In this document: one piece after another, positions 1-64,000 of the stretch
Numbering within the stretch: position 1 is the first letter of the stretch
Layout: each line of letters begins with the position of its first letter
Assembly (NCBI GenBank): GCA_963971285.1
Contig: OZ020259.1
Span: 5,146,001 to 5,210,000, forward strand
DNA from: Astropecten irregularis
Lineage: Eukaryota; Echinodermata; Asteroidea; Paxillosida; Astropectinidae
Length of the DNA: 64,000 bases
Direction of reading: 5' to 3'
The notes under the pieces: generated by a model
The model's database searches: none
The model's input: the letters and a program-made list of their open reading frames with translations, nothing else
What the model was told of the DNA's origin: nothing
Program-made: the position numbers and the translations under genes

Positions 1-55
1 GTTCGCTGCACGGATGAAGTTTGCAAGCCTGGTCTAGGCTTTTTAGTGCTACATC

Positions 56-3000
56 ATGGAACTGTTGCCGCTGTTTATTGTATTTGTTGTCTCTGCCGTC
101 CTGGCTAATGGAATAAGAGGTGAGCCCCTTATAATTTATTTTGAATGACACCAAGGATTCCTCAAAAGCGCACTATTCACTGTAGCTCGAAAGCCCGATG
201 AAACCATTTTTATGAAAAGATGATGAGAAGAAGATACAGTTTTACAGGTGGGAGGAAAACCCCTGAGTAATATTCTGAGGCCAATTTCATTGAGCTGCTT
301 AGCACAAAAATTCGCTAAGCGGTAAGCATGACATTTCTGTCTTAGTAAAAACAGGATTAACAACCAAAGTTTCGTGTGTTGTGTATCACTTGCAATTGTT
401 CTTTGGCTGTTGTTCGCTGTCCATGAATATCAAATGAAACTTCCAATGGTGGTTTGTTTTATTGGGCAAGCTATTTTTGTGCTAAGCAATTGTTTGTGCT
501 AAGCAGGTCTATGAAATTGCCCCCTGGGTAAAACCCACAGAATCAGGTAGGGACTGAAAACCCCATCCACTTGTGGACCGAACCGGACTTGAACCTGGTC
601 CACAGAGGTGAAAGGCGAGGAAAGAACCGCTTTACCAACCTGACGTAGATGGATACTAATTCTGTTTCGAAAATTTAATGTGCATTTTCTTAACTTTTAT
701 ATGTTATAAAAAAATAAGTGGAAAATGGATTCAAGATAGAAACACGAAATCATTACTTTATATATTGCTTGAAAATTGAGTTGTGTCGGACCTTTCTTTA
801 AAGGCGGTATTATAATTTGGTAAGAAACCAAAACAGAAATGTTCACAGATTTACCTACAACTTACAGGGTGTGAATATGGTGGTGGTAGAAACATACCGT
901 TAACATTTTTCCGCCTGAAATGGTGTATTTATCCAGAAATTAGCAAAACAACGACCGAAATTCTTTTTGATCTTTTAAAAGATCAAATTTAAAATAGAAA
1001 AGACTTAAGAAACACTGTGGCTTTTTTTCACTGTTTTCTCAAAAAGTGTGCAAAGTATGGGACTGAAATTTTCACAGATGACTGTTATTGTATCTTTCTT
1101 GATATTTTTGCCCGTGAATCTGTATTTATTTGACAAAAACCATAAAAAAGTATGATATTACCTTTAATATTTTATATAAAAAACAAGTGGGAAAATGGAT
1201 TCAATGTGAAATCATTACATTATAGCTTGAAAATTGAAACGAGTCAGTCCTGGTGACCAGCCTGCAGAAACTTTCCATATTTCTTTAAAGGTAAAATCAT
1301 GCATAGCACACCGAAGCAGATGATGTTCACAGATTTACCTATGACTTACAGGGTATAAAGATGGTAATGGTAGAAACATGTACCGTTTAATTCTTCTGCC
1401 TGTGAAATGCCCACGGTGTACATGTATTTTTAAATCTTTTCTCCGTTATTTTGGATCTTCCGATGATCAAAATTGTTTTTACCCGTAGGTTTTACTTTTT
1501 TTTTCTGAATAAATACAACATTTCAGGCAGAAACGGTATATTGTTGTTTTTTTGTTATTATCACCATCTTTATGCCTTGTAAATTATATAGGTAAATCTG
1601 TGAACTTTTCCGGTATGCTACCAAAGTACTATGAGACATATTACCTTTAAAATTTAAGGGTAGAGTCAGGATTTGTAATGGTGTATTTATCCAGAAATTA
1701 GTCAAACAAAGACCGCGGAAAACAGTTTTGATCGCGGGATAAGATCAAAACCATTCTTTATGTTTTATAAGAAAAATTGAGTCGGGTTTTCACTCTTTTT
1801 TCCTGACTATGTCCGATTAAGCTCAAAATTTCACAGGTTTATCTTTCCATGCATATTTTGGACCTCACAAAGTGTGAGTGCTGCACTATGATCTTTACCA
1901 ATCATGTATCATGCCTTTAACGGCGTGAATTGGAGTAACCTTCCGTTATTTACGAAACGGAGGCTCAGGCTCCAGCACTGACATCCATACGCTGAAAATA
2001 TAGGTTGTGGTTTGTCATTGAAGCTGAAACTCTGTTTTTCTTTTTCAAACTAGGGAATCTACTTCCGAACCGCAGCCAAAAGCTTCTATTTTGATACCCG
2101 TTTTGGTAGAATGGATTCACGAAATGGAGCCGAAGCCTGAGCTTCCGTTTCGTATAAACGCCCTAGTAAATAAATTCAATGCAAAAAATATCGCCGTCTT
2201 CACCGTGTACTTGTCATGATTCTACAGGTCACATGCTGTGCTACATCGGCCAGGAGCCTGACCCAGACTCACACAACAAATACCGCTGGGTCATCCCGAT
2301 AGAGGACCCCTGCCAGTGCACCAAGGTTCGAATTGGCTCCTTGAACACCCGGACCCCATGCAGACCTTTCAAAGTGACGTACTATGACACCTTTCTGCTG
2401 AGCGACGATCCGGTGGAGATTCGAAAATGGCTCAAGTGTACCGATGAGGGTATGTATCTGTTTGATAACATTCCTATTTACAATTTAGACATTATGTAAA
2501 TACATTTTGTAATACCGTAGTGCCTCATCGCATGTTACAGGCATTATTGGGCTGTGTTAAAGGTACTGCCATACTTATGGTAACGTACCGAAACAGAAAT
2601 CTATAACTAACAGAGTTTATGAAGATTGTGATGTTGAAAAAAAACGAAATTCTGTATTTTACCCGGGTATCCAGAAAAAGAGTCAAATCAATGACGAGAA
2701 AACCAATGTTGGTCTTTTACAGATAAGAAGTAACGGTGAAAGACTTTTAAAATGCCGTGGGCGTTTTTCACTGTTTTCCAGGCTTGGTTCTAGAGCAAAT
2801 ATTGTTGGGAGGCTAAATCTTCTTTTTTGCACGTGACGTCATCTGCTTACATTCGCCTCTGCTGTCTTATTAGGTGTAGAAAAGCAACCTATATCCCTAC
2901 ACAGCGCTGAAACTGAAAAGATCCAGTATTTTCCAAATTTTCAGGATTTTTTTCAATTGTATTTTATCTCCTTTTTTTTTGGGGGGGGGGGTTGTTGGGC

Positions 3001-5425
3001 GGGGGGCTACAGCTCCCCTGTAGTCCCAAGCCCCCGTAGAACCGCGCCTACTGTTTTCTCAAAAAGTGGGCACCATGTGGGAATGGGAATTTCACAGAAG
3101 ACTGTTACTGCATATCTTCCTTGATATTTATGCCCATGAATCTGACAAAAAAACGAAGCATGATATGGCTGTTAAGGGTACAAGATTGGTATTACCCAAA
3201 CAGAAATGTTCATAGAATTTACGTATAACTTTTAACCATGAAGATGGTGCTGGTAGAAACATACCGCTAAAATATTTCCGCCTGAAATGTTGTATTTATC
3301 CAGAAAACAGTCAAACAAAGACCGAAAACAGTTCTGATCTTGTGCCGAGATCAAAACAATTCGTTATGTTTTATAAGAACAATTGTGTTGGGTTTTCGCT
3401 ATTTTCTAGTGCCTCAAATGTCCGATTGAGCTCAAATTTACACAGGTGTATCATTTCATGTACATGCTGGATCAGACAAATTGTGAGTGCTGTTCTGAGA
3501 CCTTTACCAATCATGTATTGGGTGCATTCGTTTAGCTCCCCCGGGTCAGCCCTTACTGGTAATGGTCGCGTTTTACTGCACAAAACAAACGAGAGAATGG
3601 GAACGATGTTGACTGGTGTTGACCCGAGGAGCTAAACGAATGCACCTATTATACCTTTAAATGACTGTATTATGCAACAATCTTATACAATCTGTTATCT
3701 GATAACGAGGGAGTTGACACATTATTTGCTTTCATGATTCGGTACCTTTACCGAATGGTACTATTGATATTATTTATTAAAAGGTGAACAAAGATAAATA
3801 AGACTGGAGCGGGATTCGAACCGGCGACCTCCTGAATACCGTCCAGGCTTTCTACCAAACTGAGCTATCCAGCACTACGTACGTTGGTGGTGTCCCTAAT
3901 AGTAAATTATCTTTGTTCGTTTTGGCAGCACTACGTTGGTGGTGTCCTTAATAGTCAATTTTCTTTGTTCATTTGGCAGTCAGAAGCCACGAAACCACGA
4001 ACACACCGCCATATCCTAAGGATCATTTCACCGATACACGCAGCAGTGCTGCAACCTGAGTACATGGGGATCACTCAAAGAGGATACGGCTTTGATTATT
4101 GATATCATTTTATCTTGTAATTCTCATTTTTGAAACAGGTAAAGGAAAATTGTGTGGCGACCACCTTGGAATGGAAGATGAGAGCATTCCGGATTCAAGT
4201 ATCACAGCATCCAGCACTCACAGGGACTGCTCTACGAGCAACGGCCGGCTGAACGACCAAGGCGACGCGAAGGACGGCTCGTGGTGCGCGGATACTCCAG
4301 ACATGGGGTCCCCTTGGCTCCAGGTCGACTTGGGTGATCAGACCCAGGTTGAAGGAGTTATCATACAGGGGAGCTACGGTACACACTTCCCTGGTTATAC
4401 CACTGCCTACCAGGTGCAGTACAGTGATGATGAGTCTGACTGGCAGTATGTGACTGATGGCACCAATGTGAATGTCGCACAGGTAGGTGAAGATTTAACA
4501 AACATTGATTAATCAGTGGTGTGCTTTTGATGTCTCGATCGGCTACTCTAACCACTCTACAAAGTGTCCCAAAAACGAGACATATTTTCCAAAAAAATTT
4601 AAAAAAAAGATTGTACGTTTTCAGCTATTTGATTTTTAGTCTGTTGCATTTACTATCTCGCTGGGCAAGTTCTGACCAAATTTCAAAGCAATCCATTCAT
4701 GCATCACCGAGCAATTACTGATTGTCTTGAAAAGTCCATTTTGCTGCCATTACAAAATGATACATGATTGGGGAAGGTCACAGAACAACACTCACAATTA
4801 AAAAACAAATTATAAATCTGTGAATATTTGAGCTCAATCGGCAATCTGAGTCACGATAATATTGCAAACCTGACTCAATTACTCTTCTAAAACACAACAA
4901 AAATGCTTTTGATCTTACCCAGAGACAAAGTAATTTTCTTTGTTTTGTATAAACTGTTGTCGTGCAGTTTATTACCGAATTTTCGGCTGCTTTCTCATGA
5001 TACAAGTGATGCTATACTTGAAATTTCGGCCATCAAAATGACTTTTAAATAGAACAAAACCGGTACCATCCTGTAGGGAAGACTGCGCCGCGGCGCGGTC
5101 TTCCCTCTCCTGTGCTGCAAAATATTGTTTGATAGCTTTGAGCCTTTGACCCTTTGAGGAGTTCTAGGCTATGCATCACTTAATTAACCAAATATGCTTG
5201 CTGACACCAATACCGTCACTCAGACATGGTTTATCAGTTTTCATTTCATTTGACTGTTATACTGGTGTGTTTTTTTTGCAGACGTTCCCTGGTAACTTTG
5301 ACATTACTACCCCAGTGACCAGCATGTTTACTGAGCCGATCCATGCACGCTACGTCCGCATTAAGCCCACTGAATACAGCGACTGGCCGTCAATGCGCAT
5401 TGAGCTCGTCGGCTGCAAGGAGTAA
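56..5425 (+). CDS. Secreted discoidin (F5/8 type C) domain protein, four coding exons
   Basis: I join exons 56-119, 2228-2449, 4139-4482 and 5282-5425. All junctions are GT-AG with matching phases (1, 1, 0), giving 257 residues and a TAA stop. Exon 1 encodes a start methionine and a hydrophobic signal peptide (MELLPLFIVFVVSAVLA), so the product should be secreted. Exon 2 encodes about 74 residues with four cysteines and no domain I recognise. Exons 3 and 4 encode one discoidin domain of about 150 residues. It begins with a conserved cysteine, contains the SPWLQVDLG motif, and ends with the ARYVRIKP and RIELVGC strands typical of the fold. Discoidin domains bind cell-surface carbohydrate or phospholipid. 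A short cysteine-bearing module before one discoidin domain resembles retinoschisin or lectin-like proteins, but orthology is not claimed. Exon boundaries are inferred by eye; the discoidin assignment is firm. Confidence 0.75.
280..524. mobile_element. Palindromic MITE-like element, GGGGCCAATTTCATG family
   Basis: About 245 bp bounded by inverted ends reading GGCCAATTTCATTGAGCTGC and its near complement. It lies in intron 1 of the discoidin gene. The same family recurs at 7051-7288, 59526-59742, 62144-62376 and 63628-63868. No coding capacity. Confidence 0.6.
840..1760. repeat. Dispersed intronic repeat (TTTATCCAGAAATTAG family)
   Basis: Stretches such as TATTTATCCAGAAATTAG, CACAGATTTACCTATAACTT and AAGATCAAA recur here several times in both orientations. 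They recur again at 2560-3500, 8390-8750, 45.9-46.3 kb, 48.5-48.9 kb and 49.7-51.9 kb. Complete copies are bounded by AAAGGTA and TACCTTT, so the family looks like a palindromic non-autonomous DNA element. Occupies most of intron 1. Confidence 0.5.
3802..3874 (-). other. tRNA-like sequence (probable SINE head or pseudo-tRNA)
   Basis: On the minus strand this 73-nt stretch has a near-complete acceptor stem, GATAGCTCAG and GGTTCGAATCC box sequences and a plausible anticodon stem. The D-stem is poorly paired and the loop base before the putative anticodon is C rather than T. It is enclosed by a 12-bp inverted repeat (GAACAAAGATAA near 3786, TTATCTTTGTTC near 3907). A functional tRNA is unlikely. 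It lies in intron 2 of the discoidin gene. Confidence 0.35.
4483..5281 (+). other. Intron 3 of the discoidin gene
   Basis: Intervening sequence between the two discoidin exons. I see no RNA gene or complete mobile element, only AT-rich sequence with partial similarity to the dispersed palindromic repeat around 4750-4900. Confidence 0.5.
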
Positions 5426-5569
5426 GAACCTGGCCAGAGGTCGATTTCACGATGCCCTACAATCGATCGCAACTCGAGTTACGAATGATAACCCATCGTA
5501 GGGCTGCAATGCATCATACTTCCTACGGGGATAGAGAGTTACGATGGGTTCGGTGAAATCGACCACAAT

Positions 5570-5632
5570 CACCCCCCTAACCCCCTCCACCCCCCCCCCC
5601 CCCCCCCTACACCCCCTCCCCCCCCCCCCCAT
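5570..5632 (+). repeat. Low-complexity C-rich tract
   Basis: Runs of C broken by CCTCCA and CTACACC blocks, just downstream of the discoidin gene stop. The tract is prone to polymerase slippage, so its exact length should not be trusted. Confidence 0.8.
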
Positions 5633-5677
5633 CCGTGCGTAAGTACTTTATGGACGGCCCCTTATGTTGCCCATGAA

Positions 5678-5935
5678 GACGCGTGAGAATTATGTTTGAA
5701 ATGATAGTTTCCTGACAATAATGTAGCGAATTTTTGTTGTTGGTTGATCCAAAGATGTCGACTAACGAACGAAATAAGTAACCACTGTAATGGAAACCCT
5801 ACCACATCGAACAACAACTCACAGACAGTTTGAGCAAGAACTAATAAAGATAAGGTTTTTTAGGTGTGTTCGGGTTCATTCCGCGTCAGCGAAAAGCCTT
5901 TGTTTTTGTTCTGTTTTTTTTTTTTTTTTTTGCTT
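5678..5935 (+). repeat. Left copy of a duplication flanking the assembly gap
   Basis: Starts GACGCGTGAGAATTATG and ends in a T-run at the gap. It is nearly identical to 6136-6440 except for a roughly 55-bp deletion around the TTCCGCGTCAGCG hairpin. An inverted related copy lies at 8845-9130, so the sequence is also a dispersed repeat family. Confidence 0.75.
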
Positions 5936-6135
5936 NNNNNNNNNNNNNNNNNNNNNNNNNNNNNNNNNNNNNNNNNNNNNNNNNNNNNNNNNNNNNNNNN
6001 NNNNNNNNNNNNNNNNNNNNNNNNNNNNNNNNNNNNNNNNNNNNNNNNNNNNNNNNNNNNNNNNNNNNNNNNNNNNNNNNNNNNNNNNNNNNNNNNNNNN
6101 NNNNNNNNNNNNNNNNNNNNNNNNNNNNNNNNNNN
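5936..6135. other. Assembly gap (200 N)
   Basis: An unbroken run of N from 5936 to 6135. The round length suggests a placeholder of unknown true size. It starts right after a T-run and is followed by a second copy of the sequence that precedes it. Confidence 0.99.
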
Positions 6136-6440
6136 GACGCGTGAGAATTATGTTTGAAATGATAGTTTCCTGACAATAATGTAGCGAATTCTTGTTGTTG
6201 GTTGATCCAAAGATGTCGACTAACGAACGAAATAAGTAACCACTGTAATCGAACCCTACCACATCGAACAACAACTTACAGACAGTTTGAGCAAGAACTA
6301 ATAAAGATAAGGTTTTTTAGGTGTGTTCGGGTTCATGCCGAACACCTATTGTTATTGTTTGAGTTTTTTGGGCTTTTCCGCGTCAGCGAAAAGCCTTTGT
6401 TTTTGTTCTGTTTTTTTTTTTTTTTTTTTTTTTTTTGCTT
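6136..6440 (+). repeat. Right copy of the duplication flanking the gap
   Basis: Direct copy of 5678-5935 that keeps the complete hairpin region GGCTTTTCCGCG...GCGAAAAGCC before a T-run of about 25. Confidence 0.75.
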
Positions 6441-7050
6441 TTCCGTAATGAACGGAAAAGCTATTGCGTCAAGTAAAAAAAAAATTACATTTAAAGGTGA
6501 CACATAATGAACAGTATGGTATGTACAACAGTGTCATTGTATTGCATTCTACTACATCTACCGAACTCAACATGCCACTGTACATGCTGTAAGAGGGACG
6601 ATAGATCACATACGTTCCAACACATAACAGTTCCACTACGAAATGAGACACCGAACACCTAGTAGTTGTTCTCACAACCACATATCTAGTTATTCTTGTT
6701 TTAGTGAGATCATTTGTATATATAGGATAGACATATATAATTATGCAAATTAGGCTTGTCCTTCACCGACGAATTTATCAGCGCTGCATATAAAAACCTT
6801 ATATGAACAACGAAAAAATAATCATTACTAACAATGATTAATAGGCCTTATTCACGGTGCATCCATCCTACATTCGAAGCAGTGCAATTAAACCGATGCT
6901 TGTATTAAAAAATAGTCTGGCACCCGTTTTCTTGTTAGAATTGCTGTTATCTTTTCCAACGGGTATACAAGGAAGGTGACAAGATGGATGCGCCGTGGAC
7001 TATTGCAGTACGCCTACGTACGTTTTTTTCATGTGCGCTATTAATGAACA

Positions 7051-7288
7051 GGGGCCAAGTTTCATAGAGCTGCTTAAGCACCAAAATTTGCTTAAGCATG
7101 AAAAGTCTTCCTTGATCAATCAGGATTGGTAACCATGTGAAGTTTACTGCTTTCGACTTATATTCGGCCACCGTGTTTGCTAAGCTTAACATCCACAAGG
7201 GGTTCTGGCTGGCGTACTGATTTTATTTACCAAGGATTTTGGTGCTTAAGCAACTTTTGGTGCTTAAGCACCTCTATAAATTGGCCCC
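7051..7288. mobile_element. MITE-like element, GGGGCCAATTTCATG family
   Basis: Inverted ends GGGGCCAAGTTTCATAGAGC and its near complement ending TTGGCCCC enclose about 238 bp without a gene. Confidence 0.65.
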
Positions 7289-7689
7289 AGCAGAGTTTGC
7301 AGCGCTCATATACATCTGTGAAGGGTAAGCCGGCTTTGAATAATTATTCGTTTGACATTTACATAGAAGATTAATATATGATCTCATAGATTTCTTTTCC
7401 CCAAATTATGTTTATCCCTGTATTAATTGGAAAGTAGTATATACTACTTAAGTCAAAATTGAAATGTAAAACTAGAGATTGTGTCTGTTGAAAACAGAAC
7501 ACATGGATTTTCCGCATATGATACATAAAATATTTCTCAAATTCATACAAATCACTTATTTTGTTTGATTAAGACATATTGTTTAAAAGTATCCATATTT
7601 CAATCTAGAAAACTAAAGTTAACCCATTTAGTTGCAGGGTTTATGGAACACATTGCTTGTCAATTAGTATTGTGTCACAAAGAATAACC

Positions 7690-8225
7690 TTGCTTAACAT
7701 TCACTTTTGGTGAAAGTAAGACCGTAAGTAGAGGTCATAGCGGTCAATGTAACACAAATGAAAGACCTTGCCTAACATTGACTTTTGGTAAAAGAATCAT
7801 GATCATAGCTCGTACCACTTTTAAATCAGAAGCTACTTCCAGTTTAACCGGAAGTAGAAGTCACAGAGGTCAAGCAATGTGCCACAAATGAATGACCTTC
7901 GCTAACATTGTTTATTGGTGAAAGAATCATGACCATAACTCTTACCACTTTTAAATAAGGAGCTACTTCCTGTTTGACCGGAAGTAAAGGCCACGGAGGT
8001 CAAGCAATGTGAAGCTACTTCCTGTTTGACCGGAAGTAGAGGTCACAGAGGTCAAACAATGTAAAACAAATGAAAGACCTTGCCTAACATTGACCTTTGG
8101 TGAAAGAATCATGATCATAGCTCTTACCACTTTTAAATGAGGAGCCACTTCCTGTTTGATCGGAAGTAGAGGTCACAGAGGTCAAGAAATGTGTCCCAAA
8201 GAAAGACTCTGCCTAACATTCACTT
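7690..8225 (+). repeat. Degenerate tandem repeat with ETS-like and AGGTCA direct-repeat motifs
   Basis: Four to five units of variable length (about 50 to 130 bp). Each contains ACTTCC...GGAAGT (inverted ETS-like cores) followed by AGGTCACAGAGGTCA, two AGGTCA half-sites 3 bp apart, then CAATGTG...AAAGACCTTGCCTAACATT. Related units lie at 29140-29370. No gene. Confidence 0.7.
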
Positions 8226-8329
8226 TTGGTGAACAAAATCAACTTAATATCTCAAACCGTTGACTTTTTGTTGATTTTTGTTGATTTTGATTATTAAATT
8301 CAAATCGCTTGTAATTTGACACCTGATAA

Positions 8330-8760
8330 CGTCATGATGACGAAAAGATGCGGGAGACAACTACCCTATATGGACTTCAGACCAAGTTTGGTAAAAGGTA
8401 GTATCATACTTTGGTTTTTATCAGAGATATAGAGATTCACGGGCAAAAATATCAAGGAAGATACAGTAACTGTGAAAATTTCAGTCCCATACGGTGCCCA
8501 CTTTTTGAGAAAACGGTGAAAAACTGCTAAAGTATTTATTAACTCTTTTATTTTTTATTTTTGATCTTTTAAAAGATCAGAAAAGATTTTCGGTCGTTGT
8601 TTTACTAATTTCTGGATAAATGCACCATTTCAGGCCTAAACGTTTTAACGGTATCTACCACCACCATCTTCATATCCTGTAAGATATACGTAAATCTTAA
8701 AAATTTCTGTTTTGGTTTCTAACTAAAGTATGATACTACCTTTAAGATCGGCTGTTTAAA
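8330..8760. repeat. Dispersed palindromic repeat copy
   Basis: Contains CGGGAGACAACTACCCTATA at its start, then a copy of the TTTATCCAG/GATCTTTTAAAAGATC family bounded by AAAGGTAGTATCATACTTTGG and its complement near 8725. It appears nested in the longer ACAACTACCCTATATGGAC repeat. Confidence 0.5.
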
Positions 8761-8844
8761 AGTGACCAAAGTGCCGCAGACAAAATTTGTGTACAAAGTC
8801 TACAGGAATTGAGGATAAGAAGAAGAAGAAGAAGTGAAATCCGA

Positions 8845-9130
8845 ACAAACTCAATAGCTTTTCCGTTCATCAGAAACAAAAACAGAGGCTTTTCGCTGAC
8901 GCGAAAAAGCAAAAAAAAAATATAACTCGAACAATAACAATAGGTGTTCGGCATGAACCCGAACACCTAAAAAAGCCTTATCTTAATAAGTTCTTGCTCA
9001 AACTGTCTGTTAGTAGTTTTTTTTTTTCGTTTCAGTTCAGTTCGATGTGGTAGGGTTCTTTGGATCAACCAACAAGAAGAATTCGCTACATTATTGCCAG
9101 AAAACTATCAATTCAAACATAATTTTAAAG
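8845..9130 (-). repeat. Inverted copy of the gap-flanking repeat
   Basis: Reverse-complement similarity to 6136-6440: the GCTTTTCGCTGACGCGAAAA hairpin, the GTGTTCGGCATGAACCCGAA block and the TTGGATCAACCAACAAGAAG block occur in the expected inverted order. From 9131 to about 9836 I see no gene or clear repeat. Confidence 0.6.
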
Positions 9131-9836
9131 CGTGTTCATAGGCAATATAATCAGAATCGTAATAATGAAGCCCGCTTGGTGGTGTGGCATTCAATGCTGC
9201 ATTTTTTTAATAAATGAGTTCCATTCCTCACACATCGGCGAGCTTTTACATGTCAGGAATAATATTCAGCCCATAAATTTCCCTTTGTGATATTGAAGAG
9301 AGGAGTCATTAGGTTTGTTGTCATTAGTTTTCTATTGTGGGTATTATACTCCTAATGGCGCCTCTGCCTGTTTTCATATAGAATTTGTATTTCACAAGCC
9401 AGGAAGTGGGGGAAATGTACCATGACAGAATACATTTTTCATGACGACTTTTGCATAATAATCGCATTATCTTGTACATATATCATACCTTTCATGAGAG
9501 TGCAACAATCATATATTTCAGCAAAAGCTTGGGTGGCATTTATCAATAATTCAAAATGCACTTTGGGTCCATCATATGGCTTCAAATATGTTTACTTTGG
9601 ACAGCCATGAGCTACCATGGATATTCTCTATGTGATGAAAGGTGATGTACAGTAATAAAACACAGACCCTACAACCTTGATTCAATTCCTCCCTGGAAGT
9701 TTCTTACTAGATTAATAATTGTTTTGTGTTTAGTTATAGTCTATATTGTGCCAACTGTTAAACTGTTGTATCACTGTTTTCAAACGTAATGTTAGTAGTA
9801 AACAGTTTTCTTGCAAAAGGATCTTCCTAATTGCTC

Positions 9837-9942
9837 TGGTCTGGTCCGGTCCGGTCTGGTCTGGTCTGGTCTGGTCTGGTCTGGTCTGGTCTGGTCTGGT
9901 CTGGTCTGGTCTGGTCTGGTCTGGTCTGGTCTGGTCTGGTCT
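9837..9942 (+). repeat. (GGTCT)n pentanucleotide microsatellite
   Basis: About 21 units of GGTCT, with three GGTCC variants near the left edge. It produces long open frames on both strands because five bases repeat every 15, but these are not genes. Confidence 0.97.
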
Positions 9943-10682
9943 GCCGGTACACGCCGGACTCGTGAGTGGGCGCTTTTTGGCGCTTTTTGGCGCCAATGCC
10001 TGCCTTTATCATGACTGGAAAGGTCTTCCAAAAGTAGAATAGAACATTTTTACACAAATAAACGGTATAATTTATCCGTTTTCATGATAAACACGGAAAA
10101 CCGTAAGTCACGTGTGTTTTCTGAGTCCAATTGTTAATTAAAAAAACCCACGCGATCATGCGTTAGTTTCACTTCCCTTCGTTAAAAATTTTTTTTTTAC
10201 TATACAAAATTGAGTATATAACTTTTTGTTTAATCGCTAGTTTTTTTTACCGAAGCTAACCAAAGCTTAACATTTCGACCGGAGTATTTCCTTTTTAAAA
10301 TTAAGAATTTCCAACGCGATAAAGTAACATTTACATGCCAAATTTGGAGTTTTGTAAAATACCAGTAATTGCGGGTGCCGTACCACCTCTGGAGACACAG
10401 CACGTGGGGGCTTGCGACGCATTCAGCCAGAGGCATGGGCCCGTGATAACCATTGCGGTCCACGCACCACGTACGTGTAGCATTTTTGATGCAAGACCTT
10501 GCGGCCTGCAAGTTGGGACACTCACCCGGTCCCCGTTGCATTTTTTTTTCTGTTTGTTTTTTGTTTTTTTTTGGGGGGGGGGGATTTCGAGCCGCGGAGC
10601 GGAAAAGCCTCGAGATAATTTCTTGTACGTCATACATGAACATCATTTTTTGCAATCAAAATCTGTTATGTTTTGTCGAAAA

Positions 10683-10875
10683 CATAGTGTCAACTCGCAA
10701 ACATTCCATCAACTTGCAAACATTGCATTAACTCGCAAACATTACGTCAACTCGCAAACATTACATCAATTTGCAAACATTGCATCAACTCGCAAACATT
10801 GCATCAACTCGCAAACATTGCGTCAACTTGTAAACATTACGTCAACTCGCAAACATTACGTCAACTCGCAAAAAT
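10683..10875 (+). repeat. 19-bp tandem array, unit ACGTCAACTCGCAAACATT
   Basis: About ten head-to-tail copies of a 19-nt unit, with no spacers, so it is not a CRISPR. Because 19 is not a multiple of three, the apparent protein repeat has a 19-residue period and is spurious. Confidence 0.95.
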
Positions 10876-11718
10876 TTTGTGAATAATTCTAAAAAGCCAA
10901 CAGACATACGGATTCGACAATGAAAATTACAGTTTTACATACTGTATACAATGTTTTACACATGTTTTGGGAAATTGAGTCAATCGAGCATCACATCGTA
11001 TGTTTTACTATGATCATAATTTCATGTCAATCGGGTAGCGTGAGAAATATTGAAAAATGTATACAAAATTAAGTGATGAAGTTGTCATGACTTCATTATT
11101 ACAATCGCCAACCTCTATTTCCCAAACCTACCAATTTTCGAGGCGATCGGCCGTTCCTTCTATGTGTTATTAAAATTGTTTGAAAATGATATAACGGTCA
11201 ATCGGACATCACGTCCCGGCCCGGTGCGCAAGCCACCGTCGGGCCGCCGGCGGTTCAGCAGCGGCTAAGCGGCATCGGCACGCCGCCCATCCAACGACCG
11301 TGGTCCGCCGGTGCATGGTGGTTGCCACTATGAAACGGCCGTGTAAATACCACCGTGTACTAACAATGGTCGTCCAGCCGAGGTCGGGCCGATGGGAGAC
11401 CGATGCTGACTGTATTTTGCATTAAATAGCCCTACGGAATAGAATATTTATACAAAATTACATCGAGAAAATGAAATCACTCTGATGACACTAAAGTCTA
11501 GGGGAAAGGGCGTGACATATTTAATTTGTTCATGTGTAAAGTTTATCATAATTATTGCCACGTACAAACAAACAAATTATGGATCATTTCACTTTTCCAT
11601 ACAACTCCATACAATGTATAGCTAATAACGCGACCCATAAAATGACGTACAATACGGCAACCTATACATCGATAGCATTTCGATATTTGGTGCTGGTATT
11701 TAACGATATATAAAAAGT

Positions 11719-11724
11719 CTTACA
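11719..11724 (+). repeat. Target site duplication, left (CTTACA)
   Basis: CTTACA directly before the first base of the left terminal repeat. The same six bases follow the right terminal repeat and occur once at the uninterrupted paralogous site 30960-30965. Six-bp duplications are the hallmark of Polinton integration. Confidence 0.95.
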
Positions 11725-11842
11725 AGTAGGGAGAGAATCCCAATGCTTGCCCAATTGAGCTTTTGATGTTCAAGTCTGGGCTGGGCATAATAAAAAAAAT
11801 CGGAAAAAATTGAAAAAATTAAATAATATTATTTTATATTAT
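11725..11842 (+). repeat. Left terminal inverted repeat of the Maverick
   Basis: 118 bp starting AGTAGGGAGAGAATCCC. It matches the reverse complement of 28450-28567 with about three differences, all in the A-rich stretch near 11800-11820. The inner end carries the polymerase gene's promoter-like motif. Confidence 0.96.
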
Positions 11843-11854
11843 AATAAAAGGATA
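11828..11854 (+). promoter_or_regulatory. Promoter-like AT motif of the polymerase gene
   Basis: TTATATTATAATAAAAGG ends 4 bases before the ATG at 11855. Most of it lies inside the terminal repeat, so the right terminal repeat carries the same motif. Confidence 0.5.
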
Positions 11855-14800
11855 ATGACTGATCAAACAACGAATCAGCAAACGACAGAGCAGATGGCTA
11901 GGCCAATTATTGCAAAGGGGTTTAGCCATTGGACAAAAGATAACTTAAAACATTTTGTTGAAGAAACCAAAATTCCAATAGAAGATCCAGAAACGGATTT
12001 TACTAAAAGTGAATATATTAATGCTATTACACGCAGACAACCAACCCCGCGTGGGTATAAAAGATGGGATTATTTAAAATTAAAAAATTATGTTCAAGAT
12101 AATAATATTAGGTTAGATTTATCTAAAAAGCTCGATCACACTAGACGTGAATATATCAAAGCAATTAAAACGTTTACAAATCAATTTAAAAATTTAATAA
12201 AGAAAGATAATCAAGAACTTAGAGAATTAGCTAGAAAATATAACCTCAATGTTGTTCCAACGGGTCAAAGAGGACAAGTAATAAAACGAGATTATATCAA
12301 AACGATTAAAGAAAATTTATCATCGGAGGAAATTCGTGAAGCGACAAACTGGAGAGAAGTGAGATCTTTTCGTGGTAATCTTATAAATTTAGAAATAATT
12401 CTTCAAAGACAATATTCCGATCTAAATACATTTTTTAAACATCAGCATAAAAATATGATTAAAGAAGTAACAAAGATCTTTAGAAAAAAAGGTCAATTTA
12501 AGCTTGAATTTAGGATAAAACTCGAATATATAAAAGTTGAAGTTTTGGATGAAACATTACATGATTTTACTTTTCGAACCGAACAACATATTATTTTAAG
12601 GGAAGATGAAATAAATGAAAAGGTTAATAGCATTTTGTTCGAGCTAATAAATGTAGTGGAATCAAAAGATTTTGGACCCTCGGGTTTAACTTTAAATAAA
12701 ATATTAGCGTTTTATATGAACTTTATTAAATATACCAATGTTTCTGGTAGTTCATATATTGAACTTACGCCATTTATTAAACATAAAAAGGCTGTTGTTA
12801 GCGTACAAAATGACGACGATCAATGCATTAGATGGGCTATCAGATCTGCGTTAGGGTTATACAAGGATGAAATCAAAGAAAAGAAAAAAAATAACCCGAA
12901 ATACAGAATTCACGATGAAAGAGTCAGTACTTATAAGTTAAATGATGGGTTAGACTTTACCGGTATAGATTTTCCAACACCCTTAAAGCAGATTTCTAAA
13001 ATAGAAAAACAAAATAATTTAAATATTAACGTGTTTGGGTTAGATTGTAATGATGAAAAAGAAGAATTTCCTTATCCATCACATATCTCTAAAGAAACAA
13101 ACGACATTCACATAAATCTATTATTATTTACTAGAGAAGTAGAAGAAGAAGGAGAAAAAATAATAAAAAGTCACTATGGTTGGATTAAGAATTTTTCGGC
13201 CCTATTCAGCAATGGTACATGTAAAGATGGGCATAAATTATATTTTTGTTACAGATGTCTATCGCATTTTTATACACCCCAAAAATTAAAAATTCACGAT
13301 GAAATATGTCAAGGATTAACCGTTCATCCTTCAAGAGTCATCCTTCCAGAAGAAGATAAAAATATTTTAAAATTTAAAAACTTTAAAAATTTTCAAGATG
13401 CACCGTTTGTGATTTACGCGGATTTTGAATGTATTTTAGAAAAATACAATGTAGAAAAGATGAAAAAAACTCAAAAGTTGAGCGTTCATAAACCCAGTGG
13501 TTATTCTTATGTTGTGGTAAGATTTGATGGAAAACTAATGAAGCAAAAAACCTATAGAGGGTGTAACGCTAGCGAGCATTTAATTAATTCATTGTTAAAA
13601 GAACAACGTAAAATTAATCAAATATTTAATAATCCTATACCGATTGAAGAGATCGACGAATCATTAATGATGAGTAACGAGTGTTGGATTTGTGAAAAGG
13701 AAATATATCAAACTAGCGTTTTATATTGTAATTGTGAGATACCTCGTGAACCCAAAACCAAATCCGAAAAAGAAGAAAACGCGGTCACAAACAGTAAAGG
13801 TTATACAGATTTTTTGTGTTTAGAATGCGGTAAAAAAATTAATAAATTTAGAAAAGTTAGAGATCACTGCCACATCACGGGTAAATTTAGAGGAGTTACA
13901 CATGCACATTGTAACCTAAAACTTAAAATAACAAATCGAACACAAATACCGGTTATTTTTCACAATTTTAAAAATTACGACGGTCATTTGATCATGCAGG
14001 GGGTAAGCGCTTACGTCGAAACGTTAAATAATAAAATAAAAAAACGTGAAACGTGTATAGAAAAAATCAAAACGCGTATAGAAAAAATCGAAGTGTATAA
14101 AGAAAAACTCGAAACCCAAGAAATAAAACTCCGCAAAAAAATTAGATACATAAAAGAAAAACGTGAAATTTTTAACGAGTTTCGTCGAAATATAAGAAAA
14201 GGTGATAATTCAAAAATAAAAACGTTTGAAGAAAAATACGGAATTACATTCGATAAGAAACTTAATATAAAAATTAACCAAAAAGCAAACAAAAGCGAAC
14301 GTTGTAATAGAGAAAAAATAAAACTAATTAATCAAAAACTAAAAATAATCGATGAAAAAATAAATGTTAAAATCGATAAACTAAAAGAGGTTTTAAGTAT
14401 ATTAAATTATTATCAAAAAGAAAAAAACGTATTCGATAATATATTTTGTATTCCTCAAAACTCGGAAAAATACATAAGTATTAGTATAGGTCAACTCCGT
14501 TTTATAGATTCGTTAAATTTTATGAACTCTTCCTTAGAAAAATTAGTCGCTGCTTGCCCTAAAGACGCATTTCATTTATTTAGAAAACATTTTAAAGATT
14601 ATAATACGGATGATGTTGATCTTTTATTAAAAAAGGGGTGTTATCCATACGAATATATGGATTCCTTTGATAGATTTAAAGAAACTAAATTACCACCCAT
14701 TGAAAAGTTTTATAGTAAGATAAAACTCAAAGGTATTACGCGAGAAGAATATACTCACGCGGAGTTGGTTTGGAAAACTTTCAACTGTAAAACTCTAGGT

Positions 14801-16444
14801 GATTATCACGACTTATACGTGTCCACGGATACGTTATTACTCGCCGATGTGTTTCAAAACTTTAGAACCACTTGTAAGAAAACATATCGTTTAGATCCAG
14901 CGAAATATCTCACGGCACCGGGATTGTCTTGGGATGCTTTGTTGCTGCATTCTAAAATAGAATTAGAACTTTTAACCGATATCGAACAATATTTATTTTT
15001 TGAAAAAGGTAAAAGAGGTGGTTATTCTAGCGTGGGTAGTTGTAGGCATCACAAAGCCAACAATAAATATTTAAAAGATTACGATCCTGAAAAAGAATCT
15101 TCTTATTTACTTTATTTAGATGCGAACAATTTATACGGTTGGGCAATGAGTCAATCGTTACCCTACGCCGATTTTAAATGGTTAACCGATTACCAAGTCG
15201 CTAACTTTACGGTCGATCATATTTTAGGTTTAGCCGATGACAACGACTACGGATTTATGTTGGAAGTAGATCTAGACTATCCTAAAGAGCTTCACGACTT
15301 ACACAACGACTTACCCTTAGCCCCAGAGAACATAACCGTATCGGCTGAATGGTTGAGCCCTTATCAAAAAGAATTGTTATCTAGCGGAGAAAAAGCTTCG
15401 CGAGATGACAGACTCATCGCTCATTTAGGACCTCGTAAAAAATATGTCATTCATTATAAAACGTTAAAACTGTATTTACAACTAGGATTAAAACTCACAC
15501 GCGTACATCGTGTTTTACGATTTAAGCAAAAACCGTGGATGCGGTCTTACATCGATAAAAATACACAACTCAGAAAAATAGCCAAATCAGATTTTGAAAA
15601 AGATTTTTTTAAACTCATGAACAATTCCGTTTTTGGTAAAACAATGGAAAATGTTCGAAATAGAATAGATGGAAATATTATTATAGACGATGATAGCGAT
15701 TTATCGATAAAAAAAATATTAAAACTAGCATCCAAATCTAATTATAAAACATCAACTAAATTTACAGATTCTAATATAGGTTTCTTTGAAAGGTACAAAG
15801 AAAAAACGTATTTAAATAAACCCATCTATTGTGGAGTGAGTATATTAGATTTAAGCAAATCTTTTATGTACGACTTTTACTACAATCACTTGAAGAAAAA
15901 ATATAACGATAACATAAATCTCATGTATACCGATACCGATAGTTTATTATTGATCGTTAAAACCGACGATGTTTACGAGGATATTAAACGAGACTCAGAA
16001 CTTTACGATCTATCTAATTATTCACCCACTCACCCTTTATTTGACCCTAAAAACAAAAAAGTAATTGGAAAAATGAAAGATGAATACGGTGGCCAAGTAG
16101 TAAAACAAGCCATTTGTTTAAGATCAAAAATGTATGTGATCTTAATACAAGATGATAAAGAGGTTAAAAAAATTAAAGGTATAACAAAAACCGTGACTGA
16201 AAAAAATATTAACTTTGAAAATTTTTATAATTGTTTACAAAATAAAAAATCTCAAGAACATCAAATGAATATAATTCAATCTAACAAACATCAAATTTAT
16301 ACGCAAGTGAAAACCAAAACTTCATTGAGTCCTTATGATGGAAAAAGATATATTTTATCCGATGGAATCAATACTTTAGCATTTGGCAATAAAAAAATTA
16401 AATATCAAGATTCTGGCAATTCGGTGTCATCTGGAACGATTTGA
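11855..16444 (+). CDS. polB: Protein-primed family B DNA polymerase (pPolB), 1529 aa
   Basis: Replicates the element by protein priming. Exonuclease motifs: DFE at D523, NFKNYD ending at D709, and YVSTD at D992. Polymerase motifs: DANNLYG at D1089, NNSVFGKT at N1256 and YTDTDS with D1360 and D1362, so the catalytic set is complete. The N-terminus has three copies of a SAP/HeH-like motif (roughly residues 15-125). A DHCHITG...CN zinc/HNH-like segment begins at residue 670. A lysine-rich coiled coil of about 140 residues (about 721-861) interrupts the exonuclease domain after the second motif, which makes this protein longer than most relatives. I chose the ATG at 11855; the frame stays open upstream to 11810 but only with a TTG. 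The 3' end overlaps the convergent integrase gene by 40 bp. Confidence 0.96.
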   Translation: MTDQTTNQQTTEQMARPIIAKGFSHWTKDNLKHFVEETKIPIEDPETDFTKSEYINAITRRQPTPRGYKRWDYLKLKNYVQDNNIRLDLSKKLDHTRREYIKAIKTFTNQFKNLIKKDNQELRELARKYNLNVVPTGQRGQVIKRDYIKTIKENLSSEEIREATNWREVRSFRGNLINLEIILQRQYSDLNTFFKHQHKNMIKEVTKIFRKKGQFKLEFRIKLEYIKVEVLDETLHDFTFRTEQHIILREDEINEKVNSILFELINVVESKDFGPSGLTLNKILAFYMNFIKYTNVSGSSYIELTPFIKHKKAVVSVQNDDDQCIRWAIRSALGLYKDEIKEKKKNNPKYRIHDERVSTYKLNDGLDFTGIDFPTPLKQISKIEKQNNLNINVFGLDCNDEKEEFPYPSHISKETNDIHINLLLFTREVEEEGEKIIKSHYGWIKNFSALFSNGTCKDGHKLYFCYRCLSHFYTPQKLKIHDEICQGLTVHPSRVILPEEDKNILKFKNFKNFQDAPFVIYADFECILEKYNVEKMKKTQKLSVHKPSGYSYVVVRFDGKLMKQKTYRGCNASEHLINSLLKEQRKINQIFNNPIPIEEIDESLMMSNECWICEKEIYQTSVLYCNCEIPREPKTKSEKEENAVTNSKGYTDFLCLECGKKINKFRKVRDHCHITGKFRGVTHAHCNLKLKITNRTQIPVIFHNFKNYDGHLIMQGVSAYVETLNNKIKKRETCIEKIKTRIEKIEVYKEKLETQEIKLRKKIRYIKEKREIFNEFRRNIRKGDNSKIKTFEEKYGITFDKKLNIKINQKANKSERCNREKIKLINQKLKIIDEKINVKIDKLKEVLSILNYYQKEKNVFDNIFCIPQNSEKYISISIGQLRFIDSLNFMNSSLEKLVAACPKDAFHLFRKHFKDYNTDDVDLLLKKGCYPYEYMDSFDRFKETKLPPIEKFYSKIKLKGITREEYTHAELVWKTFNCKTLGDYHDLYVSTDTLLLADVFQNFRTTCKKTYRLDPAKYLTAPGLSWDALLLHSKIELELLTDIEQYLFFEKGKRGGYSSVGSCRHHKANNKYLKDYDPEKESSYLLYLDANNLYGWAMSQSLPYADFKWLTDYQVANFTVDHILGLADDNDYGFMLEVDLDYPKELHDLHNDLPLAPENITVSAEWLSPYQKELLSSGEKASRDDRLIAHLGPRKKYVIHYKTLKLYLQLGLKLTRVHRVLRFKQKPWMRSYIDKNTQLRKIAKSDFEKDFFKLMNNSVFGKTMENVRNRIDGNIIIDDDSDLSIKKILKLASKSNYKTSTKFTDSNIGFFERYKEKTYLNKPIYCGVSILDLSKSFMYDFYYNHLKKKYNDNINLMYTDTDSLLLIVKTDDVYEDIKRDSELYDLSNYSPTHPLFDPKNKKVIGKMKDEYGGQVVKQAICLRSKMYVILIQDDKEVKKIKGITKTVTEKNINFENFYNCLQNKKSQEHQMNIIQSNKHQIYTQVKTKTSLSPYDGKRYILSDGINTLAFGNKKIKYQDSGNSVSSGTI

Positions 16445-17448
16445 AGTTCTTCTTTCACAAACGATCGTTTGGGTCCGTCTTTTAAGTAATAAAGCGTAGG
16501 ACCTGTAGTAACTTTTTTACCACTCATGATTTTAAATTGACTCGTTCTTTTTTCAATTTGATACATGTTAACGCTCCATATGGGATCGGTAGCCCTCCTC
16601 ACCGTACCTCCTTCTTGTTCCCCTGGTTGATATAAATAACGAACTAAAACATTAGTCGGAAGATCACTAACGTTTGTTTTTTGTGGTGATGAGGGTAATT
16701 GTTTAACCCGTTTTAACTTGATCGCTTGCGTAGGAGTGATTTCTTTATCTTTTGAATCTCGAATCAATCGTGTTGTTTCTTCATTGAGGGATTTTATAAC
16801 CTGGGGCAACCTCACCACCCATTCGACGTTTCTCGCCTGCGGATCAAGCATTTCTTGCACGTATTGATGACCGAATAATCTTTCGGCTAAGGTTCGGTTA
16901 AATCTTTCAACCACTCCTTGCGATCGATGCACACCCGGCACACCTACGCTGATCTCTACGCCATGAGACTGAAACAACTTTTTAAAATCTCCTTTAAATT
17001 CTGTTCCAGCATCGATTTGCGCTAATTTAGGCCACGTTAAAGGCGAACGCTTGTAAATTTTAATAATCGCGTCTTTCACTTGACCGGCAACTTTAGAAGT
17101 TATGGGTTCAGCCTCTTTATACCGACTCGCCACGTCTATGACCGTCAACGCGTATTTAAACGTTTTTTGTTTAACTAGATCCCAGGGTAAGTATAATATA
17201 TCTAACTGATGTACGTAATTTGGTTCTAACCAATCACTCGACATTGCCGTCGGCCTGGGTACATATGAGGGAGGTGGTAAATAAATTTGCCAAACGGCTT
17301 GTTTTTTTAACCAAGATCTAACTTTTTGTTTATCAACCCCCGTTTTTTTATGCAAATGCGTGACAGCACCCTCACCTTTCCAATAACCTTTAGGACTGTA
17401 AAACAAACCTGAAAGCTGTTCTCTTTGTTTTTTATTTAACTCACTCAT
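16405..17448 (-). CDS. int: RVE-family integrase, 347 aa
   Basis: Retrovirus-like DDE integrase that inserts the element and makes the 6-bp target duplication. An N-terminal helix-turn-helix-like region (about 20-55) precedes the catalytic core. D83 lies in HQLDILYLP, D146 in AQIDAGTEF and E181 in SQGVVERFN, giving the expected spacing. The C-terminal 80 residues form an SH3/chromo-like tail with KIMSGKKVTTGPTLYYLKD. I start at 17448 (MSELNKKQ) because it lies 7 bp after the stop of the upstream gene and follows an AT-rich promoter-like stretch; the frame is open further upstream but overlaps that gene. Its 3' end overlaps the polymerase gene tail to tail. Confidence 0.93.
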   Translation of the reverse strand: MSELNKKQREQLSGLFYSPKGYWKGEGAVTHLHKKTGVDKQKVRSWLKKQAVWQIYLPPPSYVPRPTAMSSDWLEPNYVHQLDILYLPWDLVKQKTFKYALTVIDVASRYKEAEPITSKVAGQVKDAIIKIYKRSPLTWPKLAQIDAGTEFKGDFKKLFQSHGVEISVGVPGVHRSQGVVERFNRTLAERLFGHQYVQEMLDPQARNVEWVVRLPQVIKSLNEETTRLIRDSKDKEITPTQAIKLKRVKQLPSSPQKTNVSDLPTNVLVRYLYQPGEQEGGTVRRATDPIWSVNMYQIEKRTSQFKIMSGKKVTTGPTLYYLKDGPKRSFVKEELQIVPDDTELPES

Positions 17449-17470
17449 TTTTATTTTATACATATCTATA
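17449..17470 (-). promoter_or_regulatory. Promoter-like AT motif of the integrase gene
   Basis: Minus strand reads TATGTATAAAATAAAA directly before the ATG at 17448, overlapping the end of the preceding gene. This supports the short start. Confidence 0.4.
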
Positions 17471-17878
17471 AATAAAGAATCCCACTGCGGCTGTACCACC
17501 TAATACCCACACGAGTTCTCTAATTTGTTGATCATCACTCGGAGTATAAAAGTCACTAAGTTTTGGTTTAGGTGGTAATTCTAAATCGTAATTTTCACCC
17601 GTTATTTCGCTGTACACTCTAAGCGCTTCGTTTACGTTACTAAACGTTCTTTCTGATAATTTTTGTTGTATCATACGTTTATTCAAATAATCTAGATATT
17701 TAACGCGTTGTTGTTCCCAATCTTCTTTGGCTTGCGCTAATTTTTCTAATGCTAAGTCGTGTCTTTTTCGTTCTTTGTCAATTTGTTGTTTTGATAAACT
17801 ACTAAATAAAAAGTTACTACCGGTAAACGCTAACGCATTAACTACTGCCCCGCCAACCATCATTGCTATTCCTGCCAT
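17456..17878 (-). CDS. Maverick small membrane/coiled-coil protein, 140 aa
   Basis: Function unknown. Residues 3-22 are hydrophobic and glycine-rich (GIAMMVGGAVV), residues 30-75 are a charged predicted coiled coil, and residues about 119-137 form a second hydrophobic segment ending in a basic tail. The product could be a membrane or inner-capsid component. It is divergent from the major capsid gene with a shared 57-bp intergenic region, and lies 7 bp upstream of the integrase start, so the two are probably cotranscribed. The ATG at 17878 follows a TATAAATAAAAAG motif. Confidence 0.75.
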   Translation of the reverse strand: MAGIAMMVGGAVVNALAFTGSNFLFSSLSKQQIDKERKRHDLALEKLAQAKEDWEQQRVKYLDYLNKRMIQQKLSERTFSNVNEALRVYSEITGENYDLELPPKPKLSDFYTPSDDQQIRELVWVLGGTAAVGFFIYRYV

Positions 17879-17935
17879 CTTTTTATTTATACTAATTTAA
17901 AAACCTTATATATTAAAAACACACTATTTTGAACT
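17879..17935. promoter_or_regulatory. Divergent promoter region between the 140-aa gene and the major capsid gene
   Basis: On the plus strand CCTTATATATTAAAAAC lies 15 bp before the capsid ATG. On the minus strand TTAGTATAAATAAAAAG ends at the ATG of the 140-aa gene. Both match the element-wide motif. Confidence 0.55.
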
Positions 17936-19195
17936 ATGAATCATTACGGTAAAAAACTAAACCCAATGAGGCGTCTTAAAATCCCTAAAGCCATTAAAGG
18001 CGAACGAAGAGAAGTGTCAATCACTCATAATCCAAGCACGATTGCGGCTGGTCAAAAACTCATCGTTAAGTTTCCGCAATTAGGACCCGACGATGTTATC
18101 GTACCCGGTACTTCTAAACTCGCTTTTAAACTCGAGTTAGAAGGGTCTGATAATAATCGAACGGTGTTTAACAACTTATGTCGTAACTTAATACGCGAAA
18201 TCAATGTTAGGCTTCAAGGTAACACAATCGTGAGTTATCGCGATGCGGATGTCTTTCACAATTTTAAAGATAACTGGCTGCACCCCTACATTACACGAAA
18301 TATGGCCTATGTAGGCCTTGAAAAAGAAAACGTCACAAAATTAAGATTAGGCGCGGCAGATGCTAATGCTGAAACTAATAGCGGAAAAGATAAAGCTATC
18401 GCAGACGCGTTTGGTAATCGATATTGTATTCCTTTAGATATTGAGCTTTTAACGGCACATCATCCTTTTTATCCTAGCAGTCTAAAGCAGCCCCTGACGT
18501 ATGAATTAACATTTAACGATCACGATAAAGTCGTTAATAGCTCGGATACAAGTGCCCAATATTCAATTTCAGATTTAACGCTTGAATACGAAGTCGTCAC
18601 TAACCGAGATTTGACACAAGAGCTAAAAAACAAACGAATGAAATACTATCTTTTTGATCACGTACATAATTTAGAAACAAGATCGATCAACAAATCAGAT
18701 ACCTTATGGAACGTTATGATTAATCAACCGATTAAAAGTCTCAAAGGCGTTTTAATCTTATTTAGAGACCCAACTGTAAAAAAACCTCAAAGATTTTACA
18801 ACCCCCACATTAGCAAAACCAGCATTACGGTTGAAGGAAAACCCAATCAACTTTATTCTCAAGGTATGTTTGAGTATCAGCACTGGCAAGAAGTTAATAA
18901 ATTTTTTGGTGATAGTGATACCGAAAATGGTCAATCGATTGTAAAAGATTTAAATTTAGTGGGCCTAGAAATGGCTGACTACTATAAAGATAAATACGGC
19001 CTGTGGCTAGATTTTCGCTCAACTGATGATAATAGTGCTCACGGAAGTGGAAGACGTTTAAACGACGGAGGAGGAATTCAGATTCAGATGACTCGAGAGG
19101 CTGAAACAGCGGGAGATTTAACGATGTTTGTATTTTTGGTCATGGATGCGCAATTAACCATTGAGGATGGAAATTTTAAGAATTTAGTTTTTTAA
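17936..19195 (+). CDS. Major capsid protein, double jelly-roll type, 419 aa
   Basis: Predicted to form the trimeric capsomers of an icosahedral particle. No enzymatic motif is present. Features I recall from Polinton major capsid proteins: an N-terminal strand region with KFPQLGPDDVIVPGT, RNLIREINVRLQGN, a YCIPLDIELL...PFYPSSL block near 160-185, a long central strand-rich region, KSLKGVLILFRDP near 280, and PNQLYSQGMFEYQHWQEV near 300-320. It starts at the only sensible ATG after the shared promoter region and is followed 16 bp later by the packaging ATPase gene, the usual morphogenesis pair. Assignment rests on recalled family pattern and context. Confidence 0.82.
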   Translation: MNHYGKKLNPMRRLKIPKAIKGERREVSITHNPSTIAAGQKLIVKFPQLGPDDVIVPGTSKLAFKLELEGSDNNRTVFNNLCRNLIREINVRLQGNTIVSYRDADVFHNFKDNWLHPYITRNMAYVGLEKENVTKLRLGAADANAETNSGKDKAIADAFGNRYCIPLDIELLTAHHPFYPSSLKQPLTYELTFNDHDKVVNSSDTSAQYSISDLTLEYEVVTNRDLTQELKNKRMKYYLFDHVHNLETRSINKSDTLWNVMINQPIKSLKGVLILFRDPTVKKPQRFYNPHISKTSITVEGKPNQLYSQGMFEYQHWQEVNKFFGDSDTENGQSIVKDLNLVGLEMADYYKDKYGLWLDFRSTDDNSAHGSGRRLNDGGGIQIQMTREAETAGDLTMFVFLVMDAQLTIEDGNFKNLVF

Positions 19196-19211
19196 AAGCT
19201 TATTAAAATAA
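19191..19211 (+). promoter_or_regulatory. Promoter-like AT motif of the ATPase gene
   Basis: AAAAGCTTATTAAAATAA runs up to the ATG at 19212 and overlaps the capsid stop region. Confidence 0.45.
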
Positions 19212-19817
19212 ATGGAATCTTGTCATTGTGCTTTAATTGTAGGAAAAACAAACTCGGGAAAGACTAAATGGATTTTAGATTTATTGGAAACCGAATATCG
19301 TGGTAAATTTGAATCGATCGTGGTCATTTGCCCGACCTTATTTAAAAATAAAACTTATTTATCGAGGCTTTGGATATCAATGGATGAAAATGTATATTTG
19401 TGTGATTTAGACTTTGAAAAAATAACTTTAAATGAAGCCCTAGATTTGTATCAAAATATTTTAGATGGAATAAAAACATTATTTATCATAGATGATTGTT
19501 CGAGTCAGCAGGAAATAAAATATCGAAAAAAAACATGTGCGTTGAGCAAAATCGCTTTTTCTGGGAGGCATTATAACCATAGCTGTTGGTTATTAACACA
19601 AAAGTATAATTCGGTTTTAAAAGACTATCGTGAGAATACAAGTTGGGTTGCGATGTTTTATACAAAAGATAAAACGAGTTTTGATATTGCATTAGATGAA
19701 AATGATGTTGTGTGTGATCAAAAAAGAGACGTAATTAAAAAACATTTGTGCGATAAAAAATATAGTAAATTGGTTATTAACACAGAACCTCCAGTTTCAT
19801 ATCAAGTTTTTGATTAA
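19212..19817 (+). CDS. A32-like genome-packaging ATPase (FtsK/HerA superfamily), 201 aa
   Basis: Predicted to pump the element's DNA into preformed capsids using ATP. Walker A is GKTNSGKT at residues 11-18, Walker B is LFIIDD at 90-95, and a downstream LLTQKYNS motif near 131 matches the polar sensor region of this family. Length and lack of extra domains fit virophage and Polinton ATPases, which are shorter than FtsK. It directly follows the major capsid gene. Confidence 0.93.
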   Translation: MESCHCALIVGKTNSGKTKWILDLLETEYRGKFESIVVICPTLFKNKTYLSRLWISMDENVYLCDLDFEKITLNEALDLYQNILDGIKTLFIIDDCSSQQEIKYRKKTCALSKIAFSGRHYNHSCWLLTQKYNSVLKDYRENTSWVAMFYTKDKTSFDIALDENDVVCDQKRDVIKKHLCDKKYSKLVINTEPPVSYQVFD

Positions 19818-19830
19818 CAACCTAATTTTT

Positions 19831-20086
19831 GTTATCATTTGTTGTATTTTGTTAAAAATTTGCTAATAACTAACTATCAAGTTATTTATAGCAATTTTTA
19901 ATTTTGTTATAAATAAAAAACACCAATGCTACAATACGTTGATGTTATTATTAAGTTTGTTATCATTTGTTGTATTTTGTTAAAAATTTGCTAATAACTA
20001 CCTATCAAGTTATTTATAGCAATTTTTAATTTTGTTATAAATAAAAAACACCAATGCTACAATACGTTGATGTTATTATTAAGTTT
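19831..20086 (+). repeat. 128-bp tandem duplication with an internal stem-loop
   Basis: Two copies, 19831-19958 and 19959-20086, differ at about one position (AACTAACTATC versus AACTACCTATC). Each holds a stem-loop, AAAAATTTGCTAATAACT paired with AGTTATTTATAGCAATTTTT, followed by T-rich sequence, then TTATAAATAAAAAACACCAATG. The first ATG opens a 22-codon frame; the second opens a frame that runs into the next gene. It may be a transcript end for the ATPase gene. Confidence 0.85.
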
Positions 20087-20140
20087 GTTATCACTTTAAA
20101 CTTAAGCTACTTATGTTATAATTTATTTTGCTTTAACAAA

Positions 20141-20164
20141 ATTTATAAGTTGTTATATAGTAAA
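20141..20164 (+). promoter_or_regulatory. Promoter-like AT motif deciding the start of the 204-aa gene
   Basis: AAGTTGTTATATAGTAAA ends at the ATG at 20165, which supports that start over the in-frame ATG at 20054. Confidence 0.5.
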
Positions 20165-20779
20165 ATGAACGACTTGACAACAATTATAAATAGCGATGTA
20201 AATACACCTTCAACAACAAACGACAGTAGTTATAAAGATCGACTTTGTGGCATAGTTGCAGCAGGTGATTCAAAAAAATATTTAGGTAAAGAATACACCA
20301 TCAAAGACATAGAAGCACTAACACCTGCAGATCAAGAAAAATTATTTAACCGGTATCAAGTTAAATTCGGTAAAGAAGTGGTAGCTACAGTGGGTAACTC
20401 AATTTTGAGTTTGTATGCACGAGCTATAGGTTTAGCAACTCCGGCTGATATTTTAGGAATTAGAATTAGCTTAAATTCTGAGGAAAATTTAACCAATGAT
20501 TTAAATAACGATCCTATCATTAGTAATAGCTTAGCTTATGCACTTAGCGAGGTTTGTTACAAATATGGTGTCTATCTATCACCTTTGATAGCAACACTTA
20601 TTACCACAAAACATTTAAACTTTAACAAATCCACAACAAATAAAAATACTTATATAATAAATAATTCAAATGACAACTATGCATCAGGAGAAGGAGCAAG
20701 CTTTACCAACAGCACCCCCAACAACAGCACCAGCAGCACCAACACCGATACCAACAACCCCAGTGACGCAAGTAACTAA
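20165..20779 (+). CDS. Maverick protein of unknown function, 204 aa
   Basis: Not recognised. Residues 1-25 are Ser/Thr/Asn-rich. Residues 25-150 look globular and mostly helical, with YKDRLCGIVAAGDSKKYLG and a hydrophobic stretch SLAYALSEVCYKYGVYLSPLIATLI. The C-terminal 50 residues are a low-complexity Asn/Ser/Thr tail. An in-frame ATG at 20054 would add 37 hydrophobic residues encoded partly by the 128-bp duplication; I prefer 20165 because the element's promoter motif abuts it. The last 110 bp overlap the next gene in another frame. Confidence 0.65.
   Translation: MNDLTTIINSDVNTPSTTNDSSYKDRLCGIVAAGDSKKYLGKEYTIKDIEALTPADQEKLFNRYQVKFGKEVVATVGNSILSLYARAIGLATPADILGIRISLNSEENLTNDLNNDPIISNSLAYALSEVCYKYGVYLSPLIATLITTKHLNFNKSTTNKNTYIINNSNDNYASGEGASFTNSTPNNSTSSTNTDTNNPSDASN
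20648..20669 (+). promoter_or_regulatory. Promoter-like AT motif inside the 204-aa gene
   Basis: ACTTATATAATAAATAATTC closely matches the motif before the 450-aa gene (GTGTATATAATAAATAATTA). It lies inside the upstream coding sequence and ends at the ATG at 20670. Confidence 0.5.
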
Positions 20780-21077
20780 AAAACAAACCGTAAAACCTAA
20801 AAACGCTAAACGCGTTGAACAAGGTAAACGCCTAGCAGAACATAATAAAAAAATGAAAGAGCAATTAGCTAAAATGAAAACAGAAGAGACAGAGTCGGAG
20901 ATTATTCAAAATACCCCTGATTCGAGATTACTTTATGTTGGCGGTTTAATTTTAGTAGGCGGTATAGGTTTTTTATTGTATAAATCATTAAACAAATCAC
21001 CAGAAAACTCTAAACCTATTCAAATAACAAAACCAAGTCTACCACAGAGTCAACCCGAAGAACTTTTAATGGATTGA
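20670..21077 (+). CDS. Maverick single-pass membrane protein with Pro/Ala/Thr-rich N-terminus, 135 aa
   Basis: Function unknown. Residues 10-35 are rich in Pro, Ala and Thr. Residues 36-75 are strongly basic and helical (KKQTVKPKNAKRVEQGKRLA), suited to nucleic-acid contact. Residues about 87-107 form a Gly-rich membrane segment (LLYVGGLILVGGIGFLLYKSL), and a short polar tail follows. A basic, membrane-spanning capsid-lining protein is one possibility, by analogy only. The start overlaps the end of the 204-aa gene by 110 bp and carries its own promoter-like motif. Confidence 0.65.
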   Translation: MTTMHQEKEQALPTAPPTTAPAAPTPIPTTPVTQVTKKQTVKPKNAKRVEQGKRLAEHNKKMKEQLAKMKTEETESEIIQNTPDSRLLYVGGLILVGGIGFLLYKSLNKSPENSKPIQITKPSLPQSQPEELLMD

Positions 21078-21080
21078 TTT

Positions 21081-21102
21081 TTTAAATGTTTATATATTAA
21101 AA
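21081..21102 (+). promoter_or_regulatory. Promoter-like AT motif of the 36-aa gene
   Basis: TTTAAATGTTTATATATTAA, then AA and the ATG at 21103. It is one of the cleanest copies and supports the reality of this very short gene. Confidence 0.55.
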
Positions 21103-21213
21103 ATGGATGAAACAACCGTAAATGATATTGCCGCCGCAGTTTATATTTGTGTTTTAATAGCAGCAGTCACCATTGGCTTTCCCTTTTATCAATCTTTAAA
21201 AAAAGGGAACTAA
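21103..21213 (+). CDS. Maverick mini membrane protein, 36 aa
   Basis: The ATG at 21103 opens 36 codons to TAA at 21211-21213. The product has a short acidic N-terminus (MDETTVND), a hydrophobic helix of about 20 residues (IAAAVYICVLIAAVTIGFPF) and a basic tail (KKGN), the layout of a single-pass membrane protein. Its clean promoter-like motif and the 29-bp gap to the next gene support it. Function unknown. Confidence 0.55.
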   Translation: MDETTVNDIAAAVYICVLIAAVTIGFPFYQSLKKGN

Positions 21214-21220
21214 TTTAAAT

Positions 21221-21242
21221 TTTAAAAACTTATATAGTAAGA
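21221..21242 (+). promoter_or_regulatory. Promoter-like AT motif of the 84-aa gene
   Basis: TTTAAAAACTTATATAGTAA then GA and the ATG at 21243. Confidence 0.55.
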
Positions 21243-21497
21243 ATGGCAAATACAAATATTGATATAAACGGAATAGCAAACACAGTTTATCATGGTGCAG
21301 TGTTAAGCCTTTTAACCATGGGATATTCGATGGTAAGTAAAAAATTACTAAAAATTAAATCGCCTGATTTAGATAGGCTTAGCGTAGAAGATGCGGCTAA
21401 ACTAACCGCATTAGTCGGAGGTTCTTTAGCAACGCAACAGTGGTTGGTCACACAGGGAATCTTACCGGGTAGTATTATAAATAAACCTACAGTTTAA
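21243..21497 (+). CDS. Maverick small hydrophobic protein, 84 aa
   Basis: Function unknown. Two moderately hydrophobic segments (about 18-36 and 50-73) flank a charged loop with KKLLKIKSPDLDRLSVEDAA. It lies in a run of four closely spaced same-strand genes for small membrane or coiled-coil proteins, so a role in the particle or in membrane interaction is plausible but unproven. Confidence 0.65.
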   Translation: MANTNIDINGIANTVYHGAVLSLLTMGYSMVSKKLLKIKSPDLDRLSVEDAAKLTALVGGSLATQQWLVTQGILPGSIINKPTV

Positions 21498-21523
21498 AAT
21501 GTGTATATAATAAATAATTAAAG
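21494..21523 (+). promoter_or_regulatory. Promoter-like AT motif of the 450-aa gene
   Basis: AAAATGTGTATATAATAAAT, then AATTAAAG, ending at the ATG at 21524. It overlaps the stop of the 84-aa gene. Confidence 0.5.
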
Positions 21524-22876
21524 ATGGATGATGTTGATTATCAAGAGACTGATCCCCTGTTAAATGAAACAGAAGATAGAGACGATCAACAATTTAACAA
21601 CCCCGTTTATGATAATACCGAACTCGATTCTGAAGAAAATCAAGCTCGATTAAATAATTTACGAGGTGGTGATGCACAAGAACAACAAGAGGAATTAAGA
21701 GCTCTTCGTAATGGTGAAAATGTTTTTCTCTCGTTTCAACTTCAAAAGCAGTACATTGATAATTTTTATGCTAGCATAAGAAGTGAAGGTTATAAAACTT
21801 TTGATTCAATTCAACGCGAAAACTTTAGATTTGAAAAGGATGGAATATATTACGAAAAAGATGGAATTAAAATAAAATTAACGTTGGAAAATGATCATAA
21901 AAAAATTGCTTCTGTGAATACAATATATTCTAGAACAAAAGATAAAGGAATTAAATATAGATCTAGTTTTATGCGAAACGATTTAGGAATTGTTGATTTT
22001 AAAACATCAAAACGCAGCAAAGAAGCAAGCGCAGCGCTTCAACAAGCAAGTACATCTTTAACTCATATTCAAAGTGAAAACATATCCTTACAAGATTTAT
22101 CACAAGCAGCTGATCAAACGATTAATGTTATAGGAGAACTTGAACAAGAAACCAACATTGATGAACAAAGTGAATTTAATATCAGAGAGCTACGCGGTTT
22201 AGACAAAACATTACAATCGCTTAAAGCAAATTTATTATTGGAACAATCAAAGCTAACTGAGTTAAATGAGACAAAAGAAAGAGTTAAAAAAAAATTAAAC
22301 GAAGCAAAAAAAGCAGAAGATGAAGAACAAATAGGATCACTCACAGAAGAGTTAGAAAATATAAACATTGAAATACGAGAAAGGTCTAATAATATCATTA
22401 GAGAATCAGATAAAATAAAATCTCAAATCAATCGCGTCAAAGAAACAATCAATATAATGTTAGACAGTGATGTAACGCTTAGAGAAAAAATTAAGTTTTT
22501 ATTTAAAGAGCAAGGTGTCACGATCGCGAGTATTTTAGCAGCAATTTCTATGGCCATCAGCACACTGGTAAGCTCGGTGGTAGCAGCCGTTAGAGGTGTA
22601 GGTATCCCAACCCCAGAACCACCCGCGCCTAAACCTGAGCCACCATCAGGAGGTGGCATCAAAGAGTGGGTACACAAGCACTTGGAAAACTTAGCAAACG
22701 CTTTGAAAAAATTAGGGTTAGCCGCATTAGGTGCGCTGCCGGGGGTCATTGGTAGCGTCATAAGTTGGTTACTAAATGTTTTAAGTAAATCAGTTGGCTG
22801 GCTAGCAGAACACGTGTGGGCTTTATTTATAGGTGCAGGTGCTTTAATTATTGCTTATATTAAAAATAATTGGTAG
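21524..22876 (+). CDS. Maverick coiled-coil/membrane protein, 450 aa
   Basis: Function unknown. Acidic N-terminus (residues 1-45), then LRGG-D at 46-50, which fits the adenovirus-type protease consensus (M/I/L)-x-G-G. A folded region of about 60-165 is followed by long predicted coiled coils (about 170-310). The C-terminus has hydrophobic segments at about 331-357, 394-420 and 430-450 separated by a Pro-rich linker (PTPEPPAPKPEPP). The layout suggests a membrane-anchored structural or membrane-active protein. The stop is followed by a T/A hairpin and then the strong hairpin at 22910-22937. Confidence 0.72.
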   Translation: MDDVDYQETDPLLNETEDRDDQQFNNPVYDNTELDSEENQARLNNLRGGDAQEQQEELRALRNGENVFLSFQLQKQYIDNFYASIRSEGYKTFDSIQRENFRFEKDGIYYEKDGIKIKLTLENDHKKIASVNTIYSRTKDKGIKYRSSFMRNDLGIVDFKTSKRSKEASAALQQASTSLTHIQSENISLQDLSQAADQTINVIGELEQETNIDEQSEFNIRELRGLDKTLQSLKANLLLEQSKLTELNETKERVKKKLNEAKKAEDEEQIGSLTEELENINIEIRERSNNIIRESDKIKSQINRVKETINIMLDSDVTLREKIKFLFKEQGVTIASILAAISMAISTLVSSVVAAVRGVGIPTPEPPAPKPEPPSGGGIKEWVHKHLENLANALKKLGLAALGALPGVIGSVISWLLNVLSKSVGWLAEHVWALFIGAGALIIAYIKNNW

Positions 22877-22900
22877 TTTTGTTTTTTAACAAAATAATTA

Positions 22901-22948
22901 AAAAAAATAACCCCCAAGCTCTTTTGAGCTTGGGGGTATTTTTTTTGT
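22901..22948. terminator. Bidirectional hairpin terminator-like element
   Basis: A perfect 12-bp stem, ACCCCCAAGCTC and GAGCTTGGGGGT, with a TTTT loop (22910-22937), flanked by A8 on the left and T8 on the right. Each strand therefore reads hairpin then T-run. It lies exactly between two convergent genes. It resembles a bacterial intrinsic terminator or the palindromic transcript ends of giant viruses and virophages. Confidence 0.75.
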
Positions 22949-22966
22949 TTAAATATTTATATTTTT

Positions 22967-24226
22967 CTAAGTCAAAATTTTGTAGACTAAAACTCCTATC
23001 GCAATGATTGCAACTGTTCCTATCGTTAAAGATAATTTTTCATCTTGATGAATGTCTAAAGATGCTTTAGGATTTGACTCTGAGGTTTTAGGTATAGGTG
23101 ATAAATGTGGTGTAGGTTCTTCTGTTGGTTCTTGAGTGGGTTTGGGTTCAAGGGTTGGCTGAGGATCAAAGTCATCAACTTGTATCGGAGCGTTTAAGGT
23201 TGGTTGAAATCCCGGTTTAGCGGTTAAAGGTGCAATTTGCAAGTTATTATTGTAACCATCGTGTATGCCTACCCTTAAATCCATATCTGACGGAATGAGG
23301 TATAACCCGGGTCTTACGACAAAGTTGAGTGGAGTTTTAGCATACTGCAGTGAATCTTGAAATTGATTGATACTTTGCTCTAAATCTGGTTCGCTATTAA
23401 TAAGACTTTCTACGATGGTAACAAACTGATGCTGCGCATCTAAACCGGTTCCCGGGGTTAATGCACTGGTTTTTGTTTGTGCTTGTGCACCTAAAAGCGC
23501 GTACACGTAAGCCCTAATCGATTCGTTAATTTTTGTAATTCCAACATCGGTAAAAGAACTCGTCTTTGAAATAAAGTCTGTCCAAGCACCTAAAACATTA
23601 TTGGATTGTTCAAGGTAAGTGACCGTATAGGTACTCGCGTGACCCGATCCTTTTGGTGGATCCATTAAACCAAATCCCATAAAAGTTGAGCCTGCATACG
23701 TACCGTAGTTTACACCCAAGTCGTGGGGGTCATAGTTTTTCCCCGGCACTGGAACCGACCCCGAATTGTAGTAAAAAGCAGTACCCAAGCCATTTGAGGT
23801 CGTATCTCTCGTTTGTTTAAAAGACTTGCTTCGATCGATGCCAAATACGCGGCACGTGTCCGTAAAAGCTCTCGTATCATAACGGTTATTTAACGCGTTA
23901 AATACATCATCACCAGGTATAGGTGCTACCAAATTATAAAATATTTTTCGTATAGTATAATACACGTGAAAATGAAACAGCGATGAAATATATTGGTTTT
24001 TATTGTGGAGGAGGTCAAGACCTACTCCACACGCGGTCGTGGCACAATAAATCGCAAAGTTGAATTGGTTTTGATAAAAGGACAAAGGGTTAGTTTGCCA
24101 TCGTTCGATTGCTTCGTCCGTTTTAACGCGTGGTAATTTATACGCGGTTGACATATCTTTAAATTGTACAAAAAAAGTATTATTTTTATTGACGATAATA
24201 GCTAAAGCGCCTAAAGAGTTTCCCAT
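22967..24226 (-). CDS. Maverick-conserved protein with C-terminal membrane anchor, 419 aa
   Basis: Function unknown. I recall the N-terminal pattern (FAIYCATTACGVGLDLL...FHVYYTIRKI, NNRYDTRAF) from uncharacterised proteins of other invertebrate Mavericks; this is memory, not a search. Residues 1-350 look globular. Residues about 360-390 form a Pro/Glu/Thr-rich stalk and about 398-419 a membrane helix (IGTVAIIAIGVLVYKIL). A tail-anchored virion or membrane protein fits. It is divergent from the putative penton gene and convergent with the 450-aa gene. Confidence 0.7.
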   Translation of the reverse strand: MGNSLGALAIIVNKNNTFFVQFKDMSTAYKLPRVKTDEAIERWQTNPLSFYQNQFNFAIYCATTACGVGLDLLHNKNQYISSLFHFHVYYTIRKIFYNLVAPIPGDDVFNALNNRYDTRAFTDTCRVFGIDRSKSFKQTRDTTSNGLGTAFYYNSGSVPVPGKNYDPHDLGVNYGTYAGSTFMGFGLMDPPKGSGHASTYTVTYLEQSNNVLGAWTDFISKTSSFTDVGITKINESIRAYVYALLGAQAQTKTSALTPGTGLDAQHQFVTIVESLINSEPDLEQSINQFQDSLQYAKTPLNFVVRPGLYLIPSDMDLRVGIHDGYNNNLQIAPLTAKPGFQPTLNAPIQVDDFDPQPTLEPKPTQEPTEEPTPHLSPIPKTSESNPKASLDIHQDEKLSLTIGTVAIIAIGVLVYKILT

Positions 24227-24265
24227 TTATAATATAAGTCTTTTTATAATAAAAGTAGAGTAAGA
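24227..24265. promoter_or_regulatory. Divergent promoter region between the anchored protein and the putative penton gene
   Basis: The minus strand reads GACTTATATTATAA up to the ATG at 24226. The plus strand reads CTTTTTATAATAAAAGTAG before the ATG at 24266. Only 39 bp separate the two starts, so both promoters must lie here. Confidence 0.6.
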
Positions 24266-25456
24266 ATGAGCGGAATACAACACACATTTTATTTGACAAA
24301 AAACGAACAAACGTTTAAATTGCAAGAGGTGATTGATAATTTAGATGGCTCAAAACAAATTCGCGTTAAAAATCTCGTGTTTACGGTAGGCTATTTTAAC
24401 ATAACTAAATCTAGTGAGATTACTTGGGAAAAGGATATAGATGGGCAACCCGCTTATACTAACGGTAGGCCTAGAGACAATAGACAAACTGATAAAAGCT
24501 CACAACTACAGACAAAGCCATTAGAACTGACCCCTGAGATAATGAATCAATTTCGTTTATCGATGACAACTGAAGAAATTCAACAAAGCAGAAAAGAAGT
24601 CATAGCACGCATTATTACACAGATGTTTGACGGATATGATACTGAAATTCTTAACGAAGTGGAAATAAAAATACAAGAAGAAATACAGGTCCTCAGACAA
24701 CGAAAACAAACCCTAGAATTAGCCAGGGATAGACTTGATGATGAATTACAAAATGAAGTTAACTATGTAATACATTTATTAAATAAAAGAATAGACTATA
24801 TCATAGAAGGCCAAGTATTAGCCACAAATTTACTTCGATATGGATACAACAATGACAATCAAGAAAAAACAGAAAATATGCGTTTACCACAAATTAAAAA
24901 CAGCCTCGTTGTTTTAGGACATAAAGAGCCAATCGTAAATGCACTACATCCGGTGAGTGAGGTTACGGCTTTGCCTGAGGGCAAATCAGGAAGCATCATT
25001 ATTTTACCTGGATTTTATGGTATCGATTGGTTCGAGTCATTGATAAACGCGATACCGGGTGTGAGCTTTAAAGTCTATAGAGAAAGTAAAACGGTGACCT
25101 TAAGGGTCACTGATATAAACCTTAATCTACGTTTAAATCGAGAAGTTTCTAATTTACTCAATTTACCCAAAGGAAGGTTAATCCCAAATGTCATTTATAA
25201 GGGTGATTACGATATTAACCCATTTAACATTACGTTTATTCATTGCGAGCAGTTAAACACGAGTGATAATTTTTACAACGGGTTTCCTTCAAATATGTTA
25301 TCATTTTATCACACAAGCCAAACAAACCAAACTCACGTTGGGAAAACATTAAAAAACGGTAAAATTAATAAACTTGCCTTTTCAATTAAAAACGAGGAAG
25401 GAAAAATCATCAATAACAAAGGCGCGGGGATTTTAATCGAATGTGAAATAATTTAA
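24266..25456 (+). CDS. Putative minor capsid (penton-like) protein, 396 aa
   Basis: Probable vertex protein of the particle. It begins with a motif I associate with Polinton penton-like proteins (QHTFYLTKNEQTFKLQEV). The C-terminal 200 residues are strand-rich with SIIILPGFYGIDWFESLINA, NLLNLPKGRLIPN, HCEQLNTSDNFYNGFPSNML and INKLAFSIKNEEGKIIN, ending on a hydrophobic strand. A charged helical segment of about 90-195, likely coiled coil, interrupts the strand-rich parts and seems additional to the family core. Assignment rests on recalled pattern and linkage to capsid genes; an internal structural protein is the alternative. Confidence 0.55.
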   Translation: MSGIQHTFYLTKNEQTFKLQEVIDNLDGSKQIRVKNLVFTVGYFNITKSSEITWEKDIDGQPAYTNGRPRDNRQTDKSSQLQTKPLELTPEIMNQFRLSMTTEEIQQSRKEVIARIITQMFDGYDTEILNEVEIKIQEEIQVLRQRKQTLELARDRLDDELQNEVNYVIHLLNKRIDYIIEGQVLATNLLRYGYNNDNQEKTENMRLPQIKNSLVVLGHKEPIVNALHPVSEVTALPEGKSGSIIILPGFYGIDWFESLINAIPGVSFKVYRESKTVTLRVTDINLNLRLNREVSNLLNLPKGRLIPNVIYKGDYDINPFNITFIHCEQLNTSDNFYNGFPSNMLSFYHTSQTNQTHVGKTLKNGKINKLAFSIKNEEGKIINNKGAGILIECEII

Positions 25457-25477
25457 AAACGCTTATATATTAAAAAT
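25455..25477 (+). promoter_or_regulatory. Promoter-like AT motif of the 223-aa gene
   Basis: AAAAACGCTTATATATTAAA then AAT and the ATG at 25478. A consensus-quality copy. Confidence 0.55.
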
Positions 25478-26149
25478 ATGGCAACCGTAAATGTAAATGA
25501 AATAAAACCTTTATATCCTGATCTAAACTTAAACAGCGGTGATGATATTAAAGACGAAACTAAAATTTATCGACTTCAAAAAATTGAAGATATTAAATCT
25601 CTAATCTGTAAAGAAAGAAACTCGCGCGAGGTTTCTTTTAAAAAGTTAAAAAGGTGGATCTCTGCGATTCAATATGTAGAGCACGGGGTTGAAGTACTGG
25701 GGGTCACTGCAGCCGCGATAGGGATCCCCGCATTAATGGGTGTTATTAGTGCCCCAATTGGCTTAGTCTTAGAGGGGACTAGCATAGGTGCCTTTGGATT
25801 TTACGCGGTACTTAAATACGCAAGCAAAAAATTAACGGTAAAGAGTAAAAAACACGATCAGATTAAAATTTTAGCAGATGCAAAGTTAAACACGATAGAT
25901 GAATACGTGTCAAAAGCCATCGAAGATGGTGATATTTCTCACGAAGAATTTATATTAATTACGTCAGAACTTAAAAAATTTAACGACTTGAAAGAAAAAA
26001 TAAGATTAAAAACTTCTACAAAGTTAGAAGAAGCTAAACATTTAAATAAAGTTGAATTTGAACGACAAGTTGAAGAAAAGGCTAAAGCGATGGCGAGTGA
26101 TTTACTCGCCAAAGAAAAAAAAGAGCTTATGAAAAAACTTGGAAATTAA
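25478..26149 (+). CDS. Maverick helical/membrane protein, 223 aa
   Basis: Function unknown. N-terminal 60 residues are polar and helical (YRLQKIEDIKSLICKERNSR). Residues about 70-115 form a long Gly/Ala-rich hydrophobic region that could cross a membrane twice. Residues 120-223 are charged and helical, with ISHEEFILITSELKKFNDLK and a coiled-coil tail. I recall similar proteins beside capsid genes in other invertebrate Mavericks. It lies 22 bp after the putative penton gene with its own promoter-like motif, and is convergent with the TFIIB-like gene. Confidence 0.68.
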   Translation: MATVNVNEIKPLYPDLNLNSGDDIKDETKIYRLQKIEDIKSLICKERNSREVSFKKLKRWISAIQYVEHGVEVLGVTAAAIGIPALMGVISAPIGLVLEGTSIGAFGFYAVLKYASKKLTVKSKKHDQIKILADAKLNTIDEYVSKAIEDGDISHEEFILITSELKKFNDLKEKIRLKTSTKLEEAKHLNKVEFERQVEEKAKAMASDLLAKEKKELMKKLGN

Positions 26150-26227
26150 GTTTAAGTTTGACAAAGTCGTTTAAAAACGAGGAGAGTAAACCTCCGAGTT
26201 ATAAAGAAAGTCAAGCGAGAGTTAGCC

Positions 26228-26659
26228 CTACGGCTCCTCCTCTTTAAAAGTTTCGTTGTATCTTTTTAACGCTTGATTAAAATATTTTAATTCTACTTGA
26301 AATAACTTTTGTACTGTTTCTTGGGTTACGTTAGAAACATTTTTTAGATAACATACAGCCATTAACGACCTGAGTGGATGACCCCTAGATATTTTTCCCT
26401 TTAATATTTGTTTTAATTTAAACTCGACGAGTTTAAGGTCACACATTTGGTATTGAATGTTAAATTTATCAAAGACTTTTTTTACTATAGAAGCCTTTGT
26501 TTTTTTATAGAAAAATCTCTGATTATACTTTCCATTAATATTTTCCGTAGAATAATCCATGAGACTATAACCTATAATTAATCCACACTTGTTGCAATAA
26601 TACTCGTCTTTGTCTTCATCAATCATGATGTTGTGAGTGCACATACCTATCTCATCCAT
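26228..26659 (-). CDS. TFIIB-like transcription factor, 143 aa
   Basis: Predicted to recruit RNA polymerase to promoters. The N-terminus is a TFIIB-type zinc ribbon: C7-x-H9 and C22-x2-C25, followed by GLIIG as in the CGLVVG of TFIIB. The C-x-H spacing differs from the C-x2-H of cellular TFIIB and resembles viral versions. Residues about 55-135 are helical with a cyclin-like pattern (HPLRSLMAVCYLKNV...TVQKLFQVELKYFNQAL), enough for one cyclin repeat where cellular TFIIB has two. The gene is short but open and starts right after a TATAAATGG-type motif. It could act on the element's own AT-rich promoters; that link is inference. Confidence 0.7.
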   Translation of the reverse strand: MDEIGMCTHNIMIDEDKDEYYCNKCGLIIGYSLMDYSTENINGKYNQRFFYKKTKASIVKKVFDKFNIQYQMCDLKLVEFKLKQILKGKISRGHPLRSLMAVCYLKNVSNVTQETVQKLFQVELKYFNQALKRYNETFKEEEP

Positions 26660-26680
26660 TTATATTTAAAAAAAAAATTA
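26660..26680 (-). promoter_or_regulatory. Promoter-like AT motif of the TFIIB-like gene
   Basis: Minus strand reads TTTTTTTTTAAATATAA directly before the ATG at 26659. It is a weaker copy of the motif. Confidence 0.35.
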
Positions 26681-26873
26681 ATTAATTATTATTTTTTTTT
26701 TTTTACTGAATCATTTTTTTTTTCACCCAATACTTTACTCAGAATGCGTGGGCGTTTTTATAAAGAGTGTAAAGGGGCCGGGGTCTATGCCTTAAACTCA
26801 TCAAAGAGGGCCAACAACACTATTGACCCCCTTTTTTGGGGTACCGGGTTCAAAGTTTAAAGGTTTTTTTTTT

Positions 26874-27067
26874 CATGTTTTTTTATGTCAGGATATTGTT
26901 TTTTATGTTTCTTATTAAATATCACCCCAAATATTCAACGAGAAACATTTTTTCTTTTTCTATTTTTTTTCATGTTTTTTTATGTCAGGATATTGTTTTT
27001 TATGTTTCTTATTAAATACCCACATCAAATATTCAACGAGAAACATTTTTTCTTTTTCTATTTTTTA
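26874..27067 (+). repeat. 97-bp tandem duplication in the Maverick
   Basis: Two copies starting at 26874 and 26971, each opening CATGTTTTTTTATGTCAGGA and containing TATTCAACGAGAAACATTTT. They differ at a few positions (ATCACCCCAA versus ACCCACATCA). Confidence 0.85.
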
Positions 27068-27098
27068 TTCATATTTTTTGTTATGTTAATTTCAATTT

Positions 27099-27170
27099 TA
27101 CAGACCGTGTGTCGAACCCGGTACCCTGTGGTTGCAAACCGCCGAGCTTATCCACTGAGCTATCCCCCAG
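27099..27170 (-). other. tRNA-like remnant inside the Maverick
   Basis: Minus strand reads GGGGGATAGCTCAGTGGATA, then a TTTGCAA loop (an alanine TGC anticodon if read as tRNA) and GGGTTCGAC. The anticodon stem has mismatches and the 3' acceptor side does not pair with the 5' side. A decayed tRNA or a tRNA-derived SINE head is more likely than a working gene. Confidence 0.4.
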
Positions 27171-27558
27171 CCCCGACTGAAAATGGTTTTTTAATTTGAT
27201 ATATATTATATTCGAAATGGTGCAATAACAACGATGATGACACAAAGGACGAGTCTATTTTTTGAGGGGTGTTTGACTGTGATTGTGACGGTTTACACAG
27301 GTTCAGTCATGTGTTATATTTCAATAACAAACCCGAGTGCTTTTAGGAATTTAAACCTTTGTGTCAGCGGATGACTAAGCGTTTTACACTACGTTCAGTC
27401 ATGAATGAAATTTGAATAACAAAAACCCTGTTTACGCTGGGGACAACCACGCGTGACATTGAATGGCTGTTTTTTTCAAGCGAGTGTTGTGTATACACTT
27501 AAGGTAAATAACCTTTAGTGCATTGTCAAGTGCATATGAGTAGTGCACATGCATACGA

Positions 27559-27600
27559 CGTAAAAAAAAAAAGCCACATCCTAATTTGGATGTGGCTTAA
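27559..27600 (-). terminator. Hairpin terminator-like element after the ssDNA-binding-like gene
   Basis: A perfect 11-bp stem AAGCCACATCC and GGATGTGGCTT with a 6-nt loop (27571-27598). On the minus strand it is followed by about 11 T's. It lies about 70 bp beyond the stop of the minus-strand gene ending at 27669, the position expected for a transcript end. Confidence 0.7.
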
Positions 27601-27668
27601 TTTAGTGTGTAAATAAAAATGATAATTTTTTTGTTATTTTTTTTGGCTTTCTTTTTTATATTCTAGAT

Positions 27669-28439
27669 TTAGTCATCAATATCTTCAATATCAAACATGA
27701 CATTAGTGGGGATTTGTATAGTTTCATATTGCCTAATAAAAGCTTGTTCTAATTTAAATCTGATACTTGCACCAAATCCACTATTTCCATGAGAACCAAA
27801 AAATATATCATTACAGATGAGAACAGGTGTAACTTTACATGATTTATTCATATATTCATCGATGTTATCAATCTTTTTCTTTTTAAAATCAAACAATTTT
27901 GTATATTGTTTTAATTGATTTCCTTTTCCATATGATTTAAGTTTAATATACATTTTTTTGTTTTTATCATCATAAATTGGTTTAACACTTTGTTTTCCCA
28001 TGTTTATATACATAGTTCTGGTTATTTTTGGTATATTTTTATCTTTATCAGATTCAATATATTTAGTTACTGTACATCTCATTTTATCAAAGTATTTAAC
28101 AATTTCATCACAATCATTTTGTAAATTATATACAATTTGATAGCCAGTTGTGTTGTCTGGATTTTTTTCTTCACCAAAAGTATTAATTGTATTTATTCCA
28201 AAACAAAAATTTGTTGGTAACATAAAAATTAAATTACATTCTTTATCATCATGTTTATAAGTAATTTTTGATTTAGCACATTCTACTACTTCTTGTGAAG
28301 TTTTAATCGCTGGATTTATTATTAAATTTTTCTCATTAAACAACCCATAATGATTATATTCACTTTTATCTGCGTTTTTATATAGATCATGTTTTTCAGT
28401 TACAAAGTATGTATGTTTTATTGTTTTGTTTTGTTCCAT
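27669..28439 (-). CDS. Putative ssDNA-binding-like protein (giant-virus type), 256 aa
   Basis: Probably binds single-stranded DNA during replication, by resemblance only. The layout recalls the DUF2738/DUF5871-like proteins of nucleocytoplasmic large DNA viruses: LIFMLPTNFCFGINTIN, then GYQIVYNL, a charged helix with EIVKYFDKM, KPIYDDKNKKMYIKLKSYG, KLFDF, and KSCKVTPVLICNDIFFG near the C-terminus. No signal peptide or membrane segment. It is the last gene on the right, pointing inward, with its start 11 bp inside the terminal repeat, mirroring the polymerase gene at the other end. A different family sharing a strand-rich fold cannot be excluded. Confidence 0.5.
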   Translation of the reverse strand: MEQNKTIKHTYFVTEKHDLYKNADKSEYNHYGLFNEKNLIINPAIKTSQEVVECAKSKITYKHDDKECNLIFMLPTNFCFGINTINTFGEEKNPDNTTGYQIVYNLQNDCDEIVKYFDKMRCTVTKYIESDKDKNIPKITRTMYINMGKQSVKPIYDDKNKKMYIKLKSYGKGNQLKQYTKLFDFKKKKIDNIDEYMNKSCKVTPVLICNDIFFGSHGNSGFGASIRFKLEQAFIRQYETIQIPTNVMFDIEDIDD

Positions 28440-28466
28440 CTTATTTATAATAATATAAAATAATAT
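28440..28466 (-). promoter_or_regulatory. Promoter-like AT motif in the right terminal repeat
   Basis: Minus strand TTTTATATTATTATAAATAA, then G and the ATG at 28439. Its outer part is the terminal repeat shared with the polymerase promoter. Confidence 0.5.
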
Positions 28467-28567
28467 TATTTAATTTTCTCATTTTTTCCCGATTTTTTTT
28501 ATTATGCCCAGCCCAGACTTGAACATCAAAAGCTCAATTGGGCAAGCATTGGGATTCTCTCCCTACT
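28450..28567 (-). repeat. Right terminal inverted repeat of the Maverick
   Basis: Reverse complement of 11725-11842 over 118 bp, ending CTCTCCCTACT at 28567. Confidence 0.96.
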
Positions 28568-28573
28568 CTTACA
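28568..28573 (+). repeat. Target site duplication, right (CTTACA)
   Basis: Matches 11719-11724. The host repeat continues directly with TGAAAATGTCTATGG, as at the uninterrupted site. Confidence 0.95.
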
Positions 28574-29005
28574 TGAAAATGTCTATGGCAAGATTATAAA
28601 CGACGTTTTGATCGAGTCACGCAATCCGTGGACATTATTATGAATGCCATACACATAAAGTGCAGTGAAATACGTACGTACAGTGCAGTGTACATGTATG
28701 GTGAGAGTTAAGTCATTCGAGCATCATATGTTTTGTACATGACCATATTGTCACGTAATCTGTGTACAAAGTTAACGGGCTGTGAGAAATATTTAAAAAT
28801 TCATATAAAATCAAGTCATGACGTCATGATGTCGAAAAGTTTCGGGAGACAACTACCCTATATGGACTTCCTTCAGACCAAGTTTGGTTAAAATCGGCTG
28901 TCTAAAAATTACCAAAGTGGGGTCTAGAATGCCCCTGTGCTTTGTCTATGGGAATTTTGGCGACAAGAAGAGGAAGAGGAAGAAGAGGAAGAAACTAGAC
29001 ATCTA
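28568..29005 (+). repeat. Host repeat copy A, right part
   Basis: Colinear with 30960-31380: TGAAAATGTCTATGGCAAGA, the GTCACGTAATCTGTGTACAA block, CGGGAGACAACTACCCTATA and a GGAAGAGGAAGAAG tract. No gene. Confidence 0.8.
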
Positions 29006-29139
29006 TGGCTGTTGCAAACAGCACATAGGGCTTTTCCGCATATTATATTATAAATTGAATTACAACTTTTATACAAAGAAATGGATCCCCTTTTCGACAA
29101 TTGAAAAAACAATCATGATCCTAGATCTTACCACTTTCG

Positions 29140-29370
29140 AATGAGGAGCTACTTCCTGTTTGACCGGAAGAAGAGGTCACAGAGGTCAAGCAATGTGTCT
29201 CAAAGAAAGACCTTGCCTAACATTGATATTTAGTGAAAGAATCGTGATTTTAGCTCTTACCACTTTTAAATGAGGAGCTACTTCCTGTTTGACCGGAAGT
29301 AGAGGTCACAGAGGTCAAGTAATGTGTCAAAAAGAAAGACCGTGCCTAACAATCACTTTTGGTGAAAGAA
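29140..29370 (+). repeat. Second cluster of ETS/AGGTCA-type tandem repeats
   Basis: Two units with CTTCCTGTTTGACCGGAAG followed by AGAGGTCACAGAGGTCAAG. Related to 7690-8225. Confidence 0.7.
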
Positions 29371-29635
29371 TCAACTTAATATCTCAAACCATTGATTTTT
29401 TGTAGATTTTTAAAGATTTTGATTATTAAATTCAAATCGCTAGTCACATGACACCCGATGACGTCATGATGATGAAAAGTTTCGGCCAACAAGTGTCCAA
29501 CAAGTGTCCAGGCTTCACTGCGCATGCTCCGCGGACACTATTTGGCAACGGACACCTTTTGGCATGACACCGGGCCCGGCCCATGGCCCCTCGGAAATTG
29601 TTTCATCGATCATGCCCTCAAAATCATTTTGTCAA

Positions 29636-31490
29636 AAACATTAGTTAACTCGCAAACATTGCGTCATCTTGCAAACATTGCGTCAACTCGCAAACATTAC
29701 GTCAACTCGCAAACATTGCGTCAACTCGCAAACATTACGTCAACTCGCAAACATTATGTCAACTCGCAAACATTACGTCAACTCGCAAACATTACATCAA
29801 CTCGCAAACATTACGTCAACTCGCAAATATTGCGTCAACTCGCAAACATTACGTCAACTCGCAAACATTACGTCAACTCGCAAACATTACGTCAACTTGC
29901 AAACATTACGTCAACTCGCAAACATTACGTCAACTCGCAAACATTTTGTAAATAATTCTGAAAATTCAACAGACATACGGATTCGACAATGAACATGGAA
30001 GTTTTACATATTGTAAACAATGTTTTACACATGTTTTGGGAAATTGAGTCGATCGAGCATCACGAAATAAATAATAAATAATTCTGAAAATTCAACAGAC
30101 ATACGGATTCGACAATGAACATGGAAGTTTTACATATTGTAAACAATGTTTTACACATGTTTTGGGAAATTGAGTCGATCGAGCATCACGTCGTATGTTT
30201 TACTATGATCATTATTTTCATGTCAATCGGGTAGCGTGAGAAAGATTGAAAAATGTATAAAAAATTAAGTGATGAAGTTGTCATGACTTCATTATTACAA
30301 TCGCCAACCTCTATTTCCCAAACCTACCAATTATCGAGGCGATCGGCCGTTCCTTCTATGTGTTATAAAAATTGTTTGAAAATGTTTAAAAAAAAGACGT
30401 ACGTGCATTGTCTATGAGGGAAAATATAGTTTTGAGTCAACGATCAATCGGACATCACGTCCCGACCCAGTGCGCAAGTCAAAGTTGGGCCCCCGGCGGT
30501 TCAGCAGCGGCTAAGCGGCATCGGCACGCCGCCCATCCACCGACCGTGGTCCGCCGGTGTATGGTGGTTGCCACTATGAAACGGCCGTGTAAAACGGACC
30601 ACCGTGTACTAACAATGGTCGTCCAGCCGACTGTATTTTGCATTGAAATAGGCCTACGGAATAGAATATTTATACAAAATTATATCGAGAACATGAAATC
30701 ACTCTGATGACACTAAAGTCTAGGGGAAAGGACGTGACAATATGTCACGTAATTTGTTCATGTGTAAAACTGATCATATTGCCACGTACAAAAAAAAAAC
30801 AAATTATGTATCATTGCACTTTTCCATACAACTCTTCCCAAGTATTAAGTTGTACATATAGCTAATATTAATGCGACCCATAAAATGACGTACAATACGG
30901 CAACCTACATCGATAGCATTTCGATATTTGGTGCTGGTATTTAACGATATATAAATAGTCTTACATGAAAATGTCTATGGGAACATTATAAACGAAATTT
31001 TGATCGAGTCACGCAATCCGCGGACATTATTATGAATGCCATACACACAGTGCAGTGAATTGCGTACGTACAATGCAGTGTACATGTATGGGGAGAGTTG
31101 AGTCATTCAAGCATCATATGTTTTGTACACGACCATATTGTCACGTAATCTGTGTACAAAGTTAACGGGCTGTGAGAAATATTAAAAAAATCATATAAAA
31201 TCAAGTTATGACGTCATGATGCCGAAAAGTTTCGGGAGACAACTACCCTATATGGACTTCCTTCAGACCAAGTTTGGTTAAAATCGGCTGTTTAAAAGTA
31301 TCAAAAGTGCCACCTAGAAAAAGTCTATGGTAACTCAAGCGACAGGAAGAGGAAGAGGAAGAGGAAGAGGAAGAAGAAAGAAAAAAAAACAGAACAGAAA
31401 TAAAGGCTTTTCGCTTGCGCGAAAAAGCCAAAAAGAAAAAAAAACAGAACAGAAATAAAGGCTTTTCGCTTGCGCGAAAAAGCCAATTAC
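29636..31490 (+). repeat. Host repeat copy B, uninterrupted, with the Maverick empty site
   Basis: Contains the 19-bp array (29640-29945, about 16 units), a roughly 110-bp internal duplication (about 29954-30180), the middle unique part and, at 30960-30965, a single CTTACA where copy A carries the Maverick. The right end has purine-rich tracts and two hairpins GGCTTTTCGC...GCGAAAAAGCC at 31405-31429 and 31460-31484. No gene. 31491-31939 is AT-rich with nothing recognised. Confidence 0.85.
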
Positions 31491-31939
31491 TGACTATTTA
31501 GAAAAAAAAATCTGTGACTTTCGTCAATGCAAGCATTTGACACACCTTTGATTTTGTTCAATATTGTTATATAACAGTTTTAGATAAACAGCTTTTTCTT
31601 TTCAATGACGTTTGAAATTAAGTATCTCTTTGTATTAAATATCAAATATCTCTTTGTACCCAAAATAATTTATATAATTATCTTATCTGTAAAGTGGACA
31701 TGAATCCCAGTAAACAACAACCTGAAGTTAAATGAACCAACAAAATTATCAATTTTGAAAATTCCGTCACTGTTCACGATTTTTTGAAAAAAGAAATACC
31801 GTTTTGATTAAGGTTCAGAGACTTATCATTTAAAATCCTTTTGTAATTAAATATAATTTTTAATGTTTACTTTTCTCGTATGCCGTTATAGTAAAATATT
31901 ATAAAATATTGAATGATCTTGGTCGGGAACTAGATAAAT

Positions 31940-32103
31940 TAGGCTTGCCCTTCACCGACGTGGACGAGCCCTGTATACTCTAATGCTTGTGCAGGAGGTC
32001 GTGTGTTCGAATCCCACCTGAGCCAGCACGTGTTTTTTTTTCACGTGCACTCACAAGCACTGAGTATACAGTGCTTATCCACGTCGGTGAAGGGCAAACC
32101 TAT
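31940..32103 (+). mobile_element. Palindromic element enclosing a tRNA-like sequence
   Basis: Inverted ends AGGCTTGCCCTTCACCGACG and CGTCGGTGAAGGGCAAACCT enclose TGTGTTCGAATCCCACCTG (a B-box) and further internal palindromes (GTATAC, GCACGTG). A fragment of one end recurs near 6745. It may be a hairpin-forming MITE or a tRNA-derived SINE. 32104-32584 beyond it holds only an inverted GGATCCGGATC pair near 32299 and 32352. Confidence 0.5.
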
Positions 32104-32584
32104 TTTGCATATTAGGTCTATACATGGTTATTATTTTTTTACTGCACATTCATGGTGTACGTTAGACCACCTTATTAAAAACTGCATTTTAATGGGGCTT
32201 TTTTTTCGATCAATACACTATTGTGTTTAATTTTTTAGCTCCAACCTAAAATTAGCCTCGAAGCTGTTTGTTTCACGCAAAGGATCATGAATCCTTCGGA
32301 TCCGGATCCCATTTTAGCGTACCCTGCATAGGAGAAGGATCTGAAAAATGGGATCCGGATCATCAGATTCGTCCGAAACAAACAGGCCCTATGTCAGCTA
32401 ATGGGACGACATCTTTGAAGAGGAAAACTTTCCAACTGCGTTTGCAGCGTCCTCGGATGTGCGCGTGTATAGGTTTGATGTTCTAAACGCGCGCATGTTG
32501 TTCGAAATTGCTGCCGCGCAGCCAATGCGCGTGACGCGTATTTGCCAGCCAAAAATGCTGCTGCTATTAGAAACAACCGATCCA

Positions 32585-34760
32585 CTGTGAAGCTTTTGAC
32601 TTCATACAGGCAAATTACTGAAATGACAATGCATGATACATGTTAACTATTTTATTGAACTAATACACTTTCACTTTTATTAATCATTGTATTTTGTACA
32701 TACAGGTAAATATGATATATTTTCTGTGAGTGATTGTCTTTAGTTGTAATCTGATGTTATAGAAAAAACAATCGACGACATAATGAACAATTCGCCAAAA
32801 ACTATTCAAGACTGCAAGAATTGAGATCGTCATTTTTTTCTTTTTTGTCAATTTCTTTCTAAATTTGATCGCTCCAGAATTTTGCTTTGATATGTGTGTT
32901 TTCAAATCTCTTGCCCAAATAATTATGGGGACGAATTGCATAGAGCCGCTTATGCATAATGATAATGATTGTGCGCTTCATCGATGTTCACATTAATGTT
33001 CATGTGGCTGCTCAATATTCAGCACAGAAAGAGGACACTTAATCCTTCTACACCGATTGTTTAAATGAAAATCACCAGGCAAATGTAAGCATACTTCTGA
33101 ACCAAAAAAAGACGTTCATGTTTGATTAAATGTTTCTGCTACAGTAAGCAGAGAAGAATCGCTAACCGCTAAGCAGCTCTATGGAATTAGCCCGATTTCT
33201 AAATTATAAGCGTCTCATGCAAAACAGGCTATATACAGATTAAATGTCATTTACAATGAAAACAGTTTGAAATTCACACTAAAATTCGAATAAAATTGAT
33301 CGCACGAATACAGTTTCACCAGACAACATGTTACTTTTACACAATTCTAAATCTTTTTGATATTAAAAATAGTGCTTAATAGAACACGATTTGTGCTCTG
33401 TTCAAATTTGAGTTGGATTTGATTTAGTTTTGTTTGGCCCGGTTTGGTTTGTTGGTTTGGTTTTTCTACATTCAGATATAGAGCACGTATATAGTATGGT
33501 TTACGATTTGGTTAATCTACGCACAATTCACAATGGTGGCACAACAAACAGCTCTTTTGGCTCTGGTTGTAAATTATACACGTCTGATGCAAACCAGGCT
33601 ATCTTCAAATGTTATTTTACAATGAAATTGGTTTGAAATTCACACTAAAATCCGCATATAATATAACACACATAAAATGTTACTTTTCTGTCTACCAATG
33701 CTTAATAATATTGAAAATGGTGCAAAAAAATGTAAACGATTTTGCTCTTTAAAAAATTACTATACATCGATGAAATTGAAATTTTTGAATATTTATTATT
33801 TCTTTTTGCTTTTTTTTTCTTCTCTTTTTTGTAGGCATATCTATTCAATTAATCTAAGCACAGTGCAAAAGGTTTCACAACTTGAATTGGCCCAAAATTA
33901 TAAACGTCTGATGCAAAACAGGCTTTCTACAGATTAAATATCATTGACAATGAAAGTGGCTTGAAATTCACAAAAAAAAATTAATTTGAATAAAATTGAT
34001 TGCTCAAATACACTTTTACCACACAACATGTTACTTGTATACGATACTGCATGATGCTTATTGATGTTCAAATTGTACCATTGATGCTGAATTGTACACA
34101 ATTTGTGCCCTTTCATTTTAATTTTTTTTCATTTTATATTTTTTTATATTTTTTTTATATTTTGCTGAATACTATTTAACCACATATACACCATGAAAAT
34201 AATCTGAGCAGAATTCACAAAAACAATTTGATTCTATGCAAGTCAACATGTCAGATGTTGGACTTGGCCTTTCTTGTCTCTAATATACAGGTACAGTGCT
34301 GGTCTGGGATATATCAGCAATGTGTGACTACGACTTTAACCTGAGGGTGTAAAGTGAAAAGTCACATATAGAGAGCAAATCTTGATTACAATGAATTATT
34401 CCGCCCGTGACTAAGGCATGTCAGATGTCACGAATTAATGGAATAAATAAGTTGAATTAATGTTACCGGGGGACACGGATTTTAAATGTCGATTTTTCTA
34501 GGAAATGAGAGCAGCGCAGTTTGTAGTGTTGATCAAATAATTATTTGACTTCAATTTCATAGTTTTGTCGTTTTCGCATAGTAATTTACAAACGGTGAAA
34601 ACACGTGTTATTTCATGATAAAGTTGGTAAGATGGCAGGTTTTTTTAATAAATTATTCTTTATAGTCCATTCTCAATTATGCCAGGAATGAAATCATGGA
34701 AATACAATGAATGAAATTTAGAGACAATTAATAAATGTGTCCAGTTATAGAGGCTGAAAT
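32585..34760 (+). repeat. Segmental duplication block A of the lectin cluster
   Basis: About 2.1 kb starting ACTGTGAAGCTTTTGACTTC, with close copies at 36722-38840 and 41473-43590. It contains a MITE-like part (about 32927-33193) and AT-rich sequence, no gene. Lectin copies lie downstream of the blocks at 35313, 38915 and 44160. Confidence 0.8.
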
Positions 34761-35312
34761 ATCAGCCAATCGTTGCTATCAAACCGGTAAAATTGTCTGA
34801 AAATTATTACAAGTGATCAGATTAATTCAATGCTCACCATGAGTGCACTATAGTCTTGTTCAGCCAGCCATCGTAACAAACAAACCGAACTTCCAGCACA
34901 ATGAGTGTTCGTAAAATGCTCGGAGAGTTAAAATTGTCATATTTCCACTACTGAAAGAAGTGTCCCGCCGGTCAGTCAATTTTACTCCTTGAAAACAGTT
35001 CCATCCGTCCGATATGAAGGGGATATCCTAGAATACGATGTAGCTGGAGGAAACGAAACTCTTTTACGGAAAGCTGTTATTCTGAAACTACCAGTGGTTT
35101 GCGCTTGACATTCGGGACTGGATGTTCTGATTAACAGTTATCGTAAACCTATGGCACTGTGTCTCCAGCGTGCACAACGTCATTAATGTTACTATCTGAA
35201 GAAACACTGGGATTGTTGATAGAGAAATTAAGATGTACATACATGATGGTGTGAGGGCGGTGTATGGGGAAAGGCAGCCAGATCCAACACCTATTCTGAC
35301 TAGTGTTTTGAA

Positions 35313-35804
35313 TTACAGGTCTCGGTGAGAGTAAGTAGGCTGCTTGCACACTGCGCGATGAGACAGCCCGCAACGCGCGTCATTCCAATGAGTATCTTCA
35401 CGAATCATAGCACAATCTTCTCCATAAGAGTCATCAGGTTGCCCGTCTGCCCAATTCCTGTAGCTGACATCCACTCCTCCCTCCTCGCACACCCAGGTTC
35501 CCTCGGTCTCCTGATCATTGCAGTCGATCCAAGCTCTCTCCCCGTCCGAAATCACAACGTCCACGATGAAATCATTCTCTTCCAGGGAGCTTGACACGGC
35601 CATAATGCCACCCAACTTGGCGCACTCGGCTCTGGCGCTCGACCAGGTAAACTGGGACTGAGTGAGCATATAACAAGACGTTCCCCAGTGATGCCACTCC
35701 GGAGGGCAGGGTGGACCACGGAGCAGACTCCTACACTTCGCCGAAACTTGAGTGACAGAGCAAGTGGATAAAGCAGCATATGCGATCAAAACTGCAGAAA
35801 ACAT
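35313..35804 (-). CDS. Secreted C-type lectin 1 (QPD type), single exon
   Basis: 163 residues: signal peptide (MFSAVLIAYAALSTC) and one complete C-type lectin domain starting CPPEWHHWGTSCY. WIDCNDQETEGTWVC, the calcium/sugar motif GQPDD and WNDARC near the end are present, with the expected cysteines. QPD generally marks galactose-type binding. I start at the ATG at 35804; the frame extends to 35831 only with a TTG. The coding region is intronless. Roughly 300 bp upstream are conserved with lectins 2 and 5. Likely a secreted immune or coelomic lectin, by family analogy. Confidence 0.85.
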   Translation of the reverse strand: MFSAVLIAYAALSTCSVTQVSAKCRSLLRGPPCPPEWHHWGTSCYMLTQSQFTWSSARAECAKLGGIMAVSSSLEENDFIVDVVISDGERAWIDCNDQETEGTWVCEEGGVDVSYRNWADGQPDDSYGEDCAMIREDTHWNDARCGLSHRAVCKQPTYSHRDL

Positions 35805-35827
35805 GACTAAAGGCAAACTCACTCTTA

Positions 35828-36125
35828 CCAAAGAAAGTCAACAACTATACTTCTGTTTAAATTGACATTCAGTTCAAAAATGAAACGATCTATAGGCCTG
35901 TTGTTAGCAAGTTTGAAGAAAATGTTAGCAGAAGTAGCATTAAGATTATAGACAGAGAGGAGACGACGTGTGATCGTATCTGATCGTACGCACTGACATC
36001 AAATCAACACAGTCAGAGCTTTGAAGTTCAGCGATCAGTAATCAGTCAAGACAGAGGGAGAGAGTGAGGGGATTGGGAACTGCACTAGCTCAACTACCAC
36101 AATGAAGCCACCGTTTCACGTGATG
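35828..36125 (-). promoter_or_regulatory. Conserved upstream region of lectin 1
   Basis: Close copies at 39438-39740 and 47300-47605 precede lectins 2 and 5, sharing GAAACGATCTATAGGCCTGT and GTTCAGCGATCAGTAATCAG. Probably the promoter and 5' UTR; exact elements not identified. Confidence 0.45.
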
Positions 36126-36721
36126 AAGCGGGTACAATTATGACCTCCGGGAAAAGCCATTAATGAGGCAGCGTATAGGGATACAGACCATAGCGATTCA
36201 ACATGAATTAATTGGCAGCTAGAAAGAAGATTCTGCCCATCTCCACTCTGCAATCAGTACATCCTTGAGCAATGTGGGTGTTAATGCAGTATGATTCAAT
36301 CAACATTGAGCCACACAGCGTACATGCAATCACAGCAAAGATATACACATTCAGTTCATATTATCACTGCATTAGAAACTGTTTCAAAATGAACCGCTTT
36401 TGGGTTGTTGGGGTGTTTGTTTGTTTGTTTTCCATGACAACCATTTTCCAGGTCGGTATACAGACTATTGAAGTTCAGCGTTCAAGCAGTCTATATGTCA
36501 TAAGAATATCTGTGTTTTATTCTTCCGATATCTATGGACAGCATCATTATATGCACGCACTTCTGCGTACGCGTCCGGTTGATTTGCAACCTATGCGAAC
36601 ACATGTGGGGTACATACACTGTGCGTACGTGCATTATACATGTGTACAGCGTTGCCGTCCAAAATGGCGTCCTGATCACGTGACTGCACACCCTCTATGG
36701 CAACAGACCGATTCACTGTGA

Positions 36722-38840
36722 AGCTTATGACTTAATACACCAATAACTGAAATGACAATGTATGATACATGTAAACTATTTTATTGAACTAATACACTTT
36801 CTCCTTTATTAATCGTTTTATTTTGTTCCCGTACAGGTAAAAAAATGATATAGTGAATGTCTTTAGTTGTAATTTGATTTTCTAGACAAAACAATTGACG
36901 ACATAATGAACAATTCGCCAAAAACTATTCAAGACTGTAACAATTGAGATCGTCATTCTTTTCTTTTTGTCAAATTCTTTCTAAATTCGATCGCTCCAGA
37001 ATTTTGTTTCGATATTTGTGTTTTCAAATCTCTTGCCCAAATAATAATGGGGACGAATTGCATAGAGCTGCTTATGCATAATGATAATAACTGTGCGCTT
37101 CATCGATGGTCACATTAATTTTCATGTGGCTGCTTAATATTCAGCACAGAAAGAGGACACTTAATCCGTCTACACCGATTGTTTAAATGAAAATCACCAG
37201 GCAAGTGTAAGCATACTTCTGAAAAAAAAACTTCATGTTTGATTAAATGTTTCTGCTACAGTAAGCAGAGAAGAATCGATTACCGCTAAGCAGCTCTATG
37301 GAATTGGCCCGAGTTCTAAATTATACACGTCTCATGCAAAACAGGCTTTCTACAGATTAAATGTCATTTACAATGAAAACAGTTTGAAATTCACATTAAA
37401 ATCGAATAAAATTGATCGCACGAATACAATTTTAACCAGACAGTAAGATATTTATGCTATACTAATTATGCTGAATAATTGATACTAAAAATGGTGTTTA
37501 ATTGAACACGATTTGTGCTCTGTTCAAATTTGAGTTGGATTTGATTTAGTTTTGTTTGGCCTGGTTTGGTTTGTTGGTTTGGTTTTTCTACATTCAGATA
37601 GAGCACGTATATAGTATGGTTCACGATTTGGTTAATCTATTCACAATTCACGAAGGTGGCACAACAAACAGCTCTTTTGGCTCTGGTTGTAAATTATACG
37701 CGTCTTATGCAAATCAGGCTATCTACAAATGTTATTTTACAATGAAATTGGTTTGAAACTCACACTAAAATCCGAATATAATATAACACACATAAAATGT
37801 TACCTTTCTGTCTACCGATGCTTATTAATATTGAAAATGGTGCAAAAAAAATTTAACGATTTTTGCTGTTTTAAAAATGTGTATACATTGATGAAATTGT
37901 AATTTTTTTTTATTTATTATTTCCTTTTGCTTCTTTTTTTTCCCTTCTTATTTTGTGTAGGCATATCTAGTCAATTAATTTATAAGCACAGTGCAAAAAG
38001 TTTCACAACTTGAATTGGCCCAAAATTATAAACGTCTGATGCCAAACAGGCTATCTACATATTAAATATTATTGACAATGAAAGTGGCTTGAAATTCACA
38101 AAAAATAATTTGAATAAAATTGATTGCACGAATACTCTTTTACCACACAACATGTTACTTGTATACGATACTGCATGGTACTTATTGATGTTCAAATTGT
38201 ACCATTGATGCTGAATTGTACACAATTTGTGCCCTTTCATTTTTTTTTTCATTTTATATATATTTTTTTTTTCTCGATACTATTACCACATACACCATGA
38301 AAATATTCTGAGCAGAATTCACAAAAACAACTTGAATTTCTGCAAGTCAACATGTCAGAAGTTTGACTTGGCCTTTCTAGTCTCTAATATAAATGTGCAG
38401 TGCGGGACTATGACTTTAAGTTTAACTTGAGGGTATAAAGTGAAAAGTCAAAATTGATGAACACATATAGAGAGCAAATCTTGATTACAATGAATTATTC
38501 CGCCCGTGACTAAGGAATGTCAGATGTCACGATGGAACAAAGTTGAATGAATGTTACGCGAGGACACGGATTTTAAATGTCGATTTTTGTAGGAAATGAG
38601 AGAAGCGCAGTTTGTAGTGTTGATCAAATATTTGACTTCAATTTCATAATTTCTGTTTTCGCATAGTAATTTACAAACGGTGAAAACACGTGTTATTTCA
38701 TGATGAAGTTGGTAAGATGGCAGGTATTTTTTTTATAAATTATTCCTTATAGTCTATCTCAATTATGCCAAGAAAGAAATCATGACAAGACAGTGAATGA
38801 AATTTGTAGACAATTAATGAATGTGTCGAGAAATTGAGAT
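36722..38840 (+). repeat. Segmental duplication block B
   Basis: Second copy of block A. Open frames near 37556 and 38227 occur in the other copies too, but have no recognisable domain and low coding quality. Confidence 0.8.
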
Positions 38841-38914
38841 GTACATGATTGTGTGAGGGCGGTGCATGGGGAATGGCACCCAGATCCAACACCGATTCTG
38901 ACTTGTGTTCCGAA

Positions 38915-39412
38915 TTACTGGTCTCGGTGAGAGTAAGTAGGCTTCTTGCACACTGCACGAAAAGACCGCCCGCAATTATTATCATGCCACTGACGAGTAT
39001 CTTGGCGAATGACACCACAATCTTCTCCAATACCATTGTCATCTGGCTCCCCGTCTCTCCAATTCCTGTAGTTGACCTCCACTCCTCCCTCCACGCACAC
39101 CCAGGTTCCCTCGGTCACCTGATCATTGCAGTCCATCCAAGCTCTCTCCCCGTCCGGAATCACATCGTTCACGATGAAATCATTTTCTTCCAGGAAGCTT
39201 GGCACGGCCAGAATGCCACCCAACTTGGCGCACTCGGCTTTAGAACTCGTCCAGTTAAAGCTGGATTGAGTGAGCAAATAACAAGAAGTTCCCCAGTGAT
39301 GCCACTCCGGAGGGCAGGGTGGACCATGGAGCAGACTCCTACACTTCGCCGAAACTTGAGTGACAGAGCAAGTGGATAAAGCAGCATATGCGATAAAAAC
39401 TGCAAAAAACAT
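38915..39412 (-). CDS. Secreted C-type lectin 2 (EPD variant), single exon
   Basis: 165 residues, with signal peptide (MFFAVFIAYAALSTC) and a full lectin domain very similar to lectin 1. The sugar motif is GEPDDNG, between the usual EPN (mannose) and QPD (galactose) types, and the last motif is WHDNNC rather than WND. Start at the ATG at 39412; upstream codons are open only from a TTG. The cysteine pattern is intact, so I consider it functional with altered specificity. Confidence 0.83.
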   Translation of the reverse strand: MFFAVFIAYAALSTCSVTQVSAKCRSLLHGPPCPPEWHHWGTSCYLLTQSSFNWTSSKAECAKLGGILAVPSFLEENDFIVNDVIPDGERAWMDCNDQVTEGTWVCVEGGVEVNYRNWRDGEPDDNGIGEDCGVIRQDTRQWHDNNCGRSFRAVCKKPTYSHRDQ

Positions 39413-39749
39413 GACTAAAGGCAAACTCGCTCGTCACTCTTACCAAAGAAAGTCAACAACTATAGTTCTGTTTAAATTGACATTCAATTCATAAATGAAA
39501 CGATCTATAGGCCTGTTGTTAGCAAGTTTGAAGAAAATGTTAGCAGTAGTAGCAATAAGATTGTAGACAGAGAGGAGACGACGTGTGATCGTATATCATC
39601 GTACGCACAGACATCAAATCAACACACAGTCAGAGCATTGAAGTTCAGCGATCAGTAATCAGTCAAGACAGATGGAGAGAGTGAGGGGATAGGGAACTGC
39701 ACCAGCTGAACTACCACAATAAAGCCACCTTTTCACGTGATATACCGCA

Positions 39750-40980
39750 GGGTCAAGTAATTAACTGCTGCAAACTGCTCATAAACATACAAATTAGCTG
39801 AAATACATGTACAGCATAATATTTAGAGTAACGAGGACATCACGTTTCGATCGTTGCAGGATCTTCACCAAAACCTCAAATTCAGTAGTTGATTAGATTA
39901 AGTAGGCAATGAAGGCCCTTGAACAAAGCTATGACCCATAATATGTGTTGTTGCATTGCGATTTTATCAACATTGAGCCATCACACAAGTCTCGGTTTCG
40001 TGACCAAATAAGAATATTTCCATTTTATGACCAACAATATGACGCCATATAGGCAGTTAATAAACAGCACAGACCTAAATGAACGTGCTAAAATGGTAGA
40101 TGAGGTAATTCAAGTTACCGTATTGCAGTCAATCCGCAGTGGCAGCGATAATGAGGTGAACGCGCAAAATTTATTTGCAGAGCGTATCGCGAACTTGGCC
40201 GCGAGATTTGCACGTGAATTCCCGAGAGTTGGACGGCATTTTTTTTTTCGATCTTCACGTTCGAAAATCTCGTACATGTCACGACCAAGATGGCGCGGTA
40301 AGTTTATCGTTCATGTGTTCCAGATTATGAAATTTGGCGACAATTTCTTTTTCCTTCATGATTTAAACTGTACGTTATATACGTGGGTTTTTGTTTTTTT
40401 CGAGATGGATTTTTAAAGGTGTTTTACAAAATGTGCCCTGACCTAGGTAGAAAACGAACTTTGAATCTATGCATGTTTTTGTGAAGAAGATGACATGTTG
40501 TTACGTTTGGCAGTGGTTTTGAATTGTGGCGAGTTTCGGTTTCATCGCTACGAAGTATTAGTGTGAGCGAGATTTTCTAATTTTTTAGAGTGGACGAATA
40601 CAAGTTGTGAAAGTTTGAAAAGATATCACTTGATTCTTTTAAATCAATTTGGTTGTGAATTTTCAGTTAAATGTTGGTCACCCTTTTGTACTGTCAAACC
40701 GTGGAAAAAGGAATGACATGTTTGTACTTTATCTTATAGAAAATAAACTTGAAGCTTAATACCACAATTTGATCACAAATCTGTTTAAATGAGAGATATA
40801 CCCATATTCAAAAAATACAAAATAGAATGGGGCAATTCTTGAATTGTTTTTATACCAAACAAATGATATACGCTTATAAAGGTAGTTCAGTTGCACGTTT
40901 TGCCCGACTCTCTCGGTTTGTTTTCATATACATCCGGGGATCCTTGTAGAAGTATAAGCATTTACCAATCAGCAAGCAGA
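39750..40980 (+). other. Interval between lectin 2 and the candidate orphan exon
   Basis: Not shared with the other lectin blocks. A 129-codon frame at 40027-40416 has no recognised domain, but includes a good start context and donor at 40280-40290 (AAGATGGCGCG then GTAAGT), which may be a short exon. Nothing else supported. Confidence 0.3.
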
Positions 40981-40995
40981 AAACTTATTCTGAAC

Positions 40996-41061
40996 ATGGC
41001 GGCAGAGTCGTTATACGATGTTTACGGAGATGGGCTGAGAAATAACTGTACCCTGACCCAG
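40996..41061 (+). CDS. Candidate orphan first coding exon, 22 codons
   Basis: AACATGGCGGCAG is a strong translation-start context. 22 codons (starting MAAESLYDVYGDGL) end exactly at CAG/GTAAAT, a good donor in phase 0. The gene is not recognised and no matching acceptor exon was found before the next duplication block. It may be a gene whose later exons were displaced by the tandem duplication, or a chance frame. Confidence 0.35.
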
Positions 41062-41472
41062 GTAAATTATGAAGTGAAGGAAAATGGGCAGAATTCGGAA
41101 GAATGATAGATTCTCTCTCAGTTTTATGTGAAATCCTGCTGTGGTACCATTGAAAAAAAGTAGTATTTTGACGGCTTTTGTAACGCATATTTTCGTTGTT
41201 TGGAGGCGTACATTCATTGCATTCAACAAAGAACTCGAATATCTCTGAATGACCCCTTTACAGTATCAAATAGGTATCTGTTCACTACAAAAAGTCATTA
41301 TTTTAACACGGAAACCCCGCTGAAATAAGAATAATCAGTGAAATTCGCGTCGACTCTGACAGTCATGAATATTCATTAGTTGCGCGTACTGCGGCACAAA
41401 CTATGCATACGTAGCGAATAAACTAAGCAGGTTTCACGCCCACTGCGTACTGACTGTATTGGCAACAGACTG

Positions 41473-43590
41473 GTCGACTGTGAAGCTTAAGACTTAATAC
41501 AGGCAAATTACTGAAATGACAATGCATGATACATGTAAACTATTTTATTGAACTAAGACACTTTCGCCTTTATTAATCGTTGTATTTTGCACGTACAGGT
41601 GAATATGACATATTTTCTGTGAGTGATTGTCTTTAGTTGTAATCTAATGTTATAGGAAAAACAATCGACGACTAAATGATCAATTCGCCAAAAACTATTC
41701 AAGACTGCAAGAATTGAGATCGTCATTCTTTTCTTTTTTTCTCAATTTCTTTCTAAATTCGATTCTTCAGAATGTTGTTTTGATATGTTTGTTTTCAAAT
41801 CTCTTGCCCAAATAATTATGGGGACGAATTGCATAGAGCTGCTTATGCATAATAATGATTGTGCGCTTCATCGATGTTCACATTAATTTTCATGTGGCTG
41901 CTTAATATTCAGCACAGAAATAGGACACTTAATCCTTCTACACCGATTGTTTAAATGAAAATCACCAGGCGAGTGTAAGCATACTTCTGAAAAAAATTCA
42001 TATTTGAGTAAATGTTTCTGCTACAGTAAGCAGAGAAGAATCGATTACGGCTAAGCAGCTCTATGGAATTGGCCCGAGTTCTAAATTATACACGTCTCAT
42101 GCAAAACATCTACAGATTAAATGTCATTTACAATGAAAACAGTTTGAAATTCACATTAAATTCGAATAAAATTGATCGCACGAATACAATTTTAACCAGA
42201 TATTTATGCTATACTAATTATGCTGAATAATTGATACTAAAAATGGTGTTTAATTGAACACGATATGTGCTCTGTTCAAATTTGAGTTGGATTTGATTTA
42301 GTTTTGTTCGGCCTGGTTTGGTTTGTTGGTTTGGTTTTTCTACAATTCAGACAGAGCACGTATAGTATGGTTCACGATTTGGTTAATCTATTCACAATTC
42401 ACGAAGGTGGCACAACAAACAGCTCTTTTGGCTCTGGTTGTAAATTATACACGTCTGATGCAAACCAGGCTATCTACAAATGTTATTTTACAATGAAATT
42501 GGTTTGAAACTCACACTAAAATCAGAATATAATATAACACACATAAAATGTTACTTTTCTGTCTACCGATGCTTATTAATATTGAAAATGGTGCAAAAAA
42601 ATGTAAACGATTTTTGCTGTTTTAAAAATGTGTATACATTGATGAAATTGTAATTTTTTTATATTTATTATTTCCTTTTGCTTCTTTTTTTTCCCTTCTT
42701 ATTTTGTGTAGGCATATCTAGTCAATTAATCTATAAGCACAGTGCAAAAAGTTTCACAACTTGAATTGGCCCAAAATTATAAACGTCTGATGCCAAACAG
42801 GCTATCTACATATTAAATATTATTGACAATGAAAGTGGCTTGAAATTCACAAAAAATTATTTGAATAAAATTGATTGCACGAATACTCTTTTACCACACA
42901 ACATGTTACTTGTATACGATACTGCATGATGCTTATTGATGTTCAAATTGTACCATTGGTGCTGAATTGTACACAATTTGTGCCCTTTCAATTTTTTTTC
43001 ATTTTATATATATTTTTTTTTTCTCAATACTATTTTACCACATACACCATGAAAATATTCTGAGCAGAATTCACAAAAACAACTTGAATTTCTGCAAGTC
43101 AACATGTCAGAAGTTTGACTTGGCCTTTTTAGTCTCTAATATACATGTGCAGTGCGGGACTACGACTTTAAGTTTAACTTGAGGGTATAAAGTGAAAAGT
43201 CAAAATTGATGAACACATATAGAGAGCAAATCTTGATTACAATGAATTATTCCGCCCGTGACTAAGGAATGTCAGATGTCACGATGGAACAAAGTTGAAT
43301 GAATGTTACGCGGGGACACTGATTTTAAATGTCGATTTTTGTAGGAAATGAGAGAAGCGCAGTTTGTAGTGTTGATCAAATATTTGACTTCAATTTCATA
43401 ATGTTTGTTTCCGCATAGTAATTTACAAACGGTGAAAACACGTGTTATTTCATGATGAAGTTGGTAAGATGGCAGGTATTTTTTTTATAAATTATTCCTT
43501 ATAGTCTATCTCAATTATGCCAAGAAAGAAATCATGACAAGACAGTGAATGAAATTTAGAGACAATTAATGAATGTGTCGCTGCGATGAA
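41473..43590 (+). repeat. Segmental duplication block C
   Basis: Third copy of the 2.1-kb block, closest to block B (shares its small deletions). Confidence 0.8.
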
Positions 43591-44159
43591 ACGGGTAAAA
43601 TCGATCAGATTGATCAGATTGATTTAATGCTCACCATGAGTGCACTATAGTCTTGTTCAGCCGGCCATCATTACAAACAAACAGAACTTCCAGCACAATC
43701 AAGATCAGTTTTGAGTTCAGTCGCAGAGCTCAAACGGTCCACATGCACAGTGTGTTCATAAAATGATCACAGAGTTAATATTGTCATATTTCCGCTACTG
43801 AAACAAGTGTCCCGCCGGTCAGTCGATTTTACTCCTTGAAAACAGTTCCATCCGTCCGATGTGAGGGGGATATCCTAGAATACGATGTAGCAGGTGGAAA
43901 CAAAACTCGTTTACGGAAAGCTGTCATTCTGAAAGTACCAGTGGTTTGCGATTGACGTTCGGGACTGGATGTTCTGATTAACAGTTATCGTAGACATATG
44001 TCACCGTGTCTCCGGCGTGCAAAACGTCATTAATGCTACTATCTGAAGAAACACTGGAGTTGTTGATAGAGAAATTGAGATGTACATAATTGTGTGATGG
44101 CGGTGTTTACATGGGGAATGGCAGCCAGATCCAACACCGATTCTGAATTGTGTTCCGAA

Positions 44160-44397
44160 TTACAGGTCTCGGTGAGAGTAAGCAGGCTGCTTGCACAATG
44201 TATAAAGTGACTCACCACAATTCCTATCACCCCATTTACCATCTGAGCGAATGATACAACAATCTTGTCCATGATAGTTATCAGGCTGTTCGTCTGCCCA
44301 ATTCCTGTAGCTGACCTCCACTCCTCCCTCCTCGCACAGCCAGGTTCCCTCGGTCTCCAAATCGTTGCAGGCGATCCAAACTCTCTCCCCGTCCGGG
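44160..44397 (-). pseudogene. C-type lectin 3, truncated 3' fragment
   Basis: Encodes only the C-terminal half of a lectin domain (from PDGERVW through an EQPDN motif to CKQPAYSHRDL). The N-terminal half and signal peptide are missing; similarity stops at about 44397, where unrelated sequence starts. The remaining frame is open, so truncation looks recent. Confidence 0.8.
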
Positions 44398-44604
44398 GAG
44401 CAGTTTGTAGTGCATTACATATCGTTCTCGTTTCTAAGATTATGGTATAGGTCTTGTTTGATAATCATATAGTATAAACACAACCGTTCCATAGGTCCTG
44501 TGTCATCGGTGCAGGGAGTTAGAGGGCGTAGTTTCGGTAATAGTCAGGTGAAAGAGGCGGCCCATGTCTGTCTCCATATTTTCCGATTCCTGTTTTCTTT
44601 CAGA

Positions 44605-45085
44605 TAACACTCAAGTTACATGTCTTGATGAGAGTAAGCAGGGGCCTTGCACACTGCACGATAACGATAATGGCAAGGCACGTCATTCCATTGATGGGAA
44701 AGACTGGAAATGACAACGCAATCTTCTCCACTACCGTAGTCATTGGGCTCCCCGAGAGTCCAATTCCTGTAGCTGACCTCCACTCCTCCCTCCTCACACC
44801 CCAGGTTTCCTCGCTCGCTATGTCATTGCAGTTGATCCAAGCTTTCTTCCCGTCCGGAATCACATTGTCCACAATGAAATCATTCTCTTCCAGGGAGCTT
44901 GGCACGGCCAGAATGCCACCCAGCTTGGCGCACTCCGCTATAGCATTCGACCAGGTAAACTTAGATTGAGTGACCAAATAGCAAGAAGTTCCCCATTGAT
45001 GCCACTCCGGGCAGGATGGACCACGGAGCAAACGTCTACACCTCGCAGAAACTTGAGTGACAGAACAAGTACACAAAGCACCAAA
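44605..45085 (-). pseudogene. C-type lectin 4 (EPN-type), frameshifted, start codon lost
   Basis: Clear similarity to lectins 1, 2 and 5 along the domain. Compared with them there is a net one-base loss near 44795-44800, just after the ETWG position. The downstream half, with a GEPND (mannose-type EPN) motif and WND, lies in another frame. The signal peptide region has a stop where the others have the ATG. The frameshift alone could be a sequencing error; with the missing start, a pseudogene is more likely. Confidence 0.75.
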
Positions 45086-45117
45086 TATGATAAAAGCAAC
45101 TAAGTAACTAAGCTCTT

Positions 45118-46569
45118 AAACTGTTCGGATGGCGGGGAATAATGTATCGGTAAACGTGGAATGATCTTCTTCACTTTTCGTGCATTGATGGTCATCAGAT
45201 GGTCAAAGTCAGGTTGAAGGTGGCCAGACTTCAGTGAGATGGATGCACGAAGCAGTCTCTCACACCTTGAAATGATGAGAGGCAAGAAGTGTTTGCCTTT
45301 TGCTACTGTCATACGACGTGTCTTAGGATGTTAAGAAACAATTATCGAAACTCTGTGGCTAGCGGTGCATGACTATTTGCCTTTTGGTGCAGTGTCTTCG
45401 GAGACAACTGTCTCTTCCGCGCTCTCAATTATACGTGCCCCTGGGAGTAACTACGGATGTTAAGAAACAATTATCGAAACAATTATTGTCCATGACTGTA
45501 GCAGAGTATAGCGGTTGCTAGCAGCCAAAAACTGAAGCCAATTTTGAATGCCCTCTCCTTCCAAGGATTTCATGTAATACTCATATTGACGACAATTTCT
45601 TTATACATGTCCCTTAAGGATGTCATTCCTATAGATGCATGAAATACGTCGATTTTCAATCCTGTAGTTTCCCAGTCTTGTCCTTTGAAATCCTCAAACG
45701 AATCTTAAGAAACACGTTATTTGGGTCCAGGAAAGCACTGATGATATTAGTCTCGCAACGGGAAATCTTTGTCGAAAAGGTAAATGTTCCAACACAAGGG
45801 ATGCACTCAAGTGTTTCCTCAAGCTACTTATGTCTCCCTAAGAAGACTTTTCCTATAAGTGACGCGGGTCACGCAGACAGTTTAGTCTGTAATGATGGAA
45901 TTGGACAAACAAAGTAAGCACTTTGTGTTTCCTCTGCCGGAATATGTCCTGCCTGATCATGTTAGGAGGCGGTGCACTTATGGGTACAGTACAGGATTGG
46001 TAGCATACCCAAACAGAAATGTTCACAGTTGTACGTATAACTTCCGGGATATGAAGGTGGTGCTGGTAGAAACAAACTGTTAAAATATTTCCACATGAAA
46101 TGGTGTATTTATCCAGAAATTTGTCAAACAAAGACCGAAGACAGGTTTGATCTCTGAGTGCGATCAAAGCTCCTAGATCATGTGAAAATACCGTGAGTGT
46201 TTTCACTGTTTTCTATAATAGTTTCCGATGATGACATGAGCTGAACATTTCACAGGTTCGTTTTTATTCCATGACAAATCAATTAAATTAGGAACTTACA
46301 TTCTCCAACTGTTCTTTCACCTTTACCAATCGTGCATCATGCCTTTAATGGTTGACCGTGCAGCGCGTAATGAAACTTAATTGAATAAAAATGTTGTTCC
46401 GTAGAGATTAAGGGGCTTTGTCTCAAAATGTGCAGTGTATCCGTGAAGTGTTGTAAACATGGTGCTCCGAAACATGTACGAGTTACGGAGGCTCAGTTCT
46501 GGTACTACATACGGTGAAATACTTCTAATGTCCGCAGTTTCCATTAGAAATTGAGGTTGATGAAATGAA
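45118..46569 (+). repeat. Segmental duplication D, copy 1
   Basis: Near-identical to 47774-49107 (ATGTTAAGAAACAATTATCG, TTGGACAAACAAAGTAAGCA), with a roughly 150-bp stretch absent from copy 2. It includes a dispersed palindromic repeat copy. No gene recognised. Confidence 0.8.
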
Positions 46570-46815
46570 GGTGTAGCCAAGACAGCCAGATCAATGCTGT
46601 TTTGGATTCGCACTTCGTTGAGATATGGTTTACAAGCTAGATGTTTGGGTGATCGTTCTCAGGCTGCTTGCAGACGGCATAGAAATTGAGGTTGCTGAAA
46701 TGAAGGTGTGGCCAAGACAGCCAGATCAATGCTGTTTTGGATTCGCACTTCGTTCAGATATGGTTTACAAGTTAGAGGTTTGGGTGATCGTTCTCAGGCT
46801 GCTTGCAGACGGCAT
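46546..46815 (+). repeat. 135-bp tandem duplication at the 3' end of lectin 5
   Basis: Units 46546-46680 and 46681-46815 share GCCAAGACAGCCAGATCAAT and CTCAGGCTGCTTGCAGACGG. The second unit contains the last codons of lectin 5, so the duplication copied its 3' end. Confidence 0.8.
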
Positions 46816-47272
46816 AGAAATGACCTTCACATTGGACATCATGCCACTGACGAAGAGATCCGTACCTTCGAGAAATAATGCCACAATTGACTTGAACATC
46901 CTGATTCGGTTGATTGCGATCCCAATTCCTGTACCTGACCTCCACTCCTCCCTCCTCACACACCCAGGTTCCGTCGGTCACCAGATCATTACAGTCGATC
47001 CAAGCATTCTTCCCGTCCATTATCACATTGTCCACGATGAAATCATTCTCTTCCAGGGAGCTTGGCACCGCTAGAATGCCACCCAACTTGGCGCACTCGG
47101 CTCTGGCACTCGACCAGATGAAGCTGGTTTGAGTGACCAAAAAACAAGAAGTTCCCCAGTGATGCCACTCCGGAGGGCAGGGTGGCCCCTCACGGTGCAG
47201 ACATCTAGCTGTAACTTGAGTAGCACAGCAAGTGGATAAAGCAGCAAATGTGATGAAAACTGCAGGAAACAT
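46772..47272 (-). CDS. Secreted C-type lectin 5 (QPN variant), single exon
   Basis: 166 residues: signal peptide (MFPAVFITFAALSTCC) and a complete lectin domain from CPPEWHHWGTSC to YAVCKQP. The sugar motif reads NQPNQD, a hybrid of QPD and EPN, and the last motif is WHDVQC. Start at the ATG at 47272; the open frame upstream uses a TTG. It is more diverged than lectins 1 and 2 but has no lesion. Confidence 0.82.
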   Translation of the reverse strand: MFPAVFITFAALSTCCATQVTARCLHREGPPCPPEWHHWGTSCFLVTQTSFIWSSARAECAKLGGILAVPSSLEENDFIVDNVIMDGKNAWIDCNDLVTDGTWVCEEGGVEVRYRNWDRNQPNQDVQVNCGIISRRYGSLRQWHDVQCEGHFYAVCKQPENDHPNL

Positions 47273-47599
47273 GACGACCAAAGGCTGAATCGCTCGCCAC
47301 TGTTACCGAAGAAATTCAACAACTATAGTTCTTTTTAAATAAACATCCACATCCAATTCAAAGATGAAACGATCTATAGGCCTGTTGTTAGCAAGTTTGA
47401 AATAAATGTTAGCAGTAGTAGCATTAAGATTATAGACAGAGAGGAGACGTCGTGCGATCGTATCTCATCGTACGCACAGACATCAAATCAACACACAGCC
47501 AGAGCTTTGAAGTTCAGCGATCAGTAATCAGTCAAGACAGAGAAAGAGAGTGAGGGGATTGGGAACTGCACCAGCTCAACTACCACAATGAAGCCACTG

Positions 47600-47745
47600 T
47601 TTCACGTGACAACGCAGTGACCAAATAACAAGAAGTTCCCCAGTGATGGCACTCCGGAGGGCAGGGTGGACCAAGCATCTAGCCGCAATGTGGGTCACAG
47701 AGCAAGTACATGACGCAGCAAATATGATGAATTCTGCAGACAACA
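47600..47745 (-). pseudogene. C-type lectin 6, 5' fragment
   Basis: Carries a signal-peptide-like start (MLSAEFIIFAASCTC) and, after a frame change, the PEWHHWGTSCYLVT region, then stops matching. Only the first third of a lectin gene remains. Confidence 0.7.
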
Positions 47746-47773
47746 TGATCAAGAGCAACTATACGCCTGAAGG

Positions 47774-49107
47774 CTGTTCGAATGGCGGGGAATCAAGTGT
47801 TTGCCTTTTGCTTCTGTCATACGAAGTGTCTTAGGATGTTAAGAAACAATTATCGAAACTCTGTGGCTAGCGGTGCGTGACTATTCGCCTTTTGGTGCAG
47901 TGTCTTCGGCGGCAACTGTCTCTTCCGCGCTCTCAATTATACGTGCCCCTGGGAGGATTGATGGATGTTAAGAAACAAGTATCGACACCATATGCTAAAG
48001 TCGTGCGTGACTATAGCAGAGTATGTAACGGTTGCTAGCAGCCAAAAAACTGAAGCCAATTTTGAATACCCTCCTTCCAAGGATATACGAGTTTCATGTT
48101 ATAATCATATTGACGACAACGTCTTGACACATGTCCCTTAAGGATGTCATTCCCATAGATTTATGCACAAAATATGTCGATTTTCAATCATTTAGTTTCC
48201 CAGTCTTGTCCTTTGAAATATCTTCTACAACGAATGTTAAGAAACACATTGTTTGAATCCAGGAAAGCAAGGTGATTATATTAGTCTCGATTTCGAAACG
48301 GGAAATCTTTGTCGAATAAGTAGATGTTCCAACACCAGGGAGGCACTCAAGTGTTTCCTCAAGCTACTTATGTCTCCCTAAGAAGAATTTTCCTATAAGT
48401 GACGCGGGTCACGCAGACAGTTTAGTCTGTAATGATGGAATTGGACAAACAAAGTAAGCACTTTGTGTTTCCTCTGCCGGAATATGTCCTGCCTGATCAT
48501 GTTAGGAGGCGGTGCACTTATGTGTACAGTACAGGATTGGTAGCATACCCAAACAGAAATGTTCACAGTTGTACGTATAACTTCCGGGATATGAAGATGG
48601 TGCTGGTAGAAACAAACCGTTAAAATATTTCCACATGAATTGGTGTATTTATCCAGAAATTAGTCAAACAAAGACCGAAGACAGTTTTGATCTCTGAGTG
48701 AGATCATGTGAAAATACCGTGAGTGTTTTCACTGTTTTCTATAATACATTGTAGTTTCCGATGATGACATGAGCTGAACATTTCACAGGTTCGTTTTTAT
48801 TCCATGACAAATCAATTAAATTGTGAACTTAAGGTCTGCAGCTGTTCTTTCACCTTTTCCAATCGTACATTATGCCTTTAATGGTTGACCGTGCAGCGCG
48901 TAATGAAATGAAACTTAATTGAATAAAATGGTTGTTCCGTAAAGATCCAGGGGCTTTGTCTCAAAATGTCCAGTGTATCCGTGAAGTGTTGTAAACATGG
49001 TGCTCCGAAACATGTACGAGTTACGGAGGCTCAGTTCTGGTACTACATACGGTGAAATATTCCTTATGTCCACAGTTCCCATTAGAAACTGAGGTTGCTG
49101 AAATGAA
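47774..49107 (+). repeat. Segmental duplication D, copy 2
   Basis: Pairs with copy 1 at 45118-46569 with an offset of about 2.5 kb. The lectin 5 region lies between the copies. 49108-49689 beyond it shows nothing recognisable. Confidence 0.8.
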
Positions 49108-49682
49108 GACATTACACAGCCTCTCCCTCCAAGCTCAGGAGAAAAAATGATAAGCATGCAATGGGAGACTTTGAAATGCTGGGTCTTCAACTTGATAGCG
49201 GAAGCGCATGCTCAGAGCTAGCAAAAAAGACTCTAGTCTGCTGCCGCCAACATCTCTAAAGTCTCCCATTGACAAGAATTGGAAGATTTTGTTCACTGGC
49301 AGCCCACTTTTTTTCCCCAAGGAAACAAATTCGTGTTTTTAATTCTTATGGGAACCAGGCAAACGGCCATTCGTACAGCTGCGTATTATAAATACACAAA
49401 CCACGGCAAGCCACTGCTAGAAGGACAGTTTTTTATATGAAAAAAATGAGATCGTTTTGTAAATTAAGTAAAAGGGAGACAGTCTAGGGATTGCATGCGA
49501 ACCAATTGAAACCAGTCTAAGAAGAAAGCATCCATGCAGCGTATTACACAAACTATGTACCACGGTAAGCCACTACCAGGAGGATATACTTGGTAGTGGA
49601 ATATGACAGCGTTTTGTAAATTAAGCACAAATTATCATAGGGGACACTTTGGGTATTGGGAACCGAACAGTCCACTCGTTTA

Positions 49683-51850
49683 AAGGTAGTATCATACTTT
49701 GGTAGCATACCGGAACAGGAATCTTCACAGATTTACCTATAACTTGCAGGGTATAAAGATTGCGATGGTATAGAAATACACCTTTAAAATTGTTCTGCCT
49801 GAAATGCTGTATTTATCCAGAAAAGATTAAAACCAGTGACTAAAATTATTTTTGATCTCAGTTAAAGATAAAAAATATGAGAGAAAAGACTTAAACAAAT
49901 ACAGAGGCCGTTTTCCAGTGTTTTCTTAAAAAGCGGGCACTGTGTGGGACTGAAACGTTCACAGATGACTGTGACTGTATCATCTTTGATACTTTTGCCC
50001 ATGAATCTGTATTATTTTCTTCGACTACAAAAACCGAAGTATGATATTACCTTTTAGGTACTGTATAATATACATGATTGGTAATGGACACAGAACAGCA
50101 CATACACTTTGTCTCAAAGGTAATATCATACTTTGGTTTCTGTCAAAGAAATTGGCCAAAAATGTCAAGAAAGATACAATAAAAGATGATCTGTGAAAAT
50201 CCCAGTCCATATACGGTGCCGAATTTTTGAGAAAACAGTGAAAAACGCCCATTTTATCTTTGAAAGATCAAAAATATTACTTTTCGGTCATTGCTTTTAC
50301 AAAACAATGTTATGAATAGAGCATTTCAGGCGGACAAATTATAACAGTAATTTTCGCACAGTGAAAATCTCTTTTTTGGTTTCCTACCAAAGAATGATAG
50401 TCACCTTTAAACAGCATGTACATGTACATGAAACGGGAAACCTGTGAAAATTTGAGCTCAATCGGACATCTGAGTCCCGAGAAAATAGTGAAAATCGACT
50501 CTCCTTTTTCTTATAAAACATAAAGAATAATAAATAGATTACTTGTTTTACGCTTTTCTAAACAAAAATAGCTTATCGGGCAGAGATATTTTAGCAAGGT
50601 GTTCTATTATGTCCATCTTTATACCGTATAAGTTACAGGTATAAATCTGTGAACATTTCTGTTTTGGTTTGTTACACCAATCCTGTTCTTTAGGGCCTAC
50701 CTTACAACATTCTTAACCAACATCATTAGACCCGATTTTCTTTAACCAACAGACCGATATGCTGAACATAATGAGCATCAACTCTAAGATTCAAATTCAG
50801 ACGTGAAGTTATTTTGTTTTTACTGAAACCATAGTCATGTCAATGTCGAATGATACCTGCATTAAAGGTACAATACATGATTGGTAAAGGTCAGAGGACA
50901 GCACTCATACTTTGTCTGATCAAACATGAGCATGAAATAATAAACCTGTGAAAATTTGAGCTCAATCGAACATCCGAGTCACGAGAATATAGGGAAAACC
51001 CGATTCAATTGTTCTTATAAAGCATAAAGAATGGTTTTGATCTTACCCCGAGATCAAAACTGTTTCCGGTCTTTGATTTACTAATTTTTGGATAAATACA
51101 GCATTTCAGGTGGAAATAATTTTAGCGGTATGTTTCTACCACTACCATCTTCGTACCTTGGGTGAAAGGGGTTAACTAAAGTGAGGGTGTCCCTTCATGT
51201 TTGTTCCAAAAATTGCTTCTTTGGAAAAGACACTAAATCAAGTTCCTTGAAAAACCCAGCATCTGATCAACCAAGATTTCCCATGTTGACTGTTTGCACT
51301 GTTTGCGAACCGTTGAGTCAATTTTCTGTCTCAAACTGAAGAAATTTGTTTTTGAGGCCTTGCAAATCCTTATGCTCCCTTTACTACGCAAAATATCAGC
51401 CTCACTTTTTCCCGCGGCCACTTTTGAAGAAATCGATCTCTCCGCGCCTTGTTGTAAGTATACGGGTCACTTCCATGATTAAAGGTACAGTACAGAAATG
51501 GTAGCATACCCTAAGAGAAATGTTCACAAATTTACGTGTAACTTTCAGGGAATGAAGACGGTGCTGGTAGGAACATACGTCATACCGTTAACAAGTTCCG
51601 CCTGAAATGGTGTATTTATCCAGAGATTATTAAAACAAAAACCGAAAACAGTTTTGAGCTTGGGGTAAGATCAAGATCATAGGCCTACTGTATGTTTTAT
51701 AAGAAAAATTGAGTCGGGTTTTCGCTATTTTCTCAAGACTCAGATGTCCGATTGAGCTCAAATTTTCACAGGTTTATTATTTTATTAACATGTTTGATCA
51801 GACAAAGTGTGCGTGCTGTTCTGTGACCTTTACCAATCATGCCTTATACC
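49683..51850. repeat. Cluster of dispersed palindromic AAAGGTA...TACCTTT elements
   Basis: Several head-to-head and nested copies. Ends such as AAAGGTAGTATCATACTTTG and CTTTACCAATCATG pair with complementary ends, enclosing TTTATCCAGAAA and CAATCGGACATCTGAGT. Probably MITEs of the family also present in the discoidin introns. 51851-52943 holds no gene I can support. Confidence 0.55.
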
Positions 51851-52943
51851 TTTAAAGGTAAATCTGTGAAGATTTCTGTTTTGGTATGCTCCCAAAGTAG
51901 GCTAGTACCTTTGACACATGCAATTGTGGACACCCTATTGTTCCCGCTCTTTCATTGTTTGGACAAACTTTTTGGTAACATCTCATTTATCTCAACTCCA
52001 TTTGTTTTCGTAATTCCAACTGTGGACCTTACTCAAACCGTGGAGCCCATTCCCCATTGTCCTCGGTCTGAATATACTTGGCAGCGGTTCTGAAGTAGAT
52101 TATGCGGTTTGAAAAGGAAAACAGAGCTTCAGCTTATACCACAACATATTATTTTCAGCAAAATGGATGACAGAGACGAAGCCTGAGCCTGAGCCGGTCG
52201 GGAGCCGAGCTAACTTGAGGGTGCAGACCAGTAAATAAATTCACATAGGCTCCCATGCTAAATACTAGCCAATTTAAAAAAAAAACTCAAAAGTTTCTCA
52301 GACACTCAAGCCATACACCAAAATGAAGCTGAAAACTAGTTCAAGTTTCATTTTCTTTTCAATTTTCTATAGGGTAACCAATGATTTTCTGAGAAAAATC
52401 CATCCAAAGGAAAATACCCTGAAAACGGCCATGTTGACTGGTGCCAGACTAAAAAATGTACCCCTCCCCTGCAGGTCCAAGTACATGTAGAGCGAGTTTA
52501 GTGCCAGAATTCATCCAAACAGCTCAAAGTTGAAAGTCCATACTCTGGCGACCGGGTTCCATTCATTTTCTTTACAAGACTTCCCATGTAGGGCCCAACA
52601 AATGATTTTATAAACTAGAGGTTGTGTCTGTTTAAAACAGAACACATGGCTTTTCCGCATAATGATATAAAATATTTCTCCAATTAAAACACATCACTTA
52701 TTTTGTTTGATTGAGACAGATTTTTTAAAAGTGACCGTATCTAAATGTAGAAAACTTGAGTTAAACAAATCACTTTTGGAGTTTTGAAGTGTGCCCCTTT
52801 AATCTTACGTCAGGTGTCTTGGCCACATAAACTGGTTTTATAAAACTATGTGTGACTGTGTGCCAGATAGATGCAAACGGGTAAACACTGCTGTCTGACA
52901 ACAAAGCACCCCTGGCATGGCCTAACGAATAACAGTCATCCGA

Positions 52944-53035
52944 GCAGACGGTTTTGAATGGCGCCCTCTTTTGATTAAAACAAGCAACTATGTACTTTGA
53001 TTAATCAAAAGAGGGCACCATTCAAAACCGTCTGC
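52944..53035. repeat. Long hairpin (inverted repeat, about 32-bp arms)
   Basis: GCAGACGGTTTTGAATGGCG at 52944 is complementary, with about one mismatch over 32 bp, to the sequence ending CCGTCTGC at 53035. A related GCGCCCTCT/AGAGGGCGC pair lies at about 54510-54565. Confidence 0.75.
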
Positions 53036-53589
53036 TGGGATTACCGATTCATGCATTACTGAAAACGGTCTAAGTAGATTGTTGCGCGTGCGTAGTTGTC
53101 TTGTCAAAAACAGCATTTACGCTGTAGGCAACTATGATAAGGAAAAGAAGGAGAACACGGCATATATAAAGCAGGCAAACAACCTTTCGCGCGCCTGGCA
53201 TGAATGGTGTTTCAATCATATGTTTCATTTTATGACCAATATTTTCACGTACAGAGCTCTGTACAAGTCATTGGGCTAGCGTGAGAAAGATTTAATAAAT
53301 CATAAAAATTCAAGTGATGAGGCCGTCGTGACGTAACTTCATAATAACGATCCGCAACTTCCATTTCCCCAACCTACCAATTTTCAAAGCGATCGGCCGT
53401 TTCTACTGTGTGTTATAAAAAATGCAATTTTTATGACGTCATGATGACATCACCGATTTTTTGTCTATGCAGTGTTCATCTATGGTGTATGCTTAAGAAT
53501 TATCAAAAAGAAATTCAAAGATATCTTGTTTTGTTTACTTGATATCGTTAATAACCCAAAATTTCAATAATTCATAAACAATCAGAGAA

Positions 53590-54195
53590 TGACGTCATGA
53601 TGACGTCATTGCAATTTTTGGATATAACACTTCCCGACTTAGATACATACCAAGTTTCAACTCAATCAAACTTAAGGTTCATTCATAATTGATGTCTGAA
53701 GTTTGCCCCTTTAAGACACTGTCACGTGACACCTGATGACGCCATGATGACGTCATTGAAATTTTTCGATATAACACTTCCCGACTTAGATACATACCAA
53801 GTTTCAACTCAATCAAACTTAAGGTTCGTTCATAATTGATGTCTGAAGTTTGCCCCTTTAAGACACTGTCACGTGACACCTGATGACGCCATGATGACGT
53901 CATTGAAATTTTTCGATATAACACTTCCCGACTTAGATACATACCAAGTTTCAACTCAATCAACCTTAAGGTTCGTTCATAATTGATGTCTGAAGTTTGC
54001 CCCTTTAAGACACTGTCACGTGACACCTGATTATGTCATGATGACGTCATTGAAATTTTTCGATATAACACTTCCCGACTTAGATACATACCAAGTTTCA
54101 ACTCAATCAAACTTAGGGTTCGTTCATAATTGATGTCTGAAGTTTGCCCCTTTAAGACACTGTCACGTGACACCTGATGACGTCATAATGACGAA
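53590..54195 (+). repeat. 147-bp satellite, about four units
   Basis: ACACTTCCCGACTTAGATAC recurs at 53627, 53774, 53921 and 54068, a constant 147-bp period. Each unit carries TGATGACG(T/C)CATGATGACGTCA, so CRE-type TGACGTCA palindromes repeat. 147 is a multiple of three, which creates a spurious open frame on the minus strand. Confidence 0.95.
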
Positions 54196-54199
54196 AAGT

Positions 54200-54400
54200 T
54201 TCGGGAGACAACTACCCTATATGGACTTCCTTCATACCAAGTTTGGTTAAGATCAGCCGTTTAAAAGTGACCAAAGTGGCGTGTAGAATGCCCCTGTACA
54301 AAGTCTATACGAAATCTTCAGGAAGAAGAGGAAGAAAAAAAAAAAAAAAACAGAACAAAAATAAAGGGTTTTCGCTTCCGCGGAAAACCCAAAAACAAAA
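54200..54400 (+). repeat. Copy of the ACAACTACCCTATATGGAC repeat with terminal hairpin
   Basis: CGGGAGACAACTACCCTATA, a GGAAGAAGAGGAAG tract and A-run, then hairpin GGGTTTTCGC...GCGGAAAACCC near 54366-54390. Related to the ends of host repeats A and B and to 8330-8900. Confidence 0.65.
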
Positions 54401-54716
54401 TTGAGGGGTATACAAATAATTAATGAGCTCCGCGGACTGATCTGGACCTATTTACTGGTGGTCTGCACCCTTGAGTTGAGGTTTTGTTTCTCCCATTTTT
54501 TTTTTCAAAAGCGCCCTCTGTTGCCATTGTACATAGGGCTGTGTACTAAAGAGGGCGCCATTCAAAAAGCGTGTTCTTTTTAACTGTACCATTATTATGT
54601 ACACTGTACAGCTAGAATAGACGTACGATATACGCCGTGCACGAAATGATCGACTGCTAGCTCAGTGTAATGTTCTAAATTAGAAAGACAATCGAACGAG
54701 TTTGCGAGATTTAACG

Positions 54717-57700
54717 ATGTCCAGCCGTAATTCTTACAACCAGAAGAAGGTAATTTCTCCAACTGATTTTATGTGTTTCCATTTTGTCCAAACAAAGTCA
54801 AAGTCTGGCAATGGGCAAATGCGTTGGTGAAGTACATGTGTAAATTAATTGGGCTAGGTTTTCTTTACCGTTTTTACTACTTACTAGGCCTACGTAGTAC
54901 GTAAAGTACTAACGACGTCCATTCCTTCCTCCATGACTTTAGGCCCTAAGTTTAAAACTTGCAGTTGCACATCATGATTATAACTCTTGGTCTGACCATG
55001 GAGGATCTAACTATCCTTCATGGTGCAGCGGAACATGGGCCTATCATGCCTATTCGCGATGATCATTCAGCTTGCAATAAAAACACAGGAGGGTCTTGAA
55101 CTTTACAATCGCAAATGTTCCATGTGATGAAAACTATGATAGATGTTTTATGACCTTTTCTTGTCTTGTCTTGTTTTGTAGGTGCATGAGTAGACCTAGC
55201 TGCAGTAACTGTAGCCCTATATACGACAACAACGTCAGGAGTAATATTGGGCTACAGTTACTGCAGCTAGAGTAGACCCAGTAACTGGGGCACTGAAACT
55301 CTTCTTTTTTTCAATTTTGGGGGTTGACGGTCGGTCTAGCACCCCAGAGAATCCCATAGGGTTCAAGACATTTTGTAGGCCTACACGGAAAAAAATTGTA
55401 CTTCACGGTACTTGTGTCGAAAATGTACCCAAATGACAACAAAGACCATTCACGATCGATTTGAATTAGAATTCCGCCAGTTAGAAACAAGCGTAAAGTC
55501 ACGTGTGTGGTGGAGATCCACACAAGATGGTGGACGATCAAAAAAAAGTCCGAAACTATCGTCTGGATTTCCATTGGGAAAACATTGGAAAGATTGTGAG
55601 CAACAAACAAATAAGCTGCATTTCATCCTTGACATTCAGAGAAAGGATGGAGCGATTTTCAAACAGATCGGTGATGTCATTTGGAGACATTTTGCGTTGC
55701 AAATACAGTACCATGAAGTACAATTTTTTGTACAAAATGTCTATGGGATTCTCTGGGGCGCTCGACCGACCGTCAACCCCCAAAATTAAAAAAGGGAGTT
55801 TAGCGCGCCAATTACTGAATCTAACTTCACCATACATTCATGCATACTTGTGCTTTTTAGTCAGTTACGTGTACATGTAGTTGTACTTGTAACTGTGCCC
55901 AAAATGTCCCCAATGACAACAAACTTAACATCACATCCTCGAGACATCGCAAATCAGCTTGAAAATCACTCACATCTCTTCTCCGATTGTCAGGGATGAA
56001 ATGCAGTCTAAATTATTTGTACGATCATTTTTTGTGATGAAAATCGATATTTTCTAACCTTGTGTTGTCTTGTTTTGTTTGGTACATGTAGATCATGCAT
56101 GAGAGGGTTTTGGTTAATGTCGATAGCCGAAAGTCAATTGAACTGAAATTGTGATAATGACCTGGAAAATAGTCTGTATTTGTTCAGCCTCTTGTGAGAA
56201 TTGTAGACTTGAGACCTTTACTGCTATTTTTTTTCCGCCTGTTTCTTCAGAAGAAGGAGGCTCTTCGACGCCTATCGCAGAGCGGCAGTCGCGGCACAAG
56301 GACGTCACGATCTGCCAGCACCGAAGATGCACAGAGATTTGGTCAAAGTTCAAGTAAGCATGCTAAGTACAGGAAGAGGTGTACATGTACACGAAACACG
56401 AACAATAAAATAAACCCAGACGTCGATTTCTCGAAGCCCTACATTAGATTGTAACTCGATATACATGTATGAAGGATAATCCATCGTATCATTCAACTTC
56501 TACGTGGGGCATAAGTCCTACAATTGATAGTACGATGAGTTTGGGATGAAATCGACCCCAGATTTCAGGCTTCGCCCTTAATGTTCTTTTTACTATCCCA
56601 CCAGGCTAGAAAATCTGGATTTAGATCTTATCAGTAACAGGCCTTTGTGAAAGATCCTGCTAGGAGCCAAGCATCAGGCCCTCCTAACTCTGAGCAGCAT
56701 ATACACGTATTTCCTTTGTTATTGTCTACCTTTGATCTTGCCCACCCCAGACCCCTTGTCCCTTTTTACTGACCGCCATGACATATGACCACACTTGCCT
56801 ATGCCTATCCCTACGTCATGCCTACCCTCCCTGATCACTCTGAACCCCCCTCCATTTTTTTTCTGACCCTACCATCCATTTATGTGTATCTTTACATATG
56901 TACATCATGTTTTTGTCCTCTTGTCATTTGGCTGTCAATGAAGAGATCTGTTAGATCGAAATGCTTCAGGCCCTCCAAACTCATCTTCAAGCATTTTATA
57001 AATTATACTGGTCATTATTTTGGCTGATGAGCAGTTTGCAGCAGTTTATTACTTCATGTATTGGTGTAGTAGAAATTTTATGACTTACATCCTTGTCGAA
57101 TTCTGTTTAGAATGTTGTCTCGTCTGTCTGTTGCAGGAGTAAGACGACGGCGTGATCGTCCAGAGCGTGAAGATGCCCATCAAGGTGGAGGACTCTTCAG
57201 TGGACGTAGGGTAATCGCAACAGATTCCCCGTCCTCCGGTTCCAACTTGGTCATCCAAGCCAGTGTTGAGAGCCAGTCTTCTGGCGCAGACACCCCGGAC
57301 ACCACTCCAGATAAGCCCAGGAGACTGGTCACATCACAAGCTCCCTTGTTTGGGGTCAGCACAGACGAGGCTACTGGTACTCGTCCCCAGTCTGGTAATG
57401 TCTTTGCTCGAGTCGGTGGAATGAGCACGGAGACGTTTGGATCCGTTCTGAAATCCTCCGACGAGTCGACTGCCTCCAGGAGTTTGTTCCAGACTGAGTC
57501 TAGCAACCCGTTTGCTCCGACGAAGGGCCAGTTCGGGAGTGCCTCCACCAACGTCTTCTCTGCCAAAGGAGATACTGCCAGAGGGAATATCTTCGGAGAG
57601 CCCATCTTGATGAAACTATCGCCAAAGACGTCAAAAGCTTCTCCTCTGGATTCTAAACCTGGTAGACTCTCCGAACCGTTTGCTAAGAGTGAAGACGGGG

Positions 57701-60700
57701 CCCCGGGACTAGATTCTGTGACGAGAAACCTATTTGGGAAGCCTGCTCCCAAGAGCTCAGATCCTAACCCTCCCTTGTTCGGTAAACCCTTGGCTAAACC
57801 TGATCAGACCTCAGCAGCTTCCAGCATTACTTCCTTCAAAAGGGATGTCGACGGCGCCGCGTCTGATCAAAGACCTGACAGACCACAGAAGAAAGTTCAC
57901 TTCGGGAAAGTCCTCGATACATCAGGCCGCCGTGAACGTGACGATGCATCCTCCAAACGGCAGCTCTCCCCAGGCAGAGCTGAGACCTCCTCCAAGCGGA
58001 CACTCACCACCTTTGACGATCCCTTTTCGTCGGGCTCGAGCGACATCACCGACCTGGAGACATTTGGAGCCAGCATGCTCAGCAAAGAATCTCGTCAAAA
58101 AAAGACGGTCATTAAACGGTCTGGCTTGTTTGGGAAAGCCCTAGCCGAAGCCAGTGGTGTGAGTCATGAATCCGTCAAAGAGACTTTGAGCAGCCGAAGC
58201 CACAGAGATGAGGACAGAAAATCAAGAAGTCGTAGTCCACCGGAACGTAAACATCACGATTGGCAGGCCGAGGACAGGAGAAAAAAGCCGAGAGATGAAA
58301 ATAAACCAGGTGAACTTATTATGAAACACATTCTTTAACCCTACCCCTCTGCACCTTCCACACAAGACAAGAGCCGGGCCCAATGTCATGGAATCCTTTA
58401 CAACCTATTTTTGTGCTTGTAACGGTCATTGCTACGCTTGAAATCTATTTCATTGAATCCGTAAGCAAGTCTTCCAGTACTTAATTGGTTAGCAAAGAAT
58501 TTCTAGGGTAATCTTAATTTTTTTTCTGCTAACGCACTATCATGTGCATTCTGCAGAAAGTCCTTACTTACATGTAGCATTGCAAGAAAAAAAATCTCCC
58601 ATGAAATGCGCTAACCGTAAGCATGTATGCTAAGAAGTTTTGCTTACGGTAACAGATTCCATGAAATTGGGCTCTGATTTCCATTACCACCAGAAAACCA
58701 CAGTCTCCACAGGGGAAACTGGATCATAAACCAAGCATTACCACGAAAACAACACTGTGGTGTTACCTTGTATTGTGGTATTCAGGATACCGTACTTAAT
58801 ACCACAGGGAAAACTGTGTGTGCTAAACTGTGGTTTGCATATATGTGGGTTAGGGTTTACATGCTTGTGCTATTGAGCTGGGAACATACATTACTTTCAA
58901 TATGCAAAAATAAACGTCTGCACGGTCCGCTTAAATAATGTTGTTCTTTTTGTACCAGAAGGTTTTGATAACTAGTGTTACCCTCCTGAGGACGAATAGA
59001 GCACACTGTTCGGAACGTCGAGATAATACCACCGGTTCTTCTCAGAACCACACACTCTCACAGAAGAGATGACATGGTGTCACCGCAAACCTACCTTATT
59101 TTACTTGTATTGTTTATTACTTGTATTGAAGAAATTATTTTGGCTTATCCGTAGGTCGGAGTTCGTCGGTGTCCAGCTCGTCATCACGCCGTTACGCCAG
59201 CCCGGAACAAATCAAGCATCTCGTGGGGATCATTGTGAAGGACGTGCCGCCCTCTGCGAACTACAAACCATTCCTCAAGAAGTTCTTCTCCGAGTTTGGC
59301 CCCGTCACTCGGATTTACACCAACCCGAACAAGAGCTCGGCAACGATCTATTTTGCGGATCATGTGAGTATATTTGTCTTTTAATAGCCCTCTTTCTCTC
59401 AAGTGAAATTAATTGACGCACATGGGTTGTCCTACTTCTCCATCACTTGATGCCAATGCGTCAACCCTAACTCACCTGCTTACCACAATTGACCACCTAT
59501 GGTGTATTGAATGGCCAATTTTCAGGGTCCTGCTCAGCGCAAAACTTTGCTAACCGTGAAATTTCTGTCTTGATAAAGACAGGATTAACCCCCAAATTTC
59601 CATGTGTGATTGTTTTTCGGATGTTGTTCGCTGACCATTAATATCAAATGGAATTTGTAATGGTGGTTTATTTTATTGGAGCAAGACATTTTGTGCTAAG
59701 CGATTTTTTTTTGTGCTTAACAGCTCCATGAAATTGGACCCTGATATTCAGGATACCATACTTACCACAGGAAAGAAACCTGTGTGGTATGAAACTGTGA
59801 TGTGCCTGTTGCTGGAGAGGGTTAAGGGAAATTTTGGAGGCTCAAGTTGCTTCAGGGCTCATAGTCCTCTAATAGCCATTCTGTCGGGTGCTGTGGTATG
59901 GCCTGTTGTACTCAAGATCTTGTGGTCAATCTACAGATTGTGGGTTCCAATCCAGACATGGGCTAGTGGTGCTTGCGTCCTTGAGCAAGACATTTTGTCA
60001 CATACATAGGGTTACTGATTTTCCGCAAAAACGGAAAACGGACGGAATTCACGGAATCTGCTTCTTGAAACGGAATTCCATTTTCGAAACGGAATAAGTA
60101 AATTCACCAAACAAATTCACAAAATGCATCAATTCTGTGAACTGATTGCTATACATTTCCTACGCTAACTGAATCATGGTTTGATCTTGCAATAAGTGAC
60201 TGTTTTTCGAGACAAAACACAGTCTGACAAGTTAGTCTTCACTGTGCAAAAGTTACGACACTTTTCCAGTGCATGCCCACAGAGTCGGTACAGTATGCGA
60301 TTTACTGCATGTTATACAACTTTTTGTTGCACGAAACAGATTTGTTCAGTCTGAAACCGAATTTTTCAAACTTAAACGGAACCCAAGGATTTGGGAAATG
60401 GAATTTGCACTTTTCTGAAACGGAAAATCAGTGGTCCTACATACACTATTCAAATATTGCCTTTGAAGGTAGAGATGGCTTTGTGTGCTTGTGTAGCCTT
60501 AGTGCGCTTTACAGTAGCCAAGGCTGTATACTCCCCAGGGAATTGAGATAGTTTCAGGAATGTTTATTGTACAAGTCGATTTATTTGGGGGGAAGTAGAT
60601 TTGGGATAGGGCTGTAAGTTTACGAATAATTTTGTAACCAGTTACCCGTCTGTTTTTCGGTTACGGTTACGGTCATTGACATTTTTTCTTTGTGAACTCT

Positions 60701-63586
60701 AGTAGTGTCTCTGTTATTAGTGTCTCTGGCCATTAAAAAGATACTTTTCGATTAACCTAACTGGGAAAATGTACCCGGGTACCCTTTTGAACGGTCGGTT
60801 AACCGGATACAAACTGCAGCCTTAGTTTGGGATGGTCAGTTTATTGTCTTTTAATTTCATTCATTACGTTCAGGACTCAGCAGCTGAGGCTAAGAAGAAA
60901 ACGAAAATCTTGAAACGGAGAACCAAGCCTGTCTCTATCTTCTGGAGACAAAGCGACCTGGCTACCAGGTCTGAAAGGCGTCTCAGCCAAGATGGTAAGC
61001 ATTATTAGTGTCTCAGGCTGTGTCTGGGCAATTCCAGCGTAACGAACATGACAATCACACAGTTTTTGCCTTATTCAGAGGATCTCAAAGTAGGATTGGC
61101 AGTTTGCAAACAATTTTAATTAGGCTTATCAGACACATTTAACTATCAGTGACATATGTAGTAAATTTTATGTAGTTTCATTGAACAGTTGTAGAGAAAA
61201 TGCACTTCTTGTGACCGTAACGGACATGACACCAAGTGGCATTTGGTGTCATGTCCGTTACGCTGGAATTGCCCATGGAATTGTCTGTGGAATAATAGGG
61301 GGGGGCATAGGTGGCAAAGTGCGTTAGGCACTCGCCTCTCACCAATGTGGCCCGGGTTCGATCCCGGCTTGGGTCATATGTGAGTAGAGTTGTGCGTTTG
61401 GTTCTCTACTATGCTACGAGGGTTTTTCTCCGGGTTCTCCGGTTTTCCTCCCTCCACAAAAACCAAACACTTTCGATCTTAAGCTGTGCTTCGTGATCAT
61501 ATATGGGTTGATGTGGCTGGCTGCCAAAGGGCGCCCATGAAAGCCTGCTACTCGGTCACGTGCAGCACCATCCTTCATAATTCATTTTGTAATAGCGCTC
61601 CGCACTTGCGCTAAAAATAGCACACTGAATGTCAGACAAACTTGCATGCATGCATGCATGCATATGTGCATGAAGTTTGTCTGACATCCGGGGGATTTTG
61701 TACATATGCACGCGCTGGCCAAATCACTCCTGTGATGTCATAAATGCGGAGCGCTATTGCTGGGAACCTCTGGAAAACAGTGTGTGTTTCACTGAGTAGG
61801 TTAACCCAGGGTAAACAATAAATAATAAAACTTTGCCTGGAATGCTTTCGTTATGCTTTCAGACGAGAAGTCTCCTAGGGTCGCATCACGGCAAGATGAC
61901 AAGCAGACCGTCCAGAGGCCGTCCCTGGCTCCGTTCAACCGCAAGAAGACAGAGAGCAAAGTGAACCCTGAAGACGGTACGGCGGGTAGGAGCATTCCTC
62001 TAGCAAACATCAGCATTCCGTCATCAGCCGCGCTACCTAAGACCACAAGTGAGTAAAGCTTGCTCGGACCCAGGGGTCCTGGCGTTTCCACGATACAAAC
62101 CTACAAGCCCGTCTTTGCGACCACCTGTGTATGACGGCAACCTGGGGCCAATTTAACTGCGCTGCTTAGCACAAAAAAATTGCTAAGCATGGTTTTTCTA
62201 TCTTTAAAAATAAAAACGGGGTTAACAACCAAATATCTGTGTTGTGCATCGTATGTGATTGTACTTCACTGGCCATGAATATCAAATGGAATTTTCAGTG
62301 GTGGTTTGTTTTATTGGGCAAGACATTTTTGTGCTAAGCAATTTTTTGTGCTTAAAAGCTCCATGAATTTGGCCCCTGTCCATATTGACCACCTTTAAAA
62401 CAATGAATTTTGCCACATTTCATTTTTGACATTGTTGCATATTTATCAAGGCTGCACATTCCATGATTACATCAGGGCCCAATTTCATGGAATCTGTTAC
62501 CGTTAGCAAAAATTCTTCGCTTACGGTAGCAGAATTTTTGTGGTTACGGTTAGCGTATTTCACGGAAGAGTTTCCTTTTTGGTAAGGGTGAGCAAGGAAT
62601 TTGTGCAGAATGCATACGACGGCCCGTTAGCAGAAAATGATCACAGTTACCCTAGAAATTCTTCGCTAACCGAGAGACTTGCTTACGGATTCCATGAAAT
62701 AGATTTCACGCGTAGCAGTGCTCGTTAACACAAAAATAGGCCGTAACGGATTCCATGAAATTGGGCCCAGTATAACAAATGACACACCATTGTAAAGAGG
62801 GATAATCACGTTTTTCCAATGATACAATATTGACATAATTATGATGATGGAGCACTTAGCATTTTATTACCCCTTAAACTTGAGTTGCAGAACTTGTTTT
62901 GAGGAGTTTGTTATAAACACTATCCCACCTGCACACCACAGTTATAAATCCAAACATATTTTTATCATTGGGAAAGATATTCTTAACTCCTTCAGCCCGG
63001 GGGGACGTCCCTAGCAGTCATGGCCTGAGAATATTCATGAATACTTTGTTATTTCCATTTCAATGCATTGAATTGGGGTATTGTCTGGAACAAGAGGTTC
63101 AATGAACCTTTATTGTCCACAAAGATACGCTCATTGTGATACATTCACCCCCATAATTTGCAATTGAAATGAACTGCAATGGACAGCAATTTCTGAGTTC
63201 CGAACATCTGGGCGGTAACGGATTAGCGTGCGCCTTGAATGCGATCTTTTGTGCGAGGCTATTCAACCAATGCGTGCCTGCATTGTTTACGCCAAGCTCC
63301 CTGCACACAAAGCTGGGCCAGATGACATCTATGTGACCGGTGGCTGATAATGAGGTCGGAACAAGCAGGGCTGAAAATAATCCCGGGCTGAAGGGGTTAA
63401 CACCACAATTCACCACAGTGTAATTTGTGTGGTAACTCACTTCCCTCAATGTTGTTGTTTTGTTTGTGGTTCCGCCTTAATACCCAGACCTGGCCATCCC
63501 AGCCCATCTACTGAGCAAGCAGGTCGGCCTAACTGCCCAGGAAAGATATGACATCTTAGAAGACCGAGACAAAATCATCAGACAAG
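54717..63586 (+). CDS. MCM3AP: GANP/MCM3AP-like (SAC3 family) mRNA-export protein, first seven coding exons
   Basis: Joined exons: 54717-54749, 56251-56353, 57137-58309, 59155-59363, 60874-60994, 61863-62048 and 63488-63586. All have GT-AG borders, phases agree, and there are 641 codons with no stop; the gene continues beyond the window. Order of parts: basic Ser/Arg-rich start, FG-nucleoporin-like region, RRM, linker, then the beginning of the conserved region before the SAC3 domain (LTAQERYDILEDRDKIIRQ). This matches vertebrate GANP, the TREX-2 scaffold at nuclear pores that couples transcription to mRNA export. The SAC3 domain itself lies outside the window. The first exon is the least certain. 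Confidence 0.72.
55196..55270. repeat. Perfect 22-bp inverted repeat
   Basis: CTAGCTGCAGTAACTGTAGC (extended by CC) at 55196-55217 is exactly complementary to 55249-55270, with a 31-nt loop. It lies in intron 1 of the GANP-like gene. Confidence 0.9.
55313..55790. mobile_element. MITE-like element with about 45-bp terminal inverted repeats
   Basis: AATTTTGGGGGTTGACGGTC at the left and its complement at the right, with GGGATTCTCTGGGG further in, enclose about 390 bp. The overlapping open frames inside are not recognised and lie on both strands, so I do not call a gene. In intron 1 of the GANP-like gene. Confidence 0.7.
57137..58309 (+). CDS. MCM3AP: GANP-like exon 3: FG-repeat region
   Basis: 1,173-bp exon of low-complexity Ser/Pro/Lys-rich sequence with scattered FG-type motifs: LFGVS, KGQFGSAS, NIFGEP, NLFGKP, PLFGKPLAKP and GLFGKALAE. 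These bind transport factors and place the protein at the pore. It ends in an Arg/Ser-rich stretch (KSRSRSPPERKHH). Acceptor CAG at 57134-57136, donor at 58310. Confidence 0.82.
58376..58674. mobile_element. MITE-like element, GGGCCCAATTTCATGGAATC family
   Basis: Ends GGGCCCAATGTCATGGAATC and its near complement GATTCCATGAAATTGGGC, with TTACGGTAACAG inside. A second copy is at 62475-62768. In intron 3 of the GANP-like gene. Confidence 0.65.
59155..59363 (+). CDS. MCM3AP: GANP-like exon 4: RRM domain
   Basis: A serine-rich start precedes an RRM. GIIVKDVPP is the first strand (RNP2-like) and a helix follows. FFSEFGPVTRIYTNPNKSSA and then TIYF form strands two and three (RNP1-like, with few aromatic residues). 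Exon 5 (60874-60994) supplies the second helix and last strand. The sequence position after FG motifs is as in vertebrate GANP. Confidence 0.8.
59526..59742. mobile_element. MITE-like element, GGGGCCAATTTCATG family, diverged
   Basis: Right end GCTCCATGAAATTGGACCCTG pairs imperfectly with the left end AGGGTCCTGCTCAGCGC. The interior matches 280-524. In intron 4. The rest of that intron (59743-60873) holds AT-rich sequence with no feature recognised. Confidence 0.5.
61308..61570 (+). mobile_element. tRNA-derived SINE
   Basis: Begins with a tRNA-like head carrying a B-box (GGGTTCGATCCCGGC), followed by a central domain with TTTTTCTCCGGGTTCTCCGG and CCTCCCTCCACAAAAACC, which I recall as widely conserved in invertebrate SINEs. 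It ends around TCGGTCACGTGCAGCACC. In intron 5 of the GANP-like gene. Confidence 0.75.
61591..61758. mobile_element. Nested palindrome / MITE
   Basis: Outer arms AATAGCGCTCCGCA and TGCGGAGCGCTATT enclose inner arms ATGTCAGACAAACTT and AAGTTTGTCTGACAT around a (GCAT)n loop. The whole can fold into one cruciform. Confidence 0.75.
62144..62376. mobile_element. MITE-like element, GGGGCCAATTTCATG family
   Basis: GGGGCCAATTTAACTGCGCT at the left, AGCTCCATGAATTTGGCCCC at the right, TTGCTAAGCATGG inside. In intron 6 of the GANP-like gene. Confidence 0.65.
62475..62768. mobile_element. MITE-like element, GGGCCCAATTTCATGGAATC family
   Basis: Near-perfect inverted ends GGGCCCAATTTCATGGAATC and GATTCCATGAAATTGGGCCC, with further internal complementarity (TTACGGTTAGCG). 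Confidence 0.75.
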
Positions 63587-63627
63587 GTAAGCATCTTAGC
63601 CCACCAGGGCCCAATTTCACGAAATCT

Positions 63628-63868
63628 GGGGCCAATTTCATGGAGCTGCTAAGCACAGAAATTTGCTTAGCACAAAAATGTCTTGCCCAGTAAAACAAAC
63701 CACCGTTATAAGTTCCATGTGATATTTATGGTTAGTGAACACCAGCCAAAGAACAATCACAAGCGATTCAAAACACATGGACATTTGGTTGTTAACCCTG
63801 TTTTTATTAAGACAGAAATGTCATGCTTAGCAAATTCTTGTGCTAAGCAGCACCTTGAAATTGGCCCC
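63628..63868. mobile_element. MITE-like element, GGGGCCAATTTCATG family
   Basis: GGGGCCAATTTCATGGAGCT at the left and its near complement ending TTGGCCCC at the right. It follows exon 7 of the GANP-like gene. Confidence 0.7.
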
Positions 63869-64000
63869 AGTTCATACCATTACAAGCAAAAAGTCTTTGT
63901 TTACAATAGCAGACTTTTTTGCTTACAGTTAGCGTTTTTCGCGGGAGAGTTATCTTTCTCAGTACACTATTAAGCAAGGACATTTTGGAGAATGTACATG

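Follow-up and report, generated by a model that had tools for sequence, protein, structure and literature searches.

The element and its genes

The window, by which the whole analysed stretch of 64,000 nucleotides is meant, holds a 16.8-kb element that is a Maverick on the three features tested, namely two terminal inverted repeats (TIRs, 97% complementary to each other), an rve integrase and an A32-type packaging ATPase (Table 1). The preliminary description had placed the locus in a Maverick, and these features bear it out. The copies to which the element belongs are termed lineage A here and are compared below with two sister lineages, B and C. The gene under study, which encodes a putative TFIIB-like protein (the Maverick TFB, or P0001 among its relatives), lies between the genes g11 and g13.

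Table 1. Features of the element, of its surroundings and of the CTTATATWWTA motif (window positions, unless a locus is named)
Feature	Position	Strand	Remarks
Maverick/Polinton element, lineage A	11725..28567		16.8 kb; TIRs; integrase PF00665 and Pox_A32 ATPase inside
Left terminal inverted repeat	11725..11848	+	124 nt
Motif, 1 mismatch	11833..11843	+	inside TIR, 22 nt 5' of PolB
PolB-like protein, 1529 aa	11855..16444	+	PolB motif YTDTDS, read by eye
Integrase, rve	16405..17463	-	PF00665 E 1.6e-8
Motif, exact	17905..17915	+	31 nt 5' of capsid gene
Probable major capsid protein, 419 aa	17936..19195	+	relatives 42-45% identical in lineages B and C; name tentative
Packaging ATPase	19212..19817	+	Pox_A32 E 3.7e-10
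Motif, exact	20649..20659	+	21 nt 5' of ORF 20670
Motif, 1 mismatch	21229..21239	+	14 nt 5' of ORF 21243
Motif, exact	24228..24238	-	12 nt 5' of ORF 24226-22967
Motif, exact	25462..25472	+	16 nt 5' of g11
g11, left neighbour of TFB	25478..26149	+	also present in lineages B and C
TFB, putative TFIIB-like zinc-ribbon protein, 143 aa	26228..26659	-	ribbon residues 6-39; five predicted helices within 58-138
97-bp tandem repeat, 2.2 copies	26866..27079		upstream of TFB
tRNA-like stretch	~27105..27176	-	between TFB and g13; A-box-like TAGCTCAGTGG, B-box-like GGGTTCGA
g13, right neighbour of TFB, 256 aa, candidate ORF	27669..28439	-	present in one lineage-B element
Right terminal inverted repeat	28444..28567	-	124 nt
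C-type lectin gene, beside the element	35313..35804	-	PF00059 E 1.9e-18
ORF similar to C-type lectin gene	38915..39412	-	by eye
ORF similar to C-type lectin gene	46772..47272	-	by eye
Lineage-C small zinc-finger ORF (MKGKNNCQW...)	L041 2094..2384	+	
Same ORF	L046 7569..7859	-	
Same ORF	L050 7393..7683	-	

The PolB-like protein gave no Pfam polymerase match at E<=1, and an Endonuclease_7-like stretch is found at its residues 637-689 (E 1.9e-4, just below the cut-off). No RNA polymerase was recognised with Pfam among the element's 14 gene products, and g13 found no match in the lineage-C stretches. The tRNA-like stretch listed in Table 1 is present in 34 of the 35 lineage-A records fetched (two of which represent one place) and is recognisable in diverged copies as well. 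It was called neither by ARAGORN nor by Rfam at E<=0.1, its fold was no better than those of shuffles, and it is possibly a Pol III promoter or the remnant of a SINE.

Zinc ribbon and helical part of the Maverick TFB

The frame is intact and a stop codon directly precedes its ATG; the 143-residue protein of the preliminary description was found exactly where it had been placed, its location on the minus strand having been left unstated. The ribbon described there was also recovered, reading C7-x-H9 ... C22-x2-C25 followed by GLIIG. The first cysteine of the canonical ribbon is absent from the window's protein, which has C-x-H in the first knuckle, and the canonical CxxC...CxxC form is found in the relatives P0003 and P0004.

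The best Pfam match of P0001 is the TFIIB zinc ribbon, PF08271 (E 1.7e-4), at 21.5 bits, which does not reach the curated cut-off of 29 bits. PF08271 was matched by six of the 12 TFB family members scanned and every other family by four at most (LysW, Zn_ribbon_9 and others four, A2L three, all weakly). An A2L/VLTF3-type factor was considered as a better label and rejected, the A2L ribbon coming next for P0001 at 15.8 bits against 21.5 for PF08271. Matches to the Pfam families GM_CSF and ORF6N (E 0.06 and 0.3) were rejected as noise, and a sequence search of the PDB with the TFB gave nothing credible.

Scanning the whole 475.7-Mb genome with PF08271 produced 119 matches, of which three host loci of the TFIIB family (L009, L010 and L011) scored above the cut-off. 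L011 matches the 50-kDa subunit of TFIIIB, that is BRF2; L009 and L010 we read as probably BRF1- and TFIIB-like, also in view of matches to the TFIIB repeat on their contigs. The TFB copies rank straight after these three loci, from 25.5 bits downward (23.3 for the window's copy), and the first row belonging neither to a host gene nor to a Maverick, in a list read by eye, stands at 21.6 bits. Moreover, residues 6-39 align over 34 columns (hhalign 81.8%) with a reference profile of 71 TFB frames, nearly all archaeal, taken from 80 fetched loci. The ribbon alone reached 93.1% against this profile (E 3.3e-7), a value attained by none of 150 column permutations, with 0.9% for the reversed profile, and the match continues beyond the ribbon as far as the D..E that closes it. 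Residues 6-39 are a TFIIB-type zinc ribbon, albeit one below Pfam's cut-off, as the preliminary description had proposed.

The part that follows the ribbon is less easily named. In the AlphaFold model of P0001 (pLDDT 60.8, pTM 0.47), three strands are followed by a linker with one short helix and by five helices; that of the relative P0004 (pLDDT 69.1, pTM 0.54) has the same layout with one more strand in the linker, and its residues 101-140 have block mean pLDDT values of 86-92. In these models the number and order of the helices would be compatible with one cyclin repeat. At the level of sequence, PF00382 (the TFIIB repeat) matched none of the TFB copies in the genome, its nine matches all lying elsewhere. 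With a profile of the first TFB repeat, four of eight family members scored above all 250 shuffles of their own sequence, but the reversed sequence scored higher in all eight. With a profile of the second repeat, P0001 and P0002 obtained 1.9 and 1.7 bits, above their reversed forms and equalled by 6 and 8 of 250 shuffles, respectively, while five members did no better than shuffles and P0008 had no score; in these tests the few shuffles without a score were counted as lower. Profile-profile comparison was similar in outcome: for repeat 1, nine of 150 permutations scored as high and the reversed profile scored higher, and for repeat 2, 71 of 150 permutations did so.

The positive controls, which were segments of the host BRF proteins, passed the cyclin-profile tests in five cases out of six: the BRF1 exon and repeat 1 of BRF2 pass with both profiles, and repeat 2 of BRF2 passes with profile 2 and fails with profile 1. 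Two cyclin-like repeats are not found in the Maverick TFB, whose frame ends after 143 aa. A cyclin repeat, and hence full likeness to TFIIB, is not supported by the sequence controls. The 'about one cyclin-like repeat' of the preliminary description was not confirmed by these comparisons, only the number and order of the helices agreeing with it; and the structure prediction that had been suggested there as a check yielded ribbon strands and then five helices in both models, without establishing a cyclin fold.

Copies, lineages and the promoter motif

In the genome, 126 rows match the TFB and merge into 118 loci, 107 of the rows having an uninterrupted frame of at least 143 aa. A TFB lies within 20 kb of 111 of the 112 lineage-A ATPase loci, and at the remaining locus there is a 37-residue remnant at a distance of 21 kb; seen from the gene, 111 of the 118 TFB loci have a lineage-A ATPase, mostly at a distance of 6.5-7 kb. 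A host gene captured once was rejected as an explanation on these counts. No TFB was found near any of the six ATPase loci of lineage B (ATPase 59-63% identical) or the at least 29 of lineage C (46-48% identical; 150 of the 217 candidates had been scored). When the TFB family profile was searched against 1078 frames in 12 stretches, taken from six elements of lineages B and C, the best E was 1.2, and tblastn of the TFB against the B and C stretches gave a best E of 0.62; this last match, over 47 aa of a lineage-C zinc-finger frame, was rejected as chance. Most other genes of the window's element are found in these stretches. The search of other Mavericks that the preliminary description had recommended thus found the gene to be near-universal in lineage A, with no significant relative near 35 ATPase loci of the two sister lineages.

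Among the 35 lineage-A records fetched, which represent 34 places (L017 and L030 overlap), the full 143-aa frame was recovered from 27; four were dropped by filters, two had an altered length and two were broken. Among the 27 frames there are 11 different sequences. In the comparison of the two main TFB clades, dN/dS is 0.16-0.18 (9.5 synonymous and 7.5-8.5 nonsynonymous differences), and on this basis the TFB is under purifying selection; other pairs of the 20 computed reach values up to 1.34, a few having no synonymous difference. Outside the genome, 14 relatives were found at E<=10. Thirteen of these reach E<=1e-9, showing 45-68% identity across 28-100% of the length. P0003, P0010 and other relatives have about 80 additional N-terminal residues, which the window's frame lacks because of the stop directly before its ATG. 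Scans of IMG/VR with the TFB, the capsid protein and the ATPase confirmed no relative. A chance ORF was rejected in view of the 126 genome rows, the dN/dS of 0.16-0.18 and the relatives elsewhere.

Two further observations concern the family as a whole. It is very young and large, with 107 open TFB frames and with many ATPase copies at a (rounded) protein identity of 100%, spread over many contigs. Furthermore, lineage B (L039, L040, L047 and L048) looks mosaic, its PolB being 77-93% identical to that of lineage A depending on the segment, and its capsid candidate and integrase about 44-56%, which suggests an exchange of modules.

The AT-rich motif shared by genes of the element, as put forward in the preliminary description, is confirmed. 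Allowing up to one mismatch, the window contains 22 copies of CTTATATWWTA where 9.9 would be expected, and none of 100 shuffles had as many; each of the four exact copies is placed 12-31 nt 5' of a gene, on its coding strand. Within 45 nt 5' of the start, the motif precedes six of the 14 genes at one mismatch or fewer and four exactly, compared with 0.42 in shuffles. An EM search of the 14 upstream regions returned AT-rich motifs covering several of these sites, which were well above 12 shuffles at width 14 and barely above the best of 12 at width 10, the shuffles having been given fewer restarts. The TFB gene was also said to stand on its own promoter, for which the case is weak: its 45 nt upstream are AT-rich, with an A/T run and AAATATAA before the ATG, but they match the shared motif only at three mismatches; at one mismatch or fewer the motif is absent there.

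In comparing lineages it has to be considered that the pattern was chosen from lineage A. A first sample of the sisters comprised two elements of each lineage, with 8 upstream regions for B and 10 for C, all with unverified starts, and the motif was found in none of them. Counting starts of ORFs of at least 75 aa, the motif stands before 6 of 17 in the window's element, before none of 50 in the lineage-B stretches and before 3 of 142 in those of lineage C, the flanking DNA of the stretches included. All three C cases concern a single small zinc-finger ORF, found in three elements with a one-mismatch copy 15-18 nt before its ATG (Table 1). In addition, a one-mismatch copy lies 22 nt before the start of PolB, whose frame is broken, in the lineage-B element of L048, and the lineage-B stretches hold three exact copies, none of which precedes a visible gene start. 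Across 12 stretches from six sister elements, no exact motif before a gene start was found. In this position the exact motif is seen only in lineage A, but its looser form also occurs outside that lineage.

Possible roles in transcription

The means by which Maverick genes are activated in animal cells are, to our knowledge, still to be established. We tentatively favour, with a little less than even confidence, the reading of the Maverick TFB as a reduced TFIIB-like transcription initiation factor serving its element. The zinc ribbon would dock on an RNA polymerase that uses TFIIB, most likely Pol II of the host; the conserved linker (consensus ENIRGKYNQR..YKKPKPPKT) would be placed where TFIIB has its B-reader and linker; the C-terminal five-helix domain may contact promoter DNA or TBP at motifs of the CTTATATWWTA type; and transcription of the element's genes would begin near their ATGs. 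We infer all of these steps, from the docking on a polymerase and the binding of DNA to activation, as well as any connection of the protein with the motif. A TATA box normally lies about 30 nt before the start site, and most copies of the motif seem unfit as ordinary TATA boxes because their gaps to the start codons are too short.

The shared motif helps the earlier suggestion that the protein may redirect a polymerase to the element's genes, which is weakened because the motif was chosen from lineage A, is missing 5' of the TFB gene and has one-mismatch copies in sister lineages without a TFB. These exceptions in the sister lineages lower the probability both of an initiation factor and of a promoter code. 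Going one step further, a self-encoded, minimal one-lobe TFIIB-like factor and the element's own promoter code, with CTTATATWWTA-type motifs just before start codons, might together constitute a private transcription programme run on a borrowed polymerase, which we hold to be rather unlikely; transcription would then possibly start inside or just after the motif, by analogy with cytoplasmic DNA elements. In yeast virus-like elements, a conserved sequence usually lies 20-40 nt before start codons, according to passages of one source (PMC6211774), a geometry comparable to that of the Maverick motif.

A possible, if doubtful, alternative is that the ribbon and the helices form a DNA-binding regulator, an activator or repressor acting for example on copy number or late genes, which neither replaces nor mimics TFIIB in the preinitiation complex. 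In favour of such a regulator, the sequence supports the ribbon only, the cyclin tests fail, and other zinc-ribbon families also match weakly (LysW, Zn_ribbon_9 and others in four of 12 members, A2L in three); what speaks against it is that P0001 matches the TFIIB ribbon best, that no other ribbon is hit as often in the family, and that the match to TFBs extends to the D..E. The short length also leaves room for a dominant-negative mimic, in which the ribbon with at most one lobe would occupy the host polymerase and damp host transcription: a 143-aa protein lacking room for a second repeat could bind polymerase unproductively, and host TFIIB is reported as a viral target in passages of one source (PMC5927403). 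We regard this as improbable, as a motif common to the element's genes better fits a role in the element's own transcription, and an element with more than 100 germline copies would presumably gain little from a broad shut-off of its host. Finally, the location of the TFB close to the right TIR, flanked by g11 and g13, might suit a passenger gene with a role outside transcription, for example in nucleic-acid handling or packaging; TFIIB-type ribbons are characteristic of initiation factors, and this reading is quite improbable.

Comparable factors exist in cells and in viruses. The Maverick TFB shares with TFIIB and archaeal TFB the N-terminal ribbon and, in the models, the order of ribbon, linker and helices, but differs from them in having no room for two cyclin repeats and in missing the first ribbon cysteine. 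With BRF1 and BRF2, the TFIIB-related factors of host Pol III, it shares the PF08271 ribbon, whereas their segments pass the cyclin-profile controls in five of six tests and the Maverick TFB does not; the host BRF2-like protein likewise scores low with the TFIIB-repeat model (21.9 bits). Virophages are small viruses of wider Maverick relationship. One of them, zamilon, is said in passages of one source (PMC11464507) to depend on the transcription machinery of a giant virus and to encode no transcription factors; the Maverick, by difference, carries a TFB.

Virally encoded TFIIB-type factors are also known in Nucleocytoviricota, TFIIB being among the NCLDV marker genes chosen for near universality, as stated in part of one source (PMC12638062). 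Megavirus encodes eight RNA polymerase subunits of its own (PMC11464507, in the passages concerned), in contrast to none recognised in the Maverick. Atypical viral partners exist as well, VITF-3 of poxviruses being described in a passage of PMC12917281 as an atypical TBP/TFIIB-like pair; the A2L ribbon matches the Maverick TFB weakly, and less well than PF08271 does, and no TBP-like partner was identified in the element. The word 'transcription' is absent from the main text of papers on vertebrate Mavericks (PMC8097293) and Polinton capsids (PMC4028283) and of a survey (PMC11071308). Among the matches listed in open-licence PMC text, none reports a Maverick with a TFIIB-like gene; one paper among them names Maverick, Polinton and TFIIB together, in passages on CroV.

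The Maverick TFB thus appears to represent a familiar type of factor, in reduced form and in a new setting, and not a new category. A TFIIB-like factor carried by nearly all lineage-A copies, together with a shared motif, would make gene activation in Mavericks testable with a 143-aa protein and short promoter DNA. If the reading is true, the Maverick TFB would show how little of TFIIB suffices to work.
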